Below, one piece after another: positions 1-64,000 of a stretch of 64,000 nt of DNA. A model generated the notes under the pieces. That model was not told the origin of the DNA and did not search any database. It saw only the letters and a program-made list of their open reading frames with translations. Position 1 is the stretch's first letter. The number at the start of each line of letters is the position of its first letter. The position numbers and the translations under genes were made by a program. The DNA comes from Methylotenera versatilis 301 (GTDB lineage: Bacteria; Pseudomonadota; Gammaproteobacteria; Burkholderiales; Methylophilaceae): NCBI RefSeq assembly GCF_000093025.1, contig NC_014207.1, forward strand, positions 434,001-498,000, written 5' to 3'.

Positions 1-2
1 CA

Positions 3-182
3 TTTACGTCAGCTGAACATGCTGCATGGCCAGCCTTGCTGCGCATTGCTGCTTTACGTTTTTGGCTGTCACGTTTGTATGATCAAATCTATCCGCAAGC
101 GGGCGAGCTGACACATGCAAAAGACCCTAACCATTTTCAAAGAATCTTGAAATTGCGCACTAGTTTAGCCAAGTCAAAATAG
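3..182 (+). CDS. thrB: Homoserine kinase, C-terminal end (partial)
   Basis: Only the last 59 codons lie in the window; the 5' part is to the left. The frame beginning at base 3 reads through to TAG at 180-182. It contains the segment [10 protein letters not shown] followed by [12 protein letters not shown], which I recognise as the conserved tail of the APH-fold (type II) homoserine kinases of betaproteobacteria. These phosphorylate L-homoserine with ATP in threonine synthesis in the cytoplasm. The stop is 11 bp before the next gene, so the two are probably co-transcribed. The call rests on a short tail only; a database search with the 59 residues would settle it. Confidence 0.75.
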
Positions 183-193
183 AGAAAAATATC

Positions 194-931
194 ATGACAG
201 AAAACTCAATCAGTACAACTTTAGAGAGCCGACAAGTTCCAGCAGGCAATGCTTGGGTTTGGATTGTGAGCGGCTTTAATTTGTTTAAAGCCAACCCAGT
301 GATGTGGATTGTGATTTTGCTGATTTATTTAGCGATTATTATTCCTATCTCATTCATCCCAGTGATTGGCTCTGTAGTCACCACATTGTTAGCCCCTGTC
401 TTTGCGGCAGGGATGATGTGGGGCTGCAAAGCGCTAGTGCTAAAGCAAGATTTGGAAATCAATCATTTATTTGAAGGCTTTAAGAAAAATACCGCACAGC
501 TGATTGCTGTAGGCGGTGTTTATATGTTGAGCCTGCTAGTGATTATGGTGATGGTGGTTTTAACGTTAGATAAAGATACTCTTGAATTGATAATGAAAGG
601 CCAAGAAGTTAGCCCTGCGCAAGCCAATGCCATGGTGTTACCGATTTTAATCGCCATGCTTTTTATTGTGCCGATATTGATGGCTTACTGGTATGCACCT
701 GTGCTGATTGGATTGCATAACCTAACCGTGTTAGAAGCAATGAAGCTGAGTTTTATTGCCTGCCTAAAAAATATGCTGCCGTTTTTGTTATACGGATTGA
801 TTTTTATGGTGATATTAGTGGTTGCGATTATTCCGTTTGGCTTAGGCTTAATCGTGGCTGTGCCAGTGATGATGACCAGTTTGTATACTAGTTACGTGGA
901 TGTTTTTAACATCACAGAATCAGCTGATTAA
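194..931 (+). CDS. BPSS1780-type integral membrane protein
   Basis: 245 aa, very hydrophobic, with about five to six membrane segments (roughly residues 35-60, 62-82, 100-125, 145-170, 190-230). The N-terminal pattern WVWIVSGFNLFKANPVMW matches a betaproteobacterial family usually annotated as BPSS1780 family membrane protein. That family typically lies between thrB and a helicase gene, as here. No catalytic motif is visible and the function is unknown. The start is the ATG at 194 (weak AGAG-type upstream sequence), 11 bp after the preceding stop. A perfect hairpin follows the stop. Confidence 0.8.
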   Translation: MTENSISTTLESRQVPAGNAWVWIVSGFNLFKANPVMWIVILLIYLAIIIPISFIPVIGSVVTTLLAPVFAAGMMWGCKALVLKQDLEINHLFEGFKKNTAQLIAVGGVYMLSLLVIMVMVVLTLDKDTLELIMKGQEVSPAQANAMVLPILIAMLFIVPILMAYWYAPVLIGLHNLTVLEAMKLSFIACLKNMLPFLLYGLIFMVILVVAIIPFGLGLIVAVPVMMTSLYTSYVDVFNITESAD

Positions 932-960
932 AACACGCCATTCTAATTAAATGGCGTGTT
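932..960. terminator. Bidirectional terminator hairpin between convergent genes
   Basis: AACACGCCATT (932-942) pairs perfectly with AATGGCGTGTT (950-960) around a 7-nt loop. It lies immediately after the stop of the membrane protein and 20 bp before the 3' end of convergent uvrD. The A/T ends of the stem give short U runs in both directions, so it could serve both genes. There is no long U tract, so efficiency is uncertain. Confidence 0.65.
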
Positions 961-980
961 GAGTTGGTGCTAAAGTGGCG

Positions 981-3179
981 CTAAATCGGCGTAAGTTTAG
1001 CAAACTCCAGCGCTAACCATTTCAAGCCTTCACGACCAAAGTTCACTTGTACACGCATGTCGTTGGCGTTGCCTTCGTAACTCACAATCACGCCATTACC
1101 AAACTTAGTGTGCGCGACTTGCTGACCTATTTTCCACGGCATGGCGCTTTTCTGGTTGCTGCTTTGTTGCTTACTCATCATGGCTGGCAACTCGCTATAG
1201 TCGCGGTTACTGCCAGACCTTGCGACAGGCTTGCTGTTTAAGCGTTTGAGTAACTCTTCTGGAATTTCATCTAAAAAGCGTGATGGAATACCATAGCGCA
1301 CTTTGCCATGCAGCATGCGACTCTGTGCGTGGCTTAAATACAGTCTTTGTCTGGCGCGAGTGACCGCTACATACATTAAGCGGCGCTCTTCTTCTAAGCC
1401 TGCATTCTCAAACAAACTTTGCTCATGCGGACATAAGCCTTCTTCTAAGCCGCTGATAAATACAGCTTTAAATTCTAGGCCTTTGGAGGCGTGCACTGTC
1501 ATTAACTGCAAAGCTTCGCGCCCGACGTCTGCTTGGTGCTCACCTGCTTCTAGGCTGGCATGGCTTAGAAATTGTGTGAGTAAATCTTGTTCGGTTTCGC
1601 CATCCACATTGTTGTGGTTGCCAAAATCTCGGTTGGTAAACGATACGGCAGCAGTCACCAACTCTTTCAAGTTTTCTATACGGTCTTCACCTTCTTTGTC
1701 ATTCTCATAATGGGCGACTAAACCAGACATGGTGATGGCTAACTCAGTCAGCTCACGCAGGCTAATGCCGTAAGCATTGTCAACCATCTGTCTAATCAGG
1801 GCGACAAAGCCTTCTATGCCTTTAGCGCCAAGCTTACCGTTACCGACTTTGTTAATCGCTGCTTGCCAGATGCTACAGTTTTCTGCGCGAGCAACTTCTT
1901 GTAACTGTTCTAGGCTGCGCGCACCAATGCCGCGTGTTGGGAAGTTAATGACACGCAACAACGCTGTGTCATCATTTGCATTGGCAATTAAACGCATGTA
2001 AGCAAGTGCATGCTTAATTTCGGCACGCTCAAAAAAGCGTAAACCGCCATACACACGATAAGGCAAGTTGGCGTTAAACAGTGCTTGTTCTAAAATGCGT
2101 GACTGCGCATTGGAGCGATAGAGCAGGGCAATCTCACCTAATGATGTGCCCTCGCAATGCAGCATTTTAATTTCATCGACGATGAATTGTGCTTCATCGG
2201 TATCGTTATAAGCATCGTACACACGCACAGGTTCACCCGCGCCTGCGCTAGTCCATAAGTTCTTACCTAAGCGGTTATTATTGTGTGAAATAATCGCGTT
2301 AGCTGCATCTAGAATATTGCTGTGTGAGCGGTAGTTTTCTTCTAGCTTTACAACATTCTGTACTTTGAAATCCTTTTCAAAGTCGCGCATATTGCCCACG
2401 CGTGCACCCCGGAAGCCATAGATGGATTGGTCATCATCGCCCACAGCGAACATGCAGTTGTCTTCACCAGCGAGCAGTTTTAGCCATAAATATTGCAGGC
2501 GGTTGGTATCTTGAAACTCGTCCACTAAGATATATTTAAAGCGGCTTTGGTAATGGCCACGGATATTGGTATCGCGTTCCAGCAACTCGTAGCAACGCAA
2601 TAGCAATTCGGCAAAGTCAGCCACGCCATCGCGTTGACATTGCTTGTCGTACTCATCAAAAATCTCGCGCATTTTGGTGGAATGCGGGTCATAGGCCTCT
2701 ACAGCATGCGCACGTAAGCCTTCATCTTTACAGCCATTGATAAAGTTTTGCACTTGCTTAGGTGGAAACTTCTCATCATCCACATTCATGAGTTTCATCA
2801 AGCGTTTAATCACAGAGAGCTGATCTGAAATGTCTAAAATCTGAAAGCTTGCTGGTAGGCCAGCTTCGCGATGGTGAGCACGCAACAAGCGATTACACAG
2901 TCCGTGAAATGTACCTACCCACATGCCACGTGTATTGATTGGCAATGATGCCGTAATACGCGTGAGCATTTCTTTAGCGGCTTTGTTGGTAAACGTCACG
3001 GCTAATAAACCTGTGGGTGAAACTTGCCCAGTTTGAATCAACCATGCGATACGTGCTGTGAGGACGCGTGTTTTACCACTACCTGCACCAGCTAAAATCA
3101 GTGCAGATTGTTGTGGTAGGGTGACAGCTTCTAGCTGCTTATTATTAAGGCCAGTGAGTAATGTAGATTCGGTTTCCAT
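981..3179 (-). CDS. uvrD: DNA helicase II, UvrD/Rep family
   Basis: 732 aa, full length for UvrD. This is a superfamily 1A 3'-5' DNA helicase acting in nucleotide excision and mismatch repair. Visible motifs are Walker A AGAGSGKT (30-37), motif Ia TFTNKAAKEM (about 62-71), Walker B LVDEFQDTN (about 217), GDDDQSIYGFRGA (motif III region), TVHASKGLEF (motif V) and VAVTRARQRL (motif VI). The C-terminal PWKIGQQVAHTKFGNGVI segment is the Tudor-like, RNA-polymerase-binding tail typical of UvrD/PcrA. No Shine-Dalgarno sequence precedes the ATG; instead GATAAT (minus strand, 3191-3186) ends 6 nt before it, so the mRNA may be leaderless. It is convergent with the BPSS1780-type gene. Confidence 0.93.
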   Translation of the reverse strand: METESTLLTGLNNKQLEAVTLPQQSALILAGAGSGKTRVLTARIAWLIQTGQVSPTGLLAVTFTNKAAKEMLTRITASLPINTRGMWVGTFHGLCNRLLRAHHREAGLPASFQILDISDQLSVIKRLMKLMNVDDEKFPPKQVQNFINGCKDEGLRAHAVEAYDPHSTKMREIFDEYDKQCQRDGVADFAELLLRCYELLERDTNIRGHYQSRFKYILVDEFQDTNRLQYLWLKLLAGEDNCMFAVGDDDQSIYGFRGARVGNMRDFEKDFKVQNVVKLEENYRSHSNILDAANAIISHNNNRLGKNLWTSAGAGEPVRVYDAYNDTDEAQFIVDEIKMLHCEGTSLGEIALLYRSNAQSRILEQALFNANLPYRVYGGLRFFERAEIKHALAYMRLIANANDDTALLRVINFPTRGIGARSLEQLQEVARAENCSIWQAAINKVGNGKLGAKGIEGFVALIRQMVDNAYGISLRELTELAITMSGLVAHYENDKEGEDRIENLKELVTAAVSFTNRDFGNHNNVDGETEQDLLTQFLSHASLEAGEHQADVGREALQLMTVHASKGLEFKAVFISGLEEGLCPHEQSLFENAGLEEERRLMYVAVTRARQRLYLSHAQSRMLHGKVRYGIPSRFLDEIPEELLKRLNSKPVARSGSNRDYSELPAMMSKQQSSNQKSAMPWKIGQQVAHTKFGNGVIVSYEGNANDMRVQVNFGREGLKWLALEFAKLTPI

Positions 3180-3298
3180 GACGATATTATCGCATGGGAT
3201 GAGTTAAAAATTGGGAAGTAATCTGATTACAAAACGATACAAAATGTTACAAAAAATCGAGAACTAAAGCCAAGTAAGGTCAGTCTGAACTTACATGA

Positions 3299-3411
3299 TA
3301 GCTAAATTAGATTTTAGCTAGCTTTCCGCTTCTTTCCTCCCTGAGCGGAAGCCTTAGACAATAAGGCATTTCGCCCCAACTCTTTCCCCTTTGAGTTGGG
3401 GCTTTTTTTTT
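3299..3411 (+). ncRNA. Candidate structured small RNA with four hairpins and CU-rich loops
   Basis: Four hairpins follow each other with almost no linker. TAGCTAAA/TTTAGCTA is at 3299-3306/3313-3320. TTCCGCT/AGCGGAA (3324-3330/3344-3350) has a 13-nt loop TCTTTCCTCCCTG. GCCTTA/TAAGGC is at 3351-3356/3362-3367. GCCCCAACTC/GAGTTGGGGC (3373-3382/3393-3402) has loop TTTCCCCTTT and is followed by nine T. The last is a textbook rho-independent terminator, yet no coding sequence on this strand ends upstream, because uvrD diverges. The two pyrimidine loops are complementary to purine-rich ribosome-binding sites. The 5' end is not defined; I see no convincing promoter. It could instead be the leader of the following cyclase gene ending in an attenuator. 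Confidence 0.5.
3373..3411 (+). terminator. Strong rho-independent terminator
   Basis: A 10-bp GC-rich perfect stem (GCCCCAACTC with GAGTTGGGGC), a 10-nt loop, then T x9 (3403-3411). It forms the 3' end of the candidate small RNA and insulates the downstream cyclase gene. Confidence 0.85.
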
Positions 3412-3540
3412 GGTTTTATTGTTCAATCAAAACGCATTCTATAAATAAGCTAATAAAACTAAAGTTCATTAGCCCTTTGATTGCTCACACTTTATATATG
3501 ATATTAGTCTACGAGTGGTCGATTATAAAAGGGGTTTGTT

Positions 3541-6500
3541 TTGCTAAAACCTGAAATTCCAGCAAATGAGTCAGCACGACTTTTAGCATTAGCACGATAT
3601 GAAGTTCTTGATACAGTAAGCGAACAAGAGTTCGACGATATTACGCTGCTCGCCTCTCAAATATGTGAGGTGCCAATCGCCCTGATTTCTCTTATAGACG
3701 GAGACAGGCAATGGTTTAAAAGTAGAGTTGGTTTAGAGGCTACGGAAACTCCACGAGACATTTCATTTTGTGGGCATGCTATCAATGACAGCAACTTACT
3801 TGAAGTTTCCAATGCGCTTGAAGATAGCAGGTTCGCCGATAACCCTTTAGTCACTGGTACTCCGGATATTCGGTTTTATGCAGGGATGCCAATTGTCACC
3901 AGTGATGGTTTGGCGCTTGGAACCCTGTGCGTGATAGATCGTAAGTCGAATCAACTTACTTTAAAACAACGTGATATGTTGGGTGTGCTGGCTCGACAAG
4001 TCATGCATCTACTTGAAGCTAAAATTTCTTCAAAACAATTATTATGGCTTTCTGATGAAATGAGTAAAAGGGCGGCATTTAAAAAAGCATTATTAGCTTG
4101 CGCTGCGGATAGCATTATCTCAACTACGCCAGAAGGCATTATTCTAACTTTTAATCAAGCCGCAGAACGCTTGCTAGGGTACGAGCAAGAAGAATTGATT
4201 GGTCTGCATACACCTGCTATTTTTCATGATCCAGATGAAATCATAGCAAGAGCTGCTGACTTGAGTCTTGAGTTTAACCAAACGATAGCACCAGGTTTTG
4301 AGGTGTTTGTCTCCAAAGCTAGATTAGGCATGGCGGATATCCATGAGTGGAGCTATATCCATAAAAATGGTACTCGGGTGCCAGTGAGGCTGGCCGTTTC
4401 TGCCATGCTTGATGAGCAAGGACATATCATTGGATTTATCGGTATCGCCAGTGATATTAGCGAGCGTAGAAATCAAGAAAATGCCATATTTACTGCCACT
4501 AGTCAGCTAGAAGCTTCTATTGAGGCTATTCCTGATTTAGTGTGGATGAAAAATATGAAAGGTGAGTTTTTACGATGCAACCGTTCTTTTGAGCGGTTTC
4601 TAGGTAGCGACAAGCCTAATATTATTGGCAAAACAGACTATGATTTTTTTGATAGAGAGTTGGCAGAGTTATTTCGATCCCACGATAAAAAAGCCACTAA
4701 TCAAGATTTTCCGTTAATTACTGAAGAGTGGCTGACTTTTAATGATGGCTACTATGGCTTGTTTGAGGTGACTAAAACTGGCATTAAAGATATCGATGGC
4801 AATCTAATTGGTACGCTAGGCATGGCGCACGATATTACTGAACGTAAGAACATTGAATTAAAACTGCGGCGCAAGCGTGAAGCTATGCAAGCGCTGAATG
4901 AGATTTCATCTCAGGCGATACATACATATTATAAACAGCAGTTAAAAGAAGCGCTCGCTGTTGCTGCCAAGTATCTGGGCATGGACATTGGGATATTAAG
5001 TAAGATTCAGGATGATCGCTGCAAGATAGATGTGCATAGCTCGCCTGACGAGCGTTTATATGATGGCTTAGAGCTTCCTTTTGAAGATAGCTATTCTTCA
5101 TTATTATTTCAGACAGACGACATTCGTTTTGTTGAGCAGATGGCAAACTCTCAATATGCAAAACTTAGAGCTTATTCACTCATGGGTTTTGAGTCTTTTA
5201 TTGGATTGCCTATTTTGGTGGATGAGCAGCGCTATGGCTTGGAGTTTCAGTCTTATCAAGTCCATTTCAATGGGTTTGATGCAACAGAGATAGATTTTTT
5301 ACATCTATTTTCTCGTTGGGCCGTGAGTCTTATACGACGCCATAATCTTTCTGAGCAAATTACTAAGGGTAATGAACGATTGGATTTAGCACTTAAAGGC
5401 GCCAGTCTTGGCCTGTGGGATTTAGACGTACCAACAGGGAAGGCCTTTTATAATGCGCGTTGGGCTGAAATGCTAGGCTATCAATTGTCTGAGATTGAGC
5501 AGTCCATGGATGCCTTTGTGAAGTTACTGCATCCAGATGAGAAAGATGAAGTATTAGCCGCTGTAGAGGCACATTTTAAAGGTGAAACTGCTGACTTCTC
5601 ATTAGAGTTTAGAATGCGCCACCAAGATGGTAGTTGGATTTGGGTATACGATCACGGACGAGTGATGGAGCGCAGTGCTGATGGTGCTCCAATCAGGGTG
5701 CTCGGCACACACATGGATATTTCTAAGCGTAAAGCAACGGAGTTGCTAGCTAACTCTAATGCGGAGTTGCTGCGCCGAACCAGTGATATGGCAAAGGTTG
5801 GCGGCTGGGAGCTTAATCTAGCCACTATGAGTCTTTATTGGTCAGAAGGTATTAAGAGAATTCATGAAGTGGCTGATGATTATGTGCCTGAAATTACCAA
5901 AGTCATGAATTTTTATACACTAGAATCAAAGACAAGGATTAGTGCAGCTGTAAATAATGCGATTGAAAATGGGTTGTCTTGGGATATAGAGCTAGAGCTC
6001 ATTACAGCCAAAAAAAATCATAAATGGGTGCGAGCACAGGGCAGTGCCATTGATGAAAATGGTAAAGTTGTGCGTTTAGTGGGTGCCTTTCAAGATATTA
6101 CTCAACAAAAAACTGCTGAAGATGCTATCAAGCAACTGGCTTTTTATGATGTATTAACGCAGTTGCCTAATCGAAGACTGTTGATTGACCGTTTAGAGCG
6201 TGCATTAGTCAGCAGTGCTAGAAGTGAAAGTTATGGTGCATTAGTATTTATAGATTTAGATAACTTTAAAACCTTAAATGACACGCTGGGTCATGACATG
6301 GGTGATGCTTTGCTAAAACATGTGGCATTAAGGCTACAAAGTTGTTTAAGAGATTGCGATACGGTAGCCAGGTTTGGCGGTGATGAGTTTGTGGTAATGC
6401 TGGAAAATCTTGATTTAGAGCCAACAGCGGCTAAAAGCCATGTAGAGATGGTGGGCGCTAAAATAATCCATGCCCTCAATCAATCTTACGAGATAGTGCC

Positions 6501-7506
6501 GGATGGCCATTACAGCACGCCCAGCTTAGGCGCTACGATATTTTATGGTAAAAATGACACGGTAGATGAAGCGCTAAAACGTGCAGATATTGCGATGTAC
6601 CAAGCAAAATCTGCTGGCAGAAATTGCTTACGTTTTTTTGACCCAGAAATACAAGCCAACATGGATACCAAGGCGAGCTTAGTAGAAACGCTACGTTATG
6701 GCATCGGTAACAATCAATTTGTCTTGCATTACCAACCTCAAATAGATAGAGCAGGCGTGTTGACGGGTGCAGAAGCTTTGGTTCGCTGGAACCATCCCAA
6801 GCAAGGCCTTATTTCCCCACTAGAATTTATCCCATTAGCAGAAGAGATGGGGCTTATCTTGCCTCTAGGTAAGTGGGTGTTAGAAACCGGTTGCAAACAA
6901 CTGGTTTCTTGGGCTGGATCTAAAGATACAGAACACTTGAATTTATCAATTAACGTCAGCGCCAGACAATTTCATCAGCCTAATTTTGTGGCGCAAGTAT
7001 TAGATGTCTTAAGCGCGACAAACGTAAATCCGCAGAGATTAAAACTAGAGCTTACGGAAAGTATGCTCGTCGATGATATGGACGACGTGATTGCTAAGAT
7101 GACCTTGCTGCAAAGTGCGGGAATTAGATTCTCATTAGATGACTTTGGCACGGGATTCTCATCATTAAGCTATTTAAAACAGCTGCCGCTTTTTCAATTG
7201 AAAATCGATAAATCTTTTGTGAGAGATGTATTGAGCGACCAGAATGATGCTGTCATTGCCCGTACTATTGTTGCGCTAGCGAGTAGTTTGGGGCTATCTG
7301 TAATTGCCGAAGGGGTAGAAGTTGAAGGGCAGCGAGACTTCTTAGAAGGAATTGGTTGCTATGAATATCAGGGTTATTTATTTAGCCGTCCACTTTCTAT
7401 TGAAGATTTTGAAGATTATAGAAAAGCCTTACAAAAAATTGATATAGAGCGTTTGTTGGAAAAGGCTTTGCTAAATGATACTAAGGTTAAAAGCCGTGAT
7501 TCCTAA
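3541..7506 (+). CDS. Multi-sensor diguanylate cyclase/phosphodiesterase (GAF-PAS-PAS-GAF-PAS-PAS-GGDEF-EAL)
   Basis: 1321 aa, predicted soluble (no membrane segment), controlling cyclic-di-GMP. Domain order by eye: GAF (about 25-165), PAS (about 185-315), PAS (about 325-440), GAF (about 455-600), PAS_3 (about 615-735), PAS (about 745-865), GGDEF (about 875-1035), EAL (about 1055-1300). The cyclase signature GGDEF is intact at 946-950, with an RxxD product-inhibition site (RDCD) five residues before it. The phosphodiesterase motif EAL is at 1078-1080, and the downstream ELTES, DDFGTG, KIDKSF and AEGVE motifs are present, so both halves look catalytically competent. The start is TTG at 3541 with Shine-Dalgarno GGGG at 3531-3534; no ATG is better placed. 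The ribosome-binding site AAAGGGG (3528-3534) is complementary to the terminator-loop sequence of the upstream RNA candidate. Confidence 0.9.
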   Translation: MLKPEIPANESARLLALARYEVLDTVSEQEFDDITLLASQICEVPIALISLIDGDRQWFKSRVGLEATETPRDISFCGHAINDSNLLEVSNALEDSRFADNPLVTGTPDIRFYAGMPIVTSDGLALGTLCVIDRKSNQLTLKQRDMLGVLARQVMHLLEAKISSKQLLWLSDEMSKRAAFKKALLACAADSIISTTPEGIILTFNQAAERLLGYEQEELIGLHTPAIFHDPDEIIARAADLSLEFNQTIAPGFEVFVSKARLGMADIHEWSYIHKNGTRVPVRLAVSAMLDEQGHIIGFIGIASDISERRNQENAIFTATSQLEASIEAIPDLVWMKNMKGEFLRCNRSFERFLGSDKPNIIGKTDYDFFDRELAELFRSHDKKATNQDFPLITEEWLTFNDGYYGLFEVTKTGIKDIDGNLIGTLGMAHDITERKNIELKLRRKREAMQALNEISSQAIHTYYKQQLKEALAVAAKYLGMDIGILSKIQDDRCKIDVHSSPDERLYDGLELPFEDSYSSLLFQTDDIRFVEQMANSQYAKLRAYSLMGFESFIGLPILVDEQRYGLEFQSYQVHFNGFDATEIDFLHLFSRWAVSLIRRHNLSEQITKGNERLDLALKGASLGLWDLDVPTGKAFYNARWAEMLGYQLSEIEQSMDAFVKLLHPDEKDEVLAAVEAHFKGETADFSLEFRMRHQDGSWIWVYDHGRVMERSADGAPIRVLGTHMDISKRKATELLANSNAELLRRTSDMAKVGGWELNLATMSLYWSEGIKRIHEVADDYVPEITKVMNFYTLESKTRISAAVNNAIENGLSWDIELELITAKKNHKWVRAQGSAIDENGKVVRLVGAFQDITQQKTAEDAIKQLAFYDVLTQLPNRRLLIDRLERALVSSARSESYGALVFIDLDNFKTLNDTLGHDMGDALLKHVALRLQSCLRDCDTVARFGGDEFVVMLENLDLEPTAAKSHVEMVGAKIIHALNQSYEIVPDGHYSTPSLGATIFYGKNDTVDEALKRADIAMYQAKSAGRNCLRFFDPEIQANMDTKASLVETLRYGIGNNQFVLHYQPQIDRAGVLTGAEALVRWNHPKQGLISPLEFIPLAEEMGLILPLGKWVLETGCKQLVSWAGSKDTEHLNLSINVSARQFHQPNFVAQVLDVLSATNVNPQRLKLELTESMLVDDMDDVIAKMTLLQSAGIRFSLDDFGTGFSSLSYLKQLPLFQLKIDKSFVRDVLSDQNDAVIARTIVALASSLGLSVIAEGVEVEGQRDFLEGIGCYEYQGYLFSRPLSIEDFEDYRKALQKIDIERLLEKALLNDTKVKSRDS

Positions 7507-7593
7507 TGCGGCAATACATAGGCTTGTAGGCATGGAAGCTAGACTATTGGTGAAGGTTACATTCTGACCTAATGTTAAGGATGGATGAATTAT

Positions 7594-10179
7594 TTATAAA
7601 TCCTTCTGCAATAATATTTCAAGCTCTGCTGCTGGCACTGGTTTTGAGAATAGGTACCCTTGTCCATAATCACAGCCAATCAGTTTTAATAACTCGCGCT
7701 GTAGTTCCGTTTCCACACCCTCTGCAATGACCTTGATATTTAACCTATGCGCCATGACAACGATCGCTTCACATAAAGCAAATTCAGGAGCATTTAGGGA
7801 CAGATGGCGAGTGAACGACTGGTCGATTTTTAGATAATCAACATCGAACTTTTTTAGATAAGACAACGAAGAATAACCCGTACCAAAATCATCAATCGCA
7901 ATTTTGATTCCAGCCTCTCGAAATGCTAATAGCTTATCTGGAATGTCGCCAACAACATCCATTAAAATACCCTCAGTGATTTCAACGACAACATTTTTGG
8001 CTGGTAGATTGATGTCATTGAGCAGCGTGATCCAATTATGAATGATTTCATCATGCCCTTTGAACTGTATTGGCGATTTGTTAACGGTGATTTGGAAATC
8101 TCGACCTATCAAAGATTGTATATGCGCAGCCTGATTTACTGCCTGAGTAAAAACCCAATTGCCAATTTCGTGAATGGTTCCGTTATCTTCAGCTATCGGT
8201 ATAAATATGGCTGGGCTAACAGCGCCTAATTCCGGATGCTGCCAGCGCAATAAGGCTTCAGCTTTATGTATATGACCAGTGTTGAGTTCAACAATCGGCT
8301 GGTAATGCACCGTGAATTGCTTTGAGTGTAGTGCTTGATGCAGATCGTTAGATAAGCGTATACGAAAATCTGACTCTTGCTGCATCGCCTTAGTAAAAAA
8401 ACGATAACATCCACGACCTGCACTTTTGGCGACATACATCGCTTGATCGGCAATTTTGAGAAGCTCAACGATGTTTGTTGCATCTTCTGGGTAAAATGCA
8501 ATACCGATACTCGCTGAGACAAAAGCCTTTCTAGTCCCCAAATGAAACACTTCAGACAAGCTAGATATAATATTCTGCGCAATTTGCGCGATACTTAAAT
8601 TATCTTTTAGGTCCGTCAAAATGATGGTGAACTCATCTCCACCAAGGCGGGCGACAGTATCCGAGTCACGTACGCAAGATTTGATACGCATTGCAGCGTC
8701 AATCAGCAGTCGATCGCCCATATCATGCCCAAGCGTGTCGTTGACTTCCTTGAAATGGTCAATGTCAACGAAGAGCAACACTGTAGAGTGTTTTTCCCGT
8801 TGAGATTTTTTGATTTCTTGCTCTAGCCTATCGTTAAAAAGTCTGCGGTTTGGTAGTTTAGTTAACTGGTCATAATTGGCCTGATTGAGAATGAGTTCTT
8901 CGGCTTCTTTTATAGCTGAAATGTCTGAAAATAAGGCTACGTGTCGATGAACTGAGCCGTCTTTATGATACGAGGTGTTAATGGTCAACCATTCAGGGTA
9001 AATTTCCCCATTTTTACGCTTATTCCAGACTTCGCCTTGCCACTGCCCTGTGACGGCGATCGAATCCCACATGGCAATATAAAAATCTACACTATGCTGA
9101 TCCGATTGCAGCATTGCATGTGTTTTTCCTCTTACTTCGTCAAACTCATATCCAGTCATTTTAGTAAATGCGGGATTGATCGCGAGGATGCGCCCCTCTT
9201 CATCAGTCACGGCCATTGCTTCGCTACTGTTCTTGTATACCAAGCCAGCAAGCTTTAGTTCTTCTTCTGCAAGTTTTCGATCACCAATATCTTGTACGGC
9301 ACTAATAAAATAAAGAGGTTGACCAGTATTATTACGCAATAGCTGTACCGAAAGATTGACCCAAACGATACTGCTGTTCTTATGAATATAGCGTTTTTCC
9401 GCTATATATTTGTCGCTCTCGCCATCAATAAGTTTTTTAGCATTAAGCACGTCTATCTTGAGGTCTTCAGGCAGGGTAATCTGTTGAAATGTAAAATTAT
9501 TGGTGAGTACTTCCTCTTGGGAGTAGCCAATAATGCGGCAATATTCTCTGTTAATCTGTAGAAAATGCCCGGCTGTAGAAACCTGCGCAATGCCCACTGC
9601 GGCATTTTCAAAAACGGCTTGAAAAAGCGTTTCATTATCGCGTAAAGCATCCTGGGCTTTATCTCTTTGCCTGAAAGCTATACTGGATTTATAAATATGT
9701 TCTAAGCTTAACTGAATGCTGTCGCGAAATCGCTCCATCAGATCGTAAGTGTTTTTACTGTAATGGTTTTCTTTGGTATCGAGTATGCAGATAGTGCCAA
9801 AAACTTCACCACTCGGCCAGTTAAGAGGAAGTCCATAGTAAGAAATCATCCCCAGCTTGATGTCTGGGTTTTGGTTCCATTCTGGATTTGTGATTGCATT
9901 CGGAACTAGCAATGCGTGCTGTGTATTCATGACAGTTTCACAGTAAAGGCCAGAGTCCAGATTAGCTTTTTCACCTGTATGGTATACGTTACCAGAGCTG
10001 GAGCTAGATACGAACACTTCGATTTCATCGTCATGTGTTCGCATGATGAGTGCTGCAGGAATATTTGCAATCTGCGCTAGCAGGTCAGCAGTAATTTGCC
10101 AGCTTTCTAATACATCCGCTGGAACTTCGATGTTATCCAATATTGGATACTTTGGCAGATTTAATGAGGTCTCTGTCAT
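7594..10179 (-). CDS. Diguanylate cyclase/phosphodiesterase (GAF-PAS-PAS-GGDEF-EAL)
   Basis: 861 aa from the chosen start. An N-terminal GAF-like domain (about 20-165), two PAS domains (about 180-300 and 305-425), GGDEF and EAL follow in order. GGDEF is at about 513-517 with an RDSD inhibition site just before it. EAL is at about 641, and the EITEG, DDFGTG, KIDQSF and AEGVE motifs are retained, so both activities are plausible. No membrane segments, hence probably cytoplasmic. An in-frame ATG exists 18 bp upstream (10197), but AGAGGA lies about 9 nt before the ATG at 10179, which I therefore prefer. It is convergent with the preceding cyclase gene, separated by 87 bp with no clear terminator. 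Confidence 0.9.
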   Translation of the reverse strand: MTETSLNLPKYPILDNIEVPADVLESWQITADLLAQIANIPAALIMRTHDDEIEVFVSSSSSGNVYHTGEKANLDSGLYCETVMNTQHALLVPNAITNPEWNQNPDIKLGMISYYGLPLNWPSGEVFGTICILDTKENHYSKNTYDLMERFRDSIQLSLEHIYKSSIAFRQRDKAQDALRDNETLFQAVFENAAVGIAQVSTAGHFLQINREYCRIIGYSQEEVLTNNFTFQQITLPEDLKIDVLNAKKLIDGESDKYIAEKRYIHKNSSIVWVNLSVQLLRNNTGQPLYFISAVQDIGDRKLAEEELKLAGLVYKNSSEAMAVTDEEGRILAINPAFTKMTGYEFDEVRGKTHAMLQSDQHSVDFYIAMWDSIAVTGQWQGEVWNKRKNGEIYPEWLTINTSYHKDGSVHRHVALFSDISAIKEAEELILNQANYDQLTKLPNRRLFNDRLEQEIKKSQREKHSTVLLFVDIDHFKEVNDTLGHDMGDRLLIDAAMRIKSCVRDSDTVARLGGDEFTIILTDLKDNLSIAQIAQNIISSLSEVFHLGTRKAFVSASIGIAFYPEDATNIVELLKIADQAMYVAKSAGRGCYRFFTKAMQQESDFRIRLSNDLHQALHSKQFTVHYQPIVELNTGHIHKAEALLRWQHPELGAVSPAIFIPIAEDNGTIHEIGNWVFTQAVNQAAHIQSLIGRDFQITVNKSPIQFKGHDEIIHNWITLLNDINLPAKNVVVEITEGILMDVVGDIPDKLLAFREAGIKIAIDDFGTGYSSLSYLKKFDVDYLKIDQSFTRHLSLNAPEFALCEAIVVMAHRLNIKVIAEGVETELQRELLKLIGCDYGQGYLFSKPVPAAELEILLQKDL

Positions 10180-10197
10180 GTAGACTTTTCCTCTCAT

Positions 10198-10697
10198 TTA
10201 ACGACGTTACTAAGCACTATTGAGCTATCACAGTACGCTTTTTATATTTTCTAAACCAGATAGATGTTTGGCTTTGTTTGATAATTTACAAAATTTAACA
10301 ATGATTTTATTTTCTTTAGATGTAACCTAATTTTAAAGGGGAGTGGCATGAAAAACGCTATAGCCAGCAATTTAAGCAAATGATCAATTCAACGTATTTT
10401 CACACCAGCTGTAGCAAGAATAGCGACGGGACTTGGAACACCATGGTTGATAGAAGCGAAGTAGATGTTCTATCAGCCTTCACAATTCAGTAATGTGTTG
10501 AAGCGATTTTAAAGGCAATTGAAACAAGTTATAGGGTCACACCTGAACTTAACTACTAGAGGTGGCATTTTAGTTGAGTGATTTATTGCCGATATTTTAT
10601 GTGAACAGATCATTAATTTTTGATCGTTTAACGTAGTGATAGATAAATTAAATGAGATTGTAACTGCTCTCATGTGCGCAATTACAATCTGTCAGCC
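10198..10697. other. Long intergenic region, no gene recognised
   Basis: About 500 bp between divergent genes, AT-rich. A tiny 11-codon reading frame (10348-10383) follows a good ribosome-binding sequence (AAAGGGGAG), but nothing supports it as a gene. A weak plus-strand promoter for the TonB receptor may be TTGATC (10620-10625), an 18-nt spacer and TAAATT (10644-10649). GATCATTAATTTTTGATC at about 10608-10625 is a short inverted repeat. I recognise no gene remnant. Confidence 0.4.
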
Positions 10698-10709
10698 ATG
10701 GATAGTGAT

Positions 10710-12704
10710 ATGAAAAAGGCATCAATTTGCTTGAGTGTAAAAATCAGACGTTTGCTGATTATTGTATTGGCCTTGTTTGCGCTATCAAGCACAAATGCTA
10801 TTGCCAAAGCTGACGATGCCAGCAGGTCTGATTTAACCACCGCCTCGCTTGAACAGTTGCTGGAGTTGGAGGTGATTACCGCTTCAAAAATAGCCCGTCA
10901 GGTCAGTGATGCGCCTTCTGCGGTCAGCATTGTCACGGCAGAAGACATCAAAGCCTATGGCTATCGTACATTAGCTGAAATTCTTAACAGCATGCGCGGC
11001 CTTAACATTACCTATGACCGTGCTTATGACTTTCTGGGAGGGCGCGGTTACAGTAGCCCTGGTGATTACAGTGGCCGTATCATGCTGCTAATTGATGGTG
11101 TTCAGGTTAATGATAATGTGTATAACCAATCATACTTCGGTAATGACGGCTTAGTTGACACTGAACTGATAGACCGCGTGGAGTATGTATCTGGTCCTGG
11201 CTCGGTATCTTATGGCAACAATGCTTTTTTTGGTATCGTCAATATCTTTACCAAAAAGGGGGCGGATTTAGATAGCACTCAAGCGGCACTGTCACTGGGT
11301 AGTTATCAGACCCAGAAAGGGCGACTCTCTTACGGCAAACGATTCGACAGTGGTGTAGATCTGCTGTTGTCAGCTTCTGGGCTTAATAGCAAAGGGCAAA
11401 ATTTTTACTTTCCCGAGTTTGATAATGGTGATCCCACACATAACAGTGGCCTTGCTCAGAATTTTGATGGGCAGAACAACCTGCGGTTATTCACGAAGGT
11501 TCAGGGAGATTTTTGGTCTATTGAAACAGGTTATAGTCAACGCCATAAAGATGTTCCTACAGCACCATATGCTAGCGATTTTAATAGCCCTTATTCTTAT
11601 GAAGACACAACTAAATTCATCTCGGGGCAATACCATACAAATCTGTCGGACCATCTCAAACTATCTTTACAAACTGATTATAGCGACTATCGTTTTCATC
11701 AAAACTCAGCTTTCAGCGGTGAAATTTGGCAGGAAGCTGCCAGCGGAAGTCGGTGGGGTACCGAAGCTAAATTCGTCGGTAACTGGTTTTCCCATCACAA
11801 GCTCGTCTTCGGTATTGCGTATCGGAATGATTATCAACGTAAGATTGTAAATCCTGTATTACTTGCAGACTATGGCCGCCAAGCCATCAGCTTATATGGT
11901 CAAGATGAAATAGCGCTACTTAATAATCTTTGGCTCAATGTGGGCGCGCGTTATGACCATTTCACGGATGATGGTGATTCAATCTCACCTCGCGTCGCAA
12001 TTATCTATGAACCCATACCAAGTTACACATTGCGCCTTTCACATAGCATTGCACATCGGACACCTACGATTTTCGAAAAATATTACACTGATGCATCTAC
12101 GCAATTTCCCAACGCAAGCCTTCAAATGGAAAGCGTTGCTGCAACTGAACTGATACTGGAGCATCGCTGGAGCAATCAAACACGGCTGTTGGCTTCCTTA
12201 TATCACCAAGCTACTGAAGACTCGATTGCTAGCACTCCTTACGATTCTGGTTTTATACAGTATTCCAACGGCAAGGGCGGATATACCAATGGTCTGGAAC
12301 TGGAGTTTGAACACCATAGTGACAATGGTTTGCGCTTACGTACAAGTTACGCTTATCAGGATGCGCGTAATCCTGATGGCAACTGGACTATCAACTCACC
12401 ACATTATTTAGGTAAATTCAATTTATCTGCCCCGCTATATGCAAATGCGGTACGGACGGGGTTAGAGATACAGGCTGTTTCAAGCCGCAACAATGGATTA
12501 AGCCGCCCAATTAGCGGTTATGCGCTTGCTAACCTTACCGTCAGTACCGACCGCTTGTTACCGAATCTAGATGTTTCATTGACCGTTCGCAACCTGCTAG
12601 ATAAACGCTATGAACATAGCGCGCCTGAATACAACACGCCGATTACTACCATAGAACAAGATGGACGTAATGTCTGGCTACAACTGACTTATAGGCTCAA
12701 ATAA
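10710..12704 (+). CDS. TonB-dependent outer-membrane receptor
   Basis: 664 aa from ATG 10710. The N-terminus is a clear signal peptide (KIRRLLIIVLALFALSS then AIAKA). A TonB-box/plug region follows (VITASKIARQVSDAPSAVSIVTAEDI, about 45-150, with GRIMLLIDGV and VEYVSGPGSVSYGNNAFFG). The rest is a 22-strand-type barrel ending in RNLLDKRYEHSAPEYN and VWLQLTYRLK. These receptors import a ligand across the outer membrane using TonB energy; the ligand is unknown. Upstream GTG (10674) and ATG (10698) starts are possible, but ATG 10710 has GGATAG before it and gives the best signal peptide. Its stop overlaps the yfiR start (TAATG), so receptor, YfiR and cyclase form one operon. That points to surface sensing linked to cyclic-di-GMP rather than simple nutrient import. 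Confidence 0.88.
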   Translation: MKKASICLSVKIRRLLIIVLALFALSSTNAIAKADDASRSDLTTASLEQLLELEVITASKIARQVSDAPSAVSIVTAEDIKAYGYRTLAEILNSMRGLNITYDRAYDFLGGRGYSSPGDYSGRIMLLIDGVQVNDNVYNQSYFGNDGLVDTELIDRVEYVSGPGSVSYGNNAFFGIVNIFTKKGADLDSTQAALSLGSYQTQKGRLSYGKRFDSGVDLLLSASGLNSKGQNFYFPEFDNGDPTHNSGLAQNFDGQNNLRLFTKVQGDFWSIETGYSQRHKDVPTAPYASDFNSPYSYEDTTKFISGQYHTNLSDHLKLSLQTDYSDYRFHQNSAFSGEIWQEAASGSRWGTEAKFVGNWFSHHKLVFGIAYRNDYQRKIVNPVLLADYGRQAISLYGQDEIALLNNLWLNVGARYDHFTDDGDSISPRVAIIYEPIPSYTLRLSHSIAHRTPTIFEKYYTDASTQFPNASLQMESVAATELILEHRWSNQTRLLASLYHQATEDSIASTPYDSGFIQYSNGKGGYTNGLELEFEHHSDNGLRLRTSYAYQDARNPDGNWTINSPHYLGKFNLSAPLYANAVRTGLEIQAVSSRNNGLSRPISGYALANLTVSTDRLLPNLDVSLTVRNLLDKRYEHSAPEYNTPITTIEQDGRNVWLQLTYRLK

Positions 12705-13227
12705 TGAAGCGCCTATTCAGCTCTATATTCTCTCTACTTGCCGCTCTATTATATTCAACGGCAGGCCAAGCCGAAGCTTTGCCTGAATATGCCATGAAAG
12801 CGGCATTTGTCTACAACTTTACCTTGTTTACTGACTGGCCAAGCCTACCTAACAATACTCTGCAAATCTGCACTTTGGAGTCAAATCAGTTAAAGCAGGA
12901 GCTTGATAATTTCAGCAAAAACCAGCCACATGGGGCCAAGCTGGTCATCAGAAAAATTTACAATCTCAACGAGATTAAGCAGTGTCAAGCACTCTTCCTC
13001 ACTGAAGAAGATAAGCAGCGTATTCCAGAAATTCTAGAGTATCTGGATGGTAACCCTATTTTAACAATCACTGATATACAAGACCTCACCTCATTGGGAA
13101 AGGTGCGATTATCGGTATGAAGATTGAAAATAAACGTATCGTTTTTGAGGTTGATACAGTAGCCGCTAAAAAATCAGGTCTGCATTTGAATTCAAGACTT
13201 CTAAGTTTAGCAAAAACAGTCTATTAA
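12704..13227 (+). CDS. yfiR: YfiR family (DUF4154) periplasmic protein, split by a -1 frameshift
   Basis: The zero-frame product is 138 aa and stops at 13118-13120 after LGKVRLSV. The -1 frame continues with GAIIGMKIENKRIVFEV and ends at TAA 13225-13227, which is the conserved C-terminus of the YfiR/DUF4154 family. Joining the frames gives 174 aa, the family's usual length. The switch falls at ttG GGA AAG (13094-13102), that is, at a GGGAAAG heptamer in exactly the phase needed for -1 slippage. The N-terminus is a signal peptide (SIFSLLAALLYSTAGQA). YfiR proteins restrain membrane diguanylate cyclases of the YfiN/TpbB type from the periplasm, and the next gene encodes one. It may be programmed frameshifting, a one-base deletion (pseudogene) or a sequencing error; the sequence alone cannot decide. 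Confidence 0.8.
13096..13102 (+). other. GGGAAAG slippery heptamer at the yfiR frame switch
   Basis: In the zero frame the codons are TTG-GGA-AAG, so the heptamer has the canonical X XXY YYZ phasing. After a -1 slip the ribosome reads GGG AAA GGT GCG and restores the family-conserved C-terminus. The same heptamer is used by phage lambda in the G/GT tail-gene frameshift (established). I see no strong pseudoknot or Shine-Dalgarno-like stimulator around it. Confidence 0.5.
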
Positions 13228-13238
13228 GCTACCAAACC

Positions 13239-15293
13239 ATGTTACTTCGCGACTTTAAAATAGGTAAAAAACTACTGCTAATCAACTTGATTTCAGCAAG
13301 TTTTACTATGACCCTGCTAATATTGAGCATTGCTATTATCGCTCTGATAACAAATAGAAATAATCTAATTCAGGATCTAAAAATTCAATCACGGATTTTA
13401 GGCGAGAGCCTGTCGGCTTCAATTGCTTTCAATGATGCTCAATCCGCGCAGCATTTGCTTGAAGCGTTACGCTGGTCGCCCTACATTCAGAAAGTAGTGG
13501 TGCTTAATAGAGAAGGGCAAACGTTCTCTTCATATCCATTGCAGGTAAAAATAGACCTTAATCAGAAATTGACATTCTGGAACAGCTTATCAAATGTAGT
13601 TATCCAGCAACCCATAGGTGTAAGCAACCAACAAGTAGGGCAAATCTATATTGTTGCCTCTCTCCATCACATCTACATTCAACTAGGGAAGTTTTTGCTG
13701 TTGATATTCTTCGGCATGATATTAGCAGGCGCACTTGGTGTGTATATGATTCGGCGCTTGCAGATTAATCTAACCAAACCAATTATTGGTCTTACAGACT
13801 CCATGCGACAGGTCTCTAACACTGATGATTACTCACTGCGTTTTAATCTGGACAGCAAAGATGAACTGGGAGAACTGGCTTCTGGCTTCAATACTATGCT
13901 AGGTAAAATTGAATCACATCAGGCCAAGTTAGACTCCGAACTACTTCGGCGCAAACATGCGGAGGATCGCCTTCAACAATTGGCCTTTTATGATGAAGTT
14001 ACAAAGCTACCCAACCGTCATTACTTTAAAGAGCGAATGGAGGGCGCTGTAGCTTCATCCATTCGTTATAAGAAGCTCTGCTGCATCATGGTGATTGACC
14101 TAGATGATTTCAAGATTGTAAATGATACCTTGGGACATAATGTCAGTGATGATTTGCTATTGGCTGTAGCGAAACGCCTTAGCAATGTAATTCGCACAAG
14201 CGACGTACTTTGTCGAATTGGGGGCGATGAATTTGCATTAGTTCTAGAAAATATTCTAATTGCAGAGGAAGCTATACAAGTTGCAAAAAAAATCATCAAC
14301 ACATTGTCGCAACCCTTCGTGCTAGAGGGGCGGGAAGTTTTTATAGGTGCTAGTATCGGAGTGAGCCTGTGTCCAACTGATACTGCTGATATCCCTATAT
14401 TGCTGCGCAATGCTGATACCGCCATGTATAGCGCCAAGAATCAAGGAAAAAATTCTTATCAAATGTATCAGCCAGAAATGGAATCTAAGAACATCCTTAG
14501 ATTTTCATTGGAAAGCGCATTGCGACGTGCATTAGAAAATAACGAACTGCTACTTCACTATCAGCCTCAGGTAGACCTAATATCTAACCAGACGACAGGA
14601 TTTGAGGCATTAGTGCGCTGGAACAACGCCGAGCTAGGCTTAATCAGTCCCACTGACTTCATTCCGATTGCTGAAGAGATAGGGCTGATTATCCCTATTG
14701 GTGAATTCGTTTTATATACAGCCTGTCTTCAGGCGCAACAATGGCGAGAGCGCCATGCTGTAGATATTAACATCAGCGTAAACTTGTCGGGTAGGCAGTT
14801 AATACAAGCTAATATTGTTGAGCGTATTCTGGCTATCGTAGAGTCAACAGGACTGCCTTTTAATTTGTTAACCATTGAGTTAACCGAGAGCATTCTGATG
14901 GACCATTCAAAAGAAACACTCGACAAGCTGGAAAAACTCAGCCAGTCAGGTTTTACTATTTCTATAGATGATTTTGGCACAGGCTATTCATCAATGAGTT
15001 ACCTCAAGCGATATCCCATCGATACATTAAAAATTGACCGTAGCTTTGTTTCAGGGCTGCCCGAAGATGCAAATGATGTTGCCATTACTCAAGCTATTAT
15101 TGCGCTGGCTAAAAATTTGGATATGAAGCTTGTTGCCGAGGGTGTGGAGACAGAAGAGCAACTCGAGTTTTTAAGAGTGCATAAGTGCGATACGGCACAA
15201 GGATATTTACACAGTCGCCCAGTTGTTGCGGAACAGGCTGAACAATTTATATTAAATAAAAATGATAGAAATGTTGTCATGAACAACGAGTAA
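13239..15293 (+). CDS. Membrane diguanylate cyclase/phosphodiesterase (YfiN-like sensor-HAMP-GGDEF-EAL)
   Basis: 684 aa. One membrane segment at about 12-37, a periplasmic CHASE8-like sensor (about 38-150), a second membrane segment (about 152-172), HAMP (about 173-230), GGDEF (GGDEF at 328-332, with RTSD just before it) and EAL (EAL at 456-458, with ELTES, DDFGTG, KIDRSF and AEGVE motifs). The architecture resembles YfiN/TpbB with an added phosphodiesterase domain. By analogy with the YfiBNR system (known in Pseudomonas), periplasmic YfiR should repress it and the TonB receptor may supply the outer-membrane signal. The start ATG is 11 bp after the stop of the full-length, frameshifted YfiR, and has no good ribosome-binding site. 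Its translation may therefore depend on ribosomes that made the -1 shift and terminated nearby. Confidence 0.88.
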   Translation: MLLRDFKIGKKLLLINLISASFTMTLLILSIAIIALITNRNNLIQDLKIQSRILGESLSASIAFNDAQSAQHLLEALRWSPYIQKVVVLNREGQTFSSYPLQVKIDLNQKLTFWNSLSNVVIQQPIGVSNQQVGQIYIVASLHHIYIQLGKFLLLIFFGMILAGALGVYMIRRLQINLTKPIIGLTDSMRQVSNTDDYSLRFNLDSKDELGELASGFNTMLGKIESHQAKLDSELLRRKHAEDRLQQLAFYDEVTKLPNRHYFKERMEGAVASSIRYKKLCCIMVIDLDDFKIVNDTLGHNVSDDLLLAVAKRLSNVIRTSDVLCRIGGDEFALVLENILIAEEAIQVAKKIINTLSQPFVLEGREVFIGASIGVSLCPTDTADIPILLRNADTAMYSAKNQGKNSYQMYQPEMESKNILRFSLESALRRALENNELLLHYQPQVDLISNQTTGFEALVRWNNAELGLISPTDFIPIAEEIGLIIPIGEFVLYTACLQAQQWRERHAVDINISVNLSGRQLIQANIVERILAIVESTGLPFNLLTIELTESILMDHSKETLDKLEKLSQSGFTISIDDFGTGYSSMSYLKRYPIDTLKIDRSFVSGLPEDANDVAITQAIIALAKNLDMKLVAEGVETEEQLEFLRVHKCDTAQGYLHSRPVVAEQAEQFILNKNDRNVVMNNE

Positions 15294-15434
15294 CTACTCG
15301 ATTAACAGTTCTAGTTGAATAGAAAAGTGACTTTCCAGAAGCAACCTTACAGAGTGGAAAACTGATTTGGGATGTGAAAGCTAAACCAAATCCAATCTGA
15401 CGGACACGCTAAAATTAGGTAGATGTCAGACTAG

Positions 15435-15462
15435 GGATGAGTTAGCATATCTTAGCTCATCC
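15435..15462. terminator. Possible bidirectional terminator hairpin
   Basis: GGATGAG (15435-15441) pairs with CTCATCC (15456-15462), extended inward by a few A-U and G-U pairs. It lies between the convergent cyclase and FKBP genes. It lacks a U tract, so this is tentative. Confidence 0.35.
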
Positions 15463-15480
15463 ACCCTGAAAGCGCGTGCC

Positions 15481-16107
15481 TTACTCGATGTCTAATAATT
15501 CAACTTCAAATATCAAGGTTGCATCTGGGCCAATAGTTGGGCCACTGCCGTTCGCGCCATAAGCTAATTGCGATGGAATGACTAGCTCAAATTTGCTCCC
15601 AACTTGCATTAGCTGTAAACCTTCAACCCAACCAGCAATTACGCCAGTCACAGGAAAAACAATAGGCTCACCACGGTCATAAGAGCTGTCAAACACCGTA
15701 CCATCAATCAGCGTGCCTTTGTAATGCACTTTTACCTTATCACTTTTGCTTGGCTTCTCACCATTGCCAGCCACCAGTGGTTTATATTGCAGGCCGCTAT
15801 CTGTGGTGATAACCCCCTCTTTTTTAGCGTTTTCAGCCAAGTAAGCCGCGCCTTCAGCTTGGTTTTTTGCAGACTGTTCAGTCTGCGCTGCCATTTGTTT
15901 TTCTTGACTCTCTTTTTGCACTTGATCGACGGTACTTCTTTTCTCAGCATCAGACAAACGTGATGGATTATTCTCCATTACATCGCTTACAGCCAGCGCG
16001 ACCGCTTCTGCATCCAGTTCCAGCCCGTCATTTTTAAGCTGAAATGCCATGTTTTCGCCCACGATATAACTTAAGCGTTGGGTTAAAGTGTTTAATTCAA
16101 TTGCCAT
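15481..16107 (-). CDS. fklB: FKBP-type peptidyl-prolyl isomerase, FklB-like
   Basis: 208 aa with no signal peptide, so probably cytoplasmic. An N-terminal dimerisation region (about 1-90, charged and Gln-rich helix around 60-95) precedes a C-terminal FKBP domain (about 100-208). The FKBP hallmarks VKVHYKGTLIDGTVFDSSYDRGEP, VIAGWVEGLQ and IPSQLAYG are seen. This two-part layout is that of FkpA_N/FklB (FKBP22) proteins, which catalyse cis-trans prolyl isomerisation and act as chaperones. It lies downstream of groESL on the same strand, behind a terminator, so it is probably a separate transcript. Confidence 0.88.
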   Translation of the reverse strand: MAIELNTLTQRLSYIVGENMAFQLKNDGLELDAEAVALAVSDVMENNPSRLSDAEKRSTVDQVQKESQEKQMAAQTEQSAKNQAEGAAYLAENAKKEGVITTDSGLQYKPLVAGNGEKPSKSDKVKVHYKGTLIDGTVFDSSYDRGEPIVFPVTGVIAGWVEGLQLMQVGSKFELVIPSQLAYGANGSGPTIGPDATLIFEVELLDIE

Positions 16108-16199
16108 TGTGTGTTCTTTCGTTGTTTAAGGGGGATGCTTTAATGCGAGTGATGCAATCAGCGTAATTTGTAATTATGACGGAGAATGGTAGATAAAAC

Positions 16200-16221
16200 A
16201 AAACCCGCCGAAGCGGGTTTT
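16200..16221 (-). terminator. groESL rho-independent terminator
   Basis: AAAACCCGC (16200-16208) pairs with GCGGGTTTT (16213-16221). On the minus strand the loop is UUCG closed by C-G, a very stable tetraloop, and the stem is followed by TTTTGTTTT. It is about 100 bp past the groL stop. Confidence 0.85.
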
Positions 16222-16316
16222 GTTCTTTTGCAATACTATATAAAGCATTTTGCGTTGAGCAGGAGAGTGAGAATAGGCCTGCTTACGCAGTATCACTCAA
16301 CTGCTTAAATGCAAAA

Positions 16317-17978
<1,662 letters not shown>

Positions 17979-18013
17979 CTATATGTGTTAGTTAATTGAA
18001 TTGAATAACTAAA

Positions 18014-18301
18014 TTATTCAACAATCGCCATAATGTCTTCTTCACGCATTACCAATAGCTCTTCACCATCTACTTTTACAGTTTGGCCTGCGTATTTACC
18101 GAATAACACTTTATCGCCAACTTTAACGTCTAAAGCGATTACTTTACCGCTGTCATCACGTTTGCCAGAACCAATGGCTTGCACAATACCTTGATCAGGT
18201 TTTTCTGTAGCACTATCAGGAATCACAATGCCAGAAGCGGTTGTACGTTCTTCTTCTGAGCGTTTAACAATGACGCGATCGTGTAAAGGACGAATTTTCA
18301 T
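18014..18301 (-). CDS. groS: Co-chaperonin GroES
   Basis: 95 aa. It starts [14 protein letters not shown], the classic GroES N-terminus, and keeps the mobile-loop region ([18 protein letters not shown]). It caps the GroEL ring. The start at 18301 is preceded by GGAG in the minus-strand sequence GGAGAACCTTATG. A TTG four codons upstream would bury that ribosome-binding site in the coding sequence, so it is rejected. First gene of groESL. Confidence 0.97.
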
Positions 18302-18431
18302 AAGGTTCTCCAAAAATTAAATAACTAAAATAAATATCACAACTCATACATTAAGCTGTGAATAAAACTAATGTTGATCACACTAAAATCTATTGCACAT
18401 GGCTTGCATGCCATGCAAAGCGAGTGCGATT

Positions 18432-18458
18432 TTAGCACTCAAACTATGAGAGTGCTAG
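18432..18458. promoter_or_regulatory. CIRCE operator for HrcA
   Basis: TTAGCACTC-N9-GAGTGCTAG differs from the consensus TTAGCACTC-N9-GAGTGCTAA only in the last base. It lies between the heat-shock promoter and groS, about 130 bp before the groS ATG. It implies HrcA repression of groESL (established for CIRCE). Confidence 0.93.
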
Positions 18459-18470
18459 ATGGTGTGTTGT

Positions 18471-18498
18471 TTATTGGGTTGGATTGAGATATTTCAAG
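18471..18498 (-). promoter_or_regulatory. Sigma32-type heat-shock promoter of groESL
   Basis: On the minus strand CTTGAAA (18498-18492), a 13-nt spacer, then CCCAATAA (18478-18471). This is close to the RpoH consensus CTTGAAA-N(13-14)-CCCCATNT. The expected start point falls just upstream of the CIRCE element, so activation by RpoH and repression by HrcA would act on the same promoter. Confidence 0.8.
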
Positions 18499-18566
18499 AT
18501 TAAATATAGAAAAATTGTGATAAAAACCTTATGCTGTGTACTGTATTTAATATTTAAAGCAGGCAA

Positions 18567-19127
18567 ATGTCACAAAACGAATCCGCGATTGAGCAAATTA
18601 ACTTAGGTTTTAATGAGCAAGAAGATCGACTATTACTTAAAGTAGGTCTTGTTGATAAAACTGAAGTGGCGGTGTGGATTACGCGCCGTTTATGCAAGAG
18701 TATGTGGAATTTGCTTAATGGCGTGGCGAATAGCACTATGCCAACTGCGCCACAATTTGCACTCCCTGCAATAGCAACAGCTGAAGCTAAGAATGAAGCG
18801 ATCGAGAGCTTTTCGCGCGAAGCCACTGAGTTGAAACAAATCGAGAATCTAGATTTCAAGTCCGAATATCTTGTCGACCGTGAATCACGCTTTGAAGCGC
18901 CTATGTTAGCTGCTCAATGCCTGATTGTTGGCGTAGTGAACTTGCCGCCACAATTAGAGTTGCAATGCACTAACGGACAATCCGTTAAAATCGCACTCAC
19001 TCCTCAACTTGTTCATGCCGTTACGAATATGATGCAGTTAGCCACTCGCGAGGCTGGTTGGGATTTGTTGATGACTGTCGACAGTAGAGAAGTAAGTATT
19101 ATTTCATCGCACCAAACGGTGCATTAG
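18567..19127 (+). CDS. Conserved hypothetical protein
   Basis: 186 aa, soluble, no signal peptide. I do not recognise a named domain. Visible parts are an N-terminal block (about 1-60) with the pattern DKTEVAVWITRRLCKSMW, a charged Ala/Glu-rich linker (about 70-105), and a C-terminal block with LECQC-like strand-rich sequence ending in VSIISSH. It may bind RNA or protein, but nothing shows this. It is divergent from groESL and 11 bp before the aldo-keto reductase gene, probably co-transcribed with it. Confidence 0.65.
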   Translation: MSQNESAIEQINLGFNEQEDRLLLKVGLVDKTEVAVWITRRLCKSMWNLLNGVANSTMPTAPQFALPAIATAEAKNEAIESFSREATELKQIENLDFKSEYLVDRESRFEAPMLAAQCLIVGVVNLPPQLELQCTNGQSVKIALTPQLVHAVTNMMQLATREAGWDLLMTVDSREVSIISSHQTVH

Positions 19128-19138
19128 GCGTATTAACT

Positions 19139-20197
19139 ATGCAATATCGTCAATTAGGAAACTCCGATCTTAAGGTATCTTCAGTTTGTTTGGGCACCAT
19201 GACTTATGGCGACCAAAACACACAAGCAGAAGCACACGAACAGCTCGATTATGCTTTAGCGCAGGGCATTAATTTTATTGATACTGCCGAGATGTATCCT
19301 GTGCCGCCTAAAGCAGAAACCTTTACGCGTACCGAAACCATGATTGGTCATTGGCTTAAAAACCAAGCGCGCGATAGGATTGTTTTAGGCAGCAAAGTTG
19401 CCGGGCGTAATCGAGGGCTCAATTACATTCGTGGTGGCGATGATTCTTTAACGCGTGACAATATTCGCAGCGCCATTCACGACTCTTTAAAGCGTTTACA
19501 AACCGACTATATCGACCTTTACCAACTACATTGGCCAGAGCGCAATGTGCCGTTGTTTGGGCAATATCAGTTTGACCCTAAATTAGAACTTGATGCGCAA
19601 GGCACCCAAAAATCTTGGGTGAGCATCCATACGCAACTAGAAACGCTGGCAGAACTGATTGAAGAAGGCAAAGTACGTGCGATTGGGCTTTCTAATGAGC
19701 AACCGTGGGGCATCATGGAGTTTCTGCGCATCAGTAAAGAATACAACTTACCGCGTGTAGCCACTTTGCAAAACAGTTATCATTTAATGAATCGTACGAT
19801 TGATTTTGGCATTAGCGAAATTCTGTATCGTGAAAATGTGAGCTTGCTAGCCTATTCACCGCTGGCTTTTGGGCATTTAACGGGTAAATACATTGACGAC
19901 GTTACCGCAAAAGGTCGTGTGACTTTATTTAGAGGTTATGCGCAGCGCTACACCAAACCGAACGTCGCGGCTGCCAGCGCCGCTTATGCAAAATTAGCCC
20001 GTGATAATGGCTTAACGCCAACGCAATTGGCATTGAGTTTTGTGATGCACCGATGGAGCGTCACAAGCACCATTATTGGCGCGACCAGTATGGCGCAATT
20101 GCAGGAAAATATAGGTGCTTGGAACACAGCGCTGTCACCAGAAGTATTGCAGGAAATTGATAAGTTACATTTAGCCATGACGAATCCAGCACCTTAA
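19139..20197 (+). CDS. tas: NADP(H)-dependent aldo-keto reductase, Tas family
   Basis: 352 aa, the usual size for Tas/YajO-type enzymes. The N-terminus MQYRQLGNSDLKVSSVCLGTMTYG, FIDTAEMYP with the catalytic Asp/Tyr, and the lysine-containing segment VLGSKVAGRNRG are typical. The C-terminal half has AYSPLAFGHLTGKY and IIGATSMAQLQENI, the cofactor-binding region. It reduces carbonyl compounds in the cytoplasm; the true substrate is unknown. It directly follows the hypothetical gene (11-bp gap). Confidence 0.9.
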   Translation: MQYRQLGNSDLKVSSVCLGTMTYGDQNTQAEAHEQLDYALAQGINFIDTAEMYPVPPKAETFTRTETMIGHWLKNQARDRIVLGSKVAGRNRGLNYIRGGDDSLTRDNIRSAIHDSLKRLQTDYIDLYQLHWPERNVPLFGQYQFDPKLELDAQGTQKSWVSIHTQLETLAELIEEGKVRAIGLSNEQPWGIMEFLRISKEYNLPRVATLQNSYHLMNRTIDFGISEILYRENVSLLAYSPLAFGHLTGKYIDDVTAKGRVTLFRGYAQRYTKPNVAAASAAYAKLARDNGLTPTQLALSFVMHRWSVTSTIIGATSMAQLQENIGAWNTALSPEVLQEIDKLHLAMTNPAP

Positions 20198-20267
20198 ATT
20201 TGCAGTAAGCCAATTTAAGCAGCCAAATTAGAATTTTTAAAATGTTTAAATAGAAAAGAAAGTCACC

Positions 20268-20609
20268 ATGAGCGCTTTACCAGCATGCCCAAAATGTAAC
20301 TCAGAATACACCTACGAAGATGGCGATAATTACGTTTGCCCAGAATGTGCGCATGAGTGGTCAAAAAGTGCCGCGGCAGATGGCACTGAAGATACAAAAG
20401 TCGTGCGTGATTCTAATGGCAACGTGCTGCAAGATGGCGATACCATCACAGTGATTAAAGACCTGAAAGTAAAAGGTTCATCATTGGTGGTTAAAGTCGG
20501 TACCAAGGTCAAAAACATCCGCCTTGTAGATGGTGACCATGACATTGATTGCAAAATTGATGGCATCGGTGCGATGAAGTTAAAGTCTGAGTTCGTTAAA
20601 AAAGCCTAA
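20268..20609 (+). CDS. yjdM: YjdM/PhnA family zinc-ribbon protein
   Basis: 113 aa. An N-terminal zinc ribbon has four cysteines in two pairs (CPKC at about 8-11 and CPEC at about 28-31), followed by a KOW-like beta domain ([17 protein letters not shown]). It is full length for the family once called PhnA and annotated as alkylphosphonate utilisation. The name is historical, no phosphonate genes are nearby, and the real role is unclear. Shine-Dalgarno AAGAAAG precedes the ATG. Confidence 0.9.
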
Positions 20610-20757
20610 AGCGCTGGCGTTGCCTGTAAGATGATGGCAGATGCAAAATGCAGTTTTATAGTGCTGTATTAATCAAGGCTTTAATAGAGTTTTTTTATTC
20701 TCTTAGTTATTCAATAATAAATAGCGCAACAACTTTAAAAAGTAACGGATAACTTAG

Positions 20758-21888
20758 ATGAACAATTTTAAAAGTAAAACTATGCGAGCGTTTTTCTTAG
20801 TTTTATGGATGCCTACAGCTTTATTAGCGCAAGAAACCGTGACAGTAGAACAAGCTTTAATCAAGTGTAAGAAACTTTATCCTAATGATTTCGAGGCAAA
20901 AAAACGCTTATCTTGCTTTGATAGTATTAATACCCCTAAAGAGCTCTTAGAAGAAGCCGCTAACACACTAACTAATAGCCCAGAACAAGTGCATTCGGTA
21001 AACTCAGCACCAGTAATTACTCCAGCTATCGCGATTGAAAAACCAAGTCCAAAGTTAAGTTATTTGGAAAGAAAATGGCGGCTGACCTCACAAGGTGACT
21101 GGAATATAAGTGATTTTGAAACCTATAAATCTAATTACTTATTAATCACCAAAACCAATAACACGAATGATATGCCTCAATCACCTAGTCAATTGAATAA
21201 TGTTGATAGAAACCTAGATGACAAAGACTTAAAGTTTCAGATCAGCTTGAAAACCGAGGTGATGAATAACATCCCGCTTATTCGTAATTTACCTTATGTC
21301 ACTAGCTCTAGAATATGGGCGGCTTATTCACAGCAGTCAAATTGGCAGGTGTTCGACTCAAAAGCATCAAGACCGCTACGTGAGAATAATTATGAGCCTG
21401 AAATCATGTTATCTCTAGGCATAGATAATCAGGTAAACGGAGAAAAGAAGCACTATATTCCAAGAATGTTAAATCTAGGCTTAGTACATCAGTCAAACGG
21501 GCGCTCTAATCCTACTTCAAGAAGTTGGAATCGCTTGTATCTCGAAAGTGGTTGGGAATTGACCGATAATGTCTCTCTCATGGTGCGCCCTTGGTGGCGA
21601 ATACCTGAAAGTCAAGATGATAATCCTGACATTGAAAAGTATCTAGGTTATGGAGACATGGCAATTAGATGGGAAGATGATAATCGTAAAAATGCGGCAA
21701 CCTTAACACTAAGAAATAATCTACGCAGCGATAACAAAGGATATGCTCAGCTAGATTTGCAAAGGCAAGTGCTCAATAACCCATATTTGAAATTACATCT
21801 GATGGCTTCAACGGGTTATGGTGCAAGCTTGCTAGATTACAACTACGACCAAACGATTTTCGGCATTGGCATCTCGCTTGGTGAGTAG
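20758..21888 (+). CDS. pldA: Outer-membrane phospholipase A
   Basis: 376 aa. Signal peptide (MRAFFLVLWMPTALLAQE), a linker of about 90 residues, then the 12-strand OMPLA barrel. The active-site segment HQSNGRS places the catalytic His at about 244 and Ser at about 246. RSWNRLY provides the third catalytic Asn, as in E. coli PldA. It hydrolyses phospholipids that flip to the outer leaflet, helping maintain outer-membrane asymmetry. The N-terminal linker is longer than in E. coli. Single gene with its own AT-rich upstream region. Confidence 0.9.
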   Translation: MNNFKSKTMRAFFLVLWMPTALLAQETVTVEQALIKCKKLYPNDFEAKKRLSCFDSINTPKELLEEAANTLTNSPEQVHSVNSAPVITPAIAIEKPSPKLSYLERKWRLTSQGDWNISDFETYKSNYLLITKTNNTNDMPQSPSQLNNVDRNLDDKDLKFQISLKTEVMNNIPLIRNLPYVTSSRIWAAYSQQSNWQVFDSKASRPLRENNYEPEIMLSLGIDNQVNGEKKHYIPRMLNLGLVHQSNGRSNPTSRSWNRLYLESGWELTDNVSLMVRPWWRIPESQDDNPDIEKYLGYGDMAIRWEDDNRKNAATLTLRNNLRSDNKGYAQLDLQRQVLNNPYLKLHLMASTGYGASLLDYNYDQTIFGIGISLGE

Positions 21889-22011
21889 GCGACCAATCTC
21901 AGTAAACAAAGCATAGCATTCTTTACTTTAAATATGTTTTTAATGAATGATTTGTATATCAATTAAGTTTAAAGTGATGTTTCCAAGTTCTGTTTATTAA
22001 GGAAGGTTTAT

Positions 22012-22412
22012 ATGTTGAATAGTCAATTTTGTAGTAAATGGTCACCTTGTATCCTAGGCTTACTTCGAATTGTCACTGGGTTTTTATTCCTTCAACATGG
22101 CAGTGCAAAACTGTTAGGTATGCCACATGTTCCATGTTTGATGGTTTGCAATTAATGTCATTAATGGGGCTTGCGGGCGTACTTGAATTGGTTGGCGGCA
22201 CTCTGGTGATGATAGGTTTGTTTACTCGACCAGCGGCATTCATCTTGTCGGGTCAAATGGCTGTGGCTTATTTTATGGCACATGCGCCAGGTGGATTCTT
22301 ACCAATCTTGAATCAAGGTGAGTTGGCTGTTATGTTTAGCTTCGTATTCTTGTACTTTAGTGCGGCAGGTGCTGGTGCTTTTAGCTTAGATTCATTGCTC
22401 AAAAAATCTTAA
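22012..22412 (+). pseudogene. DoxX family membrane protein, interrupted by a -1 frameshift
   Basis: The ATG at 22012 has a good ribosome-binding site (AAGGAAGG) and encodes MLNSQFCSKWSPCILGLLRIVTG then FLFLQHGSAKLLGMPHV, the standard DoxX start. This frame ends at TAA 22153-22155. The rest of DoxX (MFDGLQLMSLMGLAGVLEL and two to three membrane helices to KKS) continues in the -1 frame from about 22134 to the TAA at 22410-22412. One missing base near 22130-22134 explains it. No slippery heptamer is present, so a real mutation or a sequencing error is more likely than recoding. DoxX proteins are four-helix inner-membrane proteins linked to redox balance. The next gene starts at the base after the stop. 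Confidence 0.8.
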
Positions 22413-22865
22413 ATGAAGATGCGTCAGTCGCTAAGTGTATTGTGCGCATGCCTTTTGCTGGTTTACATGTCTAATGTGAACGCGAAAGAAACTAGCTCTC
22501 CAAAAAAGATTGTCACTCAATTTTTTGATTTAGCTTTTGTGCAAAAGCACCCAATTGCAGCAGCGAAAAAATATATCTCTGCAACGCAATATATTCAGCA
22601 CAACCCAGAAGCGCCAGATGGTAGAGAGGCCTTCATTAAGGGTTTTGCTGCGTATGTGGAGAGTACTGATTATCGTTGTGAAATCAAAAGAGTCATTGCC
22701 GATTCCGACATCGTGGCGGTGCATAGCAATTGCAAAGAATCAGCCAATGATATTGGTAGCGCGGTGGTTGATATATTTCGTGTAGAAAAAGAACGCATCG
22801 TAGAACACTGGGATGTTTTGCAAGCCGTACCAAGTAAGTCAGCTAATCGTAATACGATGTTTTAG
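22413..22865 (+). CDS. SnoaL/NTF2-like exported protein
   Basis: 150 aa. Signal peptide (LSVLCACLLLVYMSNVNA) followed by an NTF2-fold domain of the SnoaL kind: AAAKKYISATQYIQHNPEAPDG, then GFAAY and a C-terminal VVDIFRVEKERIVEHWDVLQ. This polyketide-cyclase-like fold is found in many small enzymes and binding proteins. The substrate is unknown, and the predicted place is the periplasm. It begins immediately after the doxX stop, so the two are co-transcribed. Confidence 0.8.
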   Translation: MKMRQSLSVLCACLLLVYMSNVNAKETSSPKKIVTQFFDLAFVQKHPIAAAKKYISATQYIQHNPEAPDGREAFIKGFAAYVESTDYRCEIKRVIADSDIVAVHSNCKESANDIGSAVVDIFRVEKERIVEHWDVLQAVPSKSANRNTMF

Positions 22866-22883
22866 TTTAAGCCTGTTTAGATT

Positions 22884-24800
22884 TTAAGATCTTTTCGGGT
22901 GAAACATCACTGTTTGCGGTGGGCCCATTTTTATTACAGGTTTCCTAATGCTGCCCATCACATGCATTTCGCAGGGTTTGCAATCAAACTTTAAGGTAAA
23001 CCTGTCGTTGCCGTTAATGAGCGTCATTGGTTCTGCGGTCACAGTGCCTTGCACACCAATCACACCTTTAGCTTCTTTTGGGCAAAGTCCGTGGCTAAAG
23101 CGTAAGCAGTGCTTGGTAATCATCAGCGGTACTTCGCCTAACTCTTTGTTGGCTTCATACGCATGTGCAATCAGTTTTACGCCGTGTTTCTCGTAAAAAG
23201 TACGTGCTTTTTGGTTATAAACGTTAGCTAAATAGCTAAGAGTATCTTCTGGGAAAATAGCTGCTGGCACTGCAGCTGGCTTAAGTGGCGGGCGCACGTA
23301 GGCGGCTTGACGCACTTTCTGTAATTGATCGATGGCATCACGTCGTAAATTGTTCACCACTGAGGCAGGTATAAACCAAGCTTGAGTCGTCTGTATATAG
23401 ACTTCAGCGGCAGAAAAGTCGGTATTGCCAAGTTTATTTAAATTGTCACGTAAGCTGGCTTCGGCTTTATCTGCGTTGTCCGCAGCTAGCTTTTCGGCTG
23501 CGCACTGCACCGTTGCACTAAGTCCAGCGTCATCCGTCACGCTAAGTGTAAATCCGTTGCTTGTTTCAGCAAAAATCATTTGCAGCGCGATTTTGCGTGT
23601 CGCAGAATCTTTTTCCAGCAAGCGCATAAATGCATGATCGCGGTTGCGATACACCGTCATGTTATTTCTAATATCTACAGGCATTTCGTTAGGATATAAC
23701 TTTTTGCCATCGACGGTATTCACACGCAAGCCGACTAACTCTTTGTGCACATCAAAAAAGCACACGCCATCGCCATTGTGCAGTTGCGTATCTGTTTCAA
23801 CTTCAAAAAAGTCTTTACCGACTTTGCTTACTTTGCCTAAAATTTCGCCTGAGAATTTAGGTGTATCAAACGCACCAATGTCACCTTTGCGACCGTTTAC
23901 AAAGTAATCCGTCGCACTGCGGTTAAAGGTTTTTTCAGGTTGCGGTGTGAATGTGTAAGTGCTGACGCCGGCAGATGATTTTGCTAGTTCTGGCGATTCG
24001 TTGAGGATTTCATCCAACATTTGGCGATAATGCGCGGTGGCATTTTTAACGTATGGTAAATCTTTATAACGGCCTTCAATTTTGAAGGAGCTCACACCAG
24101 CATCTATCAAGGCGCGCAGATTCGCGCTTTGGTCATTATCTTTCATTGAAAGGTAATGTTTATCTTTACCAATAATGCGGCCTTTTTGGTCTTCCAAGGT
24201 AAACGGTAAACGACACTCTTGTGAACATTCGCCACGGTTAGCACTGCGGCCAGTATGTGCGTGGCTAATAAAGCACTGTCCGCTAAATGCCACACAAAGC
24301 GCACCGTGAATGAAAAATTCTAAGTTGCAACTAGTCGCATCCGCGATTTGCTTGATAGTGCGTAAATCTAACTCGCGTGCTAAGACAATTTGCGAGAAAC
24401 CAACTTGGTCTAAAAACACGGCTTTTTCAATGGTGCGAATATCAGTTTGCGTACTCGCATGAAGCTGAATCGGTGGTAAATCCATTTCCAACAAACCCAT
24501 ATCCTGCACAATCAGCGCATCCACTTCAGCATCGTAAAGTTGCTGAACCAATTCGCGCGCACCTGCTAATTCGTTATCATGAAAAATCGTATTCAGCGCC
24601 ACAAATACTTCGGCATGATAACGATGAGCATGTTTCACCAAACGCGCAATCTCCGCCACTGTATTAGGTGCTTTCGCACGCGCACCAAATGCTGGGCCGC
24701 CAATATATACCGCATCTGCACCATGATTAATGGCTTCAATACCGAAATCGGCGTTGCGCGCAGGAGCGAGTAGTTCAAGATGGCGACGGGTTTTTTGCAT
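22884..24800 (-). CDS. rlhA: 23S rRNA C2501 hydroxylase-type U32 peptidase family protein
   Basis: 638 aa from the chosen ATG. The N-terminal U32 domain begins RHLELLAPARN and contains GADAVYIGGPAFGARAKA, HASTQTDIR and the Cys-containing HGALCVAFSGQCFISH then SANRGECSQECRLPF. A long C-terminal part (DUF3656-like) has CLRFSHGLCPKE and KFDCKPCEMHV. These Cys residues fit an Fe-S site. The length matches RlhA (YdcP), which hydroxylates C2501 of 23S rRNA, rather than the shorter TrhP (YegQ). A TTG 48 bp upstream extends the frame but adds a non-conserved tail; no Shine-Dalgarno sequence precedes either start. Its 3' end is 18 bp from the convergent SnoaL-like gene. Confidence 0.85.
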   Translation of the reverse strand: MQKTRRHLELLAPARNADFGIEAINHGADAVYIGGPAFGARAKAPNTVAEIARLVKHAHRYHAEVFVALNTIFHDNELAGARELVQQLYDAEVDALIVQDMGLLEMDLPPIQLHASTQTDIRTIEKAVFLDQVGFSQIVLARELDLRTIKQIADATSCNLEFFIHGALCVAFSGQCFISHAHTGRSANRGECSQECRLPFTLEDQKGRIIGKDKHYLSMKDNDQSANLRALIDAGVSSFKIEGRYKDLPYVKNATAHYRQMLDEILNESPELAKSSAGVSTYTFTPQPEKTFNRSATDYFVNGRKGDIGAFDTPKFSGEILGKVSKVGKDFFEVETDTQLHNGDGVCFFDVHKELVGLRVNTVDGKKLYPNEMPVDIRNNMTVYRNRDHAFMRLLEKDSATRKIALQMIFAETSNGFTLSVTDDAGLSATVQCAAEKLAADNADKAEASLRDNLNKLGNTDFSAAEVYIQTTQAWFIPASVVNNLRRDAIDQLQKVRQAAYVRPPLKPAAVPAAIFPEDTLSYLANVYNQKARTFYEKHGVKLIAHAYEANKELGEVPLMITKHCLRFSHGLCPKEAKGVIGVQGTVTAEPMTLINGNDRFTLKFDCKPCEMHVMGSIRKPVIKMGPPQTVMFHPKRS

Positions 24801-24904
24801 GTGATGTAAGCAATTAGATTTATGAATACCGAATTTTAGACGAAACAACAGCGAATGACGACATTTGATTTATAAGTGTATGAAAAACATCGTACAATTC
24901 TGAC

Positions 24905-26236
24905 ATGAACAATCAAAATTTATTGAATAGAAGCCTGAAATCCGTTTGGCATCCTTGCACGCAGATGAAGCAACACGAGACTTATCCGCTTATTCCTATT
25001 CAGCGTGGAGATGGTGTGTGGCTCTACGATGCGGACGGTAAACGATATTTAGATTCTGTCAGTTCGTGGTGGGTAAATTTGTTTGGGCATAATAATCCAC
25101 GTATTAAAGATGCAATTAAGTTGCAGCTTGATACGCTTGAGCATGTGATGCTGGCTGGGTTTACGCATGAGCCTGTGGTGGAGTTGTCAGAGAAGCTGGC
25201 TATGCTGACGGGTTTGGGTCATACTTTTTACGGTAGTGATGGTGCTAGTGCGACTGAAATTGCGTTGAAGATGAGTTTCCATTATTGGCGCAATATTGGA
25301 AAAGCGAATAAAACCAAATTTATCAGCCTGCAAAATAGTTATCATGGCGAAACGTTAGGTGCTTTGTCAGTCACAGATGTGGCGATTTTTAAAGATACTT
25401 ACGCGCCACTATTAATGCAGTCTGCTCAAATGCCTAGCCCCGATTTTAGGTTGGCAGAGGCGGGTGAGGATGCTGAAACGTTTGCCTTGCGTTGCGCGCA
25501 AGCTTTAGAAAATTATGTAGCGGCATATCATACAGATTTAGCGGCTTTTATTATTGAACCTTTAGTCCAATGTGCCGCAGGTATGGGGATGTATCATCCA
25601 GCCTATTTGTGTCGTGTACGCGAGATTTGTAATGAATATGAAGTGCATTTAATTGCAGATGAAATTGCGGTGGGCTTCGGTCGAACAGGAACCATGTTTG
25701 CTTGTGAACAGGCGGCTAATTCTGTAAGCAATATTGCCGATTTTATTTGCTTATCTAAAGGCATCACAGGTGGTTATTTGCCTTTATCCGCCGTACTGAC
25801 CACAGATAAAGTCTATCAAGCTTTTTATGATAACAGCACCGTACGAGGCTTTTTACATAGCCATAGTTACACAGGTAATCCGCTCGCATGCAGTGCCGCA
25901 TTGGCGACTCTGGCGATATTTGAAACAGACAATATTTTGCAAAATAACCAAGAAAAATCTAAGTTGATACAAGCTAAAATGCAAGTGCTTACTGACCTGC
26001 CAATCAAGCATCTGCGTACACCAGGCCTGCAAAACTCAGGCATGATATTCGCGTTTGATGTTGAAACGCAAAATGCGCAATTCGCTAAGCAATGCTATCA
26101 AGCAGCCTTAGAACAAGAGCTACTGCTGCGTCCGATAGCTAATACCGTGTATTGGATGCCACCTTACACAATTAACGAAGATGAAATTGATTTTATGGTG
26201 AATGCGACTTTAGAGGCGGTAAAATGTTCGTTGTAA
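24905..26236 (+). CDS. bioA: Adenosylmethionine-8-amino-7-oxononanoate aminotransferase
   Basis: 443 aa, a class III PLP aminotransferase of biotin synthesis that converts KAPA to DAPA using S-adenosylmethionine as amino donor. Conserved features are VWHPCTQMKQHE near the N-terminus, YLDSVSSWWVNLFGH, the PLP-site YHGETLGALS and the Schiff-base lysine in LSKGITGGYLPLS (about Lys285). No other bio gene is in the window. There is no Shine-Dalgarno sequence; TACAAT (24893-24898) ends 6 nt before the ATG, suggesting a leaderless mRNA. The stop overlaps the dacB start (TAATG). Confidence 0.95.
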   Translation: MNNQNLLNRSLKSVWHPCTQMKQHETYPLIPIQRGDGVWLYDADGKRYLDSVSSWWVNLFGHNNPRIKDAIKLQLDTLEHVMLAGFTHEPVVELSEKLAMLTGLGHTFYGSDGASATEIALKMSFHYWRNIGKANKTKFISLQNSYHGETLGALSVTDVAIFKDTYAPLLMQSAQMPSPDFRLAEAGEDAETFALRCAQALENYVAAYHTDLAAFIIEPLVQCAAGMGMYHPAYLCRVREICNEYEVHLIADEIAVGFGRTGTMFACEQAANSVSNIADFICLSKGITGGYLPLSAVLTTDKVYQAFYDNSTVRGFLHSHSYTGNPLACSAALATLAIFETDNILQNNQEKSKLIQAKMQVLTDLPIKHLRTPGLQNSGMIFAFDVETQNAQFAKQCYQAALEQELLLRPIANTVYWMPPYTINEDEIDFMVNATLEAVKCSL

Positions 26237-27645
26237 TGAGCTTGTTAAAGAATTTATGTAGGTCGGTATTACTATTACTTAGTTTTTCAGTGCATGCCGA
26301 ACTCCCTACCACCGTTGAAAGTGCACTTAAAGCTGCAGGGATACCCGCAAAAAATGTAGCAGTTTATGTGCAGCCTGTCGAAAGTAATAACGCAACGCTT
26401 AGCCATAATGCCGATAAAAGTATGAACCCAGCATCTGTGATGAAGTTGGTCACCACTAATGCAGCACTTGATTTGCTCACTCCCGCGTACCGTTGGAAAA
26501 CTGAAGTTTTTCGCGATGGTGATGTGGTGAATGGCGTGCTTAAGGGCAACTTAATCATTAAAGGTTATGGCGACCCTAGTTTTAAAGCGCAAGACTTTTG
26601 GCGCATGTTGATGAGTTTACAGCAGGCTGGCATCAAAGAAATCAAAGGCGATTTAATCATTGATAAAAGCTATTTTGCTAAAGATGTGGCTAATAAGAAA
26701 ACATTCGATGACGAAACATGGCGCGCCTATAACGCTGAACCCAGCGCATTTTTAGTGAATGGGCGTAACACCAGCTTTAAGTTTATCGCGACTGACTCCA
26801 GCGTAAGCGTTAACCAAGAGTTTGAATTAAACGAAATTCAAATTGTGAATAATATGAAGCTGGTGCAGGGCGCTTGTGGAGATTGGCGTGGCCGATTTAG
26901 CTATGTCATTAAACCAAACGCAACTGGCACGACAGTGACTTTTAATGGGACTTTCTCGCCAGATTGCGGGGAGCGTTATTTGGAGTTAAGTGTATTTGAT
27001 GACGAAAAGTATGCTTTTCATACCTTCAAAAAACTGTGGCGTGAATTAGGCGGAAGCTTTACTGGTCAGCTAAAAGTACAGGAAGTACCAAGTAGTGCGG
27101 TGAAGGTGCTGGAGCAGTTTTCTGATCCATTAGCTTATGTGGTTCGCGACATTAATAAATGGAGCAATAACTTGATGGCACGTCAGTTATTGTTGACATT
27201 GGCTGCCGAGAAGCTTGGCACGCCAGCCACTGAGCTAAAAGGCTCTGCTGCGCTTAAAACATGGCTCGCTGACAGAGGTTTGAAGTTCGATGAGTTGGTC
27301 ATTGAGAATGGTTCAGGATTATCGCGCATTGAACGCATTAGTGCAGAGCATCTCGGTAAAATGTTAGTCAGTACTTACAATAGTCCTGTGATGCCAGAGC
27401 TCATGGCATCGTTACCTATATTAGCGCTCGATGGCACAGTTAAAAAACGTCTAAATGATAGTGCGTCAAATGGTCGAGCTCACCTTAAAACTGGCTCTCT
27501 AGACGGCGTGAGTAGTATTGCCGGCTATGTGTTAGATGCGAATAATCATCGCCATGTGCTAGTGATGCTAGTCAACCATCCCAAAGCTGCTGCAAGTAAA
27601 AATGCGCAAGATGCTTTGATTGAATGGGTGTATCAGCAGCCATAA
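26236..27645 (+). CDS. dacB: D-alanyl-D-alanine carboxypeptidase/endopeptidase (PBP4)
   Basis: 469 aa with a signal peptide (MSLLKNLCRSVLLLLSFSVHA). It is a class C penicillin-binding protein that trims or cleaves peptidoglycan cross-links in the periplasm. The three active-site motifs are present: SVMK (Ser67, Lys70), SNN (310-312) and KTG (418-420). The inserted domain between SxxK and SNN is of PBP4 length. An ATG at 26224 inside bioA is possible, but the ATG at 26236 overlaps the bioA stop as TAATG and gives a cleaner signal peptide. Confidence 0.93.
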   Translation: MSLLKNLCRSVLLLLSFSVHAELPTTVESALKAAGIPAKNVAVYVQPVESNNATLSHNADKSMNPASVMKLVTTNAALDLLTPAYRWKTEVFRDGDVVNGVLKGNLIIKGYGDPSFKAQDFWRMLMSLQQAGIKEIKGDLIIDKSYFAKDVANKKTFDDETWRAYNAEPSAFLVNGRNTSFKFIATDSSVSVNQEFELNEIQIVNNMKLVQGACGDWRGRFSYVIKPNATGTTVTFNGTFSPDCGERYLELSVFDDEKYAFHTFKKLWRELGGSFTGQLKVQEVPSSAVKVLEQFSDPLAYVVRDINKWSNNLMARQLLLTLAAEKLGTPATELKGSAALKTWLADRGLKFDELVIENGSGLSRIERISAEHLGKMLVSTYNSPVMPELMASLPILALDGTVKKRLNDSASNGRAHLKTGSLDGVSSIAGYVLDANNHRHVLVMLVNHPKAAASKNAQDALIEWVYQQP

Positions 27646-27736
27646 TGAGAGAGCCTAGTAATGAAGGAACTTGGCTAAGTTTGCGGTATCATATCGCTAA
27701 GTTTATTTAAGCTAATTTTAAATTTAAGGTTACATA

Positions 27737-28231
27737 ATGAAATTATTCAACTTTTTGCTTGCAAGCGTATGTGTGCTTTCACTTGGCGCCTGTAAAGCTG
27801 AATCAACAGCACCTAAAACATCAACTCAGGAAGCTTCTACCCAGACAGCTTCGACAAAAGGAACCTCAGAAATGACTGCAAAAATTACAGAATTACAAAA
27901 AATTGATACGCAAGTTGGTACAGGGCGCGAAGCCGAGCCAGGATTTAACGTCACCGTGCATTACACAGGCTGGTTATATGACGCAGCGGCAGAAGGCCAC
28001 AAAGGCAAAAAGTTTGATAGCAGCTTAGATCGCAAACAACCTTTCGTATTTTTCTTAGGCGGTGGCCAAGTGATTCAAGGTTGGGATGAAGGTTTTGCTG
28101 GTATGAAAATCGGTGGCAAACGCACTTTAGTGATCCCGTCAGAAATGGGTTATGGTGCGCGTGGAGCTGGTGGCGCGATTCCTCCAAATGCGGATCTTAT
28201 TTTTGATGTTGAATTGCTCGACGTTAAATAA
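27737..28231 (+). CDS. FKBP-type peptidyl-prolyl isomerase, lipoprotein
   Basis: 164 aa. Signal peptide with lipobox LGAC (Cys at about 19), a Ser/Thr-rich linker (about 20-50), then one FKBP domain with VTVHYTGWLYD, KFDSSLDRKQPF, VIQGWDEGFAGM and IPSEMGYGARGAGG. It catalyses proline isomerisation of exported proteins, most likely attached to the periplasmic face of a membrane. The domain lies in a single short gene, unlike the FklB-like protein at 15.5 kb. A hairpin lies 20 bp after the stop. Confidence 0.9.
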   Translation: MKLFNFLLASVCVLSLGACKAESTAPKTSTQEASTQTASTKGTSEMTAKITELQKIDTQVGTGREAEPGFNVTVHYTGWLYDAAAEGHKGKKFDSSLDRKQPFVFFLGGGQVIQGWDEGFAGMKIGGKRTLVIPSEMGYGARGAGGAIPPNADLIFDVELLDVK

Positions 28232-28250
28232 ATTGGCTTTTAAATAATAT

Positions 28251-28280
28251 TGTAGGTGTGATGTAAATTTCACATCTACA
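28251..28280. repeat. Inverted repeat/hairpin between isomerase and OsmC genes
   Basis: TGTAGGTGTGA (28251-28261) pairs with TCACATCTACA (28270-28280), with one G-U pair in RNA and an 8-nt loop. GGAGA, the ribosome-binding site of the OsmC-like gene, begins at the next base. No U tract follows, so it may be a processing or attenuation hairpin or a protein-binding palindrome. Confidence 0.5.
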
Positions 28281-28289
28281 GGAGAAAAA

Positions 28290-28715
28290 ATGCACGCAAC
28301 AATTAAATGGATAGACGGCGTTAGTTTTGTCGGCGAATCTGAAACTGGCCATGCAGTTGTGCTAGATGGTGCACCCGAAAATGGTGGACGCAATATTGGC
28401 ATGCGCCCTATGGAAATGTTGTTAATTGGCATGGGTGCTTGCACCTCGTTTGATGTGGTCGCCATTCTTAAAAAAGCGCGCCAACCGATTGCGGCATGCG
28501 TGGCCGAAATTGACGCAACGCGTGCTGATGAGATTCCAAAAGTGTTCACCAAAATTCACGTACATTTCGTGGTGACTGGCGATAACCTGAACGAAACTCA
28601 AGTGGAACGCGCAGTAAAATTATCGGCTGAAAAATACTGCTCAGCCTCTATCATGCTCAGCAAGAGTGTTGACATTACACACGATTTTGAAATAAGACCT
28701 ACAGCACATGCATAA
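28290..28715 (+). CDS. OsmC family protein (YhfA-like)
   Basis: 141 aa, full length for the short OsmC branch. The N-terminal GVSFVGESETGHAVVLDG, the PMEMLLIGMGACTSFDVV helix with the first reactive Cys, and the AEKYCSAS segment with the second Cys are all kept. OsmC/Ohr proteins reduce organic hydroperoxides through this Cys pair; for YhfA-like members the substrate is unsettled. GGAGA precedes the ATG. Its stop overlaps the next gene by 8 bp. Confidence 0.88.
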   Translation: MHATIKWIDGVSFVGESETGHAVVLDGAPENGGRNIGMRPMEMLLIGMGACTSFDVVAILKKARQPIAACVAEIDATRADEIPKVFTKIHVHFVVTGDNLNETQVERAVKLSAEKYCSASIMLSKSVDITHDFEIRPTAHA

Positions 28716-29121
28716 ACCTGAAGCTAAAGTGCCGGGCGGTATGCTCGGCATCAGGCATGTGGCTTTGTTTGTTAAAGAGCTCGAAGCTTGCGTCAGTTTT
28801 TATGTCGACATGATGGGCATGCAAATTGAATGGCAGCCAGACGCAGATAATGTGTATTTGACTAATCAAGGTGATGTACTTGCTTTGCATCGTGTTGATT
28901 ATGTACCGCAAGCACAACAGCGGCTAGACCATATAGGCTTTGTGCTAAATTCTATTGAAGATGTAGATCGTTGGTACGATTACTTCGTGAAAAGTGGCGT
29001 AAAAATTACCGAGTCGCCTAAAACGCATCGAGATGGGTCTCGAGGTTTTTACTGTTTGGATGCGGTAGGGCATTTGCTAGAATTTATCTACCATCCGCCC
29101 ATTACTAAGAGTCTTACTTAA
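28708..29121 (+). CDS. VOC (glyoxalase/bleomycin-resistance) family protein
   Basis: 137 aa forming one VOC metalloenzyme domain pair: GIRHVALFVKELEACVSFYVDMMGM at the start, DHIGFVLNSIEDVDRWYDY in the middle and FYCLDAVGHLLEFIY at the end. The His in RHVAL, the His in DHIGF and the terminal Glu in LLEFIY are candidate metal ligands. The substrate is unknown; lactoylglutathione lyase-like or dioxygenase-like members share this pattern. It overlaps the OsmC-like gene by 8 bp and is translationally coupled to it. Confidence 0.85.
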   Translation: MHKPEAKVPGGMLGIRHVALFVKELEACVSFYVDMMGMQIEWQPDADNVYLTNQGDVLALHRVDYVPQAQQRLDHIGFVLNSIEDVDRWYDYFVKSGVKITESPKTHRDGSRGFYCLDAVGHLLEFIYHPPITKSLT

Positions 29122-29143
29122 AACCTTATCTTAAAACCTAGCT

Positions 29144-29461
29144 TTATTTCTCAGTCACTTTCACCGTCAGTGGCTGCTCGTCTTCTAGTAGGTTGAGTAA
29201 TCTGTCTACGTTAGGATGCTTTCCAGGGCAGTTTTCTGCATCGGCAGTGTGCTCAGCGAATAAACTTAAACCTTCTACTGCAGCATCCAGAGAGATTTCT
29301 CCATACATGCGAAACAGGTGGTAATACACCTTGACTGATCCTTGGCTGCCAGGCTTGTTTTCTATTGCCCCAGCGGCACTACCATCGCTGTTAAAAAGCT
29401 CAATACGTTGCACATGCGAGGCATCGTCTAGAGTTTGTAAAACGTCACTGAATTTTTGCAT
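29144..29461 (-). CDS. DUF2322 family protein
   Basis: 105 aa, soluble. I recognise the DUF2322 pattern: RIELFNSDGSAAGAIENKPG, KVYYHLFRMYGEISLDAAVEGLSLFAEHT and GKHPNVDRLLNLLEDE. The function is unknown. It is the last gene of a probable three-gene operon with coq7 (14 bp upstream) and the Fe-S oxidoreductase. Confidence 0.8.
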   Translation of the reverse strand: MQKFSDVLQTLDDASHVQRIELFNSDGSAAGAIENKPGSQGSVKVYYHLFRMYGEISLDAAVEGLSLFAEHTADAENCPGKHPNVDRLLNLLEDEQPLTVKVTEK

Positions 29462-29475
29462 TGAATACTTACCTT

Positions 29476-30105
29476 TTATAAATAATAACTTGATGATGTC
29501 ATCAATTTTGATACTTGTTTCATTAAAAACTTTACCGGGGCGGGAAGCTCTGCCGCGCCGTGCTGCTTGGCTTCATTTGCATGTTTAGCTTCATCTTCTT
29601 GCATTTGCTCAATGATTTTACGCGTTTTCTGATCAGTTTGTGGCAGTTTTTCAAGGTGACTGGTTAAGTGCGCACCTACTTGTTTTTCAGTTTCTTCTAC
29701 AAATCCTAAACTCCATTTGTCGCCTACTGCACCAGCAATTGCACCTAAGCTAAACGAGCCCAAATAAAACAAAGGATTGAGCAGGCTAGTGTGGCTACCT
29801 AGTTGAGTGATCCGTGATTCGCACCAAGCAAGATGCTCGGTTTCTTCATGCGCAGCCTGTTTAAGGGCAGCGGTAGTTTCCGCACTTTTCGATGTTAACG
29901 ATTGCCCGCTGTACAAGGCCTGTGCACATACTTCACCAGTGTGGTTCACTCGCATGAGCGCGCCAGCTTGTTTCTTTTCGGCCTCGGTTAAATCCGCTTC
30001 GGCAATATTTGCATCTGGATGAATCCGTATGCTGTGAGGTTTCGCAAGCAAGGTGCGTAAGCCCGTATCAAACTCAGTAATCAGTGTATCGAATCTATTT
30101 AGCAT
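29476..30105 (-). CDS. coq7: 2-polyprenyl-3-methyl-6-methoxy-1,4-benzoquinone monooxygenase
   Basis: 209 aa di-iron hydroxylase of ubiquinone synthesis. The carboxylate/His iron ligands are visible in NHTGEVCAQALYSGQ, HEETEHLAWCESRI, VEETEKQVGAHL and EDEAKHANEA, in the ferritin-like four-helix arrangement. It acts at the inner membrane and adds the C6 hydroxyl to the quinone ring. It lies between an Fe-S oxidoreductase (15 bp upstream) and DUF2322 (14 bp downstream), all on the minus strand. Confidence 0.93.
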   Translation of the reverse strand: MLNRFDTLITEFDTGLRTLLAKPHSIRIHPDANIAEADLTEAEKKQAGALMRVNHTGEVCAQALYSGQSLTSKSAETTAALKQAAHEETEHLAWCESRITQLGSHTSLLNPLFYLGSFSLGAIAGAVGDKWSLGFVEETEKQVGAHLTSHLEKLPQTDQKTRKIIEQMQEDEAKHANEAKQHGAAELPAPVKFLMKQVSKLMTSSSYYL

Positions 30106-30120
30106 AATGGTAGTTTACGC

Positions 30121-31302
30121 TCAAACTTGGCGCACAGGCCTCATTTGTTTGGCAATTATTTGAATGGGATGCATCACAGAAACGGTTAGATTTTTCTCGC
30201 GCAATCCATTGGCAATATGCAAGCTGCAGCCTATGTTAGACGTCGCGAGTATCGCAACATTATTAGCTGTAATGGCGTTTAATTTATCATCCAATAAGTT
30301 ATTGGCCATCTCGCTTTGGGTCAGCATGTAAGCACCTGCGCCGCCACAGCATTGACCATTACCCGCAAGTGCAGTCACCGTGGCATTGGGGATTTTTTTA
30401 AGCAAGCTGTAAACCGCTTGGTGACTTTTTTGTACGTTTCTTAATGTGCATGGGTCCTGCACATAAATTTGTTCATTAAGCGGATTAACGTCTACATTAG
30501 TCCAGTCACACGCCATTAAGAATGCGCTGATGTCTTGAATTTTATGGGTGGGTAAATAGTCATTGAGCCCTGCGCCACAGCCGCTAGCAGTCGTTAATAT
30601 TGGCAAGTTAGCATCGAAGCTGTTTTGATTCTGTGCGACTAATTTACTGGATTCTTCCGAGTCACCCATTTGTCTGGCAATCCCGCCGCAACAGGTTTGC
30701 TGTGCTGGAATATGTACGTCATAGCCCAGTTGGTTTAGTACTTGAATGCTGGCTTGCAATGTATGGGTATCGAGCGCATTCCCTGCACAGCCTAAAAACA
30801 AACTAACCGCACCTTTGTTCTCTGCAGTCGCTGGATAAAGGTTTTGCCATGTGATTGGTTTTGCAACCATTGGTAATACTTTAGCCGCAGGATTGATGCG
30901 TTTGAGTAAGCTGAAAAGCCCGCATTTTTGAATGAACCAAATCATCCAAACGAACGCATTGGCGAGAAAACGGTTTTGTATGAATGCTTTCACCAGTGCC
31001 GGAAATGGACTTTTTTTCGGAATATATAGTGCGCGGGTAGTGTCGACTAGCGCACCGTAATTGACGTTATTTGGGCAAGCCGATTCACAGCTACGGCAAC
31101 TTAAACATAAATCGATATGTTCATTAAAACGAGCATTGTTCGGCAGAATTTCTTGTGCCACAGCACGCATCAACTGGATGCGACCGCGTGGAGAATCAGC
31201 CTCTGAGCCAGTTTTTCTGTAGGTTGGGCAATGCGGTAAGCATAAGCCACAGGCTACGCAACGGTCTGCCTCTACAATCAATTCTTTTATAGATAAAGTC
31301 AT
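30121..31302 (-). CDS. Fe-S oxidoreductase, GlcF-like (glycolate oxidase iron-sulfur subunit family)
   Basis: 393 aa from ATG 31302. Two [4Fe-4S] ferredoxin motifs (CVACGLCLPHCP with C15, C18, C21, C25, and CLSCRSCESACP at about 65-76) precede two cysteine-rich CCG domains (TCCGG and QCCGGAGAY). This is the layout of GlcF and related heterodisulfide-reductase-like subunits that pass electrons from a flavin dehydrogenase to quinone. No glcD/glcE partner is in the window, so the dehydrogenase partner is unknown. A TTG 42 bp upstream is a weaker start. TATAAT (minus, 31314-31309) ends 6 nt before the ATG with no Shine-Dalgarno sequence, suggesting a leaderless mRNA. Confidence 0.85.
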   Translation of the reverse strand: MTLSIKELIVEADRCVACGLCLPHCPTYRKTGSEADSPRGRIQLMRAVAQEILPNNARFNEHIDLCLSCRSCESACPNNVNYGALVDTTRALYIPKKSPFPALVKAFIQNRFLANAFVWMIWFIQKCGLFSLLKRINPAAKVLPMVAKPITWQNLYPATAENKGAVSLFLGCAGNALDTHTLQASIQVLNQLGYDVHIPAQQTCCGGIARQMGDSEESSKLVAQNQNSFDANLPILTTASGCGAGLNDYLPTHKIQDISAFLMACDWTNVDVNPLNEQIYVQDPCTLRNVQKSHQAVYSLLKKIPNATVTALAGNGQCCGGAGAYMLTQSEMANNLLDDKLNAITANNVAILATSNIGCSLHIANGLREKNLTVSVMHPIQIIAKQMRPVRQV

Positions 31303-31391
31303 GCCGTTATTATAAGCCTTGCGATGGATGCTTGGAGCAAGCAAGCGTTAGAAAATAACTTTAGAATGTTAATTAAAAAGCTATTGGACAT

Positions 31392-31421
31392 AAAAAATCC
31401 GCCTTCGTTACAAAGGCGGAT
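31392..31421 (-). terminator. Rho-independent terminator of the processing protease gene
   Basis: On the minus strand ATCCGCCTT (31421-31413) pairs with AAGGCGGAT (31105+300 region, 31405-31397) and is followed by six T (to 31392). It is 20 bp past the protease stop. Confidence 0.88.
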
Positions 31422-31441
31422 TGGTTTAATGCTAAAGAGCT

Positions 31442-32974
31442 TTATTTAGCAGCAGGTACATCTACTTTAGCCGCTTCAACTTTAGCTGGCTCAGCCACTA
31501 CAACCGGTTTGCCTTTAAGAAAATTCATGGCCTGAGCAAATTGTAAATCTTCTTTGCTTGCCGGTTCAATCGGTCCAACAGGCTCGGCATATTTTTTCTC
31601 ATTCAATTTATCTTTAGCTGCATCTTTTGCAGGTGTTGGTGCATCAGGTTTTTTTGCTACACCAGCTTGCGGATCTTTAGGGTTCGACAAATGACCCGTT
31701 AAGTCAGCTTCATGAATGTTGTATGATTGATCTGTACCATCATCAACAATGTAGTCTGGGTCGATGCCTTTGGCTTGAATCGAGCGACCTTTTGGCGTGA
31801 AGTAACGCGCAGTTGTTAGCTTGATAGCAGCGCCATTGTTCATTGGCATAATCGTCTGAACAGAGCCTTTACCGAAGCTTCTGATGCCAATTAATGTTGC
31901 ACGTTTATGATCTTGCAAGGCACCCGCTACGATTTCAGAAGCTGAAGCAGAGCCTGCATTAATCAATACAACCATAGGCACGGTCTTAAGGTCAGCAGGC
32001 AAGTCGTTAATGTAATCGTTATCAGCGATTGCACGTGCATAACTTAATGGGTTGTTTGGATTCAGATTATTTTTCCTCATGTAATCACTAGTCGTGCTGC
32101 TACTTACGTAGTTTTCAGCATTCACAGTTAACTTCATTTTAGAATCAGCCGCACGACCTTCTGTGTACACCACTAAAGTATCTTTTGGTAGGAATGCTGC
32201 AGATACGCCAACAGCGCCATTCAGTAAACCGCCTGGATCGTTACGCAAGTCTAAAACAAAGCCTTTAAACGGGCCTTTGTTTTCATCGTGCATGGTCTTA
32301 ATCGCTTTGGCTAAATCTTCACCAGTGTGTTCTTGGAACTGCGTAACGCGAGCGTAGGCATAGCCAGGCTCGGTCATTTTGTATTTAACACTCTTATTTT
32401 TAATAATGGCGCGAACTAGGGTAAATGTTAGTGGTTTAGGCTCATTTTTACGTAAAACTGTTAACACGATTGGCGTATCTGGCTTGCCGCGCATGCGTTT
32501 TACCGCGTCATTTAAACTCAAGCCTTTTACTGGCGTGTCATCTAACTTCATGATTAAGTCACCACTTTTAATGCCAGCAGCAAAAGCAGGTGAATCTTCA
32601 ATAGGTGAAACCACTTTAACTAGGCCATCTTCCATGCCCACTTCAATACCCAAGCCACCAAACTCACCTTGCGTTGCTGCTTGCATATCTTTGAACGCGT
32701 CAGGGTCCATATAGGTTGAGTGAGGATCCAAGCCTGTCAGCATGCCGCTGATAGCTTCTGAGATTAATTTTTTATCTTCAACAGGCTCTACATAATCACT
32801 TTTGATTTTGCCAAATACTTCTGCAAATGCACGTAAGTCATCTATTGGAAATTGTTGTTTAGTCATTTTTTCGGCAACTGCCGAATATGTTAGACTTAGC
32901 ATTAGACCAAGGATTAAGCCTGAGCCGACTAAAGCAACTTTAGTAAAACCCTTATGTTTATTTTTAGCTTGCAT
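31442..32974 (-). CDS. ctpA: Carboxyl-terminal processing protease, S41 family
   Basis: 510 aa. Signal/anchor segment (VALVGSGLILGLMLSLTYSAVA), a PDZ domain (about 95-180, GLGIEVGMEDGLVKVVSPIEDSPA), then the S41 domain with VLINAGSASASEIVAGALQDH carrying the catalytic Ser (about 340) and SFGKGSVQT carrying the Lys. The C-terminal 80 residues are Lys/Ala/Pro-rich. It degrades or trims periplasmic proteins from the C-terminus, often with a peptidoglycan-hydrolase partner; a C40 lipoprotein gene lies about 460 bp away. Ribosome-binding sequence GGGAATC precedes the ATG. Confidence 0.93.
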   Translation of the reverse strand: MQAKNKHKGFTKVALVGSGLILGLMLSLTYSAVAEKMTKQQFPIDDLRAFAEVFGKIKSDYVEPVEDKKLISEAISGMLTGLDPHSTYMDPDAFKDMQAATQGEFGGLGIEVGMEDGLVKVVSPIEDSPAFAAGIKSGDLIMKLDDTPVKGLSLNDAVKRMRGKPDTPIVLTVLRKNEPKPLTFTLVRAIIKNKSVKYKMTEPGYAYARVTQFQEHTGEDLAKAIKTMHDENKGPFKGFVLDLRNDPGGLLNGAVGVSAAFLPKDTLVVYTEGRAADSKMKLTVNAENYVSSSTTSDYMRKNNLNPNNPLSYARAIADNDYINDLPADLKTVPMVVLINAGSASASEIVAGALQDHKRATLIGIRSFGKGSVQTIMPMNNGAAIKLTTARYFTPKGRSIQAKGIDPDYIVDDGTDQSYNIHEADLTGHLSNPKDPQAGVAKKPDAPTPAKDAAKDKLNEKKYAEPVGPIEPASKEDLQFAQAMNFLKGKPVVVAEPAKVEAAKVDVPAAK

Positions 32975-33121
32975 TTAAGATTCCCACAAATTAATGACGC
33001 AACGAGTTGTATGACAAACTGGGCTTTAATAGTTCCAAGTTTATCTAGCAACGACAACAATAATTAAACTTAACTTCAATAATCAAACTCAAATTAAAGT
33101 ATAACAGTAAGGACAGCTAAA

Positions 33122-33415
33122 TTGACTACGCACAACATTGAAATTACTTATTGCACACAATGTCGTTGGCTTTTGCGTGCCGCTTGGTTGGCGCAAGAGT
33201 TGCTGACAACATTTGAGCAGGATTTGGCTGGTGTGACTTTAAGGCCGGGTAGTAATGGTATTTTTGAAATTAGTTTGAACCAAAAACTGCTTTTCTCGCG
33301 CAAAGAAGCAGGGCGTTTTCCTGAGGCTAAAGAAGTTAAACAATTGGTGAGAGATTGCATAGACCCGGAACGGGATTTGGGTCACAGTGATAGGCCTAAA
33401 CCAGTAGATATGTAG
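33122..33415 (+). CDS. SelT/SelW/SelH (Rdx) family thioredoxin-like protein
   Basis: 97 aa. The N-terminal redox motif CTQC (at about 11-14 of ITYCTQCRWLLRAAW) and the GIFEISLNQKLLFSRKEAGRFPEAKEVKQLVRD segment are the Rdx family hallmarks. In animals these are selenoproteins; bacterial members use Cys, as here. The redox partner is unknown. The start is TTG at 33122 with AAGGA upstream; no ATG is available before the motif. Confidence 0.88.
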   Translation: MTTHNIEITYCTQCRWLLRAAWLAQELLTTFEQDLAGVTLRPGSNGIFEISLNQKLLFSRKEAGRFPEAKEVKQLVRDCIDPERDLGHSDRPKPVDM

Positions 33416-33430
33416 CTAATCAAGTCTATG

Positions 33431-34003
33431 TTAATTAGCTGCTTTAATGGTCGCAGCGTCTTTGTCTGAATCAATACGCTGAGCGCCATCGTAACGTTTA
33501 GCCCAGTAATCTGCCTCTAAGTTTTCAACTCGCACGACACCACCACTTCGGGGCGAATGAATAAAGCGGTTGTTCCCCACATAGATGCCTACATGAGAAA
33601 AAGCGGATTTAAGTGTATTGAAAAATACCAAGTCGCCTGGTTGCAGATCATTTTTGCGTACTGATTTACCTAGTTGGCTCATTGCCAGCGCTGAGCGAGG
33701 TAAACTTAAGCTGGTGGCTTGTTTAAACACATAGCGCACAAAACCACTGCAATCAAACCCTGTATCTGGTGAGTTGCCACCATATTGATAGCGAATACCA
33801 CTTAGGCTGAGTGCGTTCATCAGTACTTCACTTGCGCGAGTGGACCATTTCTCTGTAACTTCGCCTTCTGAGCGTGCTGATAATGCGGCTTGCTCGTCAG
33901 TCGGCATAGCTTCATTGCCTGCAATCGTGTCAGCTGTGGCACACGAAGAGGTGGCTAAAACCAACATTAAACACAATATAAAATGACTGATAAATTTTTG
34001 CAT
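33431..34003 (-). CDS. NlpC/P60 family lipoprotein (C40 peptidoglycan hydrolase)
   Basis: 190 aa. A lipobox (TSSC, Cys21) ends the signal peptide, and the C-terminal NlpC/P60 domain follows. The catalytic Cys is in FDCSGF (Cys85), the His in SHVGIYVG (His137) and the third residue is His149 in FIHSP. It cleaves peptidoglycan stem peptides from the outer-membrane side. TATAAT (minus, 34017-34012) ends 8 nt before the ATG with a possible -35 TTGCTT 16 nt further up, and there is no Shine-Dalgarno sequence, so the mRNA may be leaderless. Confidence 0.9.
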   Translation of the reverse strand: MQKFISHFILCLMLVLATSSCATADTIAGNEAMPTDEQAALSARSEGEVTEKWSTRASEVLMNALSLSGIRYQYGGNSPDTGFDCSGFVRYVFKQATSLSLPRSALAMSQLGKSVRKNDLQPGDLVFFNTLKSAFSHVGIYVGNNRFIHSPRSGGVVRVENLEADYWAKRYDGAQRIDSDKDAATIKAAN

Positions 34004-34152
34004 GTGCGCTAATTATAAGAATTTAAACAAAAAAAGCAAATGAGGCCTGATTTAAAAGCATTTTCTTTAAAATAAAATTCACCGTTAGGCGTCAAGTTTA
34101 AGCATAAAACATCCCATAAAACAGGCTAAGTCGTGGGATAATCACAGCCCTT

Positions 34153-36087
34153 ATGAGTGAACAATCCATCCGCCAAGTTTTTGAAAAAGACGGCACATTA
34201 GCCAAGCATATCGACGGCTATAGCGAGCGTACCCAGCAGCTAGAAATGGCGCTGGCGATTGGTGATGCTATTGAAAATAACACCCAGCTGGTTGCTGAAG
34301 CGGGTACCGGTACGGGTAAGACCTTTGCCTATTTAGTACCAGCGCTGCTCACAGGCGGCAAAGTCATTATTTCTACGGGTACAAAGAATCTACAAGATCA
34401 ACTGTATAGCCGTGATTTACCTAATGTGCGTGATGCACTTAAAGTGCCTGTCACCGTGGCGATGCTCAAGGGGCGCGCAAATTATGTGTGCCATTATCAT
34501 CTTGAGCGTGCTGAGCTAGAAGGGCGCTTTGCCTCGCGAGAAGATGCTAAATACGTGCATGTGATTAAAACTTTTGCTGAAAACACCAAAACTGGTGATA
34601 AGAGCGAACTGAACTCTGTGCCAGAAAATGCCATGATTTGGGCGAGCGTCACTTCTACACGCGACAATTGTTTGGGCGGCGATTGCGCCTATTACAAAGA
34701 ATGCTTTGTGATGGAAGCGCGCAAGAAAGCGCTAGAGGCAGATGTGGTGGTGGTCAACCATCATCTGTTTTTTGCCGATGTGATGTTACGTGACGAAGGT
34801 GTGGCTGAATTGCTGCCAAGTGCAAATACTGTGATTTTTGATGAGGCGCATCAACTGCCAGAGGTCGCAGGGCTGTTTTTTGGTGAGGACGTTTCTACCA
34901 GCCAATTGCTTGAGCTCGCACGAGATTGCACTACTGCACATTTAACACTGGCTAAAGACTGCGTCGCGCTTGGCAACGCGATTCCAGCGCTTGAAAAAGC
35001 CGCTAAAGATTTCAGGTTGGTTTTCGCTTATGAAGGTTCGCGTTTACCAGTACAAAAAGCTTTGGCACTAAAAGGTTTTGAAGAAGCTTTTGACCATATG
35101 CAAAGTCAGTTGCGAGCCTTGGCTACTGTGCTTGAAACCCAAGCGGCACGCGACCCATTGCTAGAAAAATGTTGGCAACGGAGTGAGGCTTTATGCGATT
35201 TATTTCGCCGATGGAAGACTGCGGAAAATAACAACTTGGTGCGCTGGGTTGAAGTATTTACTCACTCCGTGCAGCTACACGCTACGCCTTTGAGTGTGGC
35301 GGAAGGCTTTGGCAAACAACTGAATGCGCAACCTCGCGCTTGGATTTTTACTTCAGCAACATTGGCCGTAAAAAGCGACTTTAGTCACTATTTAGAGCGT
35401 ATGGGTTTGCAGGATGCCAAAACAGGCTACTGGGAAAGCCCATTTAACTATCAAGAGCAAGCTTTGTTCTATGTGCCAGCTGAGATGCCTGACCCCAATA
35501 GTCCGTCTTATACCGCAAGTGTAGTCGCCGCGGCGCTGCCTGTGTTGCAAGCCAGTGGCGGTCGCGCTTTTGTGTTGTCTACCAGTTTGCGTGCTATGCG
35601 GGAGATTCATGCTTTATTGAAAGAAGAGTTCATTGAAAATGGCATAGAAAGCCCGTTATTACTGCAAGGTGAAAGCTCTCGAACTGAGTTATTAGATCGC
35701 TTTCGCAAGCTGGGTAACGCCGTGCTGGTAGGTTCGCAAAGTTTTTGGGAGGGCGTAGATGTACGCGGCGAAGCATTAAGCGTGGTGATTATTGATAAAT
35801 TGCCGTTTGCACCGCCAGATGACCCTGTATTGTCTGCGCGCGTTGATAAATTGAATGCAGAAGGTAAAAATGCCTTTATGGAATATCAACTGCCTTATTC
35901 TGTTATCACCTTGAAGCAAGGCGCAGGACGTTTGATTCGCGATGAAAATGACCGTGGCGTATTAATGATTTGTGATCCGCGTCTAATCACAAAGTCTTAT
36001 GGAAAGCGGATCTGGCAAAGCTTGCCACCTTTCAAACGAACCCGCGTGTTGGCGGATGTTCAGGCTTTTTTTGAAAAAGAAGTTTGA
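34153..36087 (+). CDS. DinG/YoaA-type ATP-dependent DNA helicase
   Basis: 644 aa superfamily 2 helicase of the XPD group. Walker A GTGTGKT is at 51-57 and DEAH at about 231-234. Four Cys (113, 173, 178, 184) in the insert between motifs I and II form the [4Fe-4S] cluster. The C-terminal motifs SQSFWEGVDVRGE and QGAGRLIRDENDRG (VI) are present. Length and cysteine spacing fit YoaA more than DinG, which is larger. It unwinds 5' overhang DNA in repair. GATAAT (34137-34142) lies 10 nt before the ATG and there is no Shine-Dalgarno sequence. The stop is 4 bp from that of the convergent TlpA gene. Confidence 0.9.
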   Translation: MSEQSIRQVFEKDGTLAKHIDGYSERTQQLEMALAIGDAIENNTQLVAEAGTGTGKTFAYLVPALLTGGKVIISTGTKNLQDQLYSRDLPNVRDALKVPVTVAMLKGRANYVCHYHLERAELEGRFASREDAKYVHVIKTFAENTKTGDKSELNSVPENAMIWASVTSTRDNCLGGDCAYYKECFVMEARKKALEADVVVVNHHLFFADVMLRDEGVAELLPSANTVIFDEAHQLPEVAGLFFGEDVSTSQLLELARDCTTAHLTLAKDCVALGNAIPALEKAAKDFRLVFAYEGSRLPVQKALALKGFEEAFDHMQSQLRALATVLETQAARDPLLEKCWQRSEALCDLFRRWKTAENNNLVRWVEVFTHSVQLHATPLSVAEGFGKQLNAQPRAWIFTSATLAVKSDFSHYLERMGLQDAKTGYWESPFNYQEQALFYVPAEMPDPNSPSYTASVVAAALPVLQASGGRAFVLSTSLRAMREIHALLKEEFIENGIESPLLLQGESSRTELLDRFRKLGNAVLVGSQSFWEGVDVRGEALSVVIIDKLPFAPPDDPVLSARVDKLNAEGKNAFMEYQLPYSVITLKQGAGRLIRDENDRGVLMICDPRLITKSYGKRIWQSLPPFKRTRVLADVQAFFEKEV

Positions 36088-36091
36088 GCGC

Positions 36092-36607
36092 TTACTTCAA
36101 CTTTAGATGTAGTTTTTGGTTGATCAGCTTAATGGTTTCTGGATTATCCCATTCTTGAAAACCGCGCACTTTTTCGACTACGCGTCCGCGTTCATCAACC
36201 AATATTGTGAGTGGGATAGTGTTCGCGCCCAGCAAGTTTTCTAGTTGTACGTGACTATCAAGGTAGTTTGTGAATGTCAGTTTTGAATCTTTAATAAATG
36301 CCGCCGCAGCGCTAGCATCATCATCAGTTGAAATGCCAATGACGTTAATCTGCTTGCCGCCGAAACGGCGTGATAGGCGCTCTAGTGAGCTGATTTCTTC
36401 TCTACATGGACCACACCAGCTAGCCCAAACATTGATGATGAGTGGTTTGCCGCGATATGATGAGAGTTTCTTTGTGTTGCCTGAAAAACCATTAAGTGTG
36501 ACTATTGGCAGATAGCTGCCAATAGTCACTTCGCCCGGAGTGTTGGCAAAGGCATTGCTACTGATGCTTAATAAAACACTGAACATCAAAATACTTAACT
36601 TCATCAA
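36092..36607 (-). CDS. TlpA/ResA family thiol-disulfide oxidoreductase
   Basis: 171 aa. Signal peptide (LSILMFSVLLSISSNAFA) then a thioredoxin fold with WASWCGPCRE (CGPC at 65-68), GISTDDDASAAAAF and the cis-Pro segment NTIPLTILVDE. It reduces disulfides in the periplasm. TlpA/ResA proteins commonly reduce the CxxCH cysteines of apocytochrome c before heme attachment. It lies 40 bp downstream of the FAD/Fe-S oxidoreductase on the same strand, at the edge of a cytochrome island that holds 61 CxxCH motifs in two proteins. That role is an inference. Confidence 0.9.
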   Translation of the reverse strand: MMKLSILMFSVLLSISSNAFANTPGEVTIGSYLPIVTLNGFSGNTKKLSSYRGKPLIINVWASWCGPCREEISSLERLSRRFGGKQINVIGISTDDDASAAAAFIKDSKLTFTNYLDSHVQLENLLGANTIPLTILVDERGRVVEKVRGFQEWDNPETIKLINQKLHLKLK

Positions 36608-36647
36608 CTTTTACAGTCCTTTTTAATTGTGAATTTTGTCTGACTAT

Positions 36648-37955
36648 TTAGGCACGAACGGTTTTGCCGTAGTGAGTTTCCACCATGACACCAATTTCTT
36701 TCAGGAATGGCGTAGGCAGAACGCCCCCAGCACAAATGATGACAGCAATATTGGGGATTTCGACAATTTCTTTATCGGCCAATTCCATCACTACAGAATC
36801 TAAGCGTATTTCTTTGACGTTTGATTTTAACTCTACGTTAATTTGATGCGAGGCTTCTGCTTGGGCAAGTCGATCTCTATTTTTAGCTTTGACTCTACCA
36901 AACGCTTCGCTACGATAAGATAACGTGACATTCGTATCGGGTTGCTCTGATAATGCGATTGCAGCTTCGATTGCACTGTCCCCACCGCCCACCACTAATA
37001 CATGCTGTCCGCGATATTGTTCAGGGTCTATTAGTCGGTAAACCACTTTGGCTTGATCTTCGCCAGGGACTTCTAACCTGCGTGGCGTGCCTTGTCGACC
37101 GATTGCGAGTAGGACATTTGCTGTTTGGTATGTATTTTTTGATGTCTTAACTTCGTAACCTTTCTCGGTTTTATCAACAGTTTCCATACGCTCGTTGAAG
37201 CTAACATTAAGTTCTTGTTCTTTTAATGCGCGTAACCAAAAGCCCAGTAATTCTTCCTTACTGATGTCATACATCTCCACTTTTCCAATAATTGGCAACG
37301 TGACGGGTTGTGTCATTGCCACTTTGTTTCGTGGATATTTGAAAATGGCACCACCCAAACTCACCTCTTGTTCGATTGTTAGATATTTAAGTTTTTGTTC
37401 TTTTGCAGCAAGCGTGGCAGATAGACCCGCTGGGCCCGCACCAACAATAATTACATCGTAATCATTACCTTCATTCTTTTTGGTGAGTATGGAATCAATG
37501 GCTTGTTTGCCTTGTACGGCTGCTTTACGAATTAAGCCCATGCCACCTAATTCTCCAGCAATGAAAATGTTCGAAACATTGGTCTCAAAGGTAGGCGATA
37601 CAAAAGGAATATCCATCCCGCGTTTCTCAGTACCAAATACTAATTTAATCGCCTCTACTGGACATGCTTCCAAGCATGCGCCATGGCCGATGCAGTGTGT
37701 GGGGTCAGTAAGTACGGCTTTGCCGTTGATTAAGCTGAGTGCCTTTTCAGGGCATGCTTTTACACAGGCGCCGGATCCGCAACATTTGGTTAAATCGATG
37801 ACGGGATGAATTGATGCTGGCTCGGTTAAGCCAGACTCTCTGGCTTCAGATAAACGTTCACGACCACGTCGGTTAAGTGTTCTCTGGTGAGCCATATAAA
37901 GCGCCAATACCAAAAGAAATGGCGCAAGGTATAAAATTAAGCTTATGTTTGACAT
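36648..37955 (-). CDS. FAD-dependent oxidoreductase fused to a 2x[4Fe-4S] ferredoxin
   Basis: 435 aa. An N-terminal membrane anchor (about 5-23) is followed by two [4Fe-4S] motifs (CCGSGACVKACP at about 58-69; CIGHGACLEACP at about 88-99). A thioredoxin-reductase-like flavoprotein comes next, with FAD site VIIVGAGPAGLSA (about 168-180) and NAD(P)-site VLVVGGGDSAIEAA. The redox-active CxxC of thioredoxin reductase is absent, so its electrons probably pass between NAD(P)H, FAD and the Fe-S clusters. It is divergent from the b-type membrane protein and 27-heme cytochrome genes and shares their regulatory region. I infer that it is the cytoplasmic entry or exit point of that electron chain. Confidence 0.85.
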   Translation of the reverse strand: MSNISLILYLAPFLLVLALYMAHQRTLNRRGRERLSEARESGLTEPASIHPVIDLTKCCGSGACVKACPEKALSLINGKAVLTDPTHCIGHGACLEACPVEAIKLVFGTEKRGMDIPFVSPTFETNVSNIFIAGELGGMGLIRKAAVQGKQAIDSILTKKNEGNDYDVIIVGAGPAGLSATLAAKEQKLKYLTIEQEVSLGGAIFKYPRNKVAMTQPVTLPIIGKVEMYDISKEELLGFWLRALKEQELNVSFNERMETVDKTEKGYEVKTSKNTYQTANVLLAIGRQGTPRRLEVPGEDQAKVVYRLIDPEQYRGQHVLVVGGGDSAIEAAIALSEQPDTNVTLSYRSEAFGRVKAKNRDRLAQAEASHQINVELKSNVKEIRLDSVVMELADKEIVEIPNIAVIICAGGVLPTPFLKEIGVMVETHYGKTVRA

Positions 37956-38039
37956 GTAGTTTATTGCTACTTTGAAGATTAACCTTTGGGTAGCTTGCCT
38001 ATTTTGTTAGAAAGAATATTACTTAGATTGTTCCATTAT

Positions 38040-38069
38040 CTGACTAAACAATAATTTTAGCTATATTAT
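38040..38069 (+). promoter_or_regulatory. Candidate promoter of the cytochrome b / 27-heme operon
   Basis: CTGACT (38040-38045), an 18-nt spacer and TATTAT (38064-38069), with the 17-bp palindrome starting at the next base. An alternative start uses TATAAT at 38108-38113, whose predicted +1 (about 38120) would place the palindrome centre near -42. Confidence 0.45.
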
Positions 38070-38086
38070 GTGTGAAAATTTCACAC
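38070..38086. promoter_or_regulatory. 17-bp palindromic operator, copy 1
   Basis: GTGTGAAAATTTCACAC, a perfect palindrome around one central base. The identical 17-mer occurs at 44371-44387 and a variant at 44339-44355. It resembles a CRP half-site (TGTGA/TCACA) but has a 5-bp instead of a 6-bp centre. Confidence 0.75.
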
Positions 38087-38111
38087 GTCAAACTTTTTGA
38101 GAGGTATTATA

Positions 38112-38146
38112 ATGACTGCAAAGGATTTTTAATGCGCTTTGCATGA
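38112..38146 (+). other. Two overlapping leader mini-ORFs
   Basis: ATG 38112 has GAGAGG 7 nt before it and encodes MTAKDF; its TAA overlaps a second ATG (TAATG at 38130) encoding MRFA, stop at 38144-38146. Both sit in the leader of the b-type cytochrome gene if transcription starts at about 38076. They may be chance. Confidence 0.2.
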
Positions 38147-38169
38147 CATCTTTTAGGTAAGGAATTGTA

Positions 38170-38994
38170 TTGTTAAGTAAGATTGGACATGGATTAAATC
38201 AACTTGTCATGGTGACGTCATTGGCAGCTCTCACCTGGCTTGGCTGGAAAGTTGCGCACGGACACTACTATAAACCTGGTGTAGGCCTAGGCTATAACTT
38301 GGGTCTGATAGGCGGGTTGATGATGCTGACGCTACTCATGTATTCTTTTCGGAAACACATTAAGTTCATGCAAGGATTGGGAAAGCTTAAATATTGGTTC
38401 AGGATCCATATGATTCTTGGCGTGTTAGGGCCAGTGCTAGTGTTATTTCATACTACTTTCCGTTTAGGATCTATGAATGCAACTATCGCTTTTTACTGCA
38501 TGGTAGTGGTGGCAAGTAGCGGACTAATTGGCAAGTTTGCCTATACTCGAATTCATAAAGGGTTATATGGTAGCCGGTCTAGTTTGAAAGAGGCGCGAGA
38601 AGAGCTGGCGGGTAGTTCGGACGGGGTAAAGTCTAAATTGCACTTTTTTCCAAAAGTAGAAAAGAAAATTACTTATTTTGAGTATTTGGCTTTAGAGAAA
38701 AAACGCGGATTCTTTGAAGGACTTTGGTTCTTTTTAACTTTTGATGTGCGTCGCATGTATGTTGCTTGGCAATGTAAACGCTATATATACAAAATAATGG
38801 CGCCAAAGCAGATGAATGATGTTGCGAAAGAGGCATCTTCATTAGTTAGCCAGTATTTGATTCAGGTTCAAACTGTTGCACAATTTAAAAAGTTCGAACA
38901 GATATTCTCTGCATGGCATGTTTTGCATATACCGTTGATGTACATGATGGTAGCTAGCGCGATATTTCATGTTATTTGGGTACACATGTACTAA
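38170..38994 (+). CDS. b-type cytochrome-like inner-membrane protein
   Basis: 274 aa with about five membrane segments (roughly 12-28, 42-60, 78-96, 100-120 and 250-272) and a large charged cytoplasmic-type loop (about 125-235). Histidines suited to ligate two b hemes lie in or next to the helices: FRIHMILG, LVLFHTTF, AWHVLH and IFHVIWVHMY. I do not recognise a named family; the pattern is that of small di-heme quinone or ferric-reductase-like membrane proteins. The start is TTG 38170 with TAAGGA upstream. Its stop is 14 bp before the 27-heme cytochrome ATG, so it most likely exchanges electrons between the quinone pool and that cytochrome. Confidence 0.75.
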   Translation: MLSKIGHGLNQLVMVTSLAALTWLGWKVAHGHYYKPGVGLGYNLGLIGGLMMLTLLMYSFRKHIKFMQGLGKLKYWFRIHMILGVLGPVLVLFHTTFRLGSMNATIAFYCMVVVASSGLIGKFAYTRIHKGLYGSRSSLKEAREELAGSSDGVKSKLHFFPKVEKKITYFEYLALEKKRGFFEGLWFFLTFDVRRMYVAWQCKRYIYKIMAPKQMNDVAKEASSLVSQYLIQVQTVAQFKKFEQIFSAWHVLHIPLMYMMVASAIFHVIWVHMY

Positions 38995-39008
38995 CAGGGC
39001 CGATATTA

Positions 39009-41009
39009 ATGCTGCGTTTCATTAGTCTTTTTGTGCTGACTTTCTTCCTTTCGCTGAATGCAGGGGCAGATACGCTTGAGTCTGTGATGATGCCAGGCAA
39101 GGTGATTCAGGGTCATGTTAAGTGGGAAGATGATTGTAAGCAGTGTCATAAAAAGTTTGATAAAGAAGGGCAGAATCAGCTTTGTAAAGATTGTCACAAG
39201 GACATTAATAAAGATGTTTCGCAAAAGAAGGGCTTACACGGCAGGCTAAAAGAATCGCGTAATTGTGTAGAGTGTCACACCGAGCATAAAGGCCGTGCGG
39301 CTCAAATCGCGCCTATCAATGAAAAAACCTTCAAACATTCACAAACTGATTTTGAGCTAAAGGGCGCGCACGCTGATGCAACTAAAACAGAATGTAAAGA
39401 ATGTCACAAACCTAAAGTCAAATACCGTGATGCGCCAAGCGCTTGTAATGCTTGCCATAAAAAAGATGATAAACACGACGGTACGCTGGGTGTGGATTGT
39501 CAGAGTTGTCACAACGAGAAGAACTGGAAAGAAACCCGAGAAAGATTTGACCATAACAAATCAGATTTTGCGCTAGAAGGTAAGCATGCGGACGTTAAAT
39601 GTGATGAGTGTCATAAGTCTAAAAAATATAAAGAAGCGCCTAAAGATTGTTTTTCCTGCCATAAAAAAGATGACAAACACAAAGGTACTTTAGGCCAAAA
39701 ATGTGCAAACTGCCATACCGCTAAAGATTGGAAAGAAACCACCTTTGACCATGGTAAAGATGCGCATTTTGTTTTGCGTGGTAAGCATGCCACTGCAAAG
39801 TGTGAAAGTTGCCATAAGCCCAGTGCACCTAGCCTAAAACTACCAACTAGTTGCGTAGCTTGCCACAAAGGCGATGATAAACATGAAGGTACATTAGGTA
39901 ACCGCTGTGAAAAATGTCATGTGGAAAAGAGCTGGACAAGTACGCCAGGCTTCGATCACGATGATACTAAATTCCCGCTTCTTGATAAGCATAAAGCCGC
40001 TAAGTGCCAAACCTGTCATAAAAATGGTATGCAGGAAAAACTGCCGCTATTGTGTAATGATTGTCATAAAAAAGAGGATGATACAAAAGGTCATAAGGGT
40101 GATTTTGGCACCAAATGCGAAAGCTGCCACACCGCTAAAGATTGGAAGTTACCTAGTAAATTTGACCATACGCGTGATACTAAATACCCACTTAAAGATA
40201 AGCATAAAGATACTAAATGTGTTGAGTGCCATAAAGGCAAGCTTTATGGACAAAATCTAAAAACTGACTGCTACTCTTGCCACAAGAAAGATGATGATAA
40301 TAAAGGTCATAAAGGTCGTTACGATCAAAAATGTGAAACTTGTCACATAGAAAAAACATGGAAAACGCTTATTTTTGATCATGACCGTGATACCAAATAT
40401 AAATTACTTGATAAGCATAGAGCGACCAAGTGCGATTCTTGCCATAAAGCTAATCTCTACAAAGATAAAGTGAAAAGCACCTGTGTTAGCTGCCATAAGT
40501 CGGATGATAAGCATAAGGGCCAAGAGGGGGATAAGTGCGAAGATTGTCATAACGCAAAATCTTGGAAAGATGCTAAATTTGACCATGCAAAATCGAAATT
40601 TCCGTTATTGGGTAAGCATTTCAAAGTGGAATGTAAGAAATGCCATCTAACAGCAGAGTTCAAAGATGCGAAATCAGAATGTGTCAGCTGTCACACCAAA
40701 GATGATGTGCATAAGCTTAAGTTAGGTCCTGCGTGCGAAACTTGTCATAACGCACGTGACTGGAAAGCTTGGGATTTTGATCATGATAAAAAAACCAAAT
40801 TCAAGCTTGATGGAGGGCACAAAGGTATAGGCTGTTATGAATGCCATAGAGTACCATCAAAAGGCGCTAAGCTAGTGACTTCAGTCACTTGCGGTGACTG
40901 CCACTCTTCTGATGATGTTCATGATGGAAGCTTCGGGCGTCAGTGCGAACGTTGCCACGTTTCTAATACTTGGTCGGAGGTGAAAATGGGGGTAGGCGTT
41001 TCTAGGTAG
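39009..41009 (+). CDS. 27-heme c-type cytochrome made of eight three-heme modules
   Basis: 666 aa. A signal peptide (MLRFISLFVLTFFLSLNAGA) is followed by 27 CxxCH motifs. The first three form an N-terminal group. The other 24 fall into eight modules of about 60-70 residues, each with three CxxCH and recurring cores such as CHKKDDKHKGTLG and FDH, rich in Lys, Asp and His. The His residues outside CxxCH (KHAD, DDKH, FDH) can supply the second axial ligands. Very basic and hydrophilic, probably periplasmic, a molecular wire. A TTG 33 bp upstream is in frame, but ATG 39009 starts the signal peptide directly. It forms an operon with the b-type membrane protein. Confidence 0.93.
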   Translation: MLRFISLFVLTFFLSLNAGADTLESVMMPGKVIQGHVKWEDDCKQCHKKFDKEGQNQLCKDCHKDINKDVSQKKGLHGRLKESRNCVECHTEHKGRAAQIAPINEKTFKHSQTDFELKGAHADATKTECKECHKPKVKYRDAPSACNACHKKDDKHDGTLGVDCQSCHNEKNWKETRERFDHNKSDFALEGKHADVKCDECHKSKKYKEAPKDCFSCHKKDDKHKGTLGQKCANCHTAKDWKETTFDHGKDAHFVLRGKHATAKCESCHKPSAPSLKLPTSCVACHKGDDKHEGTLGNRCEKCHVEKSWTSTPGFDHDDTKFPLLDKHKAAKCQTCHKNGMQEKLPLLCNDCHKKEDDTKGHKGDFGTKCESCHTAKDWKLPSKFDHTRDTKYPLKDKHKDTKCVECHKGKLYGQNLKTDCYSCHKKDDDNKGHKGRYDQKCETCHIEKTWKTLIFDHDRDTKYKLLDKHRATKCDSCHKANLYKDKVKSTCVSCHKSDDKHKGQEGDKCEDCHNAKSWKDAKFDHAKSKFPLLGKHFKVECKKCHLTAEFKDAKSECVSCHTKDDVHKLKLGPACETCHNARDWKAWDFDHDKKTKFKLDGGHKGIGCYECHRVPSKGAKLVTSVTCGDCHSSDDVHDGSFGRQCERCHVSNTWSEVKMGVGVSR

Positions 41010-41072
41010 GTGTGTCTATTTTACTGGTTGTACTTCACTTAATGCTTATTAAATCAATGGCTGCTTACGCAG

Positions 41073-41861
41073 TTAAAACGTCCAGCCTAACATTAAGCCG
41101 CCGCCCAAGTCAGTACTCGCATCAGTATTGCCGCCAGTAAGGTAACTTTGCAATTTGTAATTAGCGTTGAATTTATGCGTTAAAAACACTGTTAGCTCTC
41201 TTAAAGGCTGAGAGGTGTTCATTGTGGCTTGTCTAATATCTGCCATCATGCCTGCACTGGTGGCGGGGCTGAGCTTATAAGCGAACCCTGCTGATCCATA
41301 CCAAACATTATTTAAATTGATGCCAGATGGATCACCTAATTTTTTGTAGCCAATATCTCCGAATAAAGTGACTGCAGTGTAGATTGATTTGTAGGCATCA
41401 AGTTCTGCGGTGTAATCGTTTTCGCCAGTGCCTAAACCTTTTGAGCTAGAGGCTGTGGCAAATTTAACTTTACCAGTTAAGTCTATTAGTAGTGGATTGT
41501 GTTCACCGAACTGTGCAATGGTTTGAGTAGCAGAAAACACAATATCTCCAAGGCCAGATTCAGTCGTGGTAGGGCGATTGGACGTACCTATTACAATAGG
41601 TGTATTCCCACCGACTACATCGCCTGGCCCCGTTATTTTTACCCAAGGAACAGTGAGTTTTAGTGTGGTGTTGCCAGTATCATACTTGGCAATAAAAGGG
41701 ATGTAAGTAATGTCTGTCGATTCAGATTGTCCGTATTTTCCAGTGCTGTAATCTACCCCGCTGGTTAAACTTAATTTGCCTTCTGCATAACTTGCTAAAG
41801 GCAAAAGGCTAATTGTAGAAATGAGTAGGTTAGTTATTTTGAGTTTAATTTTGTAGTTCAT
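41073..41861 (-). CDS. Outer-membrane beta-barrel protein (phenol-degradation MetA-like)
   Basis: 262 aa. Signal peptide (LLISTISLLPLASYAEG) then alternating amphipathic strands ending in GGGLMLGWTF, with the C-terminal Phe typical of outer-membrane barrels. The segments LTSGVDYSTGKYGQSESTD and LTVPWVKITGPGD resemble the MetA-pathway-of-phenol-degradation family, which are small barrels often labelled transporters. The cargo is unknown. It is the last gene of the minus-strand set DUF6502, DUF5666 and this barrel, inside the cytochrome island. Confidence 0.75.
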   Translation of the reverse strand: MNYKIKLKITNLLISTISLLPLASYAEGKLSLTSGVDYSTGKYGQSESTDITYIPFIAKYDTGNTTLKLTVPWVKITGPGDVVGGNTPIVIGTSNRPTTTESGLGDIVFSATQTIAQFGEHNPLLIDLTGKVKFATASSSKGLGTGENDYTAELDAYKSIYTAVTLFGDIGYKKLGDPSGINLNNVWYGSAGFAYKLSPATSAGMMADIRQATMNTSQPLRELTVFLTHKFNANYKLQSYLTGGNTDASTDLGGGLMLGWTF

Positions 41862-41956
41862 GATTTATTTTTGTTGTGTACGTCTACGATTAAATTTTTA
41901 AATGAATAGTGCTTCAAGTTAAGTTAGCTACATCAATGCTATATTTTGAAGAAAAT

Positions 41957-43324
41957 TTAGTCATCTCGCCTCTCCACTCTTTCAATTCTTTCGGTTCTAT
42001 CAGGCGTTTCCACCCTCTCTACTCTTTCAACTTTTTCGACTCTATCAGGCGTTTCCACTCGCTCAACCTTTTCTACTTTTTCAACTTTATCCTGCTTATA
42101 AACTCGATCTGATAATTCAGCTTTGTCAGCTTTCTTATACTTATTTTCAGACTTATTGGATAAGTTAGCTTCACCCGACTTGGTACCAGTGTTTTCGCCT
42201 GACTCACTGGGTGAATTAGGTTGAGGTGTTTTTGTCGGACGTTCTAGGCGATTTTTGACCTCTATTTTCATCGGACGCAATTCAATTGACTGCGCTCTTG
42301 CCTTGCCGTCTTTCATTTGGCCGTGCGCGACAATAGGTTTGCCTACTATGCTGGTTGAGTTATTACCTAAAATTTTAATATTCGCTGGCACGGTTACATT
42401 TTGCCCGGAAAGCTTGACTTTCCCATTAGACACATTGCTTCCAGCGATACCTTGCAAGTGGAACACTTCAACTTTTTGCAGCAAATCACTCACTGGCCCA
42501 GGCTTCATATCCTTAACATTAAAGGTGCTACCATCCCAAACGCCAGTTAAACGAGAGTCAGCATTTGAGTTGTAATTCATGTTAGATATACCATCTATTT
42601 TAGTGCCACCCACATAGGCTTTATTGCCCTGCATACTTAAATTACCAACTATTTTGGCAATTTTACGCTCAGTAGATTGGTCGATGCGACTAGCTTCAAT
42701 ACTGCCATCTTCATTGCGTAAGCCGCTCACACTCACCCATTGACCGACTTGCATATTGTTGATTTGAGCGTCATTTGCATTAATAGACTGTCCCATGACT
42801 TTTACCTTATTCGCTACAAGGTCTATCGCAGTGATCGGTCCAGTCACTTGATAGAAAGCATGTATTTCATGAGCAATCAGAGACTGCTCTTTTCCTTGCG
42901 CCTTCACAGCGACTACTTGACCAACCGAAAGTGCATCGCTGCTGATTTTTTTACCATCTAAATCTATAGGGGTGTCGTTGTAATAGTGTACTTCTAAACC
43001 GTTCACACAGATACTGCCAAACCCTGTGATAATGCCAACAATACCAGTACCGCCGATACCGCTATTAGCTTCTATGCCAGTACCACCAATACCTTTATTA
43101 GTTACACCAGTCCCACCTATGCCTTCTTGCGCGCTGGTAATGCCTGTTCCACCAATACCTGTAGATTTGTCAGAATTAATGCCTGTTCCACCAATGCCGC
43201 CAGTACCAAGACTTAATGGCATACCTGTACCGCCAATACCGCCTTCATCACAAGGGTTGGCGTTTGCCGATAGCGACAATATCGTCAATATGATGGCAAT
43301 GTAATTGTGAATGTAAGTTTTCAT
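41957..43324 (-). CDS. DUF5666 protein with GIGGTG repeats and a charged repeat tail
   Basis: 455 aa. Signal peptide (YIAIILTILSLSANA) and a Cys near the mature start. Six GIGGTG hexapeptides occur within about residues 28-95. Three beta-rich DUF5666-type segments follow (about 95-350; patterns such as VGQVVAVKAQG, VGQWVSVSGLR and GKPIVAHGQM). A disordered tail of about 100 residues ends in charged repeats of the VEKVERVETPDR type. Probably exported and bound to metal, polymer or the cell surface; the function is unknown. It lies 65 bp after the DUF6502 gene and 95 bp before the barrel gene, likely one operon. Confidence 0.8.
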   Translation of the reverse strand: MKTYIHNYIAIILTILSLSANANPCDEGGIGGTGMPLSLGTGGIGGTGINSDKSTGIGGTGITSAQEGIGGTGVTNKGIGGTGIEANSGIGGTGIVGIITGFGSICVNGLEVHYYNDTPIDLDGKKISSDALSVGQVVAVKAQGKEQSLIAHEIHAFYQVTGPITAIDLVANKVKVMGQSINANDAQINNMQVGQWVSVSGLRNEDGSIEASRIDQSTERKIAKIVGNLSMQGNKAYVGGTKIDGISNMNYNSNADSRLTGVWDGSTFNVKDMKPGPVSDLLQKVEVFHLQGIAGSNVSNGKVKLSGQNVTVPANIKILGNNSTSIVGKPIVAHGQMKDGKARAQSIELRPMKIEVKNRLERPTKTPQPNSPSESGENTGTKSGEANLSNKSENKYKKADKAELSDRVYKQDKVEKVEKVERVETPDRVEKVERVERVETPDRTERIERVERRDD

Positions 43325-43389
43325 ATTAACTAATCCTATAGTTAATTTAAGTTTGAATTGGCACTCGGCATGAGTTTTAACATACTCAT

Positions 43390-44277
43390 TCAGTCAATTC
43401 GAACTTTTTTTCTGCGGTAGAACGCATGTGGCAATTTGGCCCCCAAACCTTCTGCTACATGGTAAAAATACAATGCATAAGTAAAGCGTTGGTTTGCATT
43501 GGCATTGTTTTGGGATTCAGTCTGCAATTCAATAGCACGCGCGTTGACGGCCTTTAACGCAGTCATCCCATGATGTTCCGCAAGTACCTTTAATTCATTA
43601 ATAGCTTCTAATGTCAGACTGTCGTAATAGACACAACGTTCTAACATAGGAGGAGTTAAGTTCATTAAATTATGCGCCGTTGCAGCGGCATGGTCATGTA
43701 TATTTTGTTGGAAGAAGAATAATTTTTCTTCAAAACCTTCGCTTGGCACAAATGCTTCGTTATTCAAACATACGCAATCATTCTCATCTAAATAAGCAAC
43801 ACCAATTCTTAGCCACTCATCAAGCACAGGTCTAGCGCGAATGTCTTTGCTAACTCGGGCAACAAGGCGATCAAAAGAAACGTTACCACCTACACTTGCT
43901 AAACGCGCTAAAGGCTTAGGCTTGCCTTCTGCATCAACAAAATCGGCGTCACTAATCCACAAACCCACTAATTGAGAGCCTAAAGTCACAAGTGATGTAG
44001 TTTGTGTGTTTTCAGGTTGGTCGCGTAATCGATGCACATCCTTACGATGCAAGCCCGTTAGCAGGCTGATTCGACTATCAGTTTGTTCACGTTGTGATAA
44101 TTTGAACTCTTCTTCAGCCACCTGTACGAATACTACTTTTAATGTTTCTAGCAGCATTTGATAGTTAATGCCTTGCGTCAGCGCTAGACGGACGAGCGGT
44201 TTCATCACCCGCTGTAAAGCAGTGAGTACTTTTTCCTTTATAGGATTATCCGAAGAGATTTCAGCGTTCTTTATCAT
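43390..44277 (-). CDS. DUF6502 family protein with N-terminal helix-turn-helix, putative regulator
   Basis: 295 aa, soluble. The N-terminal part reads as a winged-helix-like DNA-binding domain: a helix with VMKPLVRLALTQGINYQMLLETLK (about 25-48), then SRISLLTGLHRKDVHRLRD (68-86) with the probable recognition helix at 77-86. The rest is helical and unassigned. I recognise the family as DUF6502, which is often next to DUF5666 genes, as here. The gene is divergent from the 34-heme cytochrome gene, and two copies of the 17-bp palindrome lie between them, so it is the best local candidate for the protein that binds them (inference). No Shine-Dalgarno sequence; TATAAT (minus, 44290-44285) ends 7 nt before the ATG. 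Confidence 0.78.
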   Translation of the reverse strand: MIKNAEISSDNPIKEKVLTALQRVMKPLVRLALTQGINYQMLLETLKVVFVQVAEEEFKLSQREQTDSRISLLTGLHRKDVHRLRDQPENTQTTSLVTLGSQLVGLWISDADFVDAEGKPKPLARLASVGGNVSFDRLVARVSKDIRARPVLDEWLRIGVAYLDENDCVCLNNEAFVPSEGFEEKLFFFQQNIHDHAAATAHNLMNLTPPMLERCVYYDSLTLEAINELKVLAEHHGMTALKAVNARAIELQTESQNNANANQRFTYALYFYHVAEGLGAKLPHAFYRRKKVRID

Positions 44278-44284
44278 GAGTTAA

Positions 44285-44290
44285 ATTATA
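44285..44290 (-). promoter_or_regulatory. -10 box directly before the DUF6502 start codon
   Basis: TATAAT on the minus strand, 7 nt before the ATG at 44277; no clear -35 hexamer. The predicted start point falls at or next to the start codon. Confidence 0.5.
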
Positions 44291-44333
44291 CAAATAATTG
44301 AAAAAATATGTGGGATTTTTTTACACAAAACGG

Positions 44334-44362
44334 TTGACGTGTGAATTTGTCACACGTATTAT
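44334..44362 (+). promoter_or_regulatory. Near-consensus sigma70 promoter of the 34-heme cytochrome gene
   Basis: TTGACG (44334-44339), a 17-nt spacer and TATTAT (44357-44362). A palindromic operator occupies the spacer and another begins about where transcription should start. That geometry predicts repression. Confidence 0.75.
44339..44355. promoter_or_regulatory. 17-bp palindromic operator, copy 2 (in the promoter spacer)
   Basis: GTGTGAATTTGTCACAC, six-base arms GTGTGA/TCACAC around five bases, extended by C and G outside to seven. Its centre is 32 bp, three helical turns, from the centre of copy 3. Confidence 0.75.
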
Positions 44363-44370
44363 TGGCCTTC

Positions 44371-44387
44371 GTGTGAAAATTTCACAC
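44371..44387. promoter_or_regulatory. 17-bp palindromic operator, copy 3 (at the start point)
   Basis: GTGTGAAAATTTCACAC, identical to copy 1 at 38070-38086. It covers roughly +2 to +18 of the predicted transcript. Confidence 0.75.
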
Positions 44388-44502
44388 AAAAGTTATATTT
44401 TTAGACTGTTTAGTCGGTCAGTTGAATTTAAAGTTCAAAGATTTTTTTAAGGCTATACCTGGTGTGTGTGATGCCCGCCAACAACTCCTCGGGGAGAATT
44501 AA

Positions 44503-47193
44503 ATGTTACCAAAGACATCAGTAAATAAAACAGATTCCATCCAATCCAGCCGTGTATTCGCTATGCTGAACTGGACTGCTTTGTTATTGGCAACATTATT
44601 AATTATTTTATCATTCTCAACAGGCGACGCTTCAGCTGCAAGTCAAAGAGGTCGCTCAGCGGCGAATTTTAATCACAGTAAAACGGGTTTCCTTTTAAGT
44701 GGTGCTCACTTAAGAGTTAACTGCGAAAGCTGTCATACAAACGGCATTTTCAAGGGAACGCCTAAGCAATGTGAGAGTTGTCATGTACAAAGTGGCCGCG
44801 CTTCAGCATCAGCTAAGCCTAGTCAGCACATACCTACAAATAAAAGTTGTGAAACTTGCCATAAATCTACAAATTGGCCAACGGTGAGTTTTGTGCACGA
44901 TAGTGCAACTGACGGCACATGTTCTACCTGTCATAATAATACGAATGAGCGTGGCAAACCGGCTCAACATCCGTCAACAACCGCTACTTGCGATACTTGT
45001 CACAAGAGCACTAATGCTTGGTTACCAGCATTAGGTCATGATCATACTGGTGTCGTCGCGGGAACTTGTGCGACTTGTCATGGCAAAACAGCTACAGGTA
45101 TGAAAGCTGGGCACATTAGCACCAGCCAGTCATGTGATGCTTGTCACAAAACAACGGGCTGGACCCCTGCGAAAATGAATCACACAGGTATCACTAGTGG
45201 TTGCGCAAGCTGCCATGATGGCAATAAGGCGCTTGGCAAATCCAGTAATCACATCAAAACATCGGCATCTTGCGAAACTTGCCACAGTTCAACCACCAGT
45301 TTTAAAGGTGGAAAAATGGATCACACCGGCATCACCACCGGCTGTGCGACCTGCCATACCACAGGCGGCGCCGGCTTAGCTAAACCGACTAACCATATTC
45401 CGACCACCGCCTCATGTGAAACCTGCCACAAATCGACGACCAGCTTTGCTGGCACCACGATGAACCACACTGGTATTACCACAGGCTGCGCGACCTGCCA
45501 TAACGGCACCAGCTATGCCGGTGTTAAACCTGTGTCTAAACCCAGCACGCACATTGCCACCACAGCGGCCTGTGAAACCTGTCATAAGAGCACCACCAGC
45601 TTCAAAGGTGGCGCCACCATGAACCATACCGGCATCACCACCGGCTGTGCGACCTGCCATACCACAGGCGGCGCCGGCTTAGCTAAACCGACTAACCATA
45701 TTCCGACCACCGCCTCATGTGAAACCTGCCACAAATCGACGACCAGCTTTGCTGGCACCACGATGAACCACACTGGTATTACCACAGGCTGCGCGACCTG
45801 CCATAACGGCACCAGCTATGCCGGTGTTAAACCTGTGTCTAAACCCAGCACGCACATTGCCACTACCGCGGCTTGTGAAACCTGTCATAAATCAACGACA
45901 TCATTTTTAGGGGCAGCCTTTAACCATACTGGTATTGTGAGTGGTTGTGCAACCTGCCACAACGGTACAACCGCACTAGGTAAGCCAAGTACGCACATCG
46001 CCACTACAGCAGCCTGCGAGACCTGTCATAAATCGACGACCTCATTTGCAGGTACAGTGATGAACCACACTGGTATTACTACGGGCTGTGCGACTTGCCA
46101 TAATGGTACGACTGCGTTAGGCAAACCTGCTAATCATGTGCAGACCACAGCGGGTTGCGAGACTTGCCATAAGTCGACCACGTCATTCTTGGGTGCTACA
46201 TTCAATCACACTGGCATTACAACGGGTTGTGCAACCTGCCATAACGGTACAACCGCACTAGGTAAGCCAAGTACGCACATCGCCACTACAGCAGCCTGCG
46301 AGACCTGTCATAAATCGACGACCTCATTTGCAGGTACAGTGATGAACCACACTGGTATTACTACGGGCTGTGCGACTTGCCATAATGGTACGACTGCGTT
46401 AGGCAAACCTGCTAATCATGTGCAGACCACAGCGGGTTGCGAGACTTGCCATAAGTCGACCACGTCATTCTTGGGTGCTACATTCAATCACACTGGCATT
46501 ACAACGGGTTGTGCAACCTGCCATAACGGTACAACCGCACTAGGTAAGCCAAGTACGCACATCGCCACTACAGCAGCCTGCGAAACCTGTCATAAATCGA
46601 CGACCAGCTTTGCTGGCACCACCATGAACCATACTGGCATCACCACTGGTTGTGCAACTTGCCATAATGGTACGACTGCGTTAGGCAAACCTGCTAACCA
46701 TGTGCAGACCACAGCGGGTTGCGAGACTTGCCATAAGTCGACCACATCATTCTTGGGTGCCACATTCAACCATACTGGTATCGTGAGTGGCTGTGCGACT
46801 TGCCACAACGGCACGACTGCGTTAGGTAAACCTGCTAACCACGTGCAGACCACTGCTGGTTGCGAGACTTGCCATAAGTCGACTACTACATTTACTGGTG
46901 CAGCCTTTAACCATACAGGCATCGCCCCAGGTAGTTGCTCAACTTGCCATAATGGCGCCACTGCTATGGGCGTGATATCTAACCACGTACCTATAATTGG
47001 TATTTCTTGTGATACTTGCCACACTGGCACCACTAGCTTTAGTAATCCTAAAAAACCTAATCATTCGTTATTGACCGCAACATGTAGATCTTGTCACGGC
47101 GCTAAATATGTTGGCGTTGAGTCAAAATCACATAACTCACCTAAAGACTGTAACTCTTCAGGTTGTCACAACACAAATACATTCAGCAAATAG
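44503..47193 (+). CDS. Giant multiheme c-type cytochrome (34 CxxCH plus one CX4CH)
   Basis: 896 aa. A signal/anchor segment (about 22-47, LNWTALLLATLLIILSFSTG then DASA) precedes 34 CxxCH motifs and a final CNSSGCH (883-889), a CX4CH heme-binding variant. The body is a string of roughly 47-residue two-heme units: CETCHKSTTSF, a short loop, NHTGITTGCATCHNGT and KPANH or KPSTH. The recurring His in NHTG and NH/TH can be distal heme ligands. It is Thr/Ser/Gly-rich and poor in charge, unlike the Lys-rich 27-heme protein, which suggests a surface or extracellular location. Shine-Dalgarno GGGGAG precedes the ATG. It is followed by a hairpin, the TPR/barrel gene and the ccm operon. Confidence 0.93.
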   Translation: MLPKTSVNKTDSIQSSRVFAMLNWTALLLATLLIILSFSTGDASAASQRGRSAANFNHSKTGFLLSGAHLRVNCESCHTNGIFKGTPKQCESCHVQSGRASASAKPSQHIPTNKSCETCHKSTNWPTVSFVHDSATDGTCSTCHNNTNERGKPAQHPSTTATCDTCHKSTNAWLPALGHDHTGVVAGTCATCHGKTATGMKAGHISTSQSCDACHKTTGWTPAKMNHTGITSGCASCHDGNKALGKSSNHIKTSASCETCHSSTTSFKGGKMDHTGITTGCATCHTTGGAGLAKPTNHIPTTASCETCHKSTTSFAGTTMNHTGITTGCATCHNGTSYAGVKPVSKPSTHIATTAACETCHKSTTSFKGGATMNHTGITTGCATCHTTGGAGLAKPTNHIPTTASCETCHKSTTSFAGTTMNHTGITTGCATCHNGTSYAGVKPVSKPSTHIATTAACETCHKSTTSFLGAAFNHTGIVSGCATCHNGTTALGKPSTHIATTAACETCHKSTTSFAGTVMNHTGITTGCATCHNGTTALGKPANHVQTTAGCETCHKSTTSFLGATFNHTGITTGCATCHNGTTALGKPSTHIATTAACETCHKSTTSFAGTVMNHTGITTGCATCHNGTTALGKPANHVQTTAGCETCHKSTTSFLGATFNHTGITTGCATCHNGTTALGKPSTHIATTAACETCHKSTTSFAGTTMNHTGITTGCATCHNGTTALGKPANHVQTTAGCETCHKSTTSFLGATFNHTGIVSGCATCHNGTTALGKPANHVQTTAGCETCHKSTTTFTGAAFNHTGIAPGSCSTCHNGATAMGVISNHVPIIGISCDTCHTGTTSFSNPKKPNHSLLTATCRSCHGAKYVGVESKSHNSPKDCNSSGCHNTNTFSK
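45325..45863 (+). repeat. 303-bp tandem duplication inside the cytochrome gene
   Basis: Bases 45325-45560 recur without a difference at 45628-45863 (offset 303 bp = 101 codons). The block uses more GC-rich codons (GGC, ACC, GCC) than the rest of the window. Confidence 0.95.
45961..46580 (+). repeat. 282-bp perfect tandem duplication inside the cytochrome gene
   Basis: Bases 45961-46242 are repeated exactly at 46243-46524, and identity continues into a third, partial copy (46525 to about 46580). One unit is 94 codons with four CxxCH motifs. Confidence 0.95.
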
Positions 47194-47201
47194 AGGGTTC
47201 A

Positions 47202-47226
47202 TAAGGTGGGCTTTGTGCTCACCTTA
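47202..47226 (+). terminator. Hairpin after the 34-heme gene, without a U tract
   Basis: TAAGGTGGGC (47202-47211) pairs with GCTCACCTTA (47217-47226), one G-U pair, loop TTTGT. Lacking a U run, it more likely protects or processes the mRNA, or partly terminates, than fully ends transcription before the barrel and ccm genes. Confidence 0.45.
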
Positions 47227-47346
47227 CGTTTGCTGACGTTGCCGTATAAAAAACTTTATCTTAAAGCTGTAAGTGATTGACTTCTATGAAAAAAATTAAT
47301 ACTATCTGCGTATGTGCAATTAATAGCCTAGGAATGTGGGTTAAAT

Positions 47347-49614
47347 ATGAATCTATCTAAAAAGATTTACCTAGTTTTAGCGTTTATTTGTTCACTTGCG
47401 CCTTCTTTGGCATATGCAGATAAAATTCTGGATAAAGTTGAAATCGTACAGGCGCAAAACGAGACAGAAATTCATATTGAGTTCTTAACGCAAGTGCGAT
47501 ATTTGAGGCATGCGCCATTAAATACTGAAACTTCACGCATTCAAATCTTCTTAGAATTTCCTCAGCTCACAAAAGAAACGCTATCAAATCAGCGTGAGTT
47601 TCGGAACTCACCCAAAACAAATCTTGTGCCTCGTTTTACCGTTAACTATCCTGAGCAAGAGACTAATAGCATAGGCGTGCGATTTAAAAGCCCCGTCAAG
47701 TTCGCGGTCACGCCAGATAATAGTGGTCGTGGTATCGTGATTCATGTGCCTAATGACAAGGCCGGAGTCGTTGCAGAGCCAGTTGTGGAGCCGCCAGTAG
47801 AGCCTGTGATTGATCATGGTCCTCAAGGTGAAATTCCAGCAAAGCCTGCTGATATGAGTGACAACGATTACGCAGCAAAATTGATGGCTGAGGCGCGCGT
47901 CGCAAGAGGATTCGGTGATTACCCTAAAGCAGTGCAGCTACTCAATGCTGTACTTGCTTTACCAAGCAACACTCATTCACAAGACGCCCAAGAGCTAATT
48001 GCGAATTCGCGTGAAAAAATGGGTGAAATGACTAAGGCAAAAGCGGAGTATGAAACCTATCTTAAGCTTTATCCTCAAGGAGAGGGAGCTGCACGCGTTC
48101 GACAGCGTTTAACAGCATTGGAAGGGTCTGGTAAATTTAGTAGTGCTGATGCAGCTAAAACCAAAAAGCCAATTCGAGATATTCATGAAAACACAGTGTA
48201 TGGTAGCTGGAATCAGTATTACTATGATGCACACAGCCATAATTACCCAGGTTCTGGCAAAAATACGGGAACGCATGATCAGTCTCAACTGGTAAGCGCG
48301 ATGGACCTTACTGCGCGATTCCGCCAAAACGAGTGGGATAGCCGAATTGTAATCCGTGATACGCAAACAATGGACTTTCTGCCCAATAAGGCCGATCGCA
48401 ATAGATTACAAGCTGCTTATGTAGAAGTGCAGAATAAAGAGTCAGACTTTATGACACGTTTAGGTCGGCAGAATGGTAATTCTGGTGGTGTTTTAGGTCG
48501 ATTTGATGGCGGACTATTTCGCTATGGATTATCGCCGCAATACAAATTGAACTTTGTTGCAGGCACATTAGACGAATATAATATTGACTATAGACGCCAC
48601 TTTTATGGAATTAATCTGGATATTGGTCCAATAAATGAAAAGTGGAGTGGTAATGCATTTTTCATTGAGCAGCGTGTTGATGACTTAATTGACAGGCGTG
48701 GTGTAGGTGGTGAATTGCGTTATTTTGATATGGGAAAATCGTTATACTCAGTGGTAGATTATGATACTTATTTTAATCGCTTAAATACAGCTATGGTGCA
48801 AGGTAACTGGCAACCAGCAGAAGGTACCAGTTATAATATCTTAATGGAAAACCGTAAGTCGCCAGTATTGCAGTTGATTAATGCGTTATTTGATCCTGCA
48901 TTTCAAAATCAGACGTTTTACCCAACAACGCCTACATCACTACGTCAAGCATTGCGAATTGGTAGTACTATAAGCGCCCCCAATACTTTAACTGTGTCAG
49001 GATTAAGAGATTATGCAATCAACCAAACATTGGATACCAGCTTGTTTTTAGTAGGCGCAACACGTCAAGTGACGCCTCGCTGGCAATTGGGTGGAGATGT
49101 TCAAATGAGTAGGGTAACTGGTAGTGCCAATGCAAGCAAAGGCGCAATAGATCTTGCAAAAAAAGCGGCGGCAGACAATGGTACTTTTTTAAGCGACCTC
49201 GATATACAAAATCTTACTAATAGCTTTGCTGGTGGTAATACTTATACTTACCATGTGCAGGCAGTGGGTTTAGATACGCTATTTAAAGATGATACTTCGA
49301 TTATTGGTCTAAGTTATGTTGATGGTCCAACAAGCCGTGTTCAGTCGGTTGTATTAACTAACGTCATGGTGCCTCGTGATAAATGGCGTTTGGATAGCTC
49401 GGTGAAATTGCTCAGAATTGAGTCGGATCCAGCTTCAGTACAATATGTTGTTGGTCCTACCCTCAGAGCAAGCTACCGCCTGCGTGAAAAAGCGACTATA
49501 GAAGCAGAGGTGGGTTTGGAAGTGACAAATGAAAATAGTTCAGACAGCTTTAATCCTGGACACACTCGTACATTCCGCGATTTCAGCTTTATCGGCTACC
49601 GTTTGGATATTTAA
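47347..49614 (+). CDS. Outer-membrane beta-barrel protein with periplasmic TPR region, putative cytochrome porin
   Basis: 755 aa. Signal peptide (KKIYLVLAFICSLAPSLAYA), a beta-rich AMIN-like domain (about 28-135), a Pro/Val linker, TPR-like helices (about 170-265, LMAEARVARGFGDYPKAVQLLNAV), then a barrel of about 470 residues rich in alternating strands, ending GYRLDI. No CxxCH or CxxC is present. It directly follows the giant cytochrome gene, so it may be the pore that lets the cytochrome cross or contact the outer membrane, as MtrB does in porin-cytochrome complexes; I see no sequence likeness to MtrB. Its stop overlaps the ccmA start (TAATG). Confidence 0.78.
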   Translation: MNLSKKIYLVLAFICSLAPSLAYADKILDKVEIVQAQNETEIHIEFLTQVRYLRHAPLNTETSRIQIFLEFPQLTKETLSNQREFRNSPKTNLVPRFTVNYPEQETNSIGVRFKSPVKFAVTPDNSGRGIVIHVPNDKAGVVAEPVVEPPVEPVIDHGPQGEIPAKPADMSDNDYAAKLMAEARVARGFGDYPKAVQLLNAVLALPSNTHSQDAQELIANSREKMGEMTKAKAEYETYLKLYPQGEGAARVRQRLTALEGSGKFSSADAAKTKKPIRDIHENTVYGSWNQYYYDAHSHNYPGSGKNTGTHDQSQLVSAMDLTARFRQNEWDSRIVIRDTQTMDFLPNKADRNRLQAAYVEVQNKESDFMTRLGRQNGNSGGVLGRFDGGLFRYGLSPQYKLNFVAGTLDEYNIDYRRHFYGINLDIGPINEKWSGNAFFIEQRVDDLIDRRGVGGELRYFDMGKSLYSVVDYDTYFNRLNTAMVQGNWQPAEGTSYNILMENRKSPVLQLINALFDPAFQNQTFYPTTPTSLRQALRIGSTISAPNTLTVSGLRDYAINQTLDTSLFLVGATRQVTPRWQLGGDVQMSRVTGSANASKGAIDLAKKAAADNGTFLSDLDIQNLTNSFAGGNTYTYHVQAVGLDTLFKDDTSIIGLSYVDGPTSRVQSVVLTNVMVPRDKWRLDSSVKLLRIESDPASVQYVVGPTLRASYRLREKATIEAEVGLEVTNENSSDSFNPGHTRTFRDFSFIGYRLDI

Positions 49615-50228
49615 TGCTATTAGCGCAAGGGTTGGCATGCTTGCGCGGTGATCGCTTGCTGTTTAAAAATGTAGAGTTTGAGCTTGATACAGGCGGCTTA
49701 CTCTATGTGCTGGGCGAGAACGGTAGCGGCAAAAGTAGTTTACTGCGTATGCTGTGCGGATTGATGTTGCCAGAAAGCGGAACAGTTTTCTGGGATAAAA
49801 AAACCATCAAAGAAGAGGCTGAAAACTATTTGTCCAATCTCACTTATATTGGACATTTGAATGGTCTTAAAGATGATCTTACCGCGCTAGAGAATTTAAC
49901 AATGAGCGCACGTGCCGCAGGTAATGAAGTGTCAGAAGATAAGGCATTGGCAGCATTAGCTGCTATTGGAATCGAGCGTTGTGCAAATTTGCCAGCACGC
50001 GTGCTATCGCAGGGGCAGAAAAGACGCGTGACGCTTGCTAAGCTTTGGTTGGCTGAAGGTAAATTATGGATATTAGATGAACCCTTTGCTGCGTTAGATA
50101 TTGCGTCAGTCACTGTACTTGCTGCAAAGTTAGGCGAGCATTTATCTAATGGCGGAATGGCGATTCTTACCACTCATCAAGATGTCACGATTCACGCACA
50201 GTCGACTCAAACTTTGAGGTTAAGTTGA
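49614..50228 (+). CDS. ccmA: Heme exporter ATP-binding protein CcmA
   Basis: 204 aa ABC ATPase. Walker A GENGSGKSS is at 34-42, the signature LSQGQKRR at about 131-138 and Walker B LWILDEPF at about 150-157. With CcmBCD it releases holo-CcmE carrying heme in System I cytochrome c maturation. Its ATG overlaps the stop of the barrel gene by one base, an unusual attachment of the ccm operon to an electron-conduit gene, and its stop overlaps ccmB. Confidence 0.95.
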   Translation: MLLAQGLACLRGDRLLFKNVEFELDTGGLLYVLGENGSGKSSLLRMLCGLMLPESGTVFWDKKTIKEEAENYLSNLTYIGHLNGLKDDLTALENLTMSARAAGNEVSEDKALAALAAIGIERCANLPARVLSQGQKRRVTLAKLWLAEGKLWILDEPFAALDIASVTVLAAKLGEHLSNGGMAILTTHQDVTIHAQSTQTLRLS

Positions 50229-50896
50229 TGAACGGTGCATGGATGACCGTGCTGAAGCGCGATCTTTTATTGGCTTTCCGTAGACGTTCTGATGTTGCGA
50301 CAACGCTATTTTTCTTCTTGATTGTATCCAGCTTGTTTCCGCTAGGCATTGGTCCGGAGCCTGCGGTGTTAAGTAGCATCGCACCGGGTGTTTTATGGGT
50401 GGCGGCATTATTAGCTGGCATGCTATCGCTCACGCGTTTATTTGCTGCAGATTTTACTGATGGTAGTTTAGAGCAAATGTTACTCGCGCCGCAGCCATTA
50501 ACTTTATTAGTAACGGCTAAGGTGTTAGCGCATTGGCTAGTTTGCGGCTTGCCAGTGGTGGTGTTAGCGCCATTGATTGGTTTGCAGTATACGCTGCCAA
50601 ACGATTCCTTATTCGTGCTCATTATTTCTTTATTGTTGGGTACGCCAGCATTGAGTTTAATTGGCGCAATTGGCGCTGCGCTTACATTAGGTGTTCGTGG
50701 TAGTGGGTTATTGGTGGCATTATTAGTGTTACCTTTATACATTCCAGTATTGATTTTTGGCGCAGGTGCAGTCGCAGCCAGTCAGCATGGTATGAGTGCA
50801 CAGGCGCATCTTTCATTGCTGGCAGCCTGTTCTTTACTTGCTTTGGTGTTGGCGCCATTGGCTACAGCTGCTGCATTACGTATCTCTGTAGAATAA
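50228..50896 (+). CDS. ccmB: Heme exporter membrane protein CcmB
   Basis: 222 aa with six membrane helices. It starts near WMTVLKRDLLLAFRRRSD and carries the CcmB pattern RLFAADFTDGSLEQMLLAPQPL and LGTPALSLIGAIGAALTLG. It is the permease partner of CcmA. The ATG at 50228 overlaps the ccmA TGA (TGATG); a TTG one codon earlier is unlikely. Confidence 0.95.
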   Translation: MNGAWMTVLKRDLLLAFRRRSDVATTLFFFLIVSSLFPLGIGPEPAVLSSIAPGVLWVAALLAGMLSLTRLFAADFTDGSLEQMLLAPQPLTLLVTAKVLAHWLVCGLPVVVLAPLIGLQYTLPNDSLFVLIISLLLGTPALSLIGAIGAALTLGVRGSGLLVALLVLPLYIPVLIFGAGAVAASQHGMSAQAHLSLLAACSLLALVLAPLATAAALRISVE

Positions 50897-51003
50897 ACCG
50901 TAGGTAGAGTAAAATATGCGCCACTGTGAAATTCAGTCGTGAATTACAATTAGATTACCGTGCAATTTGAATGCAATTACAGAGCAATTTGAGCAAATAA
51001 ATT

Positions 51004-51753
51004 ATGAGCATTAATTGGTTTAAATATTCGTCACCACAAGCTTTTTACCCGCTAGCTGGAAAAATGATTCCATGGTTTGTTTTGCTAGCCACAATTTTCG
51101 CTGTCGCTGGTTTGTACATCAGCTTTGCTATTGCCCCCACTGATTTCCAGCAGGGTGAGGCGTATCGCATTATTTTTGTCCATGTGCCCGCTGCTTGGAT
51201 GTCTATGGTGATTTATATCGCTATGGCAGGCTGGGCGGCGTTAGGGTTAGCGCTTAATGCGCGACTATCTGCCATGATGGCACAAGCTTTAGCGCCTACA
51301 GGCGCAATATTTACCTTACTCGCTTTGGTCACAGGTTCACTGTGGGGCAAGCCGATGTGGGGTGCATGGTGGGTGTGGGACGCGCGTTTAACCTCTGAAC
51401 TTATTTTATTGTTTTTGTATCTTGGCTTCATTGCTTTGCAAGCGTCAATTGATGATCCACGTCGTGCAGATAGAGCAGGAGCCTTGTTAGCACTGGTTGG
51501 TGTGGTGAACGTGCCGATTATTTATTTTTCAGTGAAATGGTGGAATACCTTACATCAAGGTTCTAGCATCAATATGGGCGCAGCGCCAAAAATGGCGGCG
51601 ACTATGTTAATGGGAATGCTGCTCATGGCTTTAGCCTTTTGGATGTATACCGTGGCGGTTGCATTGATGCGCGTGCGCTGCATTATGCTGGAGCGTGAGC
51701 GTTCCTCGGATTGGGTTAAAGAGCTGTCAGTGACAACAGGAGGAAAATCATAA
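51004..51753 (+). CDS. ccmC: Heme exporter/handling protein CcmC
   Basis: 249 aa, six membrane helices. The tryptophan-rich heme motif WGAWWVWDARLTSELIL is present, as are the flanking His residues in VHVPAAWMSM and WNTLHQGSS. CcmC loads heme onto CcmE in the periplasm. The stop overlaps ccmD (TAATG). Confidence 0.96.
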   Translation: MSINWFKYSSPQAFYPLAGKMIPWFVLLATIFAVAGLYISFAIAPTDFQQGEAYRIIFVHVPAAWMSMVIYIAMAGWAALGLALNARLSAMMAQALAPTGAIFTLLALVTGSLWGKPMWGAWWVWDARLTSELILLFLYLGFIALQASIDDPRRADRAGALLALVGVVNVPIIYFSVKWWNTLHQGSSINMGAAPKMAATMLMGMLLMALAFWMYTVAVALMRVRCIMLERERSSDWVKELSVTTGGKS

Positions 51754-51917
51754 TGCAATGGGCAAGTTGGTCAGCGTTCTTTAATATGGGAGGCTACGCA
51801 TTTTATGTGTGGTTTTCTTTCGGTTTAACGGCACTTTGTGTCGTTTGGGAAGTCATATCTCTGCGCAAACGTAGTAAAGCTGCATTACGGTTATCTAAAA
51901 TTCTGGCACAAGGTTAA
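51753..51917 (+). CDS. ccmD: Heme exporter protein CcmD
   Basis: 54 aa, too short for many gene finders. [20 protein letters not shown] then a single membrane helix (about 18-36) and a basic C-terminus ([14 protein letters not shown]), the standard CcmD form. It helps release holo-CcmE from the CcmABC complex. The ribosome-binding site AGGAGGAAA is strong, and its GGAGGAAA is complementary to the loop of the RNA candidate near 3.3 kb. It overlaps ccmC by one base and ends one base before ccmE. Confidence 0.9.
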
Positions 51918-51918
51918 T

Positions 51919-52377
51919 ATGGCTATAAAAGCACGACATAAACGATTTATTTTGATAGTGATTGGTTTGGCATTGTTGGGTCTAGCTGCAATGCTTATTT
52001 TGAATGCTTTCCAAAGCAATATGGTGTTCTTCTACACCCCAACGCAAGTAGATAAAGGCGAAGTGCCACACGGTACAGGCTTCCGTATCGGTGGCTTAGT
52101 AGTAAAAGATAGTTTAAAACGTCAAGATGATGGTTTAACCGTTCACTTTGCTATTACAGATACAGCCAAAACGGTACCAGTCGTTTACAAAGGTGTTTTG
52201 CCAGATTTGTTTAAAGAGGGCAAAGGCGTGGTAGCGCAAGGTAAGGTAGGTCCAGATGGCATATTTATCGCCAGTGAAGTGCTTGCTAAGCACGATGAAA
52301 ACTACATGCCGCCAGAAGCTGCAGAAGCGCTGAAACGCGCTCAAGAGCAAGGTAAAACGGTCGTGATGTCTAAGTAA
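51919..52377 (+). CDS. ccmE: Periplasmic heme chaperone CcmE
   Basis: 152 aa. One N-terminal anchor helix (about 9-30) and an OB-fold domain. The covalent heme-binding His is His125 in KHDENYMP, with Tyr129. Starts further upstream in the same frame fall inside ccmD; the ATG at 51919 gives the family N-terminus ([13 protein letters not shown]). It hands heme to CcmF/H. Confidence 0.96.
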
Positions 52378-52405
52378 TACAGCTTAAAAATACTCGCTTG
52401 CTGTA

Positions 52406-52454
52406 TGTAGGTCGGGCCTTTAGCCAGACTTGTCAGCTTAAACGCCGACCTACA
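52406..52454. repeat. REP-like palindromic element between ccmE and ccmF
   Basis: TGTAGGTCGG (52406-52415) and CCGACCTACA (52445-52454) are perfect 10-bp arms around about 29 nt. The GTAGGTCGG...CCGACCTAC form is common among dispersed intergenic palindromes of proteobacteria. Only one copy is in the window. Confidence 0.55.
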
Positions 52455-52530
52455 AAAAGCAGGTTCATGCAATTATCGAAATACTCAAAATTCAATAAAT
52501 ATATAGATTAAATTCACTAAGGATATTAAC

Positions 52531-54513
52531 GTGATTCCTGAAATTGGCCATTTTTCCCTCATTCTCGCCTTGCTGGTGGCGCTTACGCTTGGTAGCTTGC
52601 CTATCATCGGTGCTGCCCGTGGCAATATGGTGTGGATGGGATTAGCTAGACCGCTTGCGCGTGCGCAATTTTTGCTCATTGCATTCGCTTTCATTTGCTT
52701 GGCTTATGCTTTTGCAAGCAAAGACTATTCGGTCATGTATGTTGCATCGAATTCAAACTCAAAACTGCCTATACAATTTCGTATTGCAGCGGTGTGGGGC
52801 GGTCATGAGGGTTCTTTGTTACTTTGGGCGCTGATATTAAGCGTTTGGACTGTAGCGGTGAGTGCATTCTCCAAACATCTGCCAGATGATATGCGCGCGC
52901 GTATCTTGGGTGTTATGGGCTTAATCAGCGTAGGCTTTTTACTGTTCATGCTGATGGTTTCAAACCCATTTGAACGCTTGATTCCAGCGGCCTTAGATGG
53001 TCGTGATTTAAACCCACTATTGCAAGATCCTGGCATGATATTCCACCCACCTATGCTTTATATGGGTTATGTTGGTTTTTCAGTTGCCTTTGCTTTTGCG
53101 ATTGCAGCTTTGATTGGTGGTCAGCTTGATGCCGCTTGGGCGCGTTGGTCACGCCCCTGGACTACTTTGGCATGGGTATTTTTAACCTTGGGTATATTGG
53201 GCGGCAGTAACTGGGCGTATTACGAACTTGGCTGGGGTGGTTGGTGGTTTTGGGATGCGGTAGAAAACGCATCATTCATGCCGTGGCTAGTCGGCACTGC
53301 GCTTATTCACTCCTTAGCTGTGACAGAAAAACGCGGCAGCTTTAAAGCTTGGACAGTATTGCTTGCTATTTGTGCATTCTCTTTAAGTCTACTCGGAACA
53401 TTCTTAGTGCGTTCAGGCGTACTGACTTCAGTACACGCTTTTGCTACAGACCCAAGACGCGGCGTATTTATTTTAGCGTTCCTAGTGATTGTCATTGGCG
53501 GTTCATTAGCACTATTTGCTTGGCGCGCACCAACGGTTGGTCGTGGCGGTAAGTTCAGTGTGGTTTCACGCGAAAGTTTTCTGCTCGCAAATAATGTATT
53601 GTTAGCTGTCGCGGCGATGTCTGTATTACTCGGCACGCTTTATCCGCTGTTTTTGGATGCGTTAAATTACGGCAAAATCTCTGTAGGCCCTCCTTATTTT
53701 GATGCAGTATTTGCGCCATTGATGACGCCCGCACTGTTTTTGATGGGTGTCGGTCCAATTGTCAGCTGGAAGAATGCTTCATTACCAGAATTGGCCATGC
53801 GCTTACGTTGGGCTTTTGGTGTGAGTATCGCCACAGCCATTATCTTGCCATTATTGCTAGGGAATTTAACGCCGATGATAGGCTTAGGTTTGTTCTTAGC
53901 CTTCTGGATTATCGCGACTACAGTGAACATGGTGCGTCATCGTTTACGCGGTGCAGGACAGTCTTTAGTTTCACGCATACAAGCTATCCCACGCGCTTGG
54001 TGGGGGATGGTGATTGCGCATTTAGGTATTGCTGTGTTTACTATAGGCGTGACCGTAGTGAAAGGCTTTGAGTCAGAAACTGCTGTGCGTATGCTACCCG
54101 GCGATGTTGCACATTTAGCTGGTTTTGATTTCACCTTTATGGGCGTAGATGAAGTTCAAGGGCCGAATTACACCTCAAATAGAGGGCAGATACGCGTCAG
54201 CAAAAATGGTGTTGAACGCACAGTACTTAAGACTGAAAAAAGACTGTACACCGTAACTAATATGCCGATGACCGAAGCTGGTATTAGCCCAGCAGTTGTT
54301 CATGACTTGTATGCATCACTTGGCGAGCCACTGAGCGATGGTGCTTGGAGTGTACGTATTTACCATAAACCTATGGTGGAGTGGGTATGGGCTGGTTGTG
54401 CTTTAATGGCTTTTGGCGGTTTACTTGCTTTATCTGATAAGCGCTATCGCATGAAAAAACGTAATAAGAATTCAAATGGCGCTGAGTCAAGCCAAGAAGA
54501 GGTTGCTGCATGA
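52531..54513 (+). CDS. ccmF: Cytochrome c heme lyase subunit CcmF
   Basis: 660 aa, about 14-15 membrane helices. The WWD heme motif region WAYYELGWGGWWFWDAVENASFMPW and conserved periplasmic His (VWGGHEGSLLLW, MIFHPPMLYMGY) are present. It forms the heme ligase with CcmH/I that attaches heme to CxxCH in the periplasm. Separated from ccmE by 153 bp holding a palindromic repeat. Overlaps ccmG by 4 bp (ATGA). Confidence 0.97.
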   Translation: MIPEIGHFSLILALLVALTLGSLPIIGAARGNMVWMGLARPLARAQFLLIAFAFICLAYAFASKDYSVMYVASNSNSKLPIQFRIAAVWGGHEGSLLLWALILSVWTVAVSAFSKHLPDDMRARILGVMGLISVGFLLFMLMVSNPFERLIPAALDGRDLNPLLQDPGMIFHPPMLYMGYVGFSVAFAFAIAALIGGQLDAAWARWSRPWTTLAWVFLTLGILGGSNWAYYELGWGGWWFWDAVENASFMPWLVGTALIHSLAVTEKRGSFKAWTVLLAICAFSLSLLGTFLVRSGVLTSVHAFATDPRRGVFILAFLVIVIGGSLALFAWRAPTVGRGGKFSVVSRESFLLANNVLLAVAAMSVLLGTLYPLFLDALNYGKISVGPPYFDAVFAPLMTPALFLMGVGPIVSWKNASLPELAMRLRWAFGVSIATAIILPLLLGNLTPMIGLGLFLAFWIIATTVNMVRHRLRGAGQSLVSRIQAIPRAWWGMVIAHLGIAVFTIGVTVVKGFESETAVRMLPGDVAHLAGFDFTFMGVDEVQGPNYTSNRGQIRVSKNGVERTVLKTEKRLYTVTNMPMTEAGISPAVVHDLYASLGEPLSDGAWSVRIYHKPMVEWVWAGCALMAFGGLLALSDKRYRMKKRNKNSNGAESSQEEVAA

Positions 54514-55037
54514 AGCGCGCTTTATTACCCTTAATCATATTTTTGGTGGTTGTAGGATTTCTTTTTAAAGGTCTGTTTTTAGATCCACGCGAAGTGCCTT
54601 CTCCATTGGTAGGTAAGCCGGCTCCGCAGTTTAGTTTGCCACGCTTGGATAGCCCTGATACTAAAATTTCGCCTAAAGAAATGTTAGGTAAAGTCTGGTT
54701 GTTTAATGCATGGGCGTCATGGTGCCCTGCATGTAAAGATGAACATCCACTTTTAGTCGAGTTATCTAAAACAGGCTTTGTGCCTATTATTGGTTTAGAT
54801 TACAAAGATACCAACCAAGAAGCTCAGCAATGGCTAGATCAAGCTGGCAACCCTTATGCAGCAAATGCTGTAGATGCTGATGGGCGTGTAGGCATTAACT
54901 ATGGTGTATATGGCGTACCAGAAACTTATGTCATTGATAAAACAGGCATGATTGCTTACAAGCAAATTGGCCCGATTACGATGGAAGCATTACGTGACAA
55001 AATCATCCCTTTAGTTAAAAAGTTGCAGGCTCAATAA
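54510..55037 (+). CDS. ccmG: Thiol:disulfide interchange protein CcmG/DsbE
   Basis: 175 aa. N-terminal membrane anchor (about 4-24) and a thioredoxin fold with WASWCPACKDEHP (CPAC at 72-75) and the cis-Pro segment YGVPETYVID. It keeps apocytochrome cysteines reduced for heme attachment. Overlaps ccmF and ccmH (TAATG). Confidence 0.95.
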   Translation: MKRALLPLIIFLVVVGFLFKGLFLDPREVPSPLVGKPAPQFSLPRLDSPDTKISPKEMLGKVWLFNAWASWCPACKDEHPLLVELSKTGFVPIIGLDYKDTNQEAQQWLDQAGNPYAANAVDADGRVGINYGVYGVPETYVIDKTGMIAYKQIGPITMEALRDKIIPLVKKLQAQ

Positions 55038-55498
55038 TGCTGAAAAAACTAATATCTTTATTGGCAGTTGGTCTTTTAATCTGCTCATTGAGCATCGGTG
55101 CACAAGAAGCACGTCCGATGCAAGACAACGCTGCAGTTGAAGTGCAAGTGCAACGCTTGGCTAGCCAACTGCGATGTTTAGTTTGTCAGAATCAAACATT
55201 AGCGGATTCGCACGCCGAGCTTGCGCAAGATTTAGTGCAAGAGATTCGTGAGATGGCTGCCAAGGGAATGACAGACAAAGAAATTATTGACTACTTGGTA
55301 GCGCGCTACGGCGATTTTGTTCGGTATCGCCCGCCACTTAAAGCGAGCACTGTTCTGTTATGGCTAGGTCCATTTGCATTGTTACTGGCAGGTGGTTTTG
55401 GTTTGTTCATACAGATACGCAGACGCCAAGCAATGGTTGTAGATGCGCCACTGACTGAAGAAGAGGTACGTAAAGTCAGAGAGCTTTTGAATAAGTAA
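55037..55498 (+). CDS. ccmH: Cytochrome c-type biogenesis protein CcmH
   Basis: 153 aa. Signal peptide, the redox motif LRCLVCQNQTL (Cys47, Cys50), then a C-terminal membrane helix (about 107-127). It reduces or holds the apocytochrome CxxCH for CcmF. CcmI is a separate gene here, not fused as in E. coli. Confidence 0.95.
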   Translation: MLKKLISLLAVGLLICSLSIGAQEARPMQDNAAVEVQVQRLASQLRCLVCQNQTLADSHAELAQDLVQEIREMAAKGMTDKEIIDYLVARYGDFVRYRPPLKASTVLLWLGPFALLLAGGFGLFIQIRRRQAMVVDAPLTEEEVRKVRELLNK

Positions 55499-55553
55499 GC
55501 TGTTGTGAGTAAGTAAACTGCCGAATCAGTGAATGATTAAATAAGGAAGCACC

Positions 55554-56828
55554 ATGTTGTTATTTTGGGTAATCGTAATTGTAATGATCGTAGCCACGCT
55601 GGCACTAATTTTGCCCGCTTTATTAAAGCCAAACCAAGCTGCAACTACTGATGCGGGTGCCGAAAAACGTGCAATTTTCCGTCAGCAATTTGATGAAATA
55701 GAGCAAGATAAAATCAATGGCATATTAGACGCTACACAATATGACCTAGCAAAAAGTGAACTTGAAAGACGAATGCTTGATGAGATTGGTCACATGAGTG
55801 AACATACTTCAAGCGCTAAGCCTGATCGTCGCTTGGCTGCGGTATTGTTGGTGTTGCTACCGCTAGCGGCAGTGGTTATTTATAATAAAATCGGTAGCCC
55901 AATCTCAGTCACAATCCCGACAGTGGCGCCAAATATTCAGCCTGAGGCAGCCACGGAACAAACGACTCTTGAGCATAAAGCAATGGCAGGTGATATTGAA
56001 CCGCTACTTAATGCTTTGAAAACTAAACTTGAAAAAGATCCTGGTGATGGCAGTGGCTGGGCGTTACTAGCAAGATCATACGTAGAGTTAAGACGTCATG
56101 CTGAGGCGGTTCCTGCTTATGAAAAAGCAGTAAAAGCGAATCCGAATGATCCACAGTTGTTGGCTGATTATGCCGATGCGTTAGCGGTGGTGAATGGTCA
56201 CGATTTAACTGGTAAACCAGAAGAGCTTGCAAATCAAGCACTAAAACTTGATCCACACCACACAAAAGCATTGTTACTAGCCGCTACAGCAGCCTTTAAT
56301 CGCAAAGATTACAAACTAGCCATCGCGCATTGGGAAACCTTGCAGCAAGACTTGCCAGCCGATTCGGATATTTTGCCTGAGGTGAAAGCTTCCCTACATG
56401 AAGTCTATACATTGGCGGGAGTGAAGCCTCCGGCACCATCAGCAAAAGCTACAGCTCAGCCATCAGCGCTAGAGCAAAAAGTAGCAGAGGGAGTGAGTGG
56501 CACAGTCAATGTTGCTGCGAACTTAGCGAGTAAAGTAGATCCTGCCGCTACAGTATTCGTATTCGCACGTGCTACGCAAGGCTCGCCTATGCCGCTTGCC
56601 ATTGAACGCATCACGGTAAAAGATTTGCCTTACACTTATCATTTAGATGACAGTAAAGGCTTAATGCCAGCGAACAAACTTTCACAAGCTGCTGAAGTGG
56701 TCATTGTGGCGCGTATCTCTAAAACTGGTGATGCTAAAGCGCAAGCGGGTGACTTACAAGGTATGTCAGCAGCCGTTAAACCTAATGGCGGCAAAGTTGA
56801 TGTTGAAATCAATGAGCAGCTAAAGTAA
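55554..56828 (+). CDS. ccmI: Cytochrome c biogenesis factor CcmI
   Basis: 424 aa. Two N-terminal membrane helices (about 1-20 and 93-110), a cytoplasmic loop between them, and TPR repeats (about 145-285, GWALLARSYVELRRHAEAVPAYEKAV). The C-terminal beta domain (about 310-424, VFVFARATQGSPMPLAI) is the family's apocytochrome-binding part. It presents apocytochromes to the CcmFH ligase. Last gene of the ccm operon. Confidence 0.93.
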   Translation: MLLFWVIVIVMIVATLALILPALLKPNQAATTDAGAEKRAIFRQQFDEIEQDKINGILDATQYDLAKSELERRMLDEIGHMSEHTSSAKPDRRLAAVLLVLLPLAAVVIYNKIGSPISVTIPTVAPNIQPEAATEQTTLEHKAMAGDIEPLLNALKTKLEKDPGDGSGWALLARSYVELRRHAEAVPAYEKAVKANPNDPQLLADYADALAVVNGHDLTGKPEELANQALKLDPHHTKALLLAATAAFNRKDYKLAIAHWETLQQDLPADSDILPEVKASLHEVYTLAGVKPPAPSAKATAQPSALEQKVAEGVSGTVNVAANLASKVDPAATVFVFARATQGSPMPLAIERITVKDLPYTYHLDDSKGLMPANKLSQAAEVVIVARISKTGDAKAQAGDLQGMSAAVKPNGGKVDVEINEQLK

Positions 56829-56908
56829 GTTACTGCGCATTTGGTGCAGGCGGCAGGCTGTTGCGCATTGGCCAATTTAATAATGATTAAGAAAAATAAC
56901 TAGCAAAA

Positions 56909-59524
56909 ATGATGACGATGCCAATAGAAAAAAACCTGACACCTAAGACTATCTATTTAAAAGACTATCAGCCTGCGCCTTATAAAGCAGCGCATGTGAA
57001 CCTCAGCTTTATATTGTTTGAAGATAAAACAGTTGTGAAGTCTGAGGTGCAGTATTTTAAAAATCCTGAGAGCACTTCAAATGACTTAATCTTAAATGGT
57101 GAAGGTCAGACCATTATCTCTGTTGAACTTGATAACAAGCCGTTTGATGGCTACACCATTACGGATGATGCACTGACCATCAACAATGCAGGCGAAAAGT
57201 TTACGCTAACCATTACCTCAGAGATAGACCCAGCATCCAACACCTTGCTTGAGGGTTTGTATAAATCTCAAGACACTTATTGCACGCAATGTGAAGCTGA
57301 AGGCTTTCGCCGTATCACTTACTTTCAAGATCGTCCAGATGTCTTAAGCATTTTCACCGTGCGTGTCGAAGGTGAAAAAAGCAAATATCCAGTACTACTT
57401 TCTAACGGTAATCTAGTCGATTCAGGCGAGTGTGATGATGGACGCCATTTTACCGTCTGGCATGATCCATTCCCCAAACCTTGCTATCTTTTTGCATTAG
57501 TCGCTGGCGATCTCGTACGTGTTGCAGACACATTCAAAACAATGTCTGGACGCAATGTTGACCTACATATCTACGTGCGATCAGGCGACGAGAAACAATG
57601 TGGCCATGCCATGCAATCGCTCATTAAAGCGATGAAATGGGATGAAGAGAAATATGGTCGCGAATATGAATTGGATTTATTTAATATCGTAGCTGTGAGT
57701 GATTTCAACATGGGCGCCATGGAAAATACCTCGCTGAATGTTTTTAATACTTCACTAGTCCTCGCCCATCAAGATACCGCCACTGACAATGACTTTATGA
57801 GTGTTGAAAGCGTGATTGGGCATGAGTATTTTCATAACTGGACGGGCAACCGCGTGACTTGCCGAGACTGGTTCCAACTATCGCTCAAAGAAGGTTTTAC
57901 CGTTTTTAGAGATCAAGAGTTTAGTGCCGATATGAACTCTCAAGCCGTGCAGCGGATTGATGATGTTAACTCATTACGCCGCCTGCAATTTTCAGAAGAT
58001 GCGGGTCCACTGGCACACGCAGTACAGCCCGATCAATTTATCGAGATTAGCAATTTCTACACAAAAACCGTGTATGAAAAAGGCGCAGAAATCATTCGCA
58101 TGCAGCATACCTTGCTCGGTGACGAAACGTTTCGTAAAGCCACAGATTTGTATTTTGATAGATATGATGGGCATGCCGTCACCTGCGATGATTTTGTACA
58201 GTGCATGGCAGACGCATCAGGCCGCGACATGTCGCAATTCTTCTTGTGGTACAAGCAAGCTGGTACGCCAACTTTAAAGGTGAGTAGTCAATATGATGCG
58301 GCACTAAGCACATACACCCTCACGCTTCAGCAGTCTCAGTCTGCAACACCTGGGCAGCTAGATAAAAAGCCACTGCATATACCAGTGGCGGTGGGCTTGC
58401 TTGATGCAACGGGTAAGCAAACGCATGATACGCAAGTACTTGAGGTGACTGAGCGTGAACAAAGCTTCACTTTCAACAACGTGAATACGCCGCCAGTGCC
58501 ATCAATCTTGCGCGGCTTTTCTGCACCGGTAAAATTAATCACAGACCTGAGTGATGACGATCTGCGTTTATTACAGCTTAAAGATACTGACGGTTTCAAC
58601 CGCTGGGAAGCTGGCCAGACACTTGCACTACGTAATATCGAACGTGTGATGGCTGATAGCGAAGCCAATATCGCTCAATTTGTAGATGATTTTGGCGCAA
58701 TGGTTGAACAGGGGCTTGCCAATAAAGGCGATAAAGCACTGCTTGCACGCGCGCTCACGCTGCCTGCCATCGCCGTGATTGCGCAAACGCAGCGTGTGAT
58801 TGACCCTGCAGCCATAGATAATGCCCGCACGCACATTCTTAAAACAATTAAACAGACACATAAAGCAGCCTTACAGCGTTTGTATCAGGACAACAGCAAT
58901 ACTGGCGAGTTTTCACTATCGCCAGAGGCGATGGGACGCAGAGCGCTACAAAATACCGTACTTGAACTGTTAATTGTCACCAATGGCACTGGATGTGCCG
59001 CCTTTGCAAAGGCGCATTATGACGCGGCTGATAACATGACTGATCTTGTTGCGGCCGTATCTTGCCTGTCTGACAGCACGCAAGCTCAAAGAGAAGAAGT
59101 TTTAGCTGATTTTTATCGTCGATTTAAAGGCTATCCGCTCGTTGTTGATAAATGGTTCTCTCTGCAAGCAATTGCAAACAGAGACGCCATATTTGATGAC
59201 TTTGCAAAGCTACTTAAACACCCAGACTTTAATATTAAAAATCCTAATCGCGTACGTTCGCTTTACTCAGCATTTTCAATCAACAACCCAGTGAAATTCC
59301 ATGACCCTAGCGGTCAAGGCTATGCCATTTTGAGAGATGTAATTATTGAGTTGAATGAAATCAACCCACAAATTGCATCACGCCAAGTGACGCCGTTCCG
59401 TGAATGGAAACGCTACACACCAGCCCTGCAAGCGCATATGAAAGCTGCCCTGCAAACGATTATGGACACACCCAATCTATCAAATGATGTGTTCGAGATT
59501 GTAAGTAAAAGCTTAAATGGCTAA
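56909..59524 (+). CDS. pepN: Aminopeptidase N
   Basis: 871 aa M1 zinc metalloprotease. The GAMEN substrate-binding motif is at 269-273 and the HExxH zinc site (HEYFH) at 305-309 with the third ligand Glu in LKEGFTVFRDQE about 19 residues later. The long helical C-terminal domain is complete. It removes N-terminal residues from peptides in the cytoplasm. The first ATG (56909) and an ATG three codons on are both possible. A 9-bp perfect hairpin lies 36 bp after the stop. Confidence 0.96.
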   Translation: MMTMPIEKNLTPKTIYLKDYQPAPYKAAHVNLSFILFEDKTVVKSEVQYFKNPESTSNDLILNGEGQTIISVELDNKPFDGYTITDDALTINNAGEKFTLTITSEIDPASNTLLEGLYKSQDTYCTQCEAEGFRRITYFQDRPDVLSIFTVRVEGEKSKYPVLLSNGNLVDSGECDDGRHFTVWHDPFPKPCYLFALVAGDLVRVADTFKTMSGRNVDLHIYVRSGDEKQCGHAMQSLIKAMKWDEEKYGREYELDLFNIVAVSDFNMGAMENTSLNVFNTSLVLAHQDTATDNDFMSVESVIGHEYFHNWTGNRVTCRDWFQLSLKEGFTVFRDQEFSADMNSQAVQRIDDVNSLRRLQFSEDAGPLAHAVQPDQFIEISNFYTKTVYEKGAEIIRMQHTLLGDETFRKATDLYFDRYDGHAVTCDDFVQCMADASGRDMSQFFLWYKQAGTPTLKVSSQYDAALSTYTLTLQQSQSATPGQLDKKPLHIPVAVGLLDATGKQTHDTQVLEVTEREQSFTFNNVNTPPVPSILRGFSAPVKLITDLSDDDLRLLQLKDTDGFNRWEAGQTLALRNIERVMADSEANIAQFVDDFGAMVEQGLANKGDKALLARALTLPAIAVIAQTQRVIDPAAIDNARTHILKTIKQTHKAALQRLYQDNSNTGEFSLSPEAMGRRALQNTVLELLIVTNGTGCAAFAKAHYDAADNMTDLVAAVSCLSDSTQAQREEVLADFYRRFKGYPLVVDKWFSLQAIANRDAIFDDFAKLLKHPDFNIKNPNRVRSLYSAFSINNPVKFHDPSGQGYAILRDVIIELNEINPQIASRQVTPFREWKRYTPALQAHMKAALQTIMDTPNLSNDVFEIVSKSLNG

Positions 59525-59559
59525 GTTCATCGTACTGAAAACGCGCTAGCGTCATCAGT

Positions 59560-59581
59560 ATTGTGAGATGCCTCTCACAAT
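59560..59581. terminator. Hairpin after pepN
   Basis: ATTGTGAGA (59560-59568) pairs perfectly with TCTCACAAT (59573-59581) around TGCC. There is no U tract, so it may be a weak terminator or an operator. Confidence 0.4.
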
Positions 59582-59658
59582 GCCAAAGCCACCTCAAGGA
59601 GGATGTGCAAACAATCTGTTAAGTTTGATATTTAGTCGAAAGTAATATGATTTTGACA

Positions 59659-59704
59659 TTTAATATTGCATCAATTACTCGAATGAAATTGATGCAATAT
59701 TAAA
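59659..59704. repeat. 18-bp perfect inverted repeat upstream of the antiporter gene
   Basis: TTTAATATTGCATCAATT (59659-59676) and AATTGATGCAATATTAAA (59687-59704) are perfect complements around a 10-nt centre. TTGACA (59653-59658) touches its left edge. It could be an operator with two half-sites or an RNA hairpin in the leader. A likely promoter for the antiporter lies further down: extended -10 TGGTATGCT at about 59737-59745. Confidence 0.8.
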
Positions 59705-59768
59705 GTGCCATTAGCCATCTGAAAGTGACTAAAGACTGGTATGCTTAGCCATAAAAAAAGGTGAACAT

Positions 59769-61460
59769 ATGGATCATGACTTAACACTTATTACAACCAT
59801 CGCTTCAGGTTTTGGGCTCGCACTTATTTTTGGCTTTATCGCTGAGCGCTGCAAGCTCCCCGCACTTGTTGGTTACTTATTCGCAGGTATTCTGATTGGC
59901 CCCGCAACGCCAGGTTTTGTTGCAGATGTCAGCATCGCATCTCAATTATCTGAAATTGGCGTCATGCTGCTTATGTTCGGCGTAGGCTTGCACTTTTCCA
60001 TTAACGATTTGATGTCTGTAAAGCGCATCGCCTTACCCGGCGCGATCATACAAATGACAATCTCAACTGTGCTTGGCATGCTGCTCGCGAATTGGTGGGG
60101 TTGGACATTTGGCGAAGGCTTAATCTTTGGTTTGGCACTTTCGTGTGCCAGTACTGTGGTGTTATTAAAAGCACTTGAGTCCAGAGGCATACTTGAGAGT
60201 ATGAATGGCAAAATTGCGGTAGGCTGGCTGGTGGTTGAAGACCTTGTCACCGTGTTAGTGCTGGTGTTAATGCCGCCACTTGCAGCCATTTTAGGCGGCG
60301 TAACGACTGAAGCTACTTCTACGCCATTATGGCAGACCATTAGCTTTACGCTTTTGCAAGTGACAGGTTTTATTGTCTTGATGCTAGTCGTTGGTAAACG
60401 ACTGCTGCCGTGGATTTTATGGCATGTTGCAAAAACAGGCTCAAGAGAGCTCTTCACTTTATCTGTAATTTCAGCCGCAATCGGCATCGCCTATGGCGCA
60501 GCAATATTGTTTAGCGTGTCGTTCGCGCTCGGTGCTTTTTTTGCAGGCATGGTGATGCGCGAATCTGAGTTCAGCCATAGAGCGGCAGAAGAATCATTGC
60601 CACTAAGGGATGCCTTTGCGGTGCTGTTTTTTGTGTCAGTTGGCATGCTGTTTGAGCCTTCGATATTATTGTCAAAACCATTGAGCGTATTGGCGGTTGT
60701 AGCCATCATTGTTTTTGGTAAATCGATTGCTGCCATGGTGATCACTTTGGCACTTCGTTACCCGCTCAATACAGCACTCACTGTAGCTGCAAGTCTGGCG
60801 CAAATTGGTGAGTTCTCGTTTATTCTTGCTGGCTTGGGGGTTTCATTAGGCATTCTGCCAGCTGAAGGCATGAGCCTAATTTTGGCTGGTGCTTTAATTT
60901 CAATCGCCATCAATCCACTTATATTCTCAATCATTAAACCGTTTAAAAAATGGGTACTTGGCTTCTCTGAGATTGCGCGCCAATATGAGCAACGTGTAGA
61001 TCAATTCTCTGAACTGCCTATGAGTACAGAGCGTAAATACTTGGAAGGTCAAGTCGTGCTGGTGGGTTATGGGCGCGTTGGAAAAAGAATTGCCAAAGCT
61101 TTAACTGATAGCAATATTCCTTATGTTGTGGCTGAAGAAAATAGAGAGATTGTTGAAAGTCTGCGTAAAAAAGGTGTTCCTGCCGTATCGGGAAATGCTT
61201 CTGAACCCGCTGTGTTAATTCAAGCGCATATTGCAAACGCATCCATGCTGGTGATTGCAACACCTGATACGATTAATATCAGAAAAATGGCCGAAACCGC
61301 AAAAACATTGCGTCCTGAAATTAAAATTGTTGTAAGAACGCATAGTGAGGATGAATCAAATTTATTAACTACAGAGAATATCGGCCAAGTATTTTATGGC
61401 GAAGAAGAGCTCGCCAATGGAATGAGCAAGTTCATTGTTGAGCAATACATCCCACAATAG
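59769..61460 (+). CDS. ybaL: Kef-type cation:proton antiporter, YbaL-like
   Basis: 563 aa. Twelve to thirteen membrane helices (about 5-385; CPA2 pattern LPALVGYLFAGILIGP and VGWLVVEDLVTVLVLVL) followed by a cytoplasmic RCK_N domain (about 420-545) with nucleotide-binding VLVGYGRVGKRIA. YbaL/KefB/C proteins exchange K+ (or another cation) for H+ under NAD(H) or glutathione control. The regulatory C-terminus is shorter than in KefC, hence YbaL-like. AAAGGTG precedes the ATG. Confidence 0.9.
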   Translation: MDHDLTLITTIASGFGLALIFGFIAERCKLPALVGYLFAGILIGPATPGFVADVSIASQLSEIGVMLLMFGVGLHFSINDLMSVKRIALPGAIIQMTISTVLGMLLANWWGWTFGEGLIFGLALSCASTVVLLKALESRGILESMNGKIAVGWLVVEDLVTVLVLVLMPPLAAILGGVTTEATSTPLWQTISFTLLQVTGFIVLMLVVGKRLLPWILWHVAKTGSRELFTLSVISAAIGIAYGAAILFSVSFALGAFFAGMVMRESEFSHRAAEESLPLRDAFAVLFFVSVGMLFEPSILLSKPLSVLAVVAIIVFGKSIAAMVITLALRYPLNTALTVAASLAQIGEFSFILAGLGVSLGILPAEGMSLILAGALISIAINPLIFSIIKPFKKWVLGFSEIARQYEQRVDQFSELPMSTERKYLEGQVVLVGYGRVGKRIAKALTDSNIPYVVAEENREIVESLRKKGVPAVSGNASEPAVLIQAHIANASMLVIATPDTINIRKMAETAKTLRPEIKIVVRTHSEDESNLLTTENIGQVFYGEEELANGMSKFIVEQYIPQ

Positions 61461-61493
61461 TTTAGTTTTCTGTTATAAAATATCATGACTATC

Positions 61494-62867
61494 TCAGCCT
61501 GCACTAGGCGAGTCAATTCGGAATGATATACGCACCAGTAGTCCCTTGCCTTTGGTAGGTGTTGTTAATATGAGCTTTGCTCCGTGAATTTGTGTTATGT
61601 CATTCACAATTGCCAAGCCTAGTCCGCTACCGAAGCCTTTAGCTTGGCTACCGCGAGAAAAGCGTTTTAGCACCTTTTGCCGCTCTTCAAAATCTATTCC
61701 TGGGCCATCATCCTCTACTTCAAGAATAGCTGATTGCTCTAGAACATAGGTTTTTACAGTAATTTGAGTACTTTTACCCGCATGTTCAATCGAGTTATGG
61801 ATAAGATTCGACAATAACTCTTGAAGTAAAGTTGATTGCCCATATACGGGAGCTGTAAGTAATTGAAACCCTAAATCAATGCCAGCTGAGAACGCTAGGC
61901 TAGACCACTCATTTGCAGCTTCAGCACCAATATCCTTGAGGTTGATATGTTTAAACTCCGTTGAATTTTGGCTATTGGGATCTGCACGGGCAATCGCCAA
62001 TAATTGGTTTGCTAACTTCGCAGCACGGCTTGCTGAGCGATTGAGGCGCTCTAGTGTGGTATTCAGCGATTTTGGATGAGGTTCCAGCAATGCTAGCTCC
62101 GATTCTGTTTGAAGCGCCGTGAGCGGAGTGCGAAGCTGGTGAGCTGCATCGGCGAGAAATGCCTTCTGTGCATTACTTGCGTCACTAAGTTGTTTGAACA
62201 GATGATTGAGTGTTGTAATGAGTGGCTGTAATTCAGATGGTGCATGCGGTAAGCTTATAGCTTGCAGGTCAGAAAAACTTCGATCGGCAAGTTGAGCACG
62301 GAGGTCCTGCATAGGTTTTAAGCCATGTTTTACTGCAATCAGAACCACTGCTGTTGTAGTCAAACCCAATACCAGAATCGACAGTAGGGTGGTAATAAGT
62401 GCTTGAGTCTGTGCCTTGTCCCTTTTACGCAGAGTTTCTGCAACCCGCACTTGACAGGGGTTTTGGCCACAAGCTACCCCATACATCACCATACGCAGTG
62501 CATGACCGTTGATTTCACGATCGATAAAGCGCAACTCGCCCGCAGCAATTTTATCTTCAGGGGTGTTAAGTGCAGGATCTCCCGCGATTACCTTGCCATC
62601 AGGGGATGCAACCAGAAAAAATTCAGTATCAATTTGATCTGTGCGGAGCAGATGTACCGCTTCATCTGTCATTTTGAAATGAATGCTTTTCCCATCTACT
62701 TTTAAGAAGCTTGAAACTGCAATGGCATAATCACCGAGTTGATGATCAAACTCTTGCTTCGCCGGTCTGAGTGATAACCAATATTGGAATGTTGCAGCCA
62801 CAGGAGCAATAACTAGCATTGGTACTATAAGCCAGATAAGCAACTGCTGTTTAAGGCTGGACTCCAT
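61494..62867 (-). CDS. Sensor histidine kinase, QseC-like
   Basis: 457 aa. Membrane helix (about 10-30), a periplasmic 2CSK-type sensor (about 32-155, PAKQEFDHQLGDYAIAVSSFLKVDG) with a Cys pair (CGQNPC), a second helix (about 158-180), HAMP-like linker, HisKA with the phosphorylated His243 in ADAAHQLRTPL, and HATPase (ELLSNLIHNSIEH, DDGPGID, GSGLGLAIV). It starts 17 bp inside the end of the response-regulator gene, its partner. The signal is unknown; the extracytoplasmic Cys pair could sense redox or metal. Confidence 0.92.
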   Translation of the reverse strand: MESSLKQQLLIWLIVPMLVIAPVAATFQYWLSLRPAKQEFDHQLGDYAIAVSSFLKVDGKSIHFKMTDEAVHLLRTDQIDTEFFLVASPDGKVIAGDPALNTPEDKIAAGELRFIDREINGHALRMVMYGVACGQNPCQVRVAETLRKRDKAQTQALITTLLSILVLGLTTTAVVLIAVKHGLKPMQDLRAQLADRSFSDLQAISLPHAPSELQPLITTLNHLFKQLSDASNAQKAFLADAAHQLRTPLTALQTESELALLEPHPKSLNTTLERLNRSASRAAKLANQLLAIARADPNSQNSTEFKHINLKDIGAEAANEWSSLAFSAGIDLGFQLLTAPVYGQSTLLQELLSNLIHNSIEHAGKSTQITVKTYVLEQSAILEVEDDGPGIDFEERQKVLKRFSRGSQAKGFGSGLGLAIVNDITQIHGAKLILTTPTKGKGLLVRISFRIDSPSAG

Positions 62868-63534
62868 TGACGGACTCCTCTATAAGATAGCCAAATCCTC
62901 GTATTGTTCGAATTGAAATCCCCGCAGGAGTAAGTTTTGTTCTTAGCCGTGAAATGTAGACTTCAATTGCATTACTTGATGGTGCCTCATCCCAGTCAGA
63001 AATTGCTTCCAAAATCTGCTCCTTACTTACTACTTTGCCCAAATTGTTCAATATGTACACAAGCACAGCCCATTCTCGAGGTAATAGTTCGAGCGATTTA
63101 TCCGATAAATAGGCACGCTTGGCTGTCAAGTCTATACGCAAAATTCCGAATATAATTTCGTTATGTTGGCGGGTATGGAAGCGTCGCGTAATTGCTTGAA
63201 TGCGAGCAACTAACTCTTTCAAGGCAAATGGTTTTACCAAATAATCATCAGCACCAAGTTGAAATCCATATACTCGATCATCAATAGTATCTCGAGCTGT
63301 TAACATCAAAACTGGCAGTGAGTTATTTTGGGAACGCAAACTGTGCAAAATTTCGAAGCCGTCCATACCAGGCAAACCTACATCTAGAATGATTGCATCA
63401 TAGGAAACAAGGCCTATCATATTTATAACAGAGTCACCGTTTCTTACCCAATCAACAAACCACTGCTGAGAACGTAGCGCTCTTGCGGTACTTTCGCCTA
63501 AGTGAGTGTCATCTTCCACCAATAATATGCGCAT
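62851..63534 (-). CDS. OmpR-family response regulator, QseB-like
   Basis: 227 aa. Receiver domain with acidic pocket (EDD at 7-9), phosphorylated Asp51 in LDVGLPGMDG, Thr in MLTARDT and Lys in LVKPF. A winged-helix DNA-binding domain follows (about 128-222, ELLPREWAVLVYILNNLGKVVSKEQI). The kinase gene overlaps it by 17 bp. It is divergent from the partial outer-membrane protein gene at the window end, a likely target. Confidence 0.93.
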   Translation of the reverse strand: MRILLVEDDTHLGESTARALRSQQWFVDWVRNGDSVINMIGLVSYDAIILDVGLPGMDGFEILHSLRSQNNSLPVLMLTARDTIDDRVYGFQLGADDYLVKPFALKELVARIQAITRRFHTRQHNEIIFGILRIDLTAKRAYLSDKSLELLPREWAVLVYILNNLGKVVSKEQILEAISDWDEAPSSNAIEVYISRLRTKLTPAGISIRTIRGFGYLIEESVNGVQP

Positions 63535-63744
63535 TGTAAGTTCGCCGTTGAATTTCTTATTTTAAGTATAACTCAGTGATTCCAGCCTTGTTAGCTGTAC
63601 TTTGATGACTTCCAGTGGAAATTTTTGTAATGAAAGCTTGCTGAAAGGTTCTGTACATGTTCTTGCAAGGTTGCATCTGTAGAATCCGGCAATCTTGTTA
63701 TAAACAATACAACGGAACCACAAGTTCCTTAAAAGCAAATCCAT

Positions 63745-64000
63745 ATGACCAAGTGCATTAACATCTGCCTATCTAAAACTTTAAAAAAAATACGTCCATT
63801 ACGGCTCAAAGAAGAACGTAATTGCGAATACGTAAATTTTTATAGGTTTCAGTTTAAGCGTTTAGTTACTTTTCTGATGAGCTGCTGCATCATTTTTTCA
63901 ACTTTTTCCTACGCATCCGAACATTGCCAAACAGAAGCCCCACCAGCGGTTCTTACTAAGGATATTGCGCTGAATCGCTTATTGCAGTGCAACCTTGAAA
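63745..64000 (+). CDS. N-terminal part of a possible TolC-type outer-membrane efflux protein (partial)
   Basis: An open frame from ATG 63745 to the window end (85 codons). A hydrophobic signal-peptide-like segment (RLVTFLMSCCIIFSTFSYA, about 39-57) is followed by VLTKDIALNRLLQCNLE, which resembles the first helix of TolC/CzcC-like proteins. ATG 63877 inside the frame would give a shorter signal peptide; neither start has a good ribosome-binding site. The neighbouring two-component system fits control of an efflux operon. The call is tentative because so little is visible. Confidence 0.45.
   Translation, partial: MTKCINICLSKTLKKIRPLRLKEERNCEYVNFYRFQFKRLVTFLMSCCIIFSTFSYASEHCQTEAPPAVLTKDIALNRLLQCNLE

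Follow-up and report, generated by a model that had tools for sequence, protein, structure and literature searches.

The 17-bp palindrome GTGTGA-N5-TCACAC is very probably bound as an operator by the DUF6502 protein, whose gene lies beside it, an assignment made from sequence comparison in the absence of binding data. The fuller model, in which DUF6502 is an autoregulatory repressor that would act through a phased array of operators to block RNA polymerase, is considered likely, with no binding, expression or footprint data yet to support it. By inference, DUF6502 probably represses both itself and electron-transfer genes. The features of the cluster are listed below by position in the window, which is the whole 64,000-nucleotide stretch of Methylotenera versatilis 301 DNA that was analysed.

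36648-37955, minus strand: Fe-S/FAD oxidoreductase (Fe-S flavoprotein), downstream of the promoter that runs through operator 1
38063-38091, minus strand: near-consensus promoter TTGACG-17-TAATAT reading towards 36648-37955, its spacer occupied by operator 1
38070-38086, no strand: putative operator 1, GTGTGAAAATTTCACAC, located where the Fe-S flavoprotein gene and the 274-aa/27-heme unit diverge
38170-38994, plus strand: 274-aa membrane protein, first gene of the 27-heme unit, no Pfam family, orthologue in the Rhodocyclales locus L104
38976-41009, plus strand: multiheme cytochrome with 27 CXXCH motifs
41073-41861, minus strand: 262-aa protein, third gene of the DUF6502 module, no Pfam match
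41957-43324, minus strand: DUF5666 protein (Pfam PF18914) containing GGIGGTG repeats, beside DUF6502 on the same strand in most lineages
43390-44277, minus strand: DUF6502 protein of 295 aa (Pfam PF20112, 1.4e-30), putative operator-binding regulator, modelled helix-turn-helix at about residues 67-85
44285-44290, minus strand: DUF6502 -10 element TATAAT, 7 nt before the ATG, called from sequence
44310-44326, no strand: putative operator 2a, degenerate GTGGGATTTTTTTACAC (GTGTAAAAAAATCCCAC in the reading direction of DUF6502), preceding the DUF6502 -10 element
44334-44362, plus strand: 34-heme promoter TTGACG-17-TATTAT (TTGACG 44334-44339, TATTAT 44357-44362), called by consensus
44339-44355, no strand: putative operator 2b, GTGTGAATTTGTCACAC, within the 34-heme promoter spacer
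44371-44387, no strand: putative operator 2c, GTGTGAAAATTTCACAC, over the expected 34-heme transcript start
44503-47193, plus strand: multiheme cytochrome with 34 CXXCH motifs
47347-49614, plus strand: 755-aa protein with weak TPR similarity, ccm genes next

The regulator gene is single-copy in the genome, and its product is a clear member of PF20112, a family with no assigned function (106.5 bits against a curated gathering cut-off of 27, covering profile positions 6-263 of 268). The 262-aa protein is inferred to be perhaps an outer-membrane barrel. Cytochrome c maturation genes lie downstream of the 34-heme gene, and their membership of the regulon has not been established.

Exact copies of GTGTGA-N5-TCACAC were observed only three times in the 3,059,871-bp single-contig genome, all inside one 6.3-kb cluster, and the reversed pattern did not occur anywhere in the genome. 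A motif widespread at unrelated genes would have refuted the initial annotation, and 3 of 3 genomic copies are in the DUF6502 cluster. As that annotation described, the sites at 38070-38086 and 44371-44387 are identical, the one at 44339-44355 is a variant, and the centres of the last two are 32 bp apart. When the window was scanned with up to 3 mismatches, the full 17-mer gave six strand-matches, all at these three copies, compared to 0.28 expected, while the arms alone gave 22 compared to 22.1 expected, which is the chance level. The signal is carried by exact sites rather than by loose look-alikes. Apart from the three exact copies, a candidate site was noted at genome position 2280854.

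Two sites had been counted in the intergenic region between DUF6502 and the 34-heme gene; both are confirmed, and a third, weaker one at 44310-44326 had been missed. This operator 2a has 2 mismatches to the motif and by the window scan alone is indistinguishable from chance 2-mismatch matches. Its position is kept in Methylophilaceae orthologues as GTGTAAAA-rich sites ending in CCCAC, 29 bp from the next site. Because it recurs in this way, the region is taken to hold three sites (44310, 44339 and 44371) that are 29 and 32 bp apart. The three-turn tandem spacing first noticed here is borne out and recurs in other lineages: where two sites are no more than 120 bp from each other, their distance is 27-35 or 59-63 bp, the only exceptions being two pairs in Pseudomonas loci at 22 bp, and the reversed-sequence control gave no pairs.

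In terms of promoter geometry, promoters were assigned by consensus only. One copy had been said to fill the 17-nt spacer of TTGACG/TATTAT, which is correct except that the palindrome is shifted by one base, its first G being the last base of TTGACG. As proposed, the second copy does lie over the expected 34-heme start point, beginning at about +1 to +3 of a start that is itself inferred and not mapped. A fixed operator offset inside TTGACG-17-TATTAT-like promoters was seen at many Methylophilaceae sites. The layout of the promoter with operator 1 in its spacer is likewise the same in the orthologues L090 (6746), L091 (14275), L095 (9642) and L100 (7278), and a counterpart of operator 1 is present near the same genes in many Methylophilaceae, with a candidate in L104. 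The palindrome was originally thought to mark both cytochrome units. This holds at the 34-heme gene, but at 38070 the promoter faces the flavoprotein gene at 36648-37955, so that operator 1 has no obvious control of the 27-heme cytochrome; it may control the 27-heme unit from the divergent side. Judging by the TATAAT placed 7 nt before the ATG, the DUF6502 transcript is probably leaderless.

In the proposed mechanism, a DUF6502 dimer would bind GTGKRA-N5-TYMCAC (GTGTGA-N5-TCACAC in Methylophilaceae) through its N-terminal helix-turn-helix, both the binding and the dimerisation being inferred. Three sites about 30 bp, or three helical turns, apart would place the dimers on one face of the DNA. 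With the middle site in the -35/-10 spacer and another over the start point, RNA polymerase would be excluded and the 34-heme gene repressed; exclusion is proposed because the sites occupy these two positions. The third site, upstream of the DUF6502 -10 element, would allow autoregulation of DUF6502 and probably also regulation of the downstream DUF5666 and 262-aa genes, whose co-transcription is inferred. Operator 1 would serve to repress the flavoprotein promoter and might do the same for the 27-heme unit on the divergent side, and a signal that is unidentified, and whose existence is an inference, would release DUF6502 from the DNA. For Methylophilaceae, this amounts to a candidate switch controlling large multiheme cytochromes and the genes around them; a literature search found no regulator described for these.

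Autorepressors of the TrpR, TetR or DeoR type have a palindromic operator inside a sigma-70 promoter, and the regulator is divergent from its target. The present cluster has the same operator-in-promoter layout with divergent target and regulator genes. In contrast to those families, only the helix-turn-helix region of DUF6502 matches (about 50-75 residues), and no family membership was detected. A palindromic operator in a promoter combined with autoregulation is known logic; the regulator family and the operator appear to be new.

The position of the operator inside the TTGACG/TATTAT spacer implies repression in Methylophilaceae, an inference that we regard as fairly probable. It is unlikely, and still conceivable, that DUF6502 binds the site and activates instead, as HetR reportedly does at some promoters. 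At many non-Methylophilaceae loci the site directly precedes a -10-like element and no clear -35 is seen, and HetR, the best fold match of DUF6502, is a regulator with activating roles. However, the Methylophilaceae operator lies inside a near-consensus TTGACG-17-TATTAT promoter and over the expected start, which is the classical layout for blocking. Since the non-Methylophilaceae sites overlap less canonical promoters, activation outside Methylophilaceae is not excluded.

The helix-turn-helix that the initial annotation assigned to DUF6502 is supported, as a prediction, by two AlphaFold2 models and their structural matches. The two models, one for the protein in the window (pLDDT 80) and one for a family member from Pseudomonas (pLDDT 86), both have helices at about residues 67-74 and 78-85 (window numbering) around a nearly invariant LLTG-x-HRKD. 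HetR, whose fold is of the DBD-flap-hood type, was the top full-length structural match of both, with middling Z scores of 8.7/8.6 and 8.8-8.2 over 223-229 residues, while the other matches reached Z scores of at most 6.9 (6.8-6.9) over about 53-55 residues. With Foldseek, HetR ranked first for the Pseudomonas model (E 0.03, prob 0.94), and the window model had no significant match. Sequence homology to HetR was not detected by hhalign (prob 0.1%, with 231 of 300 decoys scoring as high), a comparison that used only two near-identical HetR sequences. The HetR family was absent among the Pfam matches of DUF6502 at E up to 10, a profile search of PDB sequences with DUF6502 returned only spurious sucrose phosphorylase matches, NCBIfam and PADLOC searches gave nothing for DUF6502, and no further HetR relatives were found in plasmids and viral contigs.

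The HetR site at hetP is a 17-bp inverted repeat, GAGGGGTCTAACCCCTC, and HetR requires a GGG-N5-CCC core (PMC4192349, PMC4649674). DUF6502 resembles HetR in its similar length and N-terminal helix-turn-helix, and HetR is also autoregulated and has a palindromic 17-bp site. The two differ in that DUF6502 sites are GGG-N7-CCC or GTG-N11-CAC rather than GGG-N5-CCC, sequence similarity is lacking, and the models superpose with an rmsd of 5.8-7.5 A. What speaks for a HetR fold is a pair of predicted models together with a palindromic site that is only loosely similar; sequence lends no support. That DUF6502 forms a family of HetR-fold transcription factors outside cyanobacteria, related in structure over its full length to the heterocyst master regulator and perhaps very remotely homologous to it, and that it controls multiheme electron-transfer genes in Methylophilaceae and, in many proteobacteria, a DUF5666 module, is a tentative suggestion from these models and one that we regard as less likely than not. 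The resemblance is a lead only, and DUF6502 is not filed under HetR. Should the HetR-like fold be confirmed, a fold described as new in a cyanobacterial regulator would prove to have relatives outside that group.

DUF6502 was found in 22 of 101 related genomes. The exact motif was present in 15 of the 101, and 14 of these encode DUF6502 (Fisher, 9e-11). The comparison also covered 80 DUF6502 loci from named genomes, and 66 non-Methylophilaceae (outside) loci were scored for the site. The GTGTGA form was present at nearly every Methylophilaceae DUF6502 locus, and GTGKRA-N5-TYMCAC-like sites, mostly 50-250 bp upstream of DUF6502, were found in Nitrosomonas, Pseudomonas, Azoarcus/Aromatoleum, Rhodocyclaceae and Competibacteraceae, and also in records labelled Myxococcales and Planctomycetota. 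GTGTGA/TCACAC, the consensus first given, remains valid as the Methylophilaceae version, and GTGKRA-N5-TYMCAC is the deeper family consensus. Upstream of DUF6502, GTGKGA-N5-TCMCAC was matched at 11 or more of 12 positions in 33 of the 66 outside loci compared to 0.2 expected from shuffles, and at 10 or more in 51 of 66 compared to about 4. Fifteen of the 66 scored below 10 within 350 bp, though in 7 of those a perfect site is present further out, at 0.7-1.3 kb upstream. The motif was not found at the divergent DUF6502 clade L023-L025 or at the short paralogues L027-L029. In an unbiased gapped-palindrome search of 50 loci, deduplicated beforehand for upstream similarity, GGGA-N5-TCCC was present in 13 and GGAA-N4-TTCC in 14, while shuffles gave at most 7 for any word; on the words recovered, this assumption-free search finds the same element as the fixed pattern. 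Because the same type of site precedes DUF6502 genes in many other proteobacteria, the family looks like a self-regulating transcription factor.

A strict pattern fixed in advance was also run over 370 class-level genomes. It matched 20 of 100 genomes with DUF6502 compared to 9 of 270 without (Fisher, 1e-6), and the reversed-pattern control gave p=0.41. In 12 of the 370 genomes, from 9 families, a match lay no more than 350 bp upstream of a DUF6502 gene, and the strict pattern was absent from 80 of the 100 genomes with DUF6502. Some species may be shared between the sets, so this test falls slightly short of full independence. Within the order the motif goes with DUF6502, and in its broader form it does so at DUF6502 loci of other families and phyla as well. 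The broader pattern also occurs without DUF6502 in 9 class-level genomes, which is unexplained, and in the relatives G007 and G052. For a family without known function that occurs in 100 of the 370 class-level genomes sampled, this would supply a probable role together with a first regulon and a predicted site of binding. No mention of DUF6502 or PF20112 was found in a literature search that excluded subscription papers and preprints, in agreement with the earlier remark that no operator had been assigned to DUF6502. The idea that residue 82 of the recognition helix covaries strictly with the operator arm was considered, with H82 accompanying many Methylophilaceae TCACAC sites; it was dropped because R82 in L094 also has TCACAC, and it is confounded by phylogeny.

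Co-occurrence and proximity cannot tell a regulator from a target, and the DUF6502-less G007 and G052 retain similar sites. A different, unidentified regulator that co-occurs with the module could thus bind the site, with DUF6502 merely its target. This is improbable: the element common to the site neighbourhoods, from Methylophilaceae, Nitrosomonas, Pseudomonas, Rhodocyclaceae and Competibacteraceae to the records labelled Myxococcales and Planctomycetota, is DUF6502 with its predicted helix-turn-helix, and the DUF5666 and 262-aa proteins look exported, judging by their N-termini. DUF6502 as the likely binding protein, as initially proposed, is supported by the observed genomic tracking, the family-wide upstream sites and the predicted helix-turn-helix, with binding itself inferred.

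A CRP/FNR-family protein is a very unlikely binder. The GTGTGA/TCACAC arms of the Methylophilaceae version do resemble the half-sites of TGTGA-N6-TCACA, and four proteins of the genome score above the HTH_Crp_2 cut-off. However, the centre of a CRP site is 6 bp and that of the DUF6502-linked site is 5 bp, the arms outside Methylophilaceae are GTGGGA/TCCCAC, unlike CRP, and the only three copies in the genome are all in the DUF6502 cluster. DUF6502 itself had no match to a cNMP-binding domain or HTH_Crp in a Pfam scan at E up to 10. Tracking of a CRP/FNR homologue instead of DUF6502 would have overturned the original assignment; CRP/FNR-type proteins are present in 10 of 10 tested DUF6502-less congeners, none of which has the exact motif, and this candidate was rejected. 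Short palindromes are frequent in AT-rich intergenic DNA, but chance or inherited similarity without function can be practically ruled out by the three exact copies in one cluster, the enrichment far above shuffles and reversed controls (6 compared to 0.28; 33 of 66 outside loci compared to 0.2) with loci deduplicated for upstream similarity, and the spacing pairs without a reversed counterpart.

Among the outside loci, a DUF5666 homologue lies downstream of DUF6502 on the same strand in 55 of 66 and a 262-aa homologue in 44 of 66; by gene content, the shared core is DUF6502, DUF5666 and the 262-aa protein. The cytochromes, the 274-aa membrane protein and the flavoprotein were seen outside Methylophilaceae only in L104, and because the cytochromes recur in this one outside locus only, the operator is tied more widely to the DUF6502-DUF5666 module than to the cytochromes. 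In L104 the entire cluster recurs with operator-like sites at corresponding places: one upstream of DUF6502, one separating the flavoprotein gene from the 274-aa gene (10/12), and one about 190 bp ahead of a 34-heme-like match (11/12). The L104 site at 13539 reaches only 10/12.

The TATAAT element in front of the DUF6502 gene ends 7 nt upstream of the ATG, and no Shine-Dalgarno sequence precedes this ATG (window 44278-44290, minus strand). Because the DUF6502 orthologues of the Methylophilaceae have start regions of similar appearance, with TATAAT close to the ATG and no Shine-Dalgarno sequence, the arrangement suggests that the DUF6502 mRNA may be leaderless. The DUF6502 paralogues at loci L027, L028, and L029 are short (approximately 170-187 aa) and have no C-terminal part. 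Another palindrome, CTATCA-N4-TGATAG, is common to their upstream regions, where it is located at about -146 to -170 relative to the family match.

Among the neighboring genes, the DUF5666 protein (window 41957-43324) contains numerous GGIGGTG repeats near its N-terminus, and these repeats are also present in the DUF5666 homologs of most DUF6502 loci. The 34-heme cytochrome gene is followed by:

Window 49614-56828: a series of genes for cytochrome c maturation, encoding an ABC ATPase, CcmB, a CcmC-like protein, CcmE, CcmF, a redoxin, and a CcmH/CycH-like protein.

A hybrid site, GTGTGATAATTTCCCAC, was observed at genome position 2280854 (locus L070, position 3855) adjoining a small unknown gene, and similar sites were found at the orthologues of this gene in genomes G001, G023, and G040. 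Judged by sequence alone, the small gene is a candidate additional target.

GTGKGA-N5-TCMCAC sites were also observed at a glycine-zipper gene adjoining metG in four genomes that carry DUF6502, and likewise in G007, which lacks it (loci L073, L075, L076, L077, and L079).
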